Source: a virus
Length of the DNA stretch: 40,977 bases
Direction: 5' to 3' (one strand)
IMG/VR virus record: IMGVR_UViG_3300010157_000116
Span: 1-40,977 of that record
Part shown: positions 1-40,977 of the stretch, piece by piece
Layout of the letters: every line of letters starts with the position of its first letter
Position numbering within the stretch: the stretch's first letter is position 1
The notes under the pieces: generated by a model
The model's input: only the letters and a program-made list of their open reading frames with translations
The model's database searches: none
Told to the model about the DNA's origin: nothing
Program-made: the position numbers and the translations under genes

Positions 1-9
1 AATTTCCTA

Positions 10-156
10 ATGTCATATAGTTTAAATATTTTATCAGGAAACCCAATTGGATATTGGGAATTTAACGGAAACACTAATGATTATTTAAGTAGTAATAATT
101 TTGTTTCTAGTAGTGTTTCTTATAATTTTAGTGGTGAGTTAAAATGTTTAGATTAG
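10..156 (+). CDS. Truncated LamG-like protein fragment (48 aa, open to window edge)
   Basis: A short reading frame starts at an ATG at base 10 and stops at TAG 154-156. The frame is also open from base 1, so the gene could begin outside the window. Its NPIGYWEFNGNTNDY segment matches in style the NPTAYWSLGSN start of the 908-residue protein that follows, which is how concanavalin/LamG-type domains in phage adhesins often begin. It lies in the same reading frame as the next gene, separated by this single TAG and eight further sense codons. It may be the end of an upstream paralogue, a remnant of a duplicated adhesin gene, or the start of a longer gene interrupted by one stop. I infer a relic or tail end; no function can be assigned to the fragment alone. 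Confidence 0.45.
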   Translation: MSYSLNILSGNPIGYWEFNGNTNDYLSSNNFVSSSVSYNFSGELKCLD

Positions 157-168
157 GTAAACAAAAGG

Positions 169-174
169 TATAAA
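169..174 (+). promoter_or_regulatory. Possible -10 box for a leaderless LamG transcript
   Basis: GG followed by TATAAA at 169-174 lies exactly six bases before the ATG at 181, the same geometry as at 2953. No convincing -35 is visible. Weak on its own; supported mainly by the parallel with the next promoter. Confidence 0.3.
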
Positions 175-180
175 ATAATT

Positions 181-2907
181 ATGTATACAACAGCTGCAAT
201 GTCAATAATAAATCCAACAGCATATTGGTCATTAGGATCTAATGTTGAACAAATTTGGAATAACAGTAATTATTATGCTAGTTTTACTAATGTTGGCTAC
301 ACATCTACCCCAATTATTAATAATGAACAATCAGAATCAAAAAGTCTATTGATAAAATCAAATAGTGTAGTAGACATATTAACACCAGCTGGTCCCGCAA
401 GAGACCTCTTTAAATCCTCTGGCTATGGATGGTCCATATCGTTTTGGTTTAACTTTAATAATCAATTAGATGGCGGGGGCTATGGGACAACACCCTATCA
501 AAATAATCAATTAAAAATATTAAAAATTTTGAGTGATAGTTATAGTGAATTGGGTTCAATTTATTATGATTATTTAACTAATACAATTAGGTTTAATTTG
601 CTAGAAACAATTGGGTCTGCCTCAAATACAGATGCCTATGCTGTTTTACCACAATTTGATAGAAGTTATTTGGTTGTGGCAGAATATGTTCCTCCAAATA
701 AACCTACAGATAAATATGGAAGTATTAATTTATTTATAAATGGAAAAACAGATAATACTGGAGCTGGAAAAATTTATTTAAACACAACAAGTTTGTGGAG
801 TTCAATAGCTAGTAGATTAAGAATTGATGGGTCTTCATTATTTAATACAACTGGTAAACCAAATAATTTTATTATTACATCATTAGCTATAAGTGGGGCA
901 CAATCTTTTGCAAAAGACCTTGGAACTCAAAGGAGTACTGACGGGTCTAATCAAAAATTTAACTATATGTACAAATCAGCGTTTATAAATAGTGAACCAA
1001 AAAATAATTCAAGGCTAAACGCATCTACGTCATATTTTGACTTTAATTCTTATTCAATTAGAAATACAACAATATCAAAAGCTAATATTTATGGAGAAAA
1101 TTTTACAGATGCAACTTATGGAGAATCTAAAGCTATACTTATGGACTCAAGTATATACGGGTTAAAAAATATCAACATAGATTCAAATGAAAATTTTGCA
1201 CAAATTTTTTCAGATTCGGATGTTAAGAGTGATTATTCTAACTATACAATAAACTCTTCCTCTGGGATAAAACTATCAACATCAAGTACTCAAAAACTTT
1301 ATTGGACAATAAGTGAAAAAATAATTTCTGACATTTCTTCTCCAAATATTAATATTTTAAAGAGTGGTGAAACTCCTGGAACAACCTTTTCTATGCAAAT
1401 AACTAAAGGTTCAGCATCTTCGGAAATGATTTTTGGAATACCTGGAGTATACTCTAATTATGGAAATTTTAGCATACCTTTAGCTTTATATTTAAAATAC
1501 TATTTAGATAAAATTACTTCTAGCTGGCACTATACTCTTTTTCTATATGATCATTTTGGCTCTTTAGAAATAAGTGTTATAGATCAAGTTTTTTCTGCAT
1601 CTTCAGCAAGTTCTAATATAGCATTATCTTTTTCAGACTCAGAATTAACATTATATACAACAGAAGGTGGGACAACCACAATAAATTCAGATAATTCTTT
1701 TGTACCAATATCATCACAAAGTCTTCAAATTAGTGTTGGTAATAATTCCCGCTACTCTTTTGAAAAACAAAGTGCAAATAATTTTACAGGATATATAAAA
1801 AATGTTGGAATTTATCCAAAATATAATTCAAATTTTACATCATATGATTTTAACGAAGTGAAATTTTTAATGACAAGATTTACATCAACATCTAAAGATA
1901 GATCTACAGATCAAATTTTATTACCACCTTCATTAAAAGGAACTTATACAAAAACTATTGCATCTCATTTATCAGGTATAAATTGTTATTTTGTTGGAAA
2001 CCAAGTAAATTGGAATACTTTAGATAACACTATAGTTTCTATATCTACTGATGGCGGAAACACATACTCAAAAATTAAAAGATTTCAATCAATAACGCCA
2101 TATGATTTATATGATATGACAAAACCATTTAATATAAAAATAGAAATTATAGATGATCCAGTAGTTATTGATTCTAATAAAAAGTTTTTTAATAATTTAT
2201 CATACTATATGTTTAGAAATTTGGGGGTATCTTCAGATGTTGCAAACTTTACAATACAGCCATATACACCAAGATCATTTTCTAATTATACTATTATGGA
2301 TTATGATGAAACTTCTTCAGTTTACTCAAGACCCGCAAATTTTGGAATAAAGTTTACTGGAGACTCTATAAAACCGCAAGGAAGTGCACTCATAAATAAT
2401 CCAAATGGTTCTGCATATAACGTAATTGAAATGTGGTATAGACCAGATTATTTGTATAATGCTGTATCCAACTATATTTTAAATAATGTTTCTGGATCAT
2501 CTGCTTCTCCCGCAATATGGGTAGATTCTTCTGGAAAATTTAAATCTTTGGGTGGTAAACTATATATTAATGGAGCTTCTTATACAGATGGAACATTTAC
2601 AGCAAGTCAAAGTGAAATGTATCACTTAGCTTTACTTTTAAATAATTCATCATCCGATAACCTTTATTTAAATGGAGAAAAACTTGGGGTTAGTGCTAGT
2701 AGAGGACTAGCTACATATGGTCATTTACAATTTTGGCACTATATTCCAACAGAAATTGAGTTATTAAATAGGTTTGATTCATTTTTCTTTATATCTTCAT
2801 CATCGGTGTTTGATGAACCATTGGCAACAAAACCGTACAGTACTTTGTCACAAGATAGGTATTTTGTTAAACAAATTGTATCTTCCGTATCCACTCAAGG
2901 TAAATAA
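181..2907 (+). CDS. Large LamG/concanavalin-like putative adhesin or tail-associated protein
   Basis: A 908-residue protein rich in Asn, Ser, Tyr and Thr, with no signal peptide or membrane segment. Three stretches look like LamG/concanavalin-type beta-sandwich domains: about residues 15-250 (YWSLGSN start, SISFWFNF, LFINGK), about 340-560 (less clear), and about 740-890 (VIEMWYRPDY, KLYINGASY, YHLALLLNN, NLYLNGEKLG). Such domains bind carbohydrate and occur in phage tail fibres and capsid-surface proteins, so a cell-surface-binding role is likely but inferred. The start at 181 is only weakly supported by a Shine-Dalgarno (AAAGG 12 bases upstream). A TATAAA lies six bases upstream, so the message may be leaderless. 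It sits just before the head genes rather than with the other tail fibres, which is unusual. Confidence 0.75.
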   Translation: MYTTAAMSIINPTAYWSLGSNVEQIWNNSNYYASFTNVGYTSTPIINNEQSESKSLLIKSNSVVDILTPAGPARDLFKSSGYGWSISFWFNFNNQLDGGGYGTTPYQNNQLKILKILSDSYSELGSIYYDYLTNTIRFNLLETIGSASNTDAYAVLPQFDRSYLVVAEYVPPNKPTDKYGSINLFINGKTDNTGAGKIYLNTTSLWSSIASRLRIDGSSLFNTTGKPNNFIITSLAISGAQSFAKDLGTQRSTDGSNQKFNYMYKSAFINSEPKNNSRLNASTSYFDFNSYSIRNTTISKANIYGENFTDATYGESKAILMDSSIYGLKNINIDSNENFAQIFSDSDVKSDYSNYTINSSSGIKLSTSSTQKLYWTISEKIISDISSPNINILKSGETPGTTFSMQITKGSASSEMIFGIPGVYSNYGNFSIPLALYLKYYLDKITSSWHYTLFLYDHFGSLEISVIDQVFSASSASSNIALSFSDSELTLYTTEGGTTTINSDNSFVPISSQSLQISVGNNSRYSFEKQSANNFTGYIKNVGIYPKYNSNFTSYDFNEVKFLMTRFTSTSKDRSTDQILLPPSLKGTYTKTIASHLSGINCYFVGNQVNWNTLDNTIVSISTDGGNTYSKIKRFQSITPYDLYDMTKPFNIKIEIIDDPVVIDSNKKFFNNLSYYMFRNLGVSSDVANFTIQPYTPRSFSNYTIMDYDETSSVYSRPANFGIKFTGDSIKPQGSALINNPNGSAYNVIEMWYRPDYLYNAVSNYILNNVSGSSASPAIWVDSSGKFKSLGGKLYINGASYTDGTFTASQSEMYHLALLLNNSSSDNLYLNGEKLGVSASRGLATYGHLQFWHYIPTEIELLNRFDSFFFISSSSVFDEPLATKPYSTLSQDRYFVKQIVSSVSTQGK

Positions 2908-2949
2908 TAGTTAATTTTTGTTCAAAAATTTCGTTTTCAGCAATAAAAA

Positions 2950-2958
2950 TGGTAAAAT
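2950..2958 (+). promoter_or_regulatory. Extended -10 promoter, leaderless type, upstream of head module
   Basis: TGG followed by TAAAAT (2953-2958) lies in the 57-base gap after the LamG gene. Six bases separate the -10 box from the ATG at 2965 and there is no Shine-Dalgarno, so transcription would start at or next to the start codon. No clear -35 is visible. Confidence 0.5.
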
Positions 2959-2964
2959 CTTGTT

Positions 2965-3303
2965 ATGGCTAGAATGAATGTAACAGAAGTAGAAGAAGTC
3001 AATTATGGACTTTATTTGTGGCAAACCACTGACGGCAAATTGGTTGCTGATGATGATGGTAATTATCTTAATATTGCTGCTATGAAAGGTGATATTAGAA
3101 AAATAAATAAACTTAAAGCAGCAGCAAAATCTTATGGATTAGAGGGAGAGCCAGTTTGGTTTTCTGGACACCGACAAATCACAGAAGATGAATGGAATGA
3201 ACAGCACCAAAGAATGAATCTTGGTCTTGTTCCAGATGAACTAGATGTTCCAGCAATTAAAGAGGATATCGAACAAAAAAGGAAATTGGGTCTTTATAAA
3301 TAA
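2965..3303 (+). CDS. Small conserved-type protein upstream of portal
   Basis: A 112-residue, charged, soluble protein with no signal peptide or membrane segment. The N-terminal part has a GLYLWQTTDGKLVADDDGNYL stretch that looks like a small beta-rich unit. The middle and C-terminus are helical and polar (ITEDEWNEQHQRMNLGL, then KEDIEQKRKLGLYK). I do not recognise a named family. The stop codon overlaps the portal ATG by one base (TAATG), so the two are translationally coupled and it probably belongs to packaging or head assembly. The ATG at 2965 has no Shine-Dalgarno and follows a -10-like box by six bases, suggesting a leaderless start. Confidence 0.75.
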   Translation: MARMNVTEVEEVNYGLYLWQTTDGKLVADDDGNYLNIAAMKGDIRKINKLKAAAKSYGLEGEPVWFSGHRQITEDEWNEQHQRMNLGLVPDELDVPAIKEDIEQKRKLGLYK

Positions 3304-4883
3304 TGGCTAACTTGGTACCAGTAGATGACGATGATGATTTTAAAACAGTAAATATTGTTTCTGATCGTGATCGTGTTAGACGAGCACCAGACTCCGAATT
3401 TGAAGACCCATTTGCTAAAAACTGGGACGATCTTAAAAAAATTGATGGTCTTAGTGAAAACTTTAAACGTAGAGCAAATAGACTAGAAAAATCATTTACT
3501 GGGGTAGAAGACGCTAAATCAAAAAAACTAGACCCACTTGACCTAACAGGATATTCCCTGTTCATGATTGTTCAACCACCATACAATGTTATGTATTTGG
3601 CTCAACTATTTGATATGTCTCCATTTCATCATTCTGCGGTAGAGGCTAAAACAGCCAATGTTATTGGACTTGGCTATGAATTTGAAGAAAGCCCTAAAAC
3701 ATTATCTAGGGTAGAGGATGTATTAAGTGATCCCAAAAAACTAGATAAAATTAGAAAAAATATTACTCGTGGAAAATCAGAGCTAAAAGATTATATGGAG
3801 AGTATGAACTCCGATGATGGTTTTTTGGAAACCCTCAAAAAAGCATACACAGATTTAGAAGTAACTGGAAACGGTTACATTGAAATTGGCAGAACATCAA
3901 GTGGTAAGATTGGATACATTGGTCATATTCCCGCAATTACAATGCGTATTCGCCGTCACCGTGATGGATTTGTACAGGTTGTTTATAATCGTTATACATT
4001 CTTTAGAAATTATGGAGATACAATAACAGAAGATCAAATTGGCACAGATCCCCGACCAAATGAAGTAATTCATTTAAAGAAATATTCTCCAACAAATACA
4101 TATTATGGTATCCCAGACATTATGTCTGCAAAAAATGCTGTAGCTGGTGATGAATTTGCCCAGAGATTCAATCTTGACTACTTTGAAAATAAAGCTGTTC
4201 CTAGATATATTATTACAGTAAAGGGTGCAAAACTTAATGCAGATTCAGAAAGAAAACTTTTAGAGTTCTTTCAAACTGGTCTTAAGGGTCGTAATCATAG
4301 AACCCTTTATATACCGCTTCCTTCAGATGGAGAAAATGCTCGTGTAGAATTCAATATGGAGCCAATTGAAGCTGGCATTCAAGATTCATCATTTAAAGAG
4401 TATGCAATTGAATCCCGAGATCGTATTCTTTTGGCTCACCGTGTTCCAATTTCAAAGCTTGGAACACCACAGGGAATGTCTTTGGCGGGAGCAAAAGATG
4501 CAGATAAAACCTTTAAAGAACAAGTATGTAGACCGCAACAGGACTACTTAGAGCATAAGCTAAAGCCAGTAATTGCTGAAATTACAGATGCCTTTGTTCT
4601 TAAATTTAATGAACTTACACTTACAGACGAAGAAACTCAAGCAAGAATTGATGATGTTTATCTTAAGGATAAGGTTATTGTTCCTAATGATGTTAGACTT
4701 CGTAAGGGTCTTCCACCAAGAGATGGCGGGGACGATCCGTTAGAATTAAAACCACAACAAGCAGCTGATGCAGTAGCTAATGCAAAAGGCACAAGAGAAA
4801 GAGATCAAAAAAGAAATATAAACGCTGCTGACACTCAGGGTGATGCAAGAAACCCAAAGGGTGAAGGAAGAAAGCAAGAATAA
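3303..4883 (+). CDS. Phage portal protein
   Basis: A 526-residue protein with the features of phage portal proteins (PBSX/HK97-type group). The sequence GNGYIEIGR, the RIRRHRDGFVQVVYNRYTFF strand region, EVIHLKKYSPTNTYYGIPDI and the segment after it (FAQRFNLDYFENKAVPRYII) are the usual core motifs. The portal forms the dodecameric ring at one capsid vertex through which DNA is packaged and leaves. The acidic N-terminus (VDDDDDF) and the very polar C-terminus rich in Arg, Lys, Gln and Asn are probably disordered. It is coupled to the gene before it and followed by the protease, the usual head-gene order. The large terminase normally lies just upstream but is not in the window. Confidence 0.92.
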   Translation: MANLVPVDDDDDFKTVNIVSDRDRVRRAPDSEFEDPFAKNWDDLKKIDGLSENFKRRANRLEKSFTGVEDAKSKKLDPLDLTGYSLFMIVQPPYNVMYLAQLFDMSPFHHSAVEAKTANVIGLGYEFEESPKTLSRVEDVLSDPKKLDKIRKNITRGKSELKDYMESMNSDDGFLETLKKAYTDLEVTGNGYIEIGRTSSGKIGYIGHIPAITMRIRRHRDGFVQVVYNRYTFFRNYGDTITEDQIGTDPRPNEVIHLKKYSPTNTYYGIPDIMSAKNAVAGDEFAQRFNLDYFENKAVPRYIITVKGAKLNADSERKLLEFFQTGLKGRNHRTLYIPLPSDGENARVEFNMEPIEAGIQDSSFKEYAIESRDRILLAHRVPISKLGTPQGMSLAGAKDADKTFKEQVCRPQQDYLEHKLKPVIAEITDAFVLKFNELTLTDEETQARIDDVYLKDKVIVPNDVRLRKGLPPRDGGDDPLELKPQQAADAVANAKGTRERDQKRNINAADTQGDARNPKGEGRKQE

Positions 4884-4888
4884 AATAA

Positions 4889-4916
4889 TTTTGTAAATTT
4901 TGTATTCTTTACAAAA
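4889..4916 (+). promoter_or_regulatory. AT-rich inverted repeat between portal and protease
   Basis: TTTTGTAAA (4889-4897) and TTTACAAAA (4908-4916) form a perfect nine-base inverted repeat around a ten-base centre. It overlaps the putative -35 of the following promoter. It could be an operator or a weak hairpin; the low G+C makes it a poor intrinsic terminator. Confidence 0.35.
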
Positions 4917-4927
4917 ATTGGTATCAT
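4900..4927 (+). promoter_or_regulatory. Promoter upstream of protease/scaffold/capsid
   Basis: TTGTAT (4900-4905), a 16-base spacer, and TATCAT (4922-4927) preceded by TGG as an extended -10. The protease ATG is nine bases beyond the -10 box and has no Shine-Dalgarno, so the message would have a leader of at most a few bases. It would drive protease, scaffold and capsid up to the terminator at 7581. Confidence 0.5.
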
Positions 4928-4936
4928 TTAAATAGT

Positions 4937-6328
4937 ATGAATATTCAAAAAGCCACATGGTCTAATGGAGACCGCAAGATGAGTCTAGCTTTTCCATTTG
5001 CCAAAGTAGATAAAGAAAATCGCACCGTATCAGGCTTTGCAACATTAGATAATGTTGACAGACACGGTGATATTGTTACGTCAGAAGCAAGTAAAGGCGC
5101 ATTCGAAAGGTTTCGTGGAAACATTCGCGAAATGCATCAGCCAATTGCTGTAGGAAAAGTTTTGTCATTTAATGAAGAAGATTACTATGACGCAGATTCT
5201 GGAAAAAACTATAAAGGCGTTTTTGTACAGGCATATATTTCAAAGGGTGCAGAAGATACTTGGAAAAAAGTTCTTGATGGCACCCTTACTGGTTTTTCAA
5301 TTGGCGGTAATATTGTAAAGGCTTCTATGGAGCCTGGAGAAAAAGAAGAAGATGAAGAGCGTAGAGTTATCAAAGAGTATGACCTACATGAGCTAAGTCT
5401 TGTTGATAATCCCGCCAACCCACTTGCAAATGTATTTTCAATTCAAAAAAGTGGAGATGAATTAATTTTTAAGGGGATGGCAACAGAAGTTGAAGCGGAA
5501 AACGTATTCTGGTGCGGAACAGATCAGGTTGCTACGGCTTATTCGGGAGAAACAAAGGATTGCAGCATTTGCGGAGATTCAATGGAAACCATCGGGTGGG
5601 TTGAGAAAATGGATGAAGAAAAAAATTCATCTATTAAAAAAGTAGTAGATTCATATTTTAAGAAAGATGATGCTCCAGGTCCAAATCATGGACCAAATGG
5701 AACCACAGATTCCCCATCCGCCCCACTAAGTGTTATTGACTCTGAAGATACAATTAATTTGTATCCAGATCAAAACAACATTGGCACTACAAAAGCCAAG
5801 AAAAAGAAGAAAAAAAATAATAAAATCAGCAAAGGAGGTAGTATCGTGACAGAAGAAAATCTAGAAAACCAAGAAGCTGAAGAAATCAACGAAGTCGTTG
5901 AAGAAAGTGATGATGCAGCAAATGAAGAGGCTGCAGAAATTTCAGAAGTAGAGGTCAATGATTTAGACTTCACAAAGATGGTTACAGACCTCAAAGACTT
6001 TGTTGGTGAAAAGCTTGAAAAGAGTATTGAAGACACAAAGGCTGACACAGCCGAACTACGAAAAGCCCTAGATAATGAAAAGTCAGATCTTGCTAAAAGA
6101 TTTGATGAAGTAGTTACAGAAAAGCAGGAGCTTACAAAGTCTATTGACTCTTTAACTAATCTTGTTACAGATCTACAAAAGTCTCTTGATGAAACAAGAG
6201 AAAGAATTGCTATGTATGAAAATGACACAGCATTCAAAAAATCTGGAGAAGTGGATAATCCAGCCAAGATCGAAAAAAGTAACGAATCAATTTGGCAAGG
6301 TCGCTTCCTCGGCGCAGAAAGCCTATAA
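4937..6328 (+). CDS. HK97-type prohead protease fused to a scaffold-like C-terminus
   Basis: A 463-residue protein. Residues about 15-170 match the phage prohead serine protease family: DRHGDIV (41-47), candidate catalytic His67 in MHQP, candidate Ser121 in GFSIGG, and the HELSLVDNPANP strand (151-162) that ends the domain. The enzyme cleaves scaffold and capsid N-termini during head maturation. Residues about 190-215 hold Cys193 and a Cys209-x-x-Cys212 pair, a zinc-ribbon-like insert with one expected cysteine missing. A Lys/Asn-rich linker (about 285-300) joins an acidic coiled-coil region (about 305-445) that looks like a scaffold. A strong Shine-Dalgarno and an in-frame GTG inside the gene suggest the scaffold is also made separately. 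The major capsid gene follows at once. Confidence 0.88.
   Translation: MNIQKATWSNGDRKMSLAFPFAKVDKENRTVSGFATLDNVDRHGDIVTSEASKGAFERFRGNIREMHQPIAVGKVLSFNEEDYYDADSGKNYKGVFVQAYISKGAEDTWKKVLDGTLTGFSIGGNIVKASMEPGEKEEDEERRVIKEYDLHELSLVDNPANPLANVFSIQKSGDELIFKGMATEVEAENVFWCGTDQVATAYSGETKDCSICGDSMETIGWVEKMDEEKNSSIKKVVDSYFKKDDAPGPNHGPNGTTDSPSAPLSVIDSEDTINLYPDQNNIGTTKAKKKKKKNNKISKGGSIVTEENLENQEAEEINEVVEESDDAANEEAAEISEVEVNDLDFTKMVTDLKDFVGEKLEKSIEDTKADTAELRKALDNEKSDLAKRFDEVVTEKQELTKSIDSLTNLVTDLQKSLDETRERIAMYENDTAFKKSGEVDNPAKIEKSNESIWQGRFLGAESL
5846..6328 (+). CDS. Nested scaffold protein from an internal in-frame start
   Basis: Inside the protease gene, AAAGGAGGT (5831-5839) is followed six bases later by GTG at 5846, in the same frame. 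This is one of the strongest Shine-Dalgarno sequences in the window and has no purpose for the full-length frame. The product would be 160 residues: an acidic N-terminus (MTEENLENQEAEEINE), then a heptad-rich helix (about residues 45-130), then a short C-terminus (WQGRFLGAESL) that could contact the capsid protein. Scaffolds nested in the 3' part of protease genes are known, for example lambda Nu3 within gene C. The role is inferred from position, composition and this precedent. The gene ends 37 bases before the capsid ATG. Confidence 0.75.
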   Translation: MTEENLENQEAEEINEVVEESDDAANEEAAEISEVEVNDLDFTKMVTDLKDFVGEKLEKSIEDTKADTAELRKALDNEKSDLAKRFDEVVTEKQELTKSIDSLTNLVTDLQKSLDETRERIAMYENDTAFKKSGEVDNPAKIEKSNESIWQGRFLGAESL

Positions 6329-6365
6329 TAAAAAATCTATTTCCGAAAGGTAGGTGAAAAAAAAT

Positions 6366-7562
6366 ATGAGTAACGAACTTTTACAGAAAGTAATTGACAC
6401 AAGCAATCTTGGGGCAACCCAGACAGTAACTGGTGATAACGGCGTATCCGTTCCTAGCGGAACTGGTCTCCTTTACCCAGATCAGGCTAATCGTTTCCTT
6501 GACTACATGTGGGATGCCACAATTTTGGCAAAACAGGCTCGTACAATCCGTATGCGCTCAAATACAACCGAAATTGATCGTGTCGCAGTTGGTCAGAGAA
6601 TCATGCAGCTTGCATCAGAAGATAATCCTCGTGATTACACAAACTCAACAGGTGCTGGTTTTACAGCTCAGAATGCACTGTTCTCAAAGATCTCTTTGAC
6701 AACTCGCAAGCTACGTCTTGACTGGGAACTTTCAGCAGAATCTCTAGAAGATAATATTGAAGGTCCAGATCTAGAAGATCATATCGCAAGATTGATGGCT
6801 ACCCAGGCTGGTAACGATGTTGAAGATGTATTGATCAATGGTGATTCAACTTACAGTGGTGGTCTTATGTCAGCATTCAGCGGTTTCCGTGCACTTGCTA
6901 ACACAAAGGCACACGTTGTTGATGCACAGGGTTATGGTTTGGATAAAGCTGTATTCAATGCAGCTATCAAGCAACTACCTCGTAAGTACAAGCAACGCCG
7001 TAATCAGTTGAGATTCTACGCAGGTTCAAACTTGGTACAGGATTATCTATACAACCTGACTAACACAAGCGGTAATTTCCTCCCATTTGATATCTCTTCA
7101 GGTATCCTTCGTGGAGAAACTGCTGCTAATGATGGTGGTCCAGGTACTACAACGCCATTTGCGTTTGGTATCCCTGTTATCAACGTTCCGCTAATTGATG
7201 AGACTCGTGCAGGTGACTACACAGCTGGTCCTAACGGTACTGCTACAGGTTTGCATGGTGATCTACACCTTACATTCCCGCAGAACTTTATCGTTGGTAT
7301 CAAGCGTGATGTTGTCGTATATCGTCTCTTCCAGCCAAAGAAAGACACAATTGAATACACACTATTCATTCGTGTTGGTTGTGCTTTGGAAAACTATGAT
7401 GCACATGTTCTTGTTAAGAACATTAAGGTGGCAGGTTCAACTGTACCGCAGGGTTCAGCATTTGGATCATTCGCAGACGGTTCTGGTCTAACAAACGGAT
7501 CATACGTCAAGGGTTCCAATGTGAATCTACAAGCTGGCGCAGGTGTTGTTTCAACATTCTAG
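6366..7562 (+). CDS. Major capsid protein (HK97 fold)
   Basis: A 398-residue protein directly after the protease/scaffold and before a strong terminator. It has the layout of HK97-fold capsid proteins: a helical N-terminal arm, an extended-loop region (NTTEIDRVAVGQRIM and following), LDWELSAESLEDNIEG, a long helix with MATQAGNDVEDVLINGDS, and a C-terminal P- and A-domain part with IPVINVPLI and NFIVGIKRDVVVYR. I chose ATG 6366 over the in-frame GTG 6354 because AGGTG at 6352-6356 is nine bases before 6366 but would overlap the GTG. The gene uses CGT, TTC and AAC codons more than its neighbours, as expected for the most abundant phage protein. The low-complexity Gly/Ser C-terminus may be surface exposed. 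Confidence 0.9.
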   Translation: MSNELLQKVIDTSNLGATQTVTGDNGVSVPSGTGLLYPDQANRFLDYMWDATILAKQARTIRMRSNTTEIDRVAVGQRIMQLASEDNPRDYTNSTGAGFTAQNALFSKISLTTRKLRLDWELSAESLEDNIEGPDLEDHIARLMATQAGNDVEDVLINGDSTYSGGLMSAFSGFRALANTKAHVVDAQGYGLDKAVFNAAIKQLPRKYKQRRNQLRFYAGSNLVQDYLYNLTNTSGNFLPFDISSGILRGETAANDGGPGTTTPFAFGIPVINVPLIDETRAGDYTAGPNGTATGLHGDLHLTFPQNFIVGIKRDVVVYRLFQPKKDTIEYTLFIRVGCALENYDAHVLVKNIKVAGSTVPQGSAFGSFADGSGLTNGSYVKGSNVNLQAGAGVVSTF

Positions 7563-7580
7563 CATTAAGCAGATTATGGG

Positions 7581-7619
7581 TAAAGGGAGCATATATTGGC
7601 TCCCTTTATTCATTTTTAA
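7581..7619 (+). terminator. Rho-independent terminator after capsid gene
   Basis: TAAAGGGAGC (7581-7590) pairs with GCTCCCTTTA (7599-7608) as a perfect ten-base stem around an eight-base loop, followed by ATTCATTTTTA. It lies 18 bases after the capsid stop. Confidence 0.85.
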
Positions 7620-7626
7620 TATTATT

Positions 7627-7635
7627 TGGTATAAT
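7627..7635 (+). promoter_or_regulatory. Extended -10 promoter for the connector module
   Basis: TGG followed by a perfect TATAAT (7630-7635), just after the capsid terminator and 23 bases before the next ATG. No good -35 is seen, so it would rely on the extended -10. It would drive 7659 to about 10686. Confidence 0.6.
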
Positions 7636-7658
7636 ATTTTTAGATAGAAAGGAATCAA

Positions 7659-8051
7659 ATGTCATTTGATACACTAAAAGTACAAGAATTGCGAGAGATT
7701 GCAGAATCTTTCGCTGTAGAGTTACCAGGAAAAATTTCAAAACAGCAGCTAATCCTGCTACTTGAAGAAGAAGGCGTAACCTACGAAACTTATCAGAGAT
7801 TCTTTGATAGTGAAAAGGTTGAACCACAACCAGACCCAAGTCCACGATCACAGAATCTTGATGCCACTGCACCAAATGTTGTTTTGGTTAAAATGGATAG
7901 AAATAATATGTCTTATCAGATTGGTAATTATATTTTCTCGCAAGAGCACCCATTTGTTCCAATGACAGAAAATGATGCACAGGCAGTGTTTGACCTACAT
8001 CAAGGTTTTAGATTAGCTACACCTAGAGAAGTCCAGGAATTCTACGGCTAA
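7659..8051 (+). CDS. SAP/LEM-like small protein between capsid and adaptor
   Basis: A 130-residue protein starting at ATG 7659 with GAAAGGA six bases upstream. Residues about 5-50 (KVQELREIAESFAVELPG, then SKQQLILLLEEEG) look like the small helical SAP/LEM/Rho-N type fold, often a nucleic-acid or protein binding unit. A Pro-rich linker (about 52-65) leads to a C-terminal unit (VLVKMDRNNMSYQIGNYIF through GFRLATPREVQEFYG) with the ATPxEVxEFY ending found in small phage proteins at this position. The place between capsid and adaptor suggests a head-completion or decoration role, but function is unknown. Confidence 0.75.
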   Translation: MSFDTLKVQELREIAESFAVELPGKISKQQLILLLEEEGVTYETYQRFFDSEKVEPQPDPSPRSQNLDATAPNVVLVKMDRNNMSYQIGNYIFSQEHPFVPMTENDAQAVFDLHQGFRLATPREVQEFYG

Positions 8052-8070
8052 TCTTATTGGAGGAATTTAA

Positions 8071-9012
8071 TTGCAACAAATTCACAATGGAACACAACAG
8101 ACAGTTTCATTAGTTATTTATAAACAAGGGCAATTAACAAATGCTGACGGAAATGTTTTAGTAAGCATAAAGGATGCAGATGATGGCACAGTTTTGCTTT
8201 CATCTGCATCTGCTGTTAATGACCCACCTACTGGTCAATACTCTTATGAAATTACACCAGATATCACTCAACTTAATCGTGTTATACAAATTACATGGTC
8301 ATATTCGTTGAGTGGAAAATCTACCTATCAAAATCAATTTGCACAAATTGTTACCCCATACGCTACTATTAGCGACCTGGTTGATTATTATAGAATTGGT
8401 GCCAAACCATCAGATATTAATTATCAGTCAGAAGCTGATATTTTAATGGCGGAACAGATAGCAAGAACAATGATTAATAACTATACCAACCTTGATTTTG
8501 GCAAAAGATATGGATCTCAAGAGATATTTGGATCGGGTAGCGATGCATTAGAAATGACGGAGCGTATGTTATTTATCGATAAAGTATATGAAAATACCAG
8601 TTTGGTTATTGATTATACAGCAAGTCCAACATATAATGTTTTTGGATTTAAGGTAGAGCTAACTCCAACTGGAAAAGCTGTAAGAATTATTAATGATTTT
8701 GCAGATGTTCGTTATGATAATCAAGTTGACCCTACAATTTTATACTACGGAAGATTTCGTCAAAATGCCCGCTATACAATTGTTGGAGAAATTGGGTATA
8801 ATTATGTACCCCAAGATATTAAACTTTGCTCTATGTTGCTTGTAGGGGATCTATTAAGCAATGATGCAGCATGGAGAACAAAATATCTTAAGAAAGTAAG
8901 TCTTGCTGAAGTTGGCTTTGAATTAGCTGGTGGTGCTTTTAATGGTACTGGTAACGTCATTGTTGACGGAATTTTAGACCAATATCGTAATTTTAATATT
9001 GTGGTGGTATAA
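8071..9012 (+). CDS. Head-to-tail adaptor (connector) with extra N-terminal beta domain
   Basis: A 313-residue protein starting at TTG 8071; GGAGG at 8059-8063 fixes this non-ATG start. Residues about 1-105 look like an immunoglobulin-like or carbohydrate-binding beta domain (SLVIYKQGQLTNADGNVLVS, TGQYSYEI, ITWSYSL). Residues about 110-313 look like the helical adaptor that binds the portal ring (ISDLVDYYRIGA, DILMAEQIARTMINNYTNLD, then DIKLCSMLLVGDLLSNDAAW). The place in the gene order, two genes after the capsid and before the stopper, supports this. The N-terminal domain is larger than in minimal adaptors and could protrude from the neck. The stop abuts the next ATG. Confidence 0.7.
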   Translation: MQQIHNGTQQTVSLVIYKQGQLTNADGNVLVSIKDADDGTVLLSSASAVNDPPTGQYSYEITPDITQLNRVIQITWSYSLSGKSTYQNQFAQIVTPYATISDLVDYYRIGAKPSDINYQSEADILMAEQIARTMINNYTNLDFGKRYGSQEIFGSGSDALEMTERMLFIDKVYENTSLVIDYTASPTYNVFGFKVELTPTGKAVRIINDFADVRYDNQVDPTILYYGRFRQNARYTIVGEIGYNYVPQDIKLCSMLLVGDLLSNDAAWRTKYLKKVSLAEVGFELAGGAFNGTGNVIVDGILDQYRNFNIVVV

Positions 9013-9468
9013 ATGCCATTATTTCAATTAAATTCATTTATTAATACTTTTATGAATATGACTTGTGATATTTATACTCAAAAAAATGTACAGTCAGATT
9101 CTGGAGCAGTTACCCGTCAATGGAAATATACTCAGACCATAAATTGCAAAGTTATGCCAGTTCAAAATAAATCTGGTAGAACAATTACCGATGATAAAAG
9201 TTATGGTACGGGCGCAGAAGGCTACAAGGAAAATGTACACGTTAAGATGCAATCACCAATAAGATTATCTAAACGCTGGAGAATTACAAATGTAACAGCA
9301 GCAGACGGAGAAAAAGTATTTCTTGAACCAGATAAAATAACTTTGGATGACACTATTTTTGATGTTATATCTAATCATCCTGTTTTAGACCCATTTGGTC
9401 ATATTGCATATTATGAAATTAACTTACAGAGAGCACAGGTACAAAATAATGATATCATTGCAGTTTGA
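9013..9468 (+). CDS. Head closure / stopper-like protein
   Basis: A 151-residue, mostly beta protein. CDIYTQKNVQSDSGAVTRQW, INCKVMPVQ, KMQSPIRLSKRWRITNV and the closing FGHIAYYEINLQRAQ resemble head-tail joining proteins of the SPP1 gp16 / HK97 stopper type, which close the connector after DNA packaging. The order adaptor, stopper, gp10-like protein, terminator, tube is the standard neck cassette. The ATG immediately follows the adaptor stop, and the last 20 bases overlap the next gene. Confidence 0.7.
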   Translation: MPLFQLNSFINTFMNMTCDIYTQKNVQSDSGAVTRQWKYTQTINCKVMPVQNKSGRTITDDKSYGTGAEGYKENVHVKMQSPIRLSKRWRITNVTAADGEKVFLEPDKITLDDTIFDVISNHPVLDPFGHIAYYEINLQRAQVQNNDIIAV

Positions 9469-10177
9469 AAATGTAGATTCTTTATTTAAAGAATTAGATA
9501 TAAAAGTAGATGGTATTTCAGAATTACTTAATGCAAGTACAAGAACACAAATTAATAAAGCTGTTTTTACAATAACTACAAAAAAATTTTTAAAAGATTT
9601 TTCTATAGAATCCGCCTTTAATCCAAAAAAGTATTTTCATGTTTTTGAATGGGGAGAAGTTGGAAATCCAAAAGAAAAGTTATTTGTGATTAAAAGACAG
9701 TCGGTAACTGGTCCAAATATGACAATAAAAATAGATTTTAAAAAATCTAAAAAAACCGTTCCAATTCCAAAAGAACTTCAATTTCCATCAAATAAAAAAG
9801 GAAGATCTGTATCTAAAAAATCTATATTTGCTAATAAAGCAGAAATTATGGAATCTGGTAAACCAGTAACTTTTACTACAAAACAAGCAATTGTTTTCTT
9901 TTCTAATGATGATAAAAATATTCATTTTATACCCGCAAGAACTGTAGTTAACATTATGAATCCTGGTGGTAAAGCAACAAAACATTCTTTTACTAAATTT
10001 GTAGAAAAGTGGTATGCAACTAAAGTTGATCAAACCCTTAAATCTTCAGGTTTGTTTCAAAACATAGAGAATGCTGTTGGTAATTCTTTAGAAAATTTGG
10101 GGGCAGGTAAAAATGCTTCAAAAGAAGCCATTAGGTTAGTCACAGAAAAGTATGCACAAGGAGTTGTTGAGCTATAA
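9449..10177 (+). CDS. HK97 gp10-like neck or minor tail protein
   Basis: I place the start at ATG 9449 (AGGT about eight bases upstream), giving 242 residues; a longer frame from 9395 would overlap the stopper gene by 74 bases. The protein is very basic and Lys-rich (for example FKKSKKTVPIPKEL, SNKKGRSVSKKS), with alternating beta strands and a C-terminal helix. It holds the slot of the gp10-like proteins between stopper and tail terminator. No motif is decisive; the call is by position and general character. It uses AAA/AAT/TTT codons very heavily. The stop overlaps the next ATG (TAATG). Confidence 0.6.
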   Translation: MISLQFENVDSLFKELDIKVDGISELLNASTRTQINKAVFTITTKKFLKDFSIESAFNPKKYFHVFEWGEVGNPKEKLFVIKRQSVTGPNMTIKIDFKKSKKTVPIPKELQFPSNKKGRSVSKKSIFANKAEIMESGKPVTFTTKQAIVFFSNDDKNIHFIPARTVVNIMNPGGKATKHSFTKFVEKWYATKVDQTLKSSGLFQNIENAVGNSLENLGAGKNASKEAIRLVTEKYAQGVVEL

Positions 10178-10686
10178 TGGCAGATTATACAAAATTTCCA
10201 ATATTTGACATAAATGGTTTTATTTGGAAAAATTTGAAAGATAAACAAATATTAGATCCAAACAAATACTATGTTGATGAACTTGAAACTACTCTTATTC
10301 CTGTAGTTCCAGCTCAACAAATTCCAGAATTTAACAATTTGCTTCCAGGTGAAACATATTTAATTTATGATTTTGAGGAAAAACAAACACTAGAGCATTG
10401 GTGGACATCTGAGATTATAGCAACATATTATATTGTTTCTCCAAATTATGACAAAATCAATCAAATATTAAACTATTTAAAAGATCAATTTCGCAGGTAT
10501 GATGATTCAGCAAAGGATTTAAATGGATGGTCTGAAAAATCAGGAAACTACGAATTTCACTATATTTATGTAGATAAGATTGTATCGCCCCAACACTTTG
10601 CATCTGAAGGTGGATTTATGATGGGCGAGATACAACTATGTGTATCTTATGTAAGAAATTTAGATTCAGGTGGAAGATTCCTATAA
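10177..10686 (+). CDS. Tail terminator-like protein
   Basis: A 169-residue alpha/beta protein. EHWWTSEIIATYYIVSPNYD, INQILNYLKDQFRRYDDSA and the strand GEIQLCVSYVRN fit the small tail terminator (tail-completion) fold, which caps the tube next to the connector. It is the last gene before the tail tube protein, as in most siphovirus gene orders. The ATG overlaps the stop of the previous gene. The family call is inferred from size, secondary structure pattern and position. Confidence 0.65.
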   Translation: MADYTKFPIFDINGFIWKNLKDKQILDPNKYYVDELETTLIPVVPAQQIPEFNNLLPGETYLIYDFEEKQTLEHWWTSEIIATYYIVSPNYDKINQILNYLKDQFRRYDDSAKDLNGWSEKSGNYEFHYIYVDKIVSPQHFASEGGFMMGEIQLCVSYVRNLDSGGRFL

Positions 10687-10687
10687 A

Positions 10688-10716
10688 TTGGCTTTTACAT
10701 CTCATTGTGTTAGAAT
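10688..10716 (+). promoter_or_regulatory. Strong promoter for the tail tube gene
   Basis: TTGGCT (10688-10693), a 17-base spacer and TAGAAT (10711-10716), with TG one base before the -10 (extended -10). The best complete promoter in the window; it would start near 10722 and leave a leader of about 55 bases. Confidence 0.7.
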
Positions 10717-10731
10717 TATAAATGAGGAAGT

Positions 10732-10748
10732 GAATATTGCCAATATTC
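10732..10748 (+). promoter_or_regulatory. Hairpin in the tail tube mRNA leader
   Basis: GAATATT (10732-10738) and AATATTC (10742-10748) form a perfect seven-base inverted repeat with a three-base loop, near the predicted 5' end of the tail tube message. It may stabilise the RNA. GAGGTG at 10761-10766, the Shine-Dalgarno, stays free. Confidence 0.45.
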
Positions 10749-10777
10749 TAAAAATGAATAGAGGTGAAAAATAAATT

Positions 10778-11506
10778 ATGGCAGACGTAAAAAATATTAT
10801 TGTCGGTGCAGCACAGATTTTTATATCTACTGGCACTGGCGCACTACGCCCCGATACAACAGCAGCAAGTCTTGGATTTACAGCAGCTACAAGTTCAAAG
10901 ACAACTCTTAGTAACTCAGCTAGCTGGAGAGATGTCGGCTACACAAATGCTGGTCTTGAAGTATCTTATGAGCCAGGCTACAACGATGTTATGGTTGACC
11001 AGCTGCTTGACGCAGCTCGTTTGTTCAAAGCAACAGTTAAGGTTATGCTAAAGACAGAACTGTCAGAAGGTACCCTTCAGAATATCAACTTGGTATTTGG
11101 TCAGGCTGAAACTTCAACAGTATACACAGCATCTGGCGCAGCTTCAACCGCAAGCGCACTTACAGGCTCATACACTGGATCTGGAACAGGTTCAGCAGTA
11201 CTAAGCATTGCAGGTGGTGCACTTGGTGACGCTCCAGTCGAGCGTTCTTTGGTTGCTGTTGGCAATGCTCCAGGTAGCATTACCACAAGCGTAACAGGTT
11301 CAGCAACTCCACTAGGTACATCTGGAACAAAATCAGAGCGTGTCTATGTTGCTCGCCGTGTTGTACAGATCGAAGCATCTTCACATGGTTTGAAGCGTGA
11401 TACTGCAACTGTATTCCCAGTTCAGTTCCGTTGCTTACCAGACGATGCAGATAAGTACGATGGTGCAGAATATGGTGTAATCATTGACCGTGTTCTAGCA
11501 AGCTAA
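10778..11506 (+). CDS. Major tail (tube) protein
   Basis: A 242-residue protein starting at ATG 10778 with GAGGTG upstream. It has the size, position and beta character of siphovirus tube proteins: an N-terminal strand (NIIVGAAQIFIS), SWRDVGYTNAGLEVSYEPGYNDV, then a helix-strand unit (VKVMLKTELSEG, NINLVFGQAE) and a closing strand pair (FPVQFRCLPD, YGVIIDRVL). Residues about 115-190 are a Ser/Thr/Gly/Ala-rich insertion that is probably exposed on the tail surface. The codons are distinctly less AT-biased than those of neighbouring genes, matching high expression. It stands alone between its own promoter and a strong terminator, so it can be made in excess of the other tail proteins. Confidence 0.85.
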   Translation: MADVKNIIVGAAQIFISTGTGALRPDTTAASLGFTAATSSKTTLSNSASWRDVGYTNAGLEVSYEPGYNDVMVDQLLDAARLFKATVKVMLKTELSEGTLQNINLVFGQAETSTVYTASGAASTASALTGSYTGSGTGSAVLSIAGGALGDAPVERSLVAVGNAPGSITTSVTGSATPLGTSGTKSERVYVARRVVQIEASSHGLKRDTATVFPVQFRCLPDDADKYDGAEYGVIIDRVLAS

Positions 11507-11521
11507 TAACTTAATAAATTA

Positions 11522-11562
11522 ACATAAATGCCCTCGAAAAATTCGGGGGTATTTATGTTTTT
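11522..11562 (+). terminator. Rho-independent terminator after tail tube gene
   Basis: A 17-base stem (11522-11538 with 11542-11558, two G-U pairs) with a three-base loop and a run of T. Very strong for this AT-rich genome. Confidence 0.9.
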
Positions 11563-11573
11563 ATATAATCTTT

Positions 11574-11582
11574 TGGTATAAT
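11574..11582 (+). promoter_or_regulatory. Extended -10 promoter for chaperone and tape measure
   Basis: TGG followed by TATAAT (11577-11582), between the tube terminator and GGAGG at 11601. The -35 is poor (TTATGT at 11553, 18-base spacing). Confidence 0.6.
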
Positions 11583-11610
11583 CTTACTATAGACAAATAA
11601 GGAGGTTGCT

Positions 11611-11946
11611 TTGGCAACAACAGTATATGACATTGAAGAAATTCAGTTGTCGAATGGTGATACACTAGTTATCAAACCACTAACAATTAAGCACCTAAAG
11701 AAATTTCTGGCGGTAATCAAGAAAATGGATGACCCATCAGTTACAGAAGAAGACCAAATTATGGAAATCTTTGTTGAGGGTGCAATGGTCTGCCTTGAGC
11801 AGCTAATGCCAAAATTGGCAGAAGATAAAGATAAGTTTGAAGAAATCATTGAAGTCCCAACTTTGATGAAGATTCTTGAAGTCGCTGGGGGTCTAAAGTT
11901 AAATGACCCAAACCTAGCAGTGGCGGATCTAGTTGGTCTGAACTAG
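11611..11946 (+). CDS. Tail assembly chaperone, short form
   Basis: A 111-residue protein beginning at TTG 11611, five bases after GGAGG. It starts with a beta hairpin (IEEIQLSNGDTLVIKPLTIK) followed by helices (KHLKKFLAVIKKMDD, then AMVCLEQLM), the pattern of lambda gpG-like tail chaperones, which coat the tape measure protein during tail assembly. It lies between the tube and tape measure genes. The frame stops at TAG 11944-11946, inside a hairpin; a fraction of ribosomes is expected to shift to the -1 frame at 11907-11913 and make the longer form. Confidence 0.85.
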   Translation: MATTVYDIEEIQLSNGDTLVIKPLTIKHLKKFLAVIKKMDDPSVTEEDQIMEIFVEGAMVCLEQLMPKLAEDKDKFEEIIEVPTLMKILEVAGGLKLNDPNLAVADLVGLN

Positions 11947-12221
11947 ATCTCGCCTCCCTTGAAGCAGAAGTTTTTCTTCTGGGTCATTGGAAAAATTATG
12001 ACGAACTTGAATCTAGTATTTCGGTTGATGAATTGGTTCTTACAATTAAAGCAATTCACGAAAAAGAAGACCGACATAATAGATTTTTGGCTGCCATACA
12101 GGGTGTTGACCTTGAGTCAAGCAACAAAGATGAACAATCTGATGTAACAACACTTAAAGGATGGCAAGCAAAAGAAGCGGGATTTGGCATTGGAGTCGGT
12201 CTTGGCTATGTGGAGGAATAA
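11611..12221 (+). CDS. Tail assembly chaperone, -1 frameshift long form (gpG-T type)
   Basis: The -1 frame is open from 11907 to the TAA at 12219-12221 and has no good start of its own at the junction. A slip at C CCA AAC (11907-11913) joins 101 residues of the short form to 102 more, giving about 203. The added part (LDLASLEAEVFLLGHWKN, then YDELESSISVDELVLTIKAI, then a polar end) is the usual C-terminal partner that contacts the tape measure. Separate initiation at TTG 12033 is not needed. The frameshifted gene ends four bases before the tape measure GTG. The slippery site and hairpin are seen; that both forms are made is inferred from the family. Confidence 0.85.
11907..11949 (+). promoter_or_regulatory. 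Programmed -1 frameshift signal
   Basis: The heptamer CCCAAAC (11907-11913) is phased as C CCA AAC in the chaperone frame, a canonical X XXY YYZ site. After a 12-base spacer comes a perfect nine-base stem, GATCTAGTT (11926-11934) with AACTAGATC (11941-11949), and a six-base loop. The zero-frame stop TAG lies in the right arm. Confidence 0.85.
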
Positions 12222-12224
12222 TTA

Positions 12225-15200
12225 GTGGCTGGTAACAATATTAACTTTACCGTTAGGGCTATTGGCAATTTCACACAGCTAGAAACAGAAATTGCTAAAC
12301 TTCAAAAAACAATTCGGACCGTCCAATCCACCCCGCTTATTGGTTCAACGGCAGCACAAGATGTTGCCAATATTAAAAAGGTACAAGACAGATTTGACCA
12401 GATGGTTGGATCTTCTCGTGCCTTTAATATTCAGATGGTTCAGTCAGCTGACCATATTAAAACACTCGGTCAAAATCTTGAGCGGGGTAAATTAAAACTT
12501 CACGATTATTACAGCCTATGGTCACAAAGAAATAGTAAAGCAAGTACAGAGCTTAATCAATTAGTTGATCAACAAGCCAGACTTGGAAAATCTTTTATAC
12601 TTCCAGATGCTCTTAAAACTGGATGGTCAAGAGCTATTACTAACCTTACTGCCGACCTAAAAACATTAGGTGCACAAGAAGATGCTGTAATGATTAAAGC
12701 CAAGGTTATGAACTCAGTTGTTCGTGGTCTTGGTACAGAAATGGTTAATTTTGGTAAAAATACCCAGTGGGCTGGTCGCCAGCTAACTGTTGGTTTGACA
12801 GTCCCTCTTGCTGCATTTGCAGCAATGGCTGCAAAACAGTTCAGAGATGTAAATACTGAACTTACAAGAATGCAAAGACTTTATGGTCTTGGTCTTAAAC
12901 CACCAAGTGATGCAGAACTTAACGCTATATCAAAGAAAATTATGGATCTTAGTACTACCGTTGCTAAGACTATGGGAATTGCACAAACTGAAACAGTAAA
13001 AGCTGCTGCATCATTTGCTGCTATTGGTCTGCAAGGCTCTCAACTTGTTGAAGCAACAAATCAAGCAATGCGTTTGTCAAAACTTGGTGCTGTAGATGCA
13101 CAAACTGCACAGCAAACAGTTGTTTCATTACAAAATGTTTACAAAGTAAATTCTGGAAATTTGGCAGAAGCGGTAAACTTCCTTAATGATATTCAGAAAC
13201 AAACATCAACATCACTCAGAGATCTAACTGATGCTATGCCTCGTGTTGGTCCAATTGTTGCACAACTTGGTGGAACATATAAAGACACAGCACTAATGAT
13301 GATTGCTATGAAAGAAGCTGGTGTACCAGCAGCACAGTCTGCAAACGCAATTAAGTCTGCTATGGCTTCGCTAATTGCTCCAACATCATCAGCACAAAAA
13401 GAATTTCAAAAATTTGGAATTAGTTTAACATCAATTAAAACAGAAACAAAAGGTAATCCAATAGCAATGGTTACTGATTTGCAGATGGCTTTACAGAAAT
13501 TAGATCCAACAACACAAGCAGTATTAATTGAAAAGCTTTTTGGTAAATTCCAGTTTGCTCGTATTGAAGCACTTATTAATAACCTTGGTCGTGCTGGAAG
13601 TCAGACACAAAATGCATTTAAGGTTGCTAATGCAAGTGCTCGTGAACTAGCAACTTTGGCGGATCAGGAAATGAGAGTTGCAACAAATTCAGTTTCTGCT
13701 AAATATGAAAGAGCGTTACAAGGGTTTAAGGCAAGTATTTTACCAATTGGTGAAGCAGCAACAAAAATTGCAACAAAATTCCTTGAGGTATTTAATGGAA
13801 TATCTAATTTTATAAATAAATTAGGACCATTAAAGGGAGTTTTGACTGGAATACTTGGTGGTGCTGCTGTAATTGGTCCAATACTTATGCTTACTGGTTT
13901 ATTTGGTAACTTAATTGGTTCTATAATTAAAGGCATGAATGTTTTTGCTATGTTTAAAAAAGGTTTTTCAAGCGGGGGGTGGATGGGAGGTCTTAAAGGA
14001 CTAACTAACTACTTTGAACAAGTAGAACTAAGTGCACTTAAGGCAGCAGAAAATACACAAACATTAACAGGTAAAACAGCAAATGCACAAGAAGCATTTA
14101 AACTCTTAAATAAAGAAGTTCAACTACTTGAATCCCGCCTAAGAGATATTGCTATGAATTCTGGAAAAGCATTGTCTCCAACTTCATATGCAAATATGAC
14201 AGATGAACAATTAAGACAACTTAATCTTTATGAAGCAGCAAGAAAACAGCAGGGTGGAGAAAGACCACATTACGAATCTAAAGCAACTGCATTCAAAAAC
14301 TATCAGGCAAATCCCTCAGCAGCTCCAGAACTTCAAGCAATGGAAGCTTGGTATATTGCTCAACATGGCTCACAAATAGGCTCAAGAAAATTTAGACAAT
14401 ATTTTGAAGAAGGTCAAATGGCACAATACACAATGGTGCCACAAGGTTCTGCAGCAGGTTTGCTTCAAAGACAATATGGTCAAGAGCCAGTTATATATGG
14501 TGGCAAATCTGGTCAAACACAAAGTCAGGTATTTGCAAGAGAAACTCAAAGACTTATTGATATACATGACCAACTTATTTCAGGTAAAATCAAAGATGAA
14601 GATTTAGCTAGAGAAGAGCTTACTAGAATTCTAGGAGCATCTAGTACAAAAGGAAAAACAATTAGTGCTGCACAAATTACAGCACTTGAAGGAATTGTTA
14701 ACCAAGTAACATTTTCCGAACAAACTGTAACAAATAATGTTGTAGAAAATTTAACAAAACAAAAGGCATTGCTTGTAGGTTCTGAAACCGCAATTCAAGA
14801 TTTAAATATGGAACTTACAAGAGTTATGTCTACTGGAGATGCATCAGATAGGGCAGCTAGAGTAGCTGGTGCTTGGAAAATTTTTTCAGATACATTGTCT
14901 ACTACCGCTTTAGCAGAAATTAGACAATTCCAAACAGCAATAACTCAGCAAATGGCAGCTGCTGGAAGTCCAGCAGAAGCACTTTTAGCTGCAAGAAATG
15001 CTGAAGCAGAAATTGCAAATACCGCTTTAGTATCAAGTCAATTAAGATCATCAGTACTTGGTCCAGGCGAAACAATGGGTGCTCAAAGAATTAAGTCATC
15101 TATTGTTGGATATGGATCTGAAATCACTAGAGCAACTGGGTTGCAAACTGGTGGTCATGCTTGGGTTCCAGGAAGTGGAACTGGGGATAAAGTTCCAGCA

Positions 15201-18200
15201 ATGCTTGAGCCTGGAGAATTTGTAGTTAATCGTAATGCTGCTAAACAATATGGCGGAATGCTTGAAGATATTAACTTTAATAGAGCACCAAGATTTATGT
15301 TAGGTGGATATACAGATAGGCGTGGAAAAAAGCTAACATCAAGAGATATGGAGTCAGTGCCAACAGATATAAAACTTAATATGCTAAAATACGCTCCAAA
15401 AAGAATGGTTGAGCAATTTGGTATAAATCCAAGAGATAAAAAATCAGATGCTACTTGGGAATTAAAAGGTAGTAATGGTATTTATATTGGAGATATAAGG
15501 GATAGAACGAGAACTTCTATTAATAAATCTTTAGATAATGATGGGGTAAGTCCAAGAGAATTTATTAAAGCTGCTTTAAATGGTTCAAGGGGACAAAATC
15601 CAGGAGAACAAATTCATATTAGGGGAACTCACTCCGACTTTTTACAAGAATTATATCTCAAAGGTTCTATTTCTAAAAGTAATTATGAAACAATGTTAAA
15701 AGAATTTGATAGAAGATATATCACTGAGCTTCTTGCAATGGAATCATCTGGCATAATGCTTACGGACAAAAATAATCCATTAGCAAGAATACAGACTGAT
15801 GTTATAAATTCACTTGGTCAAGATGCCACTTCTGCATTTAAAATGTTTACAGAAGAAAGTGTAAATATTACAGCAAAAAATAGAAAAGCTGGTAAAAAAG
15901 CTGGTGGTGGAGGTTCTACATCTGCAAGAATTGCAGACATTTTGTTTGGCTCCACTATGATGCAAATTCCAGCATTAAAAGGTTCAAGATCAACAGGAAC
16001 ACTTTTTGCTCATGGATTAAATACAAGTTGGATAAACAATATTCTTGCATTGCAAAGCGGTGGTGGAGTACCAGGATTTGATGAAGGTGGATTTACAGAT
16101 GCTCTTGCAAGAATTCAAGCAGTTGCTGATCAATATGGCTTGACTGGAAAGTTTTATAGTGGCGAATTTGCAAATGCATTAATGCCATTAAGTGAATTTG
16201 AATCTTTATCAAAAGCTGAACAAAAACAATACTTAGATTATATTAGCAACCTTTCTCATGGAAATGGAAAAATTTCTTTACCAAGTCTTGGAATAGGCAC
16301 AGAGCATCAAAGATTATTTAATGGAATTCGCCCAACTCGTCCAGTTGGAATTTCTTCAAGTTATGTGCGGGGTGTCCCAAGAGTTACTGGAATAAATCCA
16401 TATACTGGAGAGATAGAATATCTTCCAGAAGGAATAAATCCTTTTACTGGTTTGCCAGAAGGACAATTTGGTCCAAGACCTTGGAAAGACTTTACCGTTG
16501 GTTTACCATCTATAAAAGGTAGGAAGGACCTACTTGCTCCATTTTTATTTTCTAGTGAAAGAAAAGCTCAAATGTGGGCTACAGCAGATGAACAAAATCC
16601 ATCTAATGTAGCACCAGCAGAAAGTTGGCGTAGAGCAGGAATTGGCTCAAGGGTAAGTGATCCAATTCAAGAAGCACTACAATCATGGGTTGGTGGCTCA
16701 ATGGGTGCTTTTAGAAGTCCAATTAAAGATAATTTTATAACTAGAGTAAAGAATTTATTAGGATTGATGGGTCCGCTTTCTGGTCAAGATCTTGTTAGAT
16801 CAACTTGGGCTAGATATGGGCAAAAAAATATAAATGGTGTTAGGACACCAATTGCAAGCCAATTTGGTCCAGGTCAAGAAAAAACACTTGTTGACATGAT
16901 TCAATCTGGAAATTTATTGGGTCTTTCAGGAATGCCATTAGATATTTCTGGATTAACATCTTGGGCAGATGCATCAACATTAAAAGATAAATGGAATGGT
17001 CCTTCTTTATTTTCAAGGTTAAAAGGATTTTTAAAAAGTGCTGGCTGGGGCAGCGATAAAGATATTGCTCGTAAATTAAAGGGAGAATATTTAGGAAATG
17101 AAGTACCTTTATTACTAAGACTACTTACTGCTGGTAAAACTCAAGGTGTAGGAATTTCGGGATTAGTAAAAGACCCAACATATATGGGTCAACCGCTTGA
17201 CCTTGAAATGATGTTAACAAGAGAGCATATTCTTAAAAATCCTAGAGTTGCTATTGACTCAGTTAGTTCCGACCTTAAAACTAGATTGTTACAATTAAAT
17301 CTTATTGAAAGACAAAAGGGTGGCGGTATTCCAGGATTTGCTACTGGAGGATCTCCTTGGGTTCCAGGAAGCGGGAATGGAGATAGAGTACCCGCTATGC
17401 TTGAACCAGGTGAGTATGTTGTAAATAAAAATGCAGCAAAACAGTATGGTAGTTTATTAAATCATCTTAATTGGAATGCTGCACCTAGATTTATAGAAGG
17501 TTCTGGAAATAGAGCATCTAGGAGAGCTGCAGAAGGTAAAGGTTCTGTAGACCCACAAGTCACACTTATAGAAATGCAAGACACTATTCGCAAATTCTCT
17601 AAAATGTTCCCATCATCAGTAATTGGAGAAATTACGGCGGGGCTACATGATGGATTAGTTCCAATGTTTGCTGGACTACAAATTCCTGCAGCCCACCTAG
17701 CTAATATATTTACTATTGCAAAAGATGAAGTAAAGAAATCTGCAGATGACCTTGCAGATGGTGCTAAAAAAGCAGTTAATGCATTAAAGACGGGTTATCA
17801 AAATCCTGATTATTTAAAACAAACCCCAGAACATTTTACCAAATTAGAAAAAGCATCATATAGTCTTTCTGCAATATTTAAAAAAGCCGAAGATGCAACC
17901 GTTAAGATGAAAGATGATTTAATTAAAACTGGTAAACAAGCAAAATCAGCATTTTTAACAGGTCATCAAAATCCTGATCTTGCAGGTCGAACTCCTGATT
18001 ATTTCAGTAAAACAGAAAAATTTGCCACTAATGTTGGTGCCTTAACTAGAAAAGATGGTTGGATCACAATGTTTTCTAATATTAAAGATAAGATTGGTGG
18101 AAAAGTAGATCCCGAAACTGGTTCAAGAACAGGAATGCTTTCAAAATTAGGAAAAATTGGTTCAAGCAATCCAATGTTTGGAATGATAGCACAAATGGCT

Positions 18201-21200
18201 GCCCCAATGATTGGTGGTGCTTTACAAAAAGTTGCTGGAAATAATCAAATTGCACAAGGCGCAATTGGAATGGGTCAAGCTGGTGCACAAATTGGTTCTA
18301 TGTTTGGACCAGGAGGTGCTTTGATTGGTGCAGGTCTTGGTGCAGTTGGAGGATTAATAAAAGGGTGGGCAGACGAACAAGTAAGGAAAAGCCAAGATAC
18401 TGCTGCTGGAATATCCTCTTCGACAAGACTTAGTGGAACAGCACTTGACGCTCTTGGAATTAAACTTAAAGGATTTGGCGGTGCAACTATACTTGCTGCT
18501 AATAAATTAGAAACTGCTTCACAAAAAATGCAAAAAAATATTGATGCTGTTGCAAGTGCCTTAAAAAATGCAACAGATACAGAAACAGTAAATGCAATAA
18601 AAAATTTGACAGATGCATTTAAAGACAAAGATATTGCAAAGGTTTCTAATTTAATGCAAAATTTATATAGAACTACTTTAGCTGAAACTGGAAGCAAAGA
18701 TAAAGCAAAAATTGCTGTACAGGGGTATTTAAAAGCATCTGGGGCTAGTGAAACAGATACTGGAGCAGTTTTAGCGACATTACCTACACAAGAAAAAGCA
18801 AATACACTTTTGTCAAATATTATTAAAAAAGGTAAAGGAACCGCAGCAGATATTGGTCAATTATTATCTCAAGTTTCACAAGGCTCAGAGGGACTATCAA
18901 AATTTTCAAGTCAATTAAATAATTTAAGTTCAAAAGGTATAAGTGTTGAATCATACGACACATTCAAATCTTTTAATGATACTGTAACAGCTACAAATCC
19001 ACAATTAGCAAAAACAAATAATTTGTTGTGGTCTACTGGTGTAAGTATGAAAAATATTGTAAGTATAGATTCATTAATGAATAGTGGATTAAAAGGCACA
19101 AGCAAACAAATGCTTATATTAGGTCAAAATACATCAGTAGTTAATGGTCTTATGGATGTTTATGCAAAGAAAGAAGAACTTGCATCATCTGTCAGCAATC
19201 TTGTAGAAAAAGCAAAAAAAGATTATGCCGACAAACAGGAAAAGCGTAAAAAAGCTTTAGAAAAAGATATTACAACTCAACAATCTTTAATAAAATCTGA
19301 TGAAAAAATAATTAAATCTTATAACAAAAAAATAAAAATAGAAGACAATTTAATATATAATTATAATCAAAAAATTAAGGGTTATCAAAAAGAATCTTCT
19401 GAAATTGATAAATCAGTTAATAAAATTCAAAAAGAAATTGATGCTAGGCAAAAGCTTTATGATAAAAATCAACAAGCTATTCAACAAGAACAAACTCTTT
19501 CTGATCTTAGATCTGAAATTACGAGAGCTGCAGGTTCTGGAGATATTTTAGCTCAAGCAGCAGCGCAAGATAAATATAATAAAGAATTAGAAAGACAAGC
19601 ATCACTTAGGGCAAAAGAAGCACTAGATGCAGCAGCTCAGGGTAAAATAGATAATTTAAGGCTATCACAAGATCAATTAAATTTAAAAATTGAAAATACT
19701 CAAAATTTAATTGACGGGTGTGAAAAGAAACAAAGAGTTTATAATACAGCTATAGATGACACACAAAATAAAATGGATAATGCTAATGGAAAAATTACTA
19801 CAGCTCAACAAGAAATTGATACAATGAATACTAAAGCAGAAGCATTTAATACAACTTTAGATGGAGCTGGTGATAAAATTGCTGCATGGTATTCAGATCC
19901 AAAAAATAAGAAAAAAGGAATAAAAGACCTAGTTGATTTTATTAAAAATCCAAATAATGGGTTGGCAGGAGCAATTTCTCAAACTAAATCTGGAATTGCT
20001 GGCTGGGCAACTCAAATGGATACTACATACAATTCAGATTCATTTAGAGGTTTTAGAACAATGTTGGAAAATGTTGGAAAAGTTAGTTTTGGAAACAACT
20101 TATTTAAAGAACAATTTTATATGGGATATTTTCAGCAGAATCCAGGTAATTCAATAAGTGATGCTAATAAAGCATACAGATCGGCAGCACAGGCTGCTGG
20201 ATTTAATGTAAAAAGAAAAAAACCAAAAAATGGACAAGAAGTAGTACAAAATGGTGTAAATTATATATATTCAAATGGTAAATGGTATACATGGACATGG
20301 AGCAATACGCCTGGCGATGACAATCGAAAAATATATACAGAAACAACTAAAACTCCAAAAGATCCTGATGGGGTACCATATCTTAGGGCAATGGGTGGTT
20401 ATGTAAGAGGAGCAGGAGATAGTACATCAGACTCTATTCCCGCCCGACTTTCAAATGGTGAGTATGTAGTTAAAGCTTCGGCGGTAGCACAATACGGCTC
20501 ATCCTTCCTTGACGGTATTAACCAACAAAGATATGCTAAGGGTGGTATGGTAATGCCAAATAGAGCACTTCCACATAACGATAAATTTAGAGAAATTGTT
20601 GGATGGACCACAGCCTTTGATTCAAAATCTAATTTAATTCAAAAAGAACCAATAATAGACAATCTTGTTCATTTAGGAAATGTATATGATAGAAATCAAT
20701 TAATTGATTTTGAAAAATCTATTATTTCAAGAACTACCAATTTAGTTCATTCTTTATTAAAATCTAATAAAAACACTCTTGAACATAATATTAATCTTCC
20801 AATATCTTCAATACTTTCTAATTATTTTAGAAAGCCAAAACTTGACAATTCTAGCATAATACCGCCAGCTATAGAGACTATTAAAAATATTATGCATGGT
20901 TATACCCCAACTGACAAATCCGTTGAATCTAATATGATGTCAGGTGCTCATTTACCAGTTTTTGCAAATGGAAAATTGTATTCAAATCCTTATTATTATA
21001 GGTATATAAGAAATTTTTGGACAAAAGAAAAAAATCCATTTGGTCAAGGACTTGACAGTAAAAACAATGAAGTTACTTTTAATCCATTAACGGTAATACC
21101 ACATGAAATGGGTCACTGGATGAATGATGCTATGACTAAAATGTATAAAAAGAGCGGTAAGAAAAATATATTTTCATCTAAATTTAGAACACAAGTAGGC

Positions 21201-24200
21201 TATGATGCAGATAGAAAACATGCAATCAGTTATAATGGAAAATTTGGTTATTCTGTTGCAGAAGAAAGTATGGCAGATATGTGGTCTGGACTATTTAATA
21301 GATACATGTACGGATCTGATGTAAATAGTATTTTTAATCCTCCATCAAATTCTAAATATGCAACTAATACTTCATTAAATCCGTTTGACCCATTTAATCG
21401 TGGCGGAGCAAAAACAAGATCTGATGACGTTCTTATTGGAGATCGTCATGGAAAATCTCATAAACTTTATACGTTATCCAATGCTGATGTTCATGCAAGG
21501 TATGATCAAAGACAACTTGCTGGCTCATCTGGGTTTAACGATCCAAATAGTTTATTATCAATATTTGGTCTTAATGGTTTTAAAAGATTTAGTAAAATTA
21601 ATAAAACTCCAGGTGCAAGAGATTTATGGAATAATTATATTAGAGATTATACATTAACTAATAAAGATTTTCCAGGAATGGTAAGATTCAAAGATGGCGG
21701 TTCGGTAGGAAAAAATAAAAATGATCCTGATAAACCAGTTTTTGATTTTATAGGGCTTCTTAACAAAAAAATTATAAACCCATTAATGATAGCAAATGGT
21801 AAAAAGGCTGGATCAGGACCACATTATAGCACAAACCATCATATGACTACACCTATGCAAATTATGCGAATTGCAGACCCGATTCGCAAATATCTTGTAG
21901 GTGAAACAAGAGGTGGAGATGCATTTTCTGGTCCTGGGGGACAAATTTACTTAGGTGGTCCTGATTATCAGGATCCAGGAACAATATTACACGAAACTGG
22001 TCACGCCCTTAATACGAAGTTGGGAAGATCATCTAATAATTTTCTTAAAGATAGAAGTACATATAATTTAGGTGTAGGTACATTTTTAAATAAAAAGAAA
22101 AATGGACCAGGATGGAAATCGGCATTAAAAGATTATGGCAATAAAACTACAAACAATGGAAATACAATTTTTGCTGGATTTAGAAGAATTCCAGTAGAAG
22201 AAACTAGAGCACAAGTTTGGCAAGGTGCTTTAGCAAAATTGATGGGGATTAAACCCAATTTTAATACCAATGGTATTGATGCATGGACAAAGGGCGGAAA
22301 TCCGTTTTCTAGGAAGCCAGTGCCTGGCTTTTTATGGTATCCATTTGACAAAAATGTTATGTCTGTTGATCAACACCCAGATCACGATCAAGGATCTGCA
22401 GCTTCAACAATGGGATACAGCAGACCACTAGATTGGCTAAGATTTTTAGGCATAAATATTCCAAAATCTTTAGCAAATACAAAACAAGATTCAATACCTT
22501 TTGATGCAAAAATTTGGACAAAAGATGATTCTCTAGGCAGCGATTTTAATGTTAGTTTTAAGTATAAAGATATTAAAGATGCTCAGTATGATATAGAAAG
22601 AAGTAATTCAATTGAACCAGAAGCTTCTGCTATGCCAGCAATTTTAATATCTGGATTAAGAGGTATCTGGGCACAAATTATAAATGCTGATCAAAATATG
22701 CAATTTAACACAAAATCTGGATATATTCCAACAGGCTGGATGCAAGTTGGTGGACCCGATATAGTTGCCCCTGGCAATAAGCCAATAAAGCCAATAAAAA
22801 CTTTTAATAATGGCGGGTACATCAGAGGTCTTGGCACTGGAACTTCTGATTCAATTCCCGCCAGATTATCTAACGGTGAATATGTTGTTAAGGCATCATC
22901 TGTTGCTAAATATGGAACATCATTTTTAAATAATGTTAATGAACAAAAATTTAAAGAGGGCGGGCTTGTAGGAAATAAACATAAACATCATGGTTCTGGT
23001 CGTGGTGGGGGTAGCCAAGTAAATTATAATCCATATACAGATCCTAATTTTCATGGCGTAGGTGGAAATATTGGCAATACAGAAGATAATATTTCTAGAA
23101 GCCCATATGGATCATGGTGGAGTGCCATAGTTGACTCAAGTGTAAGACAGAGAAGAGGATTCTTTGGTTCTGGTTTGTTGCATGATTTAGTAAATCCATA
23201 TGTTGAAATTGGTCGTGGATTTGGGTATGGCGCAGAGCAGGGAATTCAAATGCTTATGTCTGGAAATATGTTTAATCCTAACTACAAATTTGGTAAAAAT
23301 ACACACTTTAAAGATAATCCATTTGCTGGTCCAAATGGTTTAAGAAACTTGTTTGGCGATATCATGCTAGGTGGTGGTATTGGAAAACTTATGGGTGCTG
23401 CAAAAAATGTTACTAGACCAATGTGGGAACCCGCCTTACATGCTGCAAAACCATATGTGGTTGGTGGCATTAAATGGGCTGGAAAAGGCTTGATGAATGT
23501 AGGAAGATCACTTGCTCAAGGTGCAATGAAACTTACTGGAACAATGACAAGAGGTGTTGGTCACGGCATTACATCAGTAATGAATGGTCTTAATCCTATA
23601 TTTAGACCACAAATAGGTAATGTAACAAGAGGAAATCTAAAATCAGAAACAAAACAAGTTGGAAATGAATTCCAGCAACAAATTCAAAAACAAATGCTTA
23701 AAAGAGTTTCTATGGGTCTAAAGAAAAAAGCAAGACCACATAACCCAATTAGAACTGGGCGGGCTACTGCAGAATACATGGCACTTCAAGATGCCGAAGA
23801 TTTAAGAAATCTCCCAATTAGCAATCTTGAAATGAAGGATTTAGAAGAAGCAGCCCGTACAGGGGAATACTCAAATAGTGAGCATATACTTTCACTATTA
23901 ACAGAACAAAGAAGAATTAAAGTAGTTAAAGCTATATTAAAAGACAAAGGCATTCTTCATGGTATGGGAGAAAGAGATAAAATTTATGGCAATATTTTAG
24001 AAGAAATTAGATATAAATTAAGTAAAGAAGGAATTGAATCAGGTTATCAACCAAGCTGGATACATCGACCATCTCACAAAGCAGGACATTTTATTACAGA
24101 AGAATATCCATATGTAAGACAAGAGCAAATTATTGCACAAATTCTTGGTCAAAAAAAATTAGCATCATTAATTGGAAAAACGAAAAGTCATAAAGATGCG

Positions 24201-25976
24201 TCAAACTTATTTATCAAGCATTATGGAATAAATGGAAGTCAAATAATGGGAGAACTGTTTTCTCCTCATCTTCTAGGAAATTCTGAAAGATTTTTGGCAT
24301 TAGCAAGTAGTAATCCAGGTTTAGTTAAATTGGGTGCTGGTCATATAATGGGACCAACAGAAGGAAGAGCAACACAAATTTTTGCAGATAAATTCCCATC
24401 AATTAAAAAATTAAATGAAGACATTTCTTTAAAAACATTAAAAACTATTTACCCAGGTGTTAAATGGACAAAAGACACTTTGATTCAAGTTATGAGAACA
24501 GATGCAGTACCATTCCTTGATGATCCAACAAAAATGATGGGTCTAACAAAAGCTCAAAGAGCAGAAATTATGAATATTAGAAAAATAGAAATTGAGAACG
24601 CTGGTTTTCTTGGAGCAACATGGGATAATATTGGTGAAGGGTTTATGGATGGTTATGGAAGAATGAACCGTAATCAATTTGGATATTATTCCTATAATCC
24701 AGAAAACTTACCACTTTCACTTTTTGAAGCTAACGTTAAAGATGTGCTGGATCCTTCAAGAATTACTTCAACTATTGGTTATCTAGCAGCTGGTGACACA
24801 ATGGGTTCCCTAGGATTAAGCCCACTACAAGCTGTATTTACAAGTCCAAGTGTATTAAAAGCTGTTGAAAAAATTGTGGGTCTTCCAAAAGGTTTTGGAC
24901 TGGGTAGAGAAGAACAAATGCTCCTAAGAGATAGAGCAATTTCGGCAGGAAAAACTGAAGCTACTGCTGGTAGTCCTTGGAATATGAGATATCTAAGCAC
25001 AATGAATGAAATGGGCTATACCCCAAATCAAATGCTTAAATATATGTTGAAATTTAAACTAAAAAATTCATCACTCTATGATCAACAATTTGATCGTTTA
25101 AAATTAGATGAAAAAGTAACAATGATTCAACAACTATTTAAAATGACAGCCTCAAAAGATGGGTTTAAAATTGGTGCTAGATCAGATGTACTAAATTTCC
25201 CAGACCCAAGTGCTCTTGCATTTATGAAAAGTCTTGTTCAAAGATTAGCAGTTTTTAATAAAAAGAACCCACAAGTATCTCTTGAAGGCGGTACAACTTT
25301 TTATGGAGTTCATACAGATTTCTATGCTCTTTCAAAACAAGAAAAACAATTATTTGAAACATTTTCTAGACAAAAATTAAATGTATTACAAATGGAATCC
25401 ATTGAAAGAGCAGCATTTGTTGATATGTTGGAGCAAAGAATTCCTGGAATGCCACTTACTTATTTTGATAGAAAAATGAATAATGATTATGAATTGTGGA
25501 AAGATGGCAAACTTGCTCATGTTAAACCAGATATGCTAAGGTTATTTACACAAATACTTAAGATGGAAAAGAATCGTAATAAAGGATTTGCAAGTGGAGG
25601 ATATATTTCAGGAGCAGGTACCGCAACCTCTGATTCAATTCCCGCCCGATTGTCTAATGGTGAGTATGTTGTTAGAGCAGATTCAGTAGCTAGATATGGC
25701 ACATCATTCCTAGATGGAATTAATGAACAAAAGTTTGCTACTGGTGGATTAGTTAATTCTAAGAGATTTAATATACCATCGATAGGTGCTAATTATAGAA
25801 TTGGCGGGGATGCTAATAATGCTAATTCATCCTTTAATGACAATTCAGTGTATAATATTAATGTAAGCGTTGATACTAACGCAAGTCCTGACGATATTGC
25901 AAGTGCAGTTATGAAAAAGATTGAAAGACAACAAGCAACCATATCAACTGGTAGAAAAACTGGAGGGATGAGATAA
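12225..25976 (+). CDS. Giant tape measure protein with repeats and two zincin-like modules
   Basis: A 4583-residue protein from GTG 12225 (GGAGG eight bases upstream). Residues about 1-530 are a typical helical tape-measure start (coiled coils, then NFGKNTQWAGRQLTVGLTVP and KSAMASLIAPTSSAQKEFQK). Hydrophobic segments lie at about 537-572 and, Gly/Ala-rich, about 1981-2055; a Lys-rich coiled coil spans about 2331-2540. The C-terminus (YNINVSVDTNASPDDIASAV) is also typical. Five Gly-rich repeats start at residues 976, 1708, 2724, 3530 and 4458. Between them are large non-repeated modules, two with zincin motifs (HEMGH at 2960-2964, HETGH at 3256-3260). It sets tail length and passes into the cell with DNA; the modules may be cargo or wall-degrading enzymes. 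At about 1.5 angstrom per residue, full use as a ruler would mean a tail near 690 nm, an upper bound. Confidence 0.93.
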   Translation: MAGNNINFTVRAIGNFTQLETEIAKLQKTIRTVQSTPLIGSTAAQDVANIKKVQDRFDQMVGSSRAFNIQMVQSADHIKTLGQNLERGKLKLHDYYSLWSQRNSKASTELNQLVDQQARLGKSFILPDALKTGWSRAITNLTADLKTLGAQEDAVMIKAKVMNSVVRGLGTEMVNFGKNTQWAGRQLTVGLTVPLAAFAAMAAKQFRDVNTELTRMQRLYGLGLKPPSDAELNAISKKIMDLSTTVAKTMGIAQTETVKAAASFAAIGLQGSQLVEATNQAMRLSKLGAVDAQTAQQTVVSLQNVYKVNSGNLAEAVNFLNDIQKQTSTSLRDLTDAMPRVGPIVAQLGGTYKDTALMMIAMKEAGVPAAQSANAIKSAMASLIAPTSSAQKEFQKFGISLTSIKTETKGNPIAMVTDLQMALQKLDPTTQAVLIEKLFGKFQFARIEALINNLGRAGSQTQNAFKVANASARELATLADQEMRVATNSVSAKYERALQGFKASILPIGEAATKIATKFLEVFNGISNFINKLGPLKGVLTGILGGAAVIGPILMLTGLFGNLIGSIIKGMNVFAMFKKGFSSGGWMGGLKGLTNYFEQVELSALKAAENTQTLTGKTANAQEAFKLLNKEVQLLESRLRDIAMNSGKALSPTSYANMTDEQLRQLNLYEAARKQQGGERPHYESKATAFKNYQANPSAAPELQAMEAWYIAQHGSQIGSRKFRQYFEEGQMAQYTMVPQGSAAGLLQRQYGQEPVIYGGKSGQTQSQVFARETQRLIDIHDQLISGKIKDEDLAREELTRILGASSTKGKTISAAQITALEGIVNQVTFSEQTVTNNVVENLTKQKALLVGSETAIQDLNMELTRVMSTGDASDRAARVAGAWKIFSDTLSTTALAEIRQFQTAITQQMAAAGSPAEALLAARNAEAEIANTALVSSQLRSSVLGPGETMGAQRIKSSIVGYGSEITRATGLQTGGHAWVPGSGTGDKVPAMLEPGEFVVNRNAAKQYGGMLEDINFNRAPRFMLGGYTDRRGKKLTSRDMESVPTDIKLNMLKYAPKRMVEQFGINPRDKKSDATWELKGSNGIYIGDIRDRTRTSINKSLDNDGVSPREFIKAALNGSRGQNPGEQIHIRGTHSDFLQELYLKGSISKSNYETMLKEFDRRYITELLAMESSGIMLTDKNNPLARIQTDVINSLGQDATSAFKMFTEESVNITAKNRKAGKKAGGGGSTSARIADILFGSTMMQIPALKGSRSTGTLFAHGLNTSWINNILALQSGGGVPGFDEGGFTDALARIQAVADQYGLTGKFYSGEFANALMPLSEFESLSKAEQKQYLDYISNLSHGNGKISLPSLGIGTEHQRLFNGIRPTRPVGISSSYVRGVPRVTGINPYTGEIEYLPEGINPFTGLPEGQFGPRPWKDFTVGLPSIKGRKDLLAPFLFSSERKAQMWATADEQNPSNVAPAESWRRAGIGSRVSDPIQEALQSWVGGSMGAFRSPIKDNFITRVKNLLGLMGPLSGQDLVRSTWARYGQKNINGVRTPIASQFGPGQEKTLVDMIQSGNLLGLSGMPLDISGLTSWADASTLKDKWNGPSLFSRLKGFLKSAGWGSDKDIARKLKGEYLGNEVPLLLRLLTAGKTQGVGISGLVKDPTYMGQPLDLEMMLTREHILKNPRVAIDSVSSDLKTRLLQLNLIERQKGGGIPGFATGGSPWVPGSGNGDRVPAMLEPGEYVVNKNAAKQYGSLLNHLNWNAAPRFIEGSGNRASRRAAEGKGSVDPQVTLIEMQDTIRKFSKMFPSSVIGEITAGLHDGLVPMFAGLQIPAAHLANIFTIAKDEVKKSADDLADGAKKAVNALKTGYQNPDYLKQTPEHFTKLEKASYSLSAIFKKAEDATVKMKDDLIKTGKQAKSAFLTGHQNPDLAGRTPDYFSKTEKFATNVGALTRKDGWITMFSNIKDKIGGKVDPETGSRTGMLSKLGKIGSSNPMFGMIAQMAAPMIGGALQKVAGNNQIAQGAIGMGQAGAQIGSMFGPGGALIGAGLGAVGGLIKGWADEQVRKSQDTAAGISSSTRLSGTALDALGIKLKGFGGATILAANKLETASQKMQKNIDAVASALKNATDTETVNAIKNLTDAFKDKDIAKVSNLMQNLYRTTLAETGSKDKAKIAVQGYLKASGASETDTGAVLATLPTQEKANTLLSNIIKKGKGTAADIGQLLSQVSQGSEGLSKFSSQLNNLSSKGISVESYDTFKSFNDTVTATNPQLAKTNNLLWSTGVSMKNIVSIDSLMNSGLKGTSKQMLILGQNTSVVNGLMDVYAKKEELASSVSNLVEKAKKDYADKQEKRKKALEKDITTQQSLIKSDEKIIKSYNKKIKIEDNLIYNYNQKIKGYQKESSEIDKSVNKIQKEIDARQKLYDKNQQAIQQEQTLSDLRSEITRAAGSGDILAQAAAQDKYNKELERQASLRAKEALDAAAQGKIDNLRLSQDQLNLKIENTQNLIDGCEKKQRVYNTAIDDTQNKMDNANGKITTAQQEIDTMNTKAEAFNTTLDGAGDKIAAWYSDPKNKKKGIKDLVDFIKNPNNGLAGAISQTKSGIAGWATQMDTTYNSDSFRGFRTMLENVGKVSFGNNLFKEQFYMGYFQQNPGNSISDANKAYRSAAQAAGFNVKRKKPKNGQEVVQNGVNYIYSNGKWYTWTWSNTPGDDNRKIYTETTKTPKDPDGVPYLRAMGGYVRGAGDSTSDSIPARLSNGEYVVKASAVAQYGSSFLDGINQQRYAKGGMVMPNRALPHNDKFREIVGWTTAFDSKSNLIQKEPIIDNLVHLGNVYDRNQLIDFEKSIISRTTNLVHSLLKSNKNTLEHNINLPISSILSNYFRKPKLDNSSIIPPAIETIKNIMHGYTPTDKSVESNMMSGAHLPVFANGKLYSNPYYYRYIRNFWTKEKNPFGQGLDSKNNEVTFNPLTVIPHEMGHWMNDAMTKMYKKSGKKNIFSSKFRTQVGYDADRKHAISYNGKFGYSVAEESMADMWSGLFNRYMYGSDVNSIFNPPSNSKYATNTSLNPFDPFNRGGAKTRSDDVLIGDRHGKSHKLYTLSNADVHARYDQRQLAGSSGFNDPNSLLSIFGLNGFKRFSKINKTPGARDLWNNYIRDYTLTNKDFPGMVRFKDGGSVGKNKNDPDKPVFDFIGLLNKKIINPLMIANGKKAGSGPHYSTNHHMTTPMQIMRIADPIRKYLVGETRGGDAFSGPGGQIYLGGPDYQDPGTILHETGHALNTKLGRSSNNFLKDRSTYNLGVGTFLNKKKNGPGWKSALKDYGNKTTNNGNTIFAGFRRIPVEETRAQVWQGALAKLMGIKPNFNTNGIDAWTKGGNPFSRKPVPGFLWYPFDKNVMSVDQHPDHDQGSAASTMGYSRPLDWLRFLGINIPKSLANTKQDSIPFDAKIWTKDDSLGSDFNVSFKYKDIKDAQYDIERSNSIEPEASAMPAILISGLRGIWAQIINADQNMQFNTKSGYIPTGWMQVGGPDIVAPGNKPIKPIKTFNNGGYIRGLGTGTSDSIPARLSNGEYVVKASSVAKYGTSFLNNVNEQKFKEGGLVGNKHKHHGSGRGGGSQVNYNPYTDPNFHGVGGNIGNTEDNISRSPYGSWWSAIVDSSVRQRRGFFGSGLLHDLVNPYVEIGRGFGYGAEQGIQMLMSGNMFNPNYKFGKNTHFKDNPFAGPNGLRNLFGDIMLGGGIGKLMGAAKNVTRPMWEPALHAAKPYVVGGIKWAGKGLMNVGRSLAQGAMKLTGTMTRGVGHGITSVMNGLNPIFRPQIGNVTRGNLKSETKQVGNEFQQQIQKQMLKRVSMGLKKKARPHNPIRTGRATAEYMALQDAEDLRNLPISNLEMKDLEEAARTGEYSNSEHILSLLTEQRRIKVVKAILKDKGILHGMGERDKIYGNILEEIRYKLSKEGIESGYQPSWIHRPSHKAGHFITEEYPYVRQEQIIAQILGQKKLASLIGKTKSHKDASNLFIKHYGINGSQIMGELFSPHLLGNSERFLALASSNPGLVKLGAGHIMGPTEGRATQIFADKFPSIKKLNEDISLKTLKTIYPGVKWTKDTLIQVMRTDAVPFLDDPTKMMGLTKAQRAEIMNIRKIEIENAGFLGATWDNIGEGFMDGYGRMNRNQFGYYSYNPENLPLSLFEANVKDVLDPSRITSTIGYLAAGDTMGSLGLSPLQAVFTSPSVLKAVEKIVGLPKGFGLGREEQMLLRDRAISAGKTEATAGSPWNMRYLSTMNEMGYTPNQMLKYMLKFKLKNSSLYDQQFDRLKLDEKVTMIQQLFKMTASKDGFKIGARSDVLNFPDPSALAFMKSLVQRLAVFNKKNPQVSLEGGTTFYGVHTDFYALSKQEKQLFETFSRQKLNVLQMESIERAAFVDMLEQRIPGMPLTYFDRKMNNDYELWKDGKLAHVKPDMLRLFTQILKMEKNRNKGFASGGYISGAGTATSDSIPARLSNGEYVVRADSVARYGTSFLDGINEQKFATGGLVNSKRFNIPSIGANYRIGGDANNANSSFNDNSVYNINVSVDTNASPDDIASAVMKKIERQQATISTGRKTGGMR
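15150..15311 (+). repeat. Tape measure repeat R1 (subtype A)
   Basis: Encodes GGHAWVPGSGTGDKVPAML followed by EPGEFVVNRNAAKQYG and a short helix ending in APRFMLGG. Subtype A, shared with R2. Confidence 0.85.
17346..17492 (+). repeat. Tape measure repeat R2 (subtype A)
   Basis: Encodes GGSPWVPGSGNGDRVPAML followed by EPGEYVVNKNAAKQYG and ending in APRF; very close to R1. It is preceded at 17319 by GGGIPGF, a boundary motif also found as GGGVPGF at 16059. Confidence 0.85.
20394..20546 (+). repeat. Tape measure repeat R3 (subtype B)
   Basis: Encodes GGYVRGAGDSTSDSIPARL followed by SNGEYVVKASAVAQYGSSFL and ends in a GG. Marks the junction between the coiled-coil part and the first zincin module. 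Confidence 0.88.
22812..22964 (+). repeat. Tape measure repeat R4 (subtype B)
   Basis: Encodes GGYIRGLGTGTSDSIPARL followed by SNGEYVVKASSVAKYGTSFL and a closing EGG. Marks the end of the second zincin module. Confidence 0.88.
25596..25748 (+). repeat. Tape measure repeat R5 (subtype B)
   Basis: Encodes GGYISGAGTATSDSIPARL followed by SNGEYVVRADSVARYGTSFL and a closing TGG. Separates the last unknown module from the conserved C-terminus. Confidence 0.88.
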
Positions 25977-26497
25977 TGCCATATTCTTCACTACCCGCTA
26001 TTTCATTAGCATATCAAACCGCATCAACGACATGGTTCCCATTAACAGATCACAATAGGCAACCCTTTGACATTAGTTATGAAATTATTGAAAAATCAAG
26101 TCGTATGGCTGACGGAACCATGAGAAAATATGTTGTCAGTAAAAAGAAAAAACTTAGTGTTTCTTGGAATGATGTTCCCTCTGGAACTGGGGTTCCATAT
26201 AATCAAATTGGAAATTCTCGTGCAACACAGGGCTTAACATTTACAGTTGATGGATATAAGGGCGGGGCTTGGATGAAAAGTTTTTATGAAGCTAATTTAT
26301 TTAAACCAATTTATATTAGAGTAGTACACTCACAAGATAATGCTTCTCTAGATACTGCTTCTGCTTTTTACCCATCAACATCATCTGCGGGTGCAGAATA
26401 TATGTGGGCATTTATAACAGGTTTTAGTTATGATGTAACAAAACGTTATGGATATACAGACTTAGTTACCGTTAAAATGGATTTTACGGAGATTTAA
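25976..26497 (+). CDS. Distal tail or minor tail protein
   Basis: A 173-residue, beta-rich protein whose ATG overlaps the tape measure stop (TAATG). Visible elements are FDISYEIIEKSSRMADGTMRKYVVSKKKK, here in two parts (FDISYEIIEKSS, then MRKYVVSKKKKLSVSWNDVP), and a C-terminal FSYDVTKRYGYTDLVTVKMD strand pair. The position between tape measure and the large hub-like protein is that of the distal tail protein, which links tube to tip. I cannot match a specific family, so the role is inferred from gene order. The stop overlaps the next ATG by one base. Confidence 0.6.
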   Translation: MPYSSLPAISLAYQTASTTWFPLTDHNRQPFDISYEIIEKSSRMADGTMRKYVVSKKKKLSVSWNDVPSGTGVPYNQIGNSRATQGLTFTVDGYKGGAWMKSFYEANLFKPIYIRVVHSQDNASLDTASAFYPSTSSAGAEYMWAFITGFSYDVTKRYGYTDLVTVKMDFTEI

Positions 26498-29400
26498 TGT
26501 TAGGTACAACAACAACTCAACAATTATTTGCATCAGCCAATTCAATTGCAGCTATTCCACAGATTAATGCTGAATGGAATTATAATGCAATTATACAGCC
26601 TTCATTTGTTTCTTCCACAATTAAGCCAAACTTGGCTTATGATTTAAATAATTCTTCAAGTTGGACAGTCATTCCATCACTATCGGGAGACACAACAAGA
26701 ATAAATGGGGGCGTACAACAATCATTTAATGGAATAATAAACGATTTTGATTCTTCTGGCTCTGCTTTAACTTTTACAGTATTTAATAAAATGGCTAATC
26801 TAACTGCTTCTATGCAAGATTTAGTAACTCAAGGTCAGATAGCTTCAGATTTTTTGTCATCTTCAGTTACTCTTTCAACAGCATCATATGGGAAATTTTA
26901 TAAAATTTCTTTTTATGTAAAAACTGGTGGGCTTGCTTATACAGATGGCTACTCTTCCAAAATTTATGCTTCAGCAACAGTAACAAACACATATACTCCA
27001 ACTGCATCTTATTATTATCGTGTAGTCGGGGTGGGTTCAGAAAATCAAATGAATGACTTGGATATTGTAGCTACAGATAATTATGCCTATGTCTTAAGTG
27101 ATCAAACTGGAAGTGCAACCATAAAATGGAATGCTGACTCAAATGCAGCTGCGTACAGAATATATCGTTCATATAAAAGTCCAAATACAAGTCAATATTT
27201 GGCTACTACATCATCAACACAGTATATAGATGATTACAATAATTGTGAGTCATCTCCATTTCCACCCGCTAAATTTTCTGGACATATATTTTTAATTCCA
27301 CAAATAATAGCTTCTGGCTCAATTAATGGTGTTAAAAATTCTGACATACCAATTTCTTATTATATAAAATCTACAGATAGTCAAACTGGAAAGCTTTTGA
27401 AAAGTTCAGGAAATGTTGAGTGTAATATAGATGGTTGGAAAAAAATTGAAATATGGTTTGGCGTACCATCTGAAAATACTTTTATAAACATGCAAGGCTT
27501 TAATTTAAAAATGCATGTAATTTCTGATTATGAAAATTCTAAGTTATTGGTTGATAATATAACAATATCTGAAATCACCCAGCATGACTTTTATCAGAAT
27601 GAATATTACCCAGTAGAATCAGCATTTTTTCCTTTAAGACCAGGAGAAGCTTTACTAAACACATTGTTGCCAAACTCAGATAAAATAACATCTGCTGGAT
27701 CTACAGGCTCTGCTTACAAACCAGTTACCTTTGGAATAAAGAGTCCTCAAATTTATTTTGGTAAAGATATTCTTGGAACAAAAATGCAGTTATTGCCAAC
27801 AATATATGATAGATTTAAATACTATATATCAGATACTACAGAAAAATCAATACAAGCGCAATATGACTCATATCTTTCTATCAACAAAATTGTATTTAAG
27901 TATGACACAACTTTTACAAAACCAACAACTGGAAGTATAGTTCTGTATACAGGAATAAGCGGGTCCACAGCCATATCTTTATCAGCATCAGACTTTAATG
28001 ATAATGGTATTACTGTATTATATTATAATGGTTCAAATTGGTCTACAAGTTCTTGGTCATCCCCACCACAACTTACATCAAGCGGGACTTTTCAAAACGT
28101 ACTGAAACAAGTTAGAGGAATTGGATTTAAGGCAGGTTCAATATCTTCAAGTGCTACCTATTTTAATTCTTCTAGTGAAGATTTTAAAAAAATTCACATT
28201 GTAGAGTTATCTCCTAGATTAGAGTTAGACTTGTCAAACATACTTATGGATTATAATATTAAAAAAGATTTAACATCACCAAATTCAAATGGTTTTCCAT
28301 TTTCTTATATAAATTCAAATAGTGGAAATATTAATTTCTCAAATATTCCATTCTATCAAGCTGACGGAAGTGGAGCCACCATATTTGAAAATAAGTCTCC
28401 AAGTGCAACATTTTATAATTTGCTTAGACAAAATGTAAAATTTACGGGATTTTTAAAAAATCCTACATTTGATACTCAGTTAACAGAAAATATTCCTTTA
28501 TTTGTTATGTACTCAGAATCATGGGATGTAAACGATATAAATGCTGTTAATGTAAATATAGCCGATGCTACTAAAACATTTGCCCAATCAACAGAGTCCC
28601 CACATTACGCTGCCTATTCAAGTAATTTGTTTAATATAATTACATCTTTATTAAATTCTTGTGGATTTAGTGATTATGATTATGATGGTTTATATAAAGT
28701 TTGTCAAACATCCACAAGAACATCAAATTTTTGGTCTGATGAAACTGAAACAATATTTGAAATTTTACAACATTTATTTATTGTTCATCAAATTGGTGCT
28801 TACATAGATGAATATGGGGTTATGAGATTTAAGAGTCTTAGACAAACCTTTAATCAATTTAATTCAGGAAAAAATTTATATTCTTTTGTAATAACAGATG
28901 TTGCTACAAATAAAAACAATACATCTTATATACCAAATATACTTTTAGATAGTTATTCAGAAAATATAACTCCAAAAATTGGAAAAATTTTGGTTAGATA
29001 TCAAACCCCAAGAAATTTTCAAAGTATTGATGTTAATAATGATGGTGGTACTTTGGGTATATACAACAAGATGACAGAAACTTCAAAAATGGTATGGTCT
29101 GAGCAAGATGAGGCTGCACTATCAAGTTTAGAATTAGCAACATCAATATTTAAAAATGATTCATTTATTACATTAAAACCAGATCAAATTTTTGGAAAAA
29201 ATCCAAGAAAATGGCTGCAGGGTCTTAGCGGAGAAGTTTTTATTGGAAATGAAATTGTTGGATATTCTGGATTAGAATATGCTTTTTATTCACCAGAAAA
29301 CCCAAATATTTCTATATCTAGAATTGTAAATAGTAAAGACGATATTGATGATGGTGTAGAAACAATGAGAGCTTTAAATTCATCAAATTTAAATACAGCG

Positions 29401-31056
29401 TCATATGTTTCAATATCATATAATCCTACTGGAAGAATATATAATCTTGAAAGGGGTAAATACGGAACACCAATAAATGATCATATACTTTATTCCAACA
29501 CTTATGGTGCAACAACTTATTTTGATTATTATCTAAAATTTCCTAGTAACTCGTTTGCATATAAATATAATGACGGAGCAGCTAAAACTCTTATGACTTT
29601 TACTAATAGTGGACTTGAGATACCTTCGACATCATTAGGATTAAAAACATATGCTTTTATTTCGCCAAAAAATCAAACTACAAATAATTATAATTTGTTT
29701 TCTATGGAGTTTGAGGTACCATCAGACTCAGAAAACTTTTTAAAACAAGTATCAGTTCAAGCTCAAGATCCAAAAAATTCAAAAAAGCAAATTACAATTA
29801 CTCAAAAAAACTATAGTTCTTTTGGTTTGGGAATGTTTTTAAATATGACTCCAAGTGCTGTTTATGGAGATTCAAATACTGATCCAACACTATTTATAGA
29901 ATTAAGATTACAACCAGATAAAAAAAATCCAGACAAAAAAGCATCTTACAAATTATATTTATATAACTTATTAGATAGTAATTTTAATACACGAGAATAT
30001 GATGGAAAGAGTGTAATTGCAAGCAAAACAGTAATTCCTGGAATAAGCATAGAAAATGTATTTAATGGAAAAACAATAGAGGGTTTTATTACTGGTACCC
30101 ATAAACTTTCAGCATATGTAAAAGATAATTATGTAAAAGTTTATTTAAATAAAACACTTATTGGTCAATTTGCAGTTCCAATAAATTTAAATCCAAATAG
30201 TGTATTTGGATATTTTCAAATAAACTGGGAAGATCAAGTTGGTGCCACAGGAAGATTATTAGAGTTGTATGCAGATACCGTTGCAGATGAAAATAAAAAA
30301 TCTTTATCGGCATTTACTTACCCACTAGAATCTGAGTATTTGTTTTTTACTAAATATTATTTAAATAATATTGTTAGAGGAATTCCCAACAACAATAATT
30401 GTTATTTATGGCAATTTTATCCAAAAGTAAAAGGTGTAAAAATGTATGATGTAAAGCATTCTTTATCTCCTATTTACCCAGAAACATCATACTTATATCC
30501 TCATCTATATGGATCCACCTATGATAGCTATAGAACAAATGAACAAGCATTTATTCTTGGACCAGTAGTAGAAGAAGATACCCAACATTCTGAATTATTC
30601 TCTACTCCATTTTCAACAAAGTTTATGATTGTTAATAATAGCAATGAATTTATTTGGTTAAATTCACAATCAGATAATTCAGTCAACCCATTACAAATTC
30701 ATTCTAGAAATCAAGAACTTTCTCAAGAAAGAATCATTGAAAGAGTTATTGATCCAAACTATACACAAAGCACAATAGAGCTTCAGAGTAAATGGCTATC
30801 ATCAAAAAATGAAGCAGAAAAAATATTAGATCTTTTGTCTAAATCTAATGAAAGTTTTTATACAACAATTTCTCTTGGTATTTTTGGAAACCCACTTATA
30901 CAGGTTGGCGATTTTGTTCAATTAAAATACAGTTTAAAAAAATTAGGCTTAGACGACTCAAACCCATTAATTTGTTTAGTAACATCTGTAAATCAAGGAT
31001 TTTCGGGGGGTGTGAATAATACTCAATTATCTTTAAAGCCATTAATAATTAAATAA
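26497..31056 (+). CDS. Large tail tip / hub protein with inserted sugar-binding-like domains
   Basis: A 1519-residue protein. Residues about 160-250 form a fibronectin-III-like domain (SYYYRVVGVGSEN, ATIKWNADSNAAAYRIYRSY). Residues about 670-790 carry a hub-like segment (FNIITSLLNSCGF, ETIFEILQHLFIVHQIGAYI, then DEYGVMRFKSLR). Residues about 1040-1260 look LamG-like (SMEFEVPSDSENF, HKLSAYVKDNYVKVYLNKTL). The end (NPLIQVGDFVQLKYSLKKLG) resembles the closing strands of tail hub proteins. It probably forms the tail tip, contacting the cell surface and holding the tape measure end. Coupled to the genes before it by overlapping start and stop. Domain calls are by eye. Confidence 0.72.
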   Translation: MLGTTTTQQLFASANSIAAIPQINAEWNYNAIIQPSFVSSTIKPNLAYDLNNSSSWTVIPSLSGDTTRINGGVQQSFNGIINDFDSSGSALTFTVFNKMANLTASMQDLVTQGQIASDFLSSSVTLSTASYGKFYKISFYVKTGGLAYTDGYSSKIYASATVTNTYTPTASYYYRVVGVGSENQMNDLDIVATDNYAYVLSDQTGSATIKWNADSNAAAYRIYRSYKSPNTSQYLATTSSTQYIDDYNNCESSPFPPAKFSGHIFLIPQIIASGSINGVKNSDIPISYYIKSTDSQTGKLLKSSGNVECNIDGWKKIEIWFGVPSENTFINMQGFNLKMHVISDYENSKLLVDNITISEITQHDFYQNEYYPVESAFFPLRPGEALLNTLLPNSDKITSAGSTGSAYKPVTFGIKSPQIYFGKDILGTKMQLLPTIYDRFKYYISDTTEKSIQAQYDSYLSINKIVFKYDTTFTKPTTGSIVLYTGISGSTAISLSASDFNDNGITVLYYNGSNWSTSSWSSPPQLTSSGTFQNVLKQVRGIGFKAGSISSSATYFNSSSEDFKKIHIVELSPRLELDLSNILMDYNIKKDLTSPNSNGFPFSYINSNSGNINFSNIPFYQADGSGATIFENKSPSATFYNLLRQNVKFTGFLKNPTFDTQLTENIPLFVMYSESWDVNDINAVNVNIADATKTFAQSTESPHYAAYSSNLFNIITSLLNSCGFSDYDYDGLYKVCQTSTRTSNFWSDETETIFEILQHLFIVHQIGAYIDEYGVMRFKSLRQTFNQFNSGKNLYSFVITDVATNKNNTSYIPNILLDSYSENITPKIGKILVRYQTPRNFQSIDVNNDGGTLGIYNKMTETSKMVWSEQDEAALSSLELATSIFKNDSFITLKPDQIFGKNPRKWLQGLSGEVFIGNEIVGYSGLEYAFYSPENPNISISRIVNSKDDIDDGVETMRALNSSNLNTASYVSISYNPTGRIYNLERGKYGTPINDHILYSNTYGATTYFDYYLKFPSNSFAYKYNDGAAKTLMTFTNSGLEIPSTSLGLKTYAFISPKNQTTNNYNLFSMEFEVPSDSENFLKQVSVQAQDPKNSKKQITITQKNYSSFGLGMFLNMTPSAVYGDSNTDPTLFIELRLQPDKKNPDKKASYKLYLYNLLDSNFNTREYDGKSVIASKTVIPGISIENVFNGKTIEGFITGTHKLSAYVKDNYVKVYLNKTLIGQFAVPINLNPNSVFGYFQINWEDQVGATGRLLELYADTVADENKKSLSAFTYPLESEYLFFTKYYLNNIVRGIPNNNNCYLWQFYPKVKGVKMYDVKHSLSPIYPETSYLYPHLYGSTYDSYRTNEQAFILGPVVEEDTQHSELFSTPFSTKFMIVNNSNEFIWLNSQSDNSVNPLQIHSRNQELSQERIIERVIDPNYTQSTIELQSKWLSSKNEAEKILDLLSKSNESFYTTISLGIFGNPLIQVGDFVQLKYSLKKLGLDDSNPLICLVTSVNQGFSGGVNNTQLSLKPLIIK

Positions 31057-31057
31057 A

Positions 31058-31066
31058 TGGTATAAT
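31058..31066 (+). promoter_or_regulatory. Extended -10 promoter for the fibre genes
   Basis: TGG followed by TATAAT (31061-31066) in the short gap after the hub gene, then GAGGTGA (31076-31082) as Shine-Dalgarno. Predicted leader about 16 bases. No clear -35. Confidence 0.55.
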
Positions 31067-31088
31067 GTATTAATTGAGGTGATGTATT

Positions 31089-31523
31089 ATGTTTGACAAT
31101 CCAATATTTACTAAATCAGAAAAGTTTGTAAACCCAGCAACAGTGCCAACTGCAAAAACTTTAACTATTTATAGTGATGACCCAAGAAATAACGAAATGT
31201 ATAAGAAAACTTGCGGTATGACTGTTGTTGTGATTGAAAAGCCAAACAATCAAGATTTAACTAATTCAATAAATGATTCAATATTAGAAAGTGAACTTAC
31301 AGGAATATCTCAGTTTTTCTTGAATGATAATTTAGTTTTTTCTTCAAGTGATAACGCTCAACCTATTGGGCTGGGCATACCTCAAAATTTAAATATAGAT
31401 TTAACAAATGGAATATTTACAGAAGTAAGTGCCAATGATGGCACTGTAAGCTGGACAGCAGTTCTAACTTTTGACGATGTTCCCAATGCAGTTTCATATG
31501 AATATAGTTTGGTGGCAATTTAA
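31089..31523 (+). CDS. Minor tail protein ending in half a fibronectin-III domain
   Basis: A 144-residue protein with a strong Shine-Dalgarno (GAGGTGA). The first 70 residues (TLTIYSDDPRNNEMYKKTCG, MTVVVIEKPNN) are not recognised. The last 45 (GTVSWTAVLTFDDVPNAVSYEYSLVAI region, here TVSWTAVLTFDD then NAVSYEYSLV) read as the first strands of a fibronectin-III domain that stops abruptly. The missing strands appear at the start of the gene at 32456, with one gene in between. The next ATG follows the stop directly. Probably part of the tail tip. Confidence 0.65.
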   Translation: MFDNPIFTKSEKFVNPATVPTAKTLTIYSDDPRNNEMYKKTCGMTVVVIEKPNNQDLTNSINDSILESELTGISQFFLNDNLVFSSSDNAQPIGLGIPQNLNIDLTNGIFTEVSANDGTVSWTAVLTFDDVPNAVSYEYSLVAI

Positions 31524-32456
31524 ATGATAAGTGGAAAATATGTAATAAGTTCTAACGGAAAAGTATTGGCGGAAAGTCCAAACATAATTACGTCTAGTGG
31601 TCTTTATTCAATTAATAGATTTTTAGTTGGTACATCAAATACAAAAACTTGGGCGGGTACAATGAAAGTTGGTGCATCTTATACAGCAACATCAACATCA
31701 GATACTTTGTTAGCCTATGAAACTAGATGGTCTCCAACAAGTGGCTTAAAGTATAATTCTGGAAGTATAACACTATCTGCTCAATTTAATAATTTTGTTG
31801 GAGAGATTTATGAAATTGGCATTGTTCCACAAACAAATTTTAGCCAAGGAATACCTGTAACAGATTTTAGTGAACAATACACCACAGCATCATCTTATTG
31901 GTTTACACCTTTATCTGGAAATATGAATGTCAGGCAGTATGCTCTTACTGACTATACTATAGGAAATAGTAGATATGGCTCAACAAGTGTTTGGGCTAAA
32001 ACTGGAAGTGCCTATTACTTAGATACAACTGGAGGATTCGACACGTCAAATTGGTCTACAAGTGCTAGTGTTTATTTAGATTTATTGTATTTTGTTCCAA
32101 AAGATTCAATTGGTGGAACAACCCCATCTTTAACCTTTATACTAACTGATGTTTTAGGTGCAAAATGGACAACAAGTACAAGTGCTTTAAATGTTTCTTC
32201 TTCGGGATACAAGAAGATAGCAATTCAACTTGGAGCAAATAAAGATGCAACTTATTTAAATTCATTTAAAACAATTACTGCCAGTTTTTTTGGTGGGACT
32301 GGTTCAATATCTTTAGATGCGCTATACTATAGAGCAAATCAGATAAATGACTCTGATCAAGCATTACTTAGTAGAACATCTGCAAGTGCTCCAATTTTAC
32401 AAATAGTAAAACAACCACAAACTATACAAATTGATTATTACTTACAGGTTACATAA
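31524..32456 (+). CDS. Minor tail protein, beta-rich
   Basis: A 310-residue Ser/Thr-rich protein of predicted beta structure, without signal peptide or membrane segment. It has two apparent sandwich regions, about 1-110 (KYVISSNGKVLAESPNIITS, GLKYNSGSITLSAQF) and about 120-270 (SVYLDLLYFVPKDS, GYKKIAIQLGAN, GSISLDALYY). The second resembles the carbohydrate-binding folds in tail fibres. Its ATG abuts the previous stop, and its own stop overlaps the next ATG, so it is fitted exactly between two genes that seem to share a fibronectin domain. It may be an inserted gene. Function beyond tail structure is not evident. Confidence 0.65.
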   Translation: MISGKYVISSNGKVLAESPNIITSSGLYSINRFLVGTSNTKTWAGTMKVGASYTATSTSDTLLAYETRWSPTSGLKYNSGSITLSAQFNNFVGEIYEIGIVPQTNFSQGIPVTDFSEQYTTASSYWFTPLSGNMNVRQYALTDYTIGNSRYGSTSVWAKTGSAYYLDTTGGFDTSNWSTSASVYLDLLYFVPKDSIGGTTPSLTFILTDVLGAKWTTSTSALNVSSSGYKKIAIQLGANKDATYLNSFKTITASFFGGTGSISLDALYYRANQINDSDQALLSRTSASAPILQIVKQPQTIQIDYYLQVT

Positions 32457-35400
32457 TGGGTTCTATAAATTTAACAAAACTCCAGCCTGGTAGGTCATAT
32501 AGTGTTGTTGTTAGAGCAGTAGATGGTTCTGGTGTAATATCTCAAAATTCTTTAATTTATAATTTTACTGTTCCGTCAACAAATACAGATGGAACGCAAT
32601 TAACATCTATCAATAGTGCTGTAGTAACTGCATTAGCACCAAGTTCTTCAAGTGTAACTGGTGGTGCTTTAATTGCTGGTGGTTTAGATTCAAGTGGTGC
32701 TGCTAATTCAGGTGCATTAAATCTTGGAAGTATTTGGAATAACACTGCTAGTTCAATTGCTAAATTGACGGGAGCAGCAAACGCTGGGGCGGTAATTATA
32801 AATAGCACTGGTATTCTGGGCTATCAATTAACATCAACATCTTCGGGACAAGCAAATTTCTTTCTTGATACCGCATCAGGTAATGCTTATTTTAGAGGAA
32901 CTGTATATGCTAATGCAGGACAAATTGGCGGGTTTTCAATTGACACCACTAGCTTGTCTGCAAGCAGTATATATTATAACAATCTGTCCACCTATGACTC
33001 ATCTTTTGAAGATAACTGGCAAGATTATTGGGTAGCATCTGCCACTATGTCAGTTTCTGCCGAAGATTTTAAATTTGTTTTATTTCTGGATGACTCATCT
33101 CTTATTCCACAATCATCACTTGCTTATGCAACAGTAAAAGCAGCAGCAGGAAATCTTCCAGGTGGCTCAAGAAATGCTAGTTTATCTGCAAGCAGTTTTA
33201 AGATGGTTATGTATAAAAATGCCGCATCAGCAATAGCTTTTTCAAATTCAGATTTGGGAATGACTATAGGAAATTCTTATATATTGTCTGCATATGTTTC
33301 AAAACCTACCTCAGCATCTACAAAAAACTCAAATAATGTATACCTGCAAGTAAATCGTTATACCGCTTCAGTTTCTGGAACCCTAACGGCAAGTTGGACA
33401 TCTTCAATAACTCCAATTACTAGTAGTTCTTGGACAAGATTGTCTGTAGTTCTATCTCCATCATCTTCGGAATACTATACAATATCCATTATTGATCCAG
33501 ATGGGCAAAGTAATACAGGAATAGGTTCATCAGTAGATGCAACATTTTCTGTAGATTCAATTCAATTGATAAGTGGAACAACTTTATCTCCATATGGATA
33601 TAGTAATCAGGTTGTTATTAATCCATCAAGTAGCATTCCAATTAAACTTAGTTCAATAAATAATGATTCAACCCTAACCAATATCTTTAGTGTTTACACC
33701 GATGGCGGAATTTTTGCAAATTATTTTAATGTAAAGAAACAATCAAAAATTAATGATATTTACTTTGGTGCTAAAAAAATTACAAATATTTCTATTGGTG
33801 ATTTTAATTCTACCCATCAAAACAATACAAGTGGAAAAAATATTAATATAGGACTTAGCACAATGCCATTTCATATTAGTGGTTCAAACAACGTATTAAT
33901 TGGAACAAATGCTGGGTATTATTTACAATATGGATCCAATAATGTTGTTATTGGTGGATACAAAGGAGATGCCTATTGGGATGGAAATGTTGTAATTTCT
34001 GATGGAGCTGGAAACATTAGAATACAAGCTAATTCTTCAGGTTTAGTAACAATTCCAGGAAGTGCTTCAATAGTTGGCTCTGCTTATCTTGATGGAAAAA
34101 TAACTGCAGCATCATTTGTTGGAGATGGTTCAGGACTTACTGGAATAAGTGGTGGAAGTGGAACAGGTTCAATTACAATTGGCTCTACTGTTATCCCCTT
34201 AAACTCAACTACCGCATCTTTAGCTGGCTTAAACTACTTTGATTTTACAAATACTACATCTTCAGGAACCATATTTTCAATTTCAACTCAAGCATCTAAT
34301 CAAACTGGTGGAACTATAAATTTTCAAACAGATGCTAATAGTTCTGGTGTGGGTGGAAATGCTCAGGGTGGAGCAATTAATATTAAAACAACATCTGGAG
34401 CTACAAATAATTCGGGAGCAAATGGTGGAAAAATTAATATTCAAACTACAAGTAACTCTTCAAATGTAGCTAATTCTGGTGGTGGAGATATTAATATTTC
34501 AACAAATAAAAGCGGTAATACAGGAACTTCTGGAAGCATAACCCTATCTTCTGATGCGGGTTTTGCAATATTAGCTAATGGATCTAATGTTGGAACAATT
34601 AATAATTTTAATGTTGGTGCCACAACACCAGGAACTGGTAACTTTACTTCATTAACCATAAGTGGTTCATCAGTAGCAACTCAAATATATGCTAACTCTG
34701 CAAGTCTTAATGCATATAATACATCAAGTGCATTTTCAGTTACACAGTCAAATAGTGCAAGTTTAAATGCTTATAATTCAGCATCTACATATACACAAAG
34801 TTCTGCTTGGAATAATACAAGTGCTTCTGTTAGATATGCAAGTTCAGCGGGATATGTACCAGTATCTGGTTTATCTGCATCTACAATTACAATTGGAAGT
34901 ACTGCAATTGGTTTAGGAACAACTACCGCATCTTTAGGTGGTTTAACAAGTTTACTTTTATCCGCAACAAGTGGCTCAACCACATTATTTAGTGCAACAA
35001 ATACTGTAACAAATTCAACTGGTGGTGCAATAATTTTAAGCACTACTGGAAATGCTAATGGTGTTGGTGGAAGTGGTACTGGTGGTGCAATTAGCATTAC
35101 AACTAATGCTACACAAACAGGAACAACAGCAGGTGCTGCTGGTGGTGCAATTACTATAAATACAGATTCGGCACCTAATGGTGCTGGAGGAGCATACGGT
35201 GGAGATATAAGTATCTCTACAACTAAGTCTGGTGGTGGTTCTGGTGCTGCGGGAAATATGAGTATAACTTCTAATAATCAATTTACAATTGCTGCAAATG
35301 GAAGTTTATTTGGAACAATTAATAAGTTTAACATTGGAACAACAACGGCGGGAACTGGAAACTTTACAACACTTACCGCAACAAGTGCTACTAATGGAAC

Positions 35401-36073
35401 TACAGCATCTTATACAGGTCAAGTAAATGCAAACAACTTAGTCCTATCTAGTTCCCTGACTGCTACATCTGCATCACTATCTGGAAGGGTTACTGCATCA
35501 GCATTTTCTGGAGATGGCTCTGCATTAACTAATTTAAGTGCTTCTGGTATAAATGCTGCAAATATAACATCAATGCAAGTTTTAACTTCTACAACTACAA
35601 GTACAACAGGATCAACTTTCTATCCAATTTTTCCAGCTTCAACACAAAACATTACACTAAAAGCAAATACCGTGTACTATTTTGAAGGATTTTTATCAGT
35701 AACTAAACAGGCATCTACACTTTCAGGAAACTGGTCAATTGCAGCTAGCTTTACAAATGCTCCTCAAAGTTTTTATTGGAATCTAACTTTTACGGGTAAC
35801 AGTGCAACGGGAGCAACATTAAGTGGTGCTACCAACACAACTGCGTCAGCTTTAAATATGGGAACTGCTGGAACTGCTGGTCCAACACAAGGATTAATTA
35901 AATTTCAAGGATTTTTTCAAACTAATGCAGCAGCAGGTGGAACATTGCAACCACAATTTGCTCAAAGTGCTACTCCAACATCTGGAAATCCAACGGCAAA
36001 CGCAGGTTCTTATTTTAGAATAACTGAGCAAGGAACTGCTTATCCTGTTGTTTCTGGCTCATGGGGTCCATAA
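32456..36073 (+). CDS. Tail fibre / receptor-binding candidate
   Basis: A 1205-residue protein, very rich in Ser, Thr, Gly, Ala and Asn. The first 45 residues (INLTKLQPGRSYSVVVRAVD) are the second half of a fibronectin-III domain. ANFFLDTASGNAYFRGTVYA and AGQIGGFSID (about 138-170) are a typical fibre-head motif. Residues about 480-520 hold SGSNNVLIGTNAGYYLQYG, then NNVVIGG, a known fibre repeat type. Two long Gly/Thr/Asn-rich repeats (about 573-738 and 810-978) probably form a beta-helical or fibrous shaft. AASFVGDGSGLTGI and TASAFSGDGSALTNL are joint motifs. The last 170 residues are a compact beta domain (SMQVLTSTTT through YFRITEQG), the likely receptor-binding tip. A receptor-binding role is inferred. 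Confidence 0.8.
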   Translation: MGSINLTKLQPGRSYSVVVRAVDGSGVISQNSLIYNFTVPSTNTDGTQLTSINSAVVTALAPSSSSVTGGALIAGGLDSSGAANSGALNLGSIWNNTASSIAKLTGAANAGAVIINSTGILGYQLTSTSSGQANFFLDTASGNAYFRGTVYANAGQIGGFSIDTTSLSASSIYYNNLSTYDSSFEDNWQDYWVASATMSVSAEDFKFVLFLDDSSLIPQSSLAYATVKAAAGNLPGGSRNASLSASSFKMVMYKNAASAIAFSNSDLGMTIGNSYILSAYVSKPTSASTKNSNNVYLQVNRYTASVSGTLTASWTSSITPITSSSWTRLSVVLSPSSSEYYTISIIDPDGQSNTGIGSSVDATFSVDSIQLISGTTLSPYGYSNQVVINPSSSIPIKLSSINNDSTLTNIFSVYTDGGIFANYFNVKKQSKINDIYFGAKKITNISIGDFNSTHQNNTSGKNINIGLSTMPFHISGSNNVLIGTNAGYYLQYGSNNVVIGGYKGDAYWDGNVVISDGAGNIRIQANSSGLVTIPGSASIVGSAYLDGKITAASFVGDGSGLTGISGGSGTGSITIGSTVIPLNSTTASLAGLNYFDFTNTTSSGTIFSISTQASNQTGGTINFQTDANSSGVGGNAQGGAINIKTTSGATNNSGANGGKINIQTTSNSSNVANSGGGDINISTNKSGNTGTSGSITLSSDAGFAILANGSNVGTINNFNVGATTPGTGNFTSLTISGSSVATQIYANSASLNAYNTSSAFSVTQSNSASLNAYNSASTYTQSSAWNNTSASVRYASSAGYVPVSGLSASTITIGSTAIGLGTTTASLGGLTSLLLSATSGSTTLFSATNTVTNSTGGAIILSTTGNANGVGGSGTGGAISITTNATQTGTTAGAAGGAITINTDSAPNGAGGAYGGDISISTTKSGGGSGAAGNMSITSNNQFTIAANGSLFGTINKFNIGTTTAGTGNFTTLTATSATNGTTASYTGQVNANNLVLSSSLTATSASLSGRVTASAFSGDGSALTNLSASGINAANITSMQVLTSTTTSTTGSTFYPIFPASTQNITLKANTVYYFEGFLSVTKQASTLSGNWSIAASFTNAPQSFYWNLTFTGNSATGATLSGATNTTASALNMGTAGTAGPTQGLIKFQGFFQTNAAAGGTLQPQFAQSATPTSGNPTANAGSYFRITEQGTAYPVVSGSWGP
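34171..34670 (+). repeat. Tail fibre long repeat, copy 1
   Basis: Encodes ITIGSTVIPLNSTTASLAGL through TPGTGNFTSLTISG. Aligns by eye with copy 2 at the protein level, with shared landmarks TASLxGL, TGGxI, GGxINI, ANGS and GTGNFT. Confidence 0.7.
34883..35390 (+). repeat. Tail fibre long repeat, copy 2
   Basis: Encodes ITIGSTAIGLGTTTASLGGL through TAGTGNFTTLTATS. Diverged duplicate of copy 1; edges are approximate. Confidence 0.7.
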
Positions 36074-36084
36074 TAAATAAAACA

Positions 36085-36113
36085 TTGCTTTTATTAAAAA
36101 TAAATAGTACAAT
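36085..36113 (+). promoter_or_regulatory. Promoter after the fibre gene
   Basis: TTGCTT (36085-36090), a 17-base spacer and TACAAT (36108-36113). It leads to CAAAGGAGA (36125 region) and ATG 36139. A weak AT-rich inverted repeat (AATAAAA/TTTTATT, 36076-36095) overlaps its -35. Confidence 0.6.
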
Positions 36114-36138
36114 ATAGAAACAGACAAAGGAGATATAA

Positions 36139-36354
36139 ATGTCAGAACAGACTATTCAGTCACAATTTCAAAATGATCCTACACTAGAACTATTGGTGCA
36201 GGAACTACAAAACCGTATTGGTCAAATTACAAGCCAGTATGAAACTAATTTAGCTGTACTTAAAGCACAGGCTACACAAGAAATTCAAGCTCGTGAACAG
36301 CGTATCCAAGAATTGCAGGGAGCACTAATTGATGCTCAGAAGGCAAAGGATTAA
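36139..36354 (+). CDS. Small coiled-coil protein
   Basis: A 71-residue protein with a clear AAAGGAGA Shine-Dalgarno. Nearly all of it is predicted helical and polar, with heptad-like spacing (ELLVQELQNRIGQITSQYET, then EIQAREQRIQELQGALIDAQ). No family is recognised. It follows the tail fibre under its own promoter and could be a fibre chaperone or a small structural part; both are guesses. The last 23 bases overlap the next gene. Confidence 0.7.
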   Translation: MSEQTIQSQFQNDPTLELLVQELQNRIGQITSQYETNLAVLKAQATQEIQAREQRIQELQGALIDAQKAKD

Positions 36355-36721
36355 TTATAATCCCCGTGTTCCTAGCGGAATGATTGCCAAAACAGAAAAA
36401 GGATACTTTTATGTTAAAGGCGAAAAAAGATTCAAATTCATTTCTGATAGAGCGAGGGACTCGTGGAGACTTCGTGTTGTAGAAACATCTGAATTGGCAA
36501 TGTCCTATTCTAAAATAGTGGGAATTGTAGGGTTTCGTGATGGGACTTTGATAAAAGATATATCTAATGGTAAAATATATCTTATAGTAGATAATAAAAG
36601 AAAACAAATCGTTGACCCAGATGATTTAAAAGTACTGGGATTTGCTAAAAAAGATATAATTACTGTTAGTAAAAAAGAGGCGGATTTTCAAAAAGAAGGA
36701 GAGGCACTAAATGCCAGATAA
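36332..36721 (+). CDS. Small protein with a surface-repeat-like YLIVDNKRKQI motif
   Basis: A 129-residue basic protein. AGGGAG at 36317-36322, nine bases upstream, supports ATG 36332; an ATG at 36380 is an alternative. Residues about 65-125 (VGFRDGTLIKDISNGKIYLI, then VDNKRKQIVDPDDLKVLGF and a helix ending KEGEAL) resemble the short repeat found in bacterial cell-surface proteins (DGTL...YLIxNGKKRxI...LG). Another similar beta unit may precede it (MIAKTEKGYFYVKGEKRFKF). The resemblance is by eye. A tail or cell-wall-contact role is possible but unproven. It overlaps the next gene by 11 bases. Confidence 0.65.
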   Translation: MLRRQRINYNPRVPSGMIAKTEKGYFYVKGEKRFKFISDRARDSWRLRVVETSELAMSYSKIVGIVGFRDGTLIKDISNGKIYLIVDNKRKQIVDPDDLKVLGFAKKDIITVSKKEADFQKEGEALNAR

Positions 36722-37157
36722 TGTAAGCTTAACAGCACAAGAAATTAATACTTTAAAGTCTGTTCAAACAAATGCTCAGACTAGACTTAATTTAAAAAAC
36801 TTTTGTTTTAATAGTGCTGCAAACGCAAAACTTAATGCAAGAACATTTCCATTTATTGGAAATAACTCAAATGGTATGAGAGTTTATGCTGGAATACAGG
36901 ATATAACACTTAGCAAAGGTGATGCAACTGCAAAAACAGTGCAATTTGATATGACTACAATTTCATTTACAAATCAACCAGCACTTACAGCAACCTTTTC
37001 TTCTTCAGATTTAGCAATACTTAATAACGACATAACTGTTACAATTACAACAGACTCAGCTAACATAAATATAGTAAAGGTTAATGTTAAAGCAGGAGCA
37101 GGTGCAAAATCAGAAATTAATGGCTCGGTACATCTAATGGCAATTGGATATGCCTAG
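36711..37157 (+). CDS. Small beta-rich hypothetical protein
   Basis: A 148-residue protein starting at ATG 36711 with AAGGAGAGG upstream. The N-terminus is helical (LTAQEINTLKSVQTNAQTRL). The rest alternates strands (RVYAGIQDITLS, TVQFDMTTISFT, ITVTITTDSANINIVKVNV), like a small immunoglobulin-type sandwich. No family recognised. The context is the end of the tail cassette, so a minor structural protein is the best guess. An HNH endonuclease gene begins within its last eight bases. Confidence 0.7.
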   Translation: MPDNVSLTAQEINTLKSVQTNAQTRLNLKNFCFNSAANAKLNARTFPFIGNNSNGMRVYAGIQDITLSKGDATAKTVQFDMTTISFTNQPALTATFSSSDLAILNNDITVTITTDSANINIVKVNVKAGAGAKSEINGSVHLMAIGYA

Positions 37158-37413
37158 TTATAAAATTCTTAAATCTTGGTCAAAAAGAGAAAAAAGAATT
37201 TCAAGAGAAGGATACTCTCTCATTAAAATACCAGAACATCCAAAATCTTTTGGGGGTTGGTATTATGAACACCGACTAATAATTGAAAAAGAACTTGACA
37301 GAATATTAGAAGTATGGGAAACTATACACCATATAAATGAAAATAAGCAAGACAATAGAATAGAAAATCTATTTCTTTGCACAAGAGAGCAACATAACAA
37401 AGCTCATAAGTAG
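37150..37413 (+). CDS. HNH endonuclease (homing type)
   Basis: An 87-residue protein from ATG 37150; TTG 37144 is an in-frame alternative. Neither has a good Shine-Dalgarno. YYEHRLIIEKELDRIL followed by ETIHHINENKQDNRIENLFL and a final H..H (REQHNKAH) is the full HNH_3-type motif: the His-His pair, the Asn of DNR, and the last His bind metal and DNA. Free-standing HNH genes of this size in phages usually cut and spread themselves as homing endonucleases. It is wedged between a structural gene and the metallophosphoesterase, at the border between structural and replication regions. Confidence 0.88.
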   Translation: MPSYKILKSWSKREKRISREGYSLIKIPEHPKSFGGWYYEHRLIIEKELDRILEVWETIHHINENKQDNRIENLFLCTREQHNKAHK

Positions 37414-37427
37414 AAAGTATATAATTA

Positions 37428-38237
37428 ATGACAAACGATCTTAAGTGGATGCTATCGTCTGACCAACAATTCCCTTATCAAGATGATAAGATGATTGAAT
37501 TGTGGTTTAAGGTTATGAAGTGGTTTAAGCCAGATGTTGTAGACTATCTGGGCGACACAGATGATCAAGCTTGCTACAGCAAGTATACAGAAGGTAGGTC
37601 TGCAGAATTTCTTAAGATGTATAAAGATAATAATGGAGACCAAATTGTTCCATTGATGCAACACGAGGCAAAGCTGGCTAAAGAATTTTATGCTAGAACT
37701 CGAAAGATTGCAAAAAAAGCACAATTGTTTTCAGCATTAGGCAATCACGATATCCGTGTCTTTGATTATGTTGATGCAAAACTTCCAGAACATATTAAGT
37801 TTGTAACTCCAGAAACACTTTGGGGACTTGATTCTTTAGGATACGATTACATTTATTACAACGAACCACCAAAATTAAGATTTGGCGACATTCATGTTCA
37901 TCATGGAAATGCAATTTCACAAAATGCAGGTGAGTCAGTTCGTAAGGATGTAGATAATTTTGGGGTGTCTATTATTCGTGGACACTCACATCGTGCTGGT
38001 GTGTATTTTAATACATATGAGTTGCGAAATGGCGGGAGAGGCGAAACGCTTCGTGGCTATGAAATTGGTCATATGTGCGATGAAAAAAGTTCGGGCATGA
38101 TGTATACCAATAATCATAATTGGCAAAAAGCATTTGCCATAGCACATATTGAAAATGGAATTTATCCACACATACAGTTAATTCATGTTTCCCCAGACTA
38201 CACTTGTGTAGTAGATGGAAAAAAGTTTTCCATCTAA
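37428..38237 (+). CDS. Calcineurin-like metallophosphoesterase
   Basis: A 269-residue protein with all metallophosphoesterase motifs in order: SSDQQ (Asp12), LGDTDD (Asp43), LGNHD (Asn106-His107), VHHGN (His158-His159) and RGHSHR (His186, His188). The usual His two after the first Asp is Gln14. The enzyme uses two metal ions to hydrolyse phosphoesters; the substrate (nucleic acid, nucleotide or phosphoprotein) cannot be told. Phage members often sit with replication genes, as here. No clear Shine-Dalgarno beyond AGAAAG about ten bases before the ATG. Confidence 0.88.
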   Translation: MTNDLKWMLSSDQQFPYQDDKMIELWFKVMKWFKPDVVDYLGDTDDQACYSKYTEGRSAEFLKMYKDNNGDQIVPLMQHEAKLAKEFYARTRKIAKKAQLFSALGNHDIRVFDYVDAKLPEHIKFVTPETLWGLDSLGYDYIYYNEPPKLRFGDIHVHHGNAISQNAGESVRKDVDNFGVSIIRGHSHRAGVYFNTYELRNGGRGETLRGYEIGHMCDEKSSGMMYTNNHNWQKAFAIAHIENGIYPHIQLIHVSPDYTCVVDGKKFSI

Positions 38238-38256
38238 TTATTGGGGGAGATAATGG

Positions 38257-38442
38257 ATGTTTTGTAAAAGGTGTAGCGGAAGAGTATTCATAGATAGAGT
38301 TTTTTCACAAAAACTAAGAGTTGAATTATTTTGCATGTCTTGTGGAAAAAGATGGGTAGTTAAAAAGGATGGAGATGCATTTGGACAATGGCTAGTACAA
38401 AAAGAAAAAAAATTAGCGAAAAAATCCTGTATTTCTACTTAG
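38257..38442 (+). CDS. Small zinc-ribbon protein
   Basis: A 61-residue protein with GGGGGAGA six bases before ATG 38257. Two CxxC pairs, Cys3/Cys6 and Cys26/Cys29, with basic residues around them, form a classical zinc ribbon (FCKRCSGRVF, LFCMSCGKRW). Such units bind DNA, RNA or protein. The Lys-rich C-terminus overlaps the start of the HTH gene by 55 bases, so the two are probably co-translated. Function unknown; a nucleic-acid-binding accessory factor is likely. Confidence 0.75.
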   Translation: MFCKRCSGRVFIDRVFSQKLRVELFCMSCGKRWVVKKDGDAFGQWLVQKEKKLAKKSCIST

Positions 38443-38903
38443 ACGGTAGATTGCACAAAGCTTTGCATCGTAATCGTGCAGATGATCTTTTGATTGCTTG
38501 GGACTATATAGAAAATAAGCGTGTTGCTTATGCACTTACACTTGTACTAAAAGAAAAGAAGGGTGCCTACACAATATCTCAAGCAGCTAAACTAATTGGT
38601 AGAAGCGAAGATACTATTAAAAGACATTGGCGGGCTGGGGAAATAAAAAAGCCACAGCAAGTTTACACTCTTGATGAAAGAAGAGTTCCAGGAAAACATT
38701 TTTTTAGTGAAGAAGATATGCGAGAACTACAAGAATTTTTTAAAACTGTCCATAGAGGTAGACCAAGAAAAGACGGATTAGTTACACCAAGTAACATTCC
38801 AAGTAAAGCAGAACTAGAAGCTTTGATGAGAAATGAAAAAGTTCTCTACGCTAAAAATGATGATGGGGAATTTGTTCCTGTATGGAAACAGCCAGAGTGG
38901 TAA
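38388..38903 (+). CDS. Helix-turn-helix DNA-binding protein
   Basis: A 171-residue basic protein. Residues about 60-90 (AYTISQAAKLIGRSEDTIKR, then HWRAGEIKKP) form a winged-helix/MerR-like or excisionase-like HTH, with a following segment (RRVPGKHFFSEEDMRELQEF) that could be the wing and C-terminal helix. The N-terminal 55 residues are helical and basic. HRGRPRKDG (about 125) resembles an AT-hook. It may be a transcription regulator of the replication region or a DNA-binding replication factor. Its ATG lies inside the zinc-ribbon gene. Confidence 0.78.
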   Translation: MASTKRKKISEKILYFYLDGRLHKALHRNRADDLLIAWDYIENKRVAYALTLVLKEKKGAYTISQAAKLIGRSEDTIKRHWRAGEIKKPQQVYTLDERRVPGKHFFSEEDMRELQEFFKTVHRGRPRKDGLVTPSNIPSKAELEALMRNEKVLYAKNDDGEFVPVWKQPEW

Positions 38904-38904
38904 T

Positions 38905-39108
38905 ATGAGTATTGAAAAAGATCCAAAAAAAATATTAAAGTCTTCCTTAGAAGTTTTGCAAAAATCTTATAAGGTGGCAAAGAAAAAAGATGACATTGAA
39001 AATATGCTTGCAATATCAGATAGACTTATGTTATTATATGAATTGTTAAAAAACAATGAAACTAAAAAAACGGCAATGGGATTTTTAAGGGAGATAGATG
39101 ATGAGTAA
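38905..39108 (+). CDS. Small helical protein
   Basis: A 67-residue, almost wholly helical protein from ATG 38905, one base after the stop of the HTH gene. The longer open frame upstream (from 38833) would overlap that gene and is not needed. ILKSSLEVLQKSYKVAKKKD and MLAISDRLMLLYELLKNNET suggest a two-helix bundle. No family recognised. It overlaps the next gene by eight bases. Confidence 0.65.
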   Translation: MSIEKDPKKILKSSLEVLQKSYKVAKKKDDIENMLAISDRLMLLYELLKNNETKKTAMGFLREIDDE

Positions 39109-39310
39109 TACAAGTGTAAGAGTATCACTAGAATTTGTTCGTAATCTTGGTAATTACGAAAGTATACGAATTTCAATCGGAATAGAAGATGCTGTAAGGC
39201 AGGGAGAAACTGTTGATCAGGCAACCGAGCGTGTTTATGCGTTTGTTGAAAATAAATTAATTGAAAAATCAAATGAAATAGAAGCCGAACTTAAGGGCAA
39301 TAAAAAGTAA
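39101..39310 (+). CDS. Small phage protein with LGNYES motif
   Basis: A 69-residue protein; of two adjacent ATGs (39098, 39101) the second is better spaced from AAGGGAG. It has a strand pair around SVRVSLEFVRNLGNYESIRI and a helix QATERVYAFVENKLIEKSNE. I recall this LGNYES-type layout in small phage proteins near replication genes, but give no function. The stop overlaps the next ATG. Confidence 0.65.
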   Translation: MSNTSVRVSLEFVRNLGNYESIRISIGIEDAVRQGETVDQATERVYAFVENKLIEKSNEIEAELKGNKK

Positions 39311-39633
39311 TGACAAAAGACACAGCCAAACTTGCCTATGCTTTAATGGACAAGTACTCAAGTATGTTTGCATTTAAGTATGACCGCAGACCAGCATTAA
39401 ATAAATATAAAGAAAAGTGGGCAATGGTGGATGTTATTGATAGTGTTGGCTATGACAGAGCATTAAAAATATTAGAATATTATTTTAAAACCGTCCGACC
39501 AGGACACCCACTAACTTGGTTCTATATGAACTTTGACAAGCTTGATGAGATTATGGTAAAGTTGGATGAAGATAAAGCCCGCCGAGCAAAATTGCGGGAA
39601 CAGACAAAAAGATTGGTAGAAGAGAATGAATAG
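39310..39633 (+). CDS. Possible helicase-loader-like protein
   Basis: A 107-residue helical, charged protein directly before, and overlapping by eight bases, the DnaB-like helicase. KLAYALMDKYSSMFAFKYDR, ALKILEYYFKTVRPGHPLTW and a Lys/Arg-rich C-terminus are visible. Small proteins upstream of phage replicative helicases are often loaders, so this is a reasonable but unproven guess from position and size. No decisive motif. Confidence 0.6.
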   Translation: MTKDTAKLAYALMDKYSSMFAFKYDRRPALNKYKEKWAMVDVIDSVGYDRALKILEYYFKTVRPGHPLTWFYMNFDKLDEIMVKLDEDKARRAKLREQTKRLVEENE

Positions 39634-40852
39634 TGAAGCAGAGTTAATTTCATCAGTATGTAGCACAAAAGATATTTCAACAGTTTTAGCAAGTAACATA
39701 GATGATATTTTTGTTTCGCATAAAGATGTTTGGGAAGGTCTTAAGTCTTATTACAATAAGTTTCGTGCTGTACCAGATGCAGAAGTGTTAAAAGAAAAGT
39801 TTAAAGATTTTGAACCTGTTGTAGTAAAAGGTGAAACTGCTTATTATTTAGAAAAAGCAAAGAATGATTATTTAACTGCAAGAATTCGCAATGTACTTTT
39901 AAGTTCTGGAAATAGTCTTAAAACAAATGCTGCGACTAGAGTAATTGCAGACTTACAGGCAGAAATATCTAGCCTTTCTCGTATTACAACAAATGTCCGA
40001 GATGTAGACCTTACAGATTTTGAACAAGCAGAGAAGCACTATGAAGCAGTCCGTGAGCGTTCTGCACTTATGGGCGGTAGTCCAGGAATTCTTACTGGCT
40101 TTAAAGCAATTGATTATGCATATCCAACAGGTATGGCTGCAGGTCATTTAATTGTTATGATTGGTTGGGCAGGTCGTGGAAAAACTTGGATGAGTTCTTA
40201 TCTTGCTTGTAAAGCTTGGGAACAAGGATTTAAACCAATGATTGTATCCCTTGAAATGACACCTGAAAATATGCGTGACCGCATTTATACAATGCTTGGC
40301 TCTGGTTTATTTAAAGCATCAGATTTTTCACGAGGTAATATTAATACAGATGATTTTGATTCTTGGGCTAAAAAGAAGTTCTTAGATACAAATGGATTTA
40401 TTCTAGTATCTAATGAAGGTTCTAGTCAGGTTACACCACAAACTGTTCAAGCCAAGATTGATCAGCACAAGCCAGATATCGTAATCCTTGATTACCATCA
40501 GCTATTTGCAGATACAAATAATTCAAAATCCACAACAGAGCGTAATATGAATATTTCTCGTGAGTTTAAGGGTCTTGCGGTTAGAAACAATATTCCAATC
40601 ATTGATATTGTTTCTGCAACTATGGAAGATATTTCTAGTCAAGACTCGCCACCTTTGCTATCACAGGTAGCATGGTCAAAACAAATTGAATATGATGCGG
40701 ATATGGCTATGGCTGTCCACCGCACACCTGATACAAACATTATTGAAGTTGTAAGTAGAAAGAATCGTCACGGAACTGATTTTGATTTCTTTTTAGATTG
40801 GGATATCAACAGAGGTATTGTAAAAGAAATTTATGAAAACCCTTTTGATTAG
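39626..40852 (+). CDS. DnaB-like replicative helicase
   Basis: A 408-residue protein. The N-terminal 120 residues are helical (ELISSVCSTKDISTVLASN) and correspond to a reduced DnaB N-terminal domain. Residues about 150-405 are the RecA-like motor: Walker A GWAGRGKT (180-187), the following helix, the SLEMTPENM motif with Glu210, Walker B DIVILDYHQL with Asp289, and a late basic motif KNRHG (379-383) that would contact nucleotide or DNA. It unwinds DNA at the phage replication fork as a hexamer. The shorter length than bacterial DnaB (about 450-470) is usual for phage forms. Translation is coupled to the gene before it. Confidence 0.92.
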   Translation: MNSEAELISSVCSTKDISTVLASNIDDIFVSHKDVWEGLKSYYNKFRAVPDAEVLKEKFKDFEPVVVKGETAYYLEKAKNDYLTARIRNVLLSSGNSLKTNAATRVIADLQAEISSLSRITTNVRDVDLTDFEQAEKHYEAVRERSALMGGSPGILTGFKAIDYAYPTGMAAGHLIVMIGWAGRGKTWMSSYLACKAWEQGFKPMIVSLEMTPENMRDRIYTMLGSGLFKASDFSRGNINTDDFDSWAKKKFLDTNGFILVSNEGSSQVTPQTVQAKIDQHKPDIVILDYHQLFADTNNSKSTTERNMNISREFKGLAVRNNIPIIDIVSATMEDISSQDSPPLLSQVAWSKQIEYDADMAMAVHRTPDTNIIEVVSRKNRHGTDFDFFLDWDINRGIVKEIYENPFD

Positions 40853-40897
40853 TTATGTAAAAGCCCCCTTTTCTGATAAAATAGATAAAAGAAAGGG
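40853..40897 (+). promoter_or_regulatory. Promoter and possible hairpin before the last gene
   Basis: TG, one base, then TAAAAT (40877-40882) forms an extended -10; TTATGT at 40853 is a poor -35 with 18-base spacing. CCCTTT (40866-40871) can pair with AAAGGG (40892-40897), which includes the next Shine-Dalgarno, but the -10 predicts a start downstream of the left arm, so the hairpin would form only in read-through RNA. Confidence 0.4.
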
Positions 40898-40901
40898 CGT
40901 A

Positions 40902-40977
40902 ATGTTAAACAGGAAAATTAAAAGTTTTTATGTTAATGGAACAATTAGAAGCGATTCAGACATTATTAGACTGAGGG
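40902..40977 (+). CDS. Start of a further gene (partial)
   Basis: ATG 40902 with GAAAGGG (40891-40897) upstream begins MLNRKIKSFYVNGTIRSDSD and stays open to the window edge (25 codons). A basic N-terminus in the replication region; nothing more can be said. Confidence 0.6.
   Translation, partial: MLNRKIKSFYVNGTIRSDSDIIRLR

What the first reader, a model, noticed from the sequence alone, without database searches (positions are those of the whole stretch)
20547..22811. Two consecutive zincin-type metallopeptidase-like modules inside the tape measure
Module one has HEMGHWMN (His2960, Glu2961, His2964) and EESMADMWSG about 49 residues later (Glu3013/3014). Module two has HETGHALN (His3256, Glu3257, His3260) and EETRAQVWQG 65 residues later (Glu3325/3326). 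The shared HExGHxxN ... EE(S/T)xA...WxG pattern says they are paralogous zincins with a Glu third ligand. Tape measures with peptidoglycan hydrolases of other families are known; a tandem zincin pair is not something I recognise. Possible roles: wall or surface-protein cleavage at entry, or an ejected effector.
Basis: partly seen in the sequence, partly recalled or inferred. Interest (0 to 1): 0.85.

Follow-up and report, generated by a model that had tools for sequence, protein, structure and literature searches.

The report
Protease cassettes inside phage tape measure
A very long phage tail-ruler protein carries two probable zinc proteases in a swappable segment near its tip; related uncultured phages carry other proteases or wall-cutting enzymes in the same place, suggesting that the ruler doubles as an enzyme carrier for entering the host cell.

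Summary
Confirmed: the 4583-aa tape measure protein (TMP, 12225-25976 +) has HEMGHWMN/EESMADMWSG (His2960, His2964, Glu3014) and HETGHALN/EETRAQVWQG (His3256, His3260, Glu3326). The two modules align colinearly (0 of 300 shuffles score as high). They look like gluzincin-type metallopeptidases, but no profile library places them and both AlphaFold runs failed (pLDDT 44 and 36), so active-site geometry is unproven.

The motif is not isolated. Among 62 non-redundant related TMPs from uncultured phages, HExxH occurs 9 times (0.55 expected), always in the last 35% of the protein; all 11 modules compared, window included, have a downstream ExxA. Peptidoglycan hydrolases occupy the same zone in other relatives. 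About 55-residue 'GG..G.GT.TSDSIPARLSNGEYVV' linkers bound these segments. Relative L118 has the same TMP but goes from coiled coil through one linker to the C-terminus: the window's zincins and module C (about 1680 aa) are a linker-bounded insertion.

Best reading: interchangeable protease cargo in the TMP's delivery end, released at ejection and probably acting on envelope proteins; self-processing and a cytoplasmic effector remain open. New variant of a known kind (enzyme-carrying TMPs, zincins of injected 'polyvalent' phage proteins).

The parts
12225..25976 (+). tape measure protein gene, 4583 aa
   Evidence: PhageMin_Tail 2.9e-29; tape_meas_TP901 2.3e-27; same gene order as Stanwilliamsviridae phages, whose TMPs are 2076-2097 aa
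13836..13892 (+). only TM-like segment of the TMP (residues 538-556)
   Evidence: hydropathy scan
15138..15314 (+). linker 1 (VPAMLEPGEFVV type, residues about 972-1030)
17334..17504 (+). linker 2 (VPAMLEPGEYVV type, residues about 1704-1760)
19149..19889 (+). coiled-coil segment (residues 2309-2555)
   Evidence: SMC-like match E 2.2e-4; matches Daubenski TMP 1229-1472
20376..20549 (+). linker 3 (SDSIPARLSNGEYVV, residues 2718-2775), left border of the zincin cassette
20577..21719 (+). zincin module 1 (residues about 2785-3165)
21102..21125 (+). HEMGHWMN: zinc-ligand His2960 and His2964, catalytic Glu2961
21261..21290 (+). EESMADMWSG: probable third ligand Glu3014
21720..22793 (+). zincin module 2 (residues about 3166-3523)
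21990..22013 (+). HETGHALN: zinc-ligand His3256 and His3260, catalytic Glu3257
22197..22226 (+). EETRAQVWQG: probable third ligand Glu3326
22794..22973 (+). linker 4 (SDSIPARLSNGEYVV, residues 3524-3583)
22974..25577 (+). module C, unidentified cargo (residues 3584-4451), absent from relative L118
   Evidence: no Pfam, NCBIfam or convincing PDB match
25578..25754 (+). linker 5 (SDSIPARLSNGEYVV, residues 4452-4510), right border of the inserted block
25755..25973 (+). conserved TMP C-terminus (residues 4511-4583), the probable hub-docking end
   Evidence: aligned with L118 and other relatives; analogy to the Douge TMP C-terminus in the baseplate hub (PMC13033339)

Best explanation
The two modules are gluzincin-type metallopeptidase domains (HExxH plus Glu in a downstream ExxA helix) carried as cargo in a linker-bounded cassette of the tape measure protein, between the coiled-coil rod and the C-terminal hub anchor. 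They sit in the tail until baseplate opening, leave with the TMP at the start of ejection, and most likely cut host proteins in the cell envelope (wall- or surface-anchored proteins) while the TMP makes the path for DNA. In relatives the same zone holds peptidoglycan hydrolases, alone or together with a zincin. Shown here: motifs, homology of the pair, recurrence and position of such domains, the insertion relative to L118, sharing of the zone with wall hydrolases. Inferred: fold and zinc binding, activity, release at ejection, envelope substrate. My confidence by step: real gluzincin fold about 0.85; delivered TMP cargo about 0.75; envelope proteins as main substrate about 0.45.
For: HExxH enriched (9 against 0.55 expected) and confined to the last 35% of related TMPs. 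ExxA 25-72 residues after HExxH in 11 of 11 modules, background 24%. Motifs retained in family A (L210, L076, L144; 54-66% to L210), B (L203, L209; about 25%) and C (L191, L192; about 24%). L062 weakly matches the YpfJ-type neutral zinc metallopeptidase model NF050010 over a stretch holding both motifs (E 0.007; best member 1.2e-4). L118 TMP aligns with window residues 5-1017, 1976-2775 and 4455-4582 and lacks the block between. In the last 900 aa of 53 linker TMPs: NlpC/P60 5, M23 4, SLT_3 3, M15_4 2. Zincin TMPs can also hold CHAP (L060, E 7.8e-12), NlpC/P60 (L019/L138, 1.8e-8), LysM (L062/L076, about 1e-5) or a sub-threshold M15 (L192). TMP release through the hub and a TMP channel across the envelope are reported or proposed for phage Douge (PMC13033339), whose TMP has the same linkers (E 3.8e-30).
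Against: No usable structure: pLDDT 43.6 and 36.3, no Foldseek match at E <= 0.001. No family model recognises the window modules. No sequence relative of the window's own two modules was found. Nothing computed distinguishes an envelope substrate from a cytoplasmic one or from the TMP itself. The tail lumen is narrow for folded domains (general knowledge), so the folding state during delivery is unclear.
Confidence: 0.5

Rival explanations
1. Self-processing peptidases: the zincins cut the TMP, for example between cassettes, during maturation or after ejection, freeing modules B and C or trimming the TMP, as proposed for zincins of polyvalent proteins.
For: Zincin domains are the commonest domain of injected polyvalent phage and plasmid proteins, and autoproteolysis is proposed for them; phage P1 DdrB is processed before packaging (PMC5512222). 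The window TMP holds further unidentified cargo (modules B and C).
Against: Only 9 HExxH in 62 related TMPs, while the linkers occur throughout, so linker processing cannot need a zincin in cis. TMP zincins fall into several mutually unrecognisable sequence groups, more than a fixed cis substrate would suggest.
Confidence: 0.2
2. Cytoplasmic effectors: the zincins are carried into the host cell with the DNA and cut defence or regulatory proteins.
For: Precedent for an enzyme fused to a TMP that transcribes phage genes in the host: the P23-45 TMP RNA polymerase (PMC10770324). Zincins as effectors are proposed for polyvalent proteins (PMC5512222). Strong sequence diversification of TMP zincins.
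Against: Position at the TMP end that docks in the hub and so leaves first, sharing its zone with wall hydrolases; P23-45's polymerase is at the opposite, N-terminal, end.
Confidence: 0.2
3. Inactive or structural domains that kept a zincin-like fold for assembly or spacing.
For: No family match and poor models; cargo is dispensable in relatives.
Against: HExxH and ExxA are retained in every TMP zincin found, although family B and C members share only about 24% of residues.
Confidence: 0.08

Closest known systems
Zincin-like MPTase domains of polyvalent proteins (Iyer et al. 2017, PMC5512222)
   Same: Zincins with HExxH and a Glu in the next conserved helix, embedded (sometimes in several copies) in giant multidomain phage proteins delivered with the DNA.
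   Different: Here the carrier is a structural tape measure protein; 'tape measure' does not occur in that paper's main text, and the modules match no Pfam model convincingly.
TMPs with peptidoglycan hydrolases (TM4 motif, enterococcal TMP transglycosylases; PMC10194240 and references in it)
   Same: Same protein and same C-terminal zone; relatives here carry NlpC/P60, CHAP, M23, SLT_3.
   Different: No peptidoglycan hydrolase was recognised in the window TMP; HExxH zincins are not of the M23 or M15 type, and the enterococcal survey saw only lytic transglycosylases in TMPs.
P23-45 TMP-fused virion RNA polymerase (PMC10770324)
   Same: Giant (5002-aa) TMP carrying an enzyme as cargo; a metallopeptidase domain is also annotated there.
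   Different: Cargo at the N-terminus is an RNA polymerase; its metallopeptidase is described only as characteristic of many TMPs, its family was not checked here.
Stanwilliamsviridae (Streptomyces phages Annadreamy, Daubenski)
   Same: Same structural gene order; portal up to about 56%, capsid about 54% identical; homologous TMP N-terminus.
   Different: TMPs of about 2090 aa without HExxH. In Annadreamy the region after the coiled coil reads, by eye, as lysozyme-like plus M23; this was not confirmed by a profile search.
YpfJ / KPN_02809 neutral zinc metallopeptidase (NF050010)
   Same: Weak match of TMP zincin L062 over HExxH and ExxAD (E 0.007).
   Different: Far below the curated cut-off (16 against 250 bits); the window modules do not match it.

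Membership tests
Gluzincin metallopeptidases (HExxH plus Glu) | HExxH in a helix | tested here: met
   Motif exact in both modules and enriched in related TMPs; helix predicted locally at pLDDT about 75 for module 2
Gluzincin metallopeptidases (HExxH plus Glu) | third-ligand Glu downstream, usually ExxxA/D or ExxA(D) | tested here: met
   E3014-SMAD and E3326-TRAQ; ExxA in 11 of 11 TMP zincins against 24% background
Gluzincin metallopeptidases (HExxH plus Glu) | His, His and Glu converge on one zinc site in a zincin fold | tested here: inconclusive
   AlphaFold pLDDT 43.6 and 36.3; no fold match
Gluzincin metallopeptidases (HExxH plus Glu) | zinc binding and peptidase activity | not testable with these tools
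   needs purified protein
Polyvalent-protein MPTase | match to a described MPTase family model | tested here: not met
   No Pfam family recognised window modules; only weak M48 at E 0.068-0.14
Polyvalent-protein MPTase | multidomain protein delivered with the DNA | tested here: inconclusive
   Multidomain TMP shown; delivery follows from TMP biology, not tested
Tail-associated peptidoglycan hydrolase in a TMP | recognisable peptidoglycan hydrolase domain | tested here: not met
   Only PhageMin_Tail found above cut-off in the whole TMP
Tail-associated peptidoglycan hydrolase in a TMP | position in the C-terminal delivery zone of the TMP | tested here: met
   Same zone as hydrolases of relatives
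TMP | conserved TMP domain and gene order between tail chaperone and distal tail genes | tested here: met

The most novel reading that the evidence does not exclude
Tape measure proteins of this large, mostly uncultured phage group are a general delivery chassis: a conserved ruler with linker-bounded slots into which unrelated protease, wall-hydrolase and unknown enzyme cassettes are swapped, with zincins as host-specific protease effectors.
Probability: 0.3. Interest if true: 0.78.

Novelty: new variant of a known kind. Interest (0 to 1): 0.56.

Why it matters
If true, the tape measure is more than a ruler and pore-former: it is a modular carrier that brings proteases, not only wall hydrolases, to the host at the first moment of infection. 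That would join two themes now treated apart (tail-associated lysins and injected polyvalent proteins), give a reason why TMP lengths in one phage group range from about 1600 to 4600 aa without an obvious need for longer tails, and supply natural tail-borne proteases with testable specificities.

Tried and rejected
Sequence relatives of the window's two modules: none in viral contigs, in cultured phages even at E 10, in 39 related records or in fetched loci. A motif scan gave only L166/L167, a 546-aa non-TMP protein whose HEMGHWLNGRH pattern recalls pappalysin-type M43 enzymes (recalled, not tested); rejected as a relative. Structure of module 2 with 11 divergent zincins, and of family A with 3 members: both too poor to use; Foldseek hits meaningless. 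The A6 profile against PDB touched several unrelated HExxH enzymes at E >= 0.05 only, a motif-level resemblance. Host by genome search: only one contig, in a bin labelled cyanobacterium (L248), probably a binned phage contig, so the host stays open; actinobacterial relatives make an actinobacterium likely. Assembly chimera considered and rejected: one open frame, uniform GC3 of 0.14-0.20 across modules, colinear relatives. Zincins of other TMPs are not found in cultured phages. Literature: no paper in the library joins TMP and an HExxH zincin cargo (searches gave none on point); absence there is not proof of absence.

Full report
What was claimed and what is there. The window is a 40,977-base IMG/VR virus fragment, 34% GC. 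ORF 12225-25976 (+) encodes a 4583-aa tape measure protein (TMP): Pfam PhageMin_Tail E 2.9e-29, NCBIfam tape_meas_TP901 E 2.3e-27. The motifs and residue numbers of the finding are exact.

The phage. Portal (up to about 56% identity), head maturation protease and capsid (about 54%) match the Stanwilliamsviridae of Streptomyces and, more weakly, Rhodococcus phages, and gene order from portal to the minor tail proteins is the same as in Annadreamy and Daubenski. Their TMPs are 2076-2097 aa, less than half the window's. An actinobacterial host is therefore likely but not shown.

Are the two modules alike and real? Local alignment of residues 2785-3165 with 3166-3535 scores 127.5, shuffles 81.5 +/- 12.1 with none of 300 reaching it; other parts of the same TMP score at most 90.5. 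The alignment is colinear and includes HExGHxxN, EExxAxxWxG and a downstream D.H...DQ segment that BLASTP also finds (E 0.005). No family library recognises them: Pfam gives Peptidase_M48 at E 0.14 or 0.068, below any cut-off; PHROGs and NCBIfam nothing. AlphaFold with the few divergent rows available gave no usable fold (pLDDT 43.6); only the HExxH helix and the Glu-bearing helix rose to about 75 and 69. A second run on a better-conserved TMP zincin family was also poor (36.3), and Foldseek found nothing.

Related TMPs. Three scans of IMG/VR (gene after the TMP, TMP N-terminus, linker) gave about 240 loci. In 62 non-redundant linker-bearing TMP frames (160,015 aa) HExxH occurs 9 times, 0.55 expected, and permuted control motifs 0-2 times; all 9 lie in the last 35% of the protein. 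Together with the window there are 11 modules compared, and each has E-x-x-A 25-72 residues after HExxH (background for a matching window 24%). They form groups A (L210/L062, L076, L144), B (L203, L209), C (L191, L192), and the singletons L060, L138/L019 and the window pair; between groups BLAST sees no similarity. Within groups, HExxH and ExxA survive at 24-66% identity. The TMPs were chosen by linker or N-terminal similarity, so the rate of 9 in 62 is not a population frequency.

Cassette architecture. The window TMP holds five copies of a roughly 55-residue linker, three nearly identical (GG..GAGT.TSDSIPARLSNGEYVVKASSVA.YG..FLD.IN.Q; 62-67% identity). Both zincins lie between linkers 3 and 4, and module C (868 aa, unidentified) between linkers 4 and 5. 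Relative L118 (2300 aa) aligns to window 5-1017, 1976-2775 and 4455-4582; its single last linker matches both linker 3 and linker 5 of the window. L006, a fragment, shows the same. The block of about 1680 aa with the zincins is therefore an insertion (or was lost in L118) with linker borders. Other relatives carry different cargo there: in the last 900 aa of 53 TMPs, NlpC/P60 5, M23 4, SLT_3 3, M15_4 2. Some zincin TMPs also hold CHAP, NlpC/P60 or LysM domains.

How it probably works. In phage Douge, whose TMP carries the same linkers (E 3.8e-30), the TMP is a trimer whose C-terminus docks in the baseplate hub; release of the TMP opens the gate, and a channel across the envelope is attributed to it (PMC13033339). 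By analogy the window's zincins sit just above the hub anchor and would leave first. Sharing this zone with wall hydrolases makes the envelope the most likely place of action; the HExxH type makes protein, not peptidoglycan, the likely substrate. This last step is inference. Self-processing, as proposed for zincins of polyvalent proteins (PMC5512222), and a cytoplasmic effector role, by analogy to the TMP-fused RNA polymerase of P23-45 (PMC10770324), are the main rivals.

Novelty. Enzyme cargo in TMPs and zincins in injected giant phage proteins are both known. A zincin cassette in a TMP, its recurrence in several unrelated groups, and a tandem pair were not found in the literature that could be searched. 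I rate it a new variant of a known kind.

Noticed in passing
Its role is unknown.
   Followed up: partly
window 22974-25577: Module C, 868 aa between linkers 4 and 5, has no recognisable domain and is absent from L118.
   Followed up: partly
window 15372-17333: Module B between linkers 1 and 2 (about 650 aa) is unidentified; its first part weakly matches TMP segments of L135, L112 and L113, no PDB match.
   Followed up: partly
L060, L062, L076, L138/L019: TMPs that combine a zincin with CHAP, LysM or NlpC/P60 domains in the same C-terminal zone.
   Followed up: yes
L169, L231, L146, L141, L131, L170: Further giant TMPs (3679-4402 aa) without HExxH and with unexamined cargo.
   Followed up: no
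window 37144-37413 and 37428-38237: Probable HNH endonuclease gene (by position and by eye) and a metallophosphoesterase gene (phrog_221, E 3.8e-59) downstream of the tail genes, as in Annadreamy.
   Followed up: no
L166 7269 onward: A non-TMP 546-aa protein with HEMGHWLNGRH from an unrelated phage, M43-like by recall.
   Followed up: no
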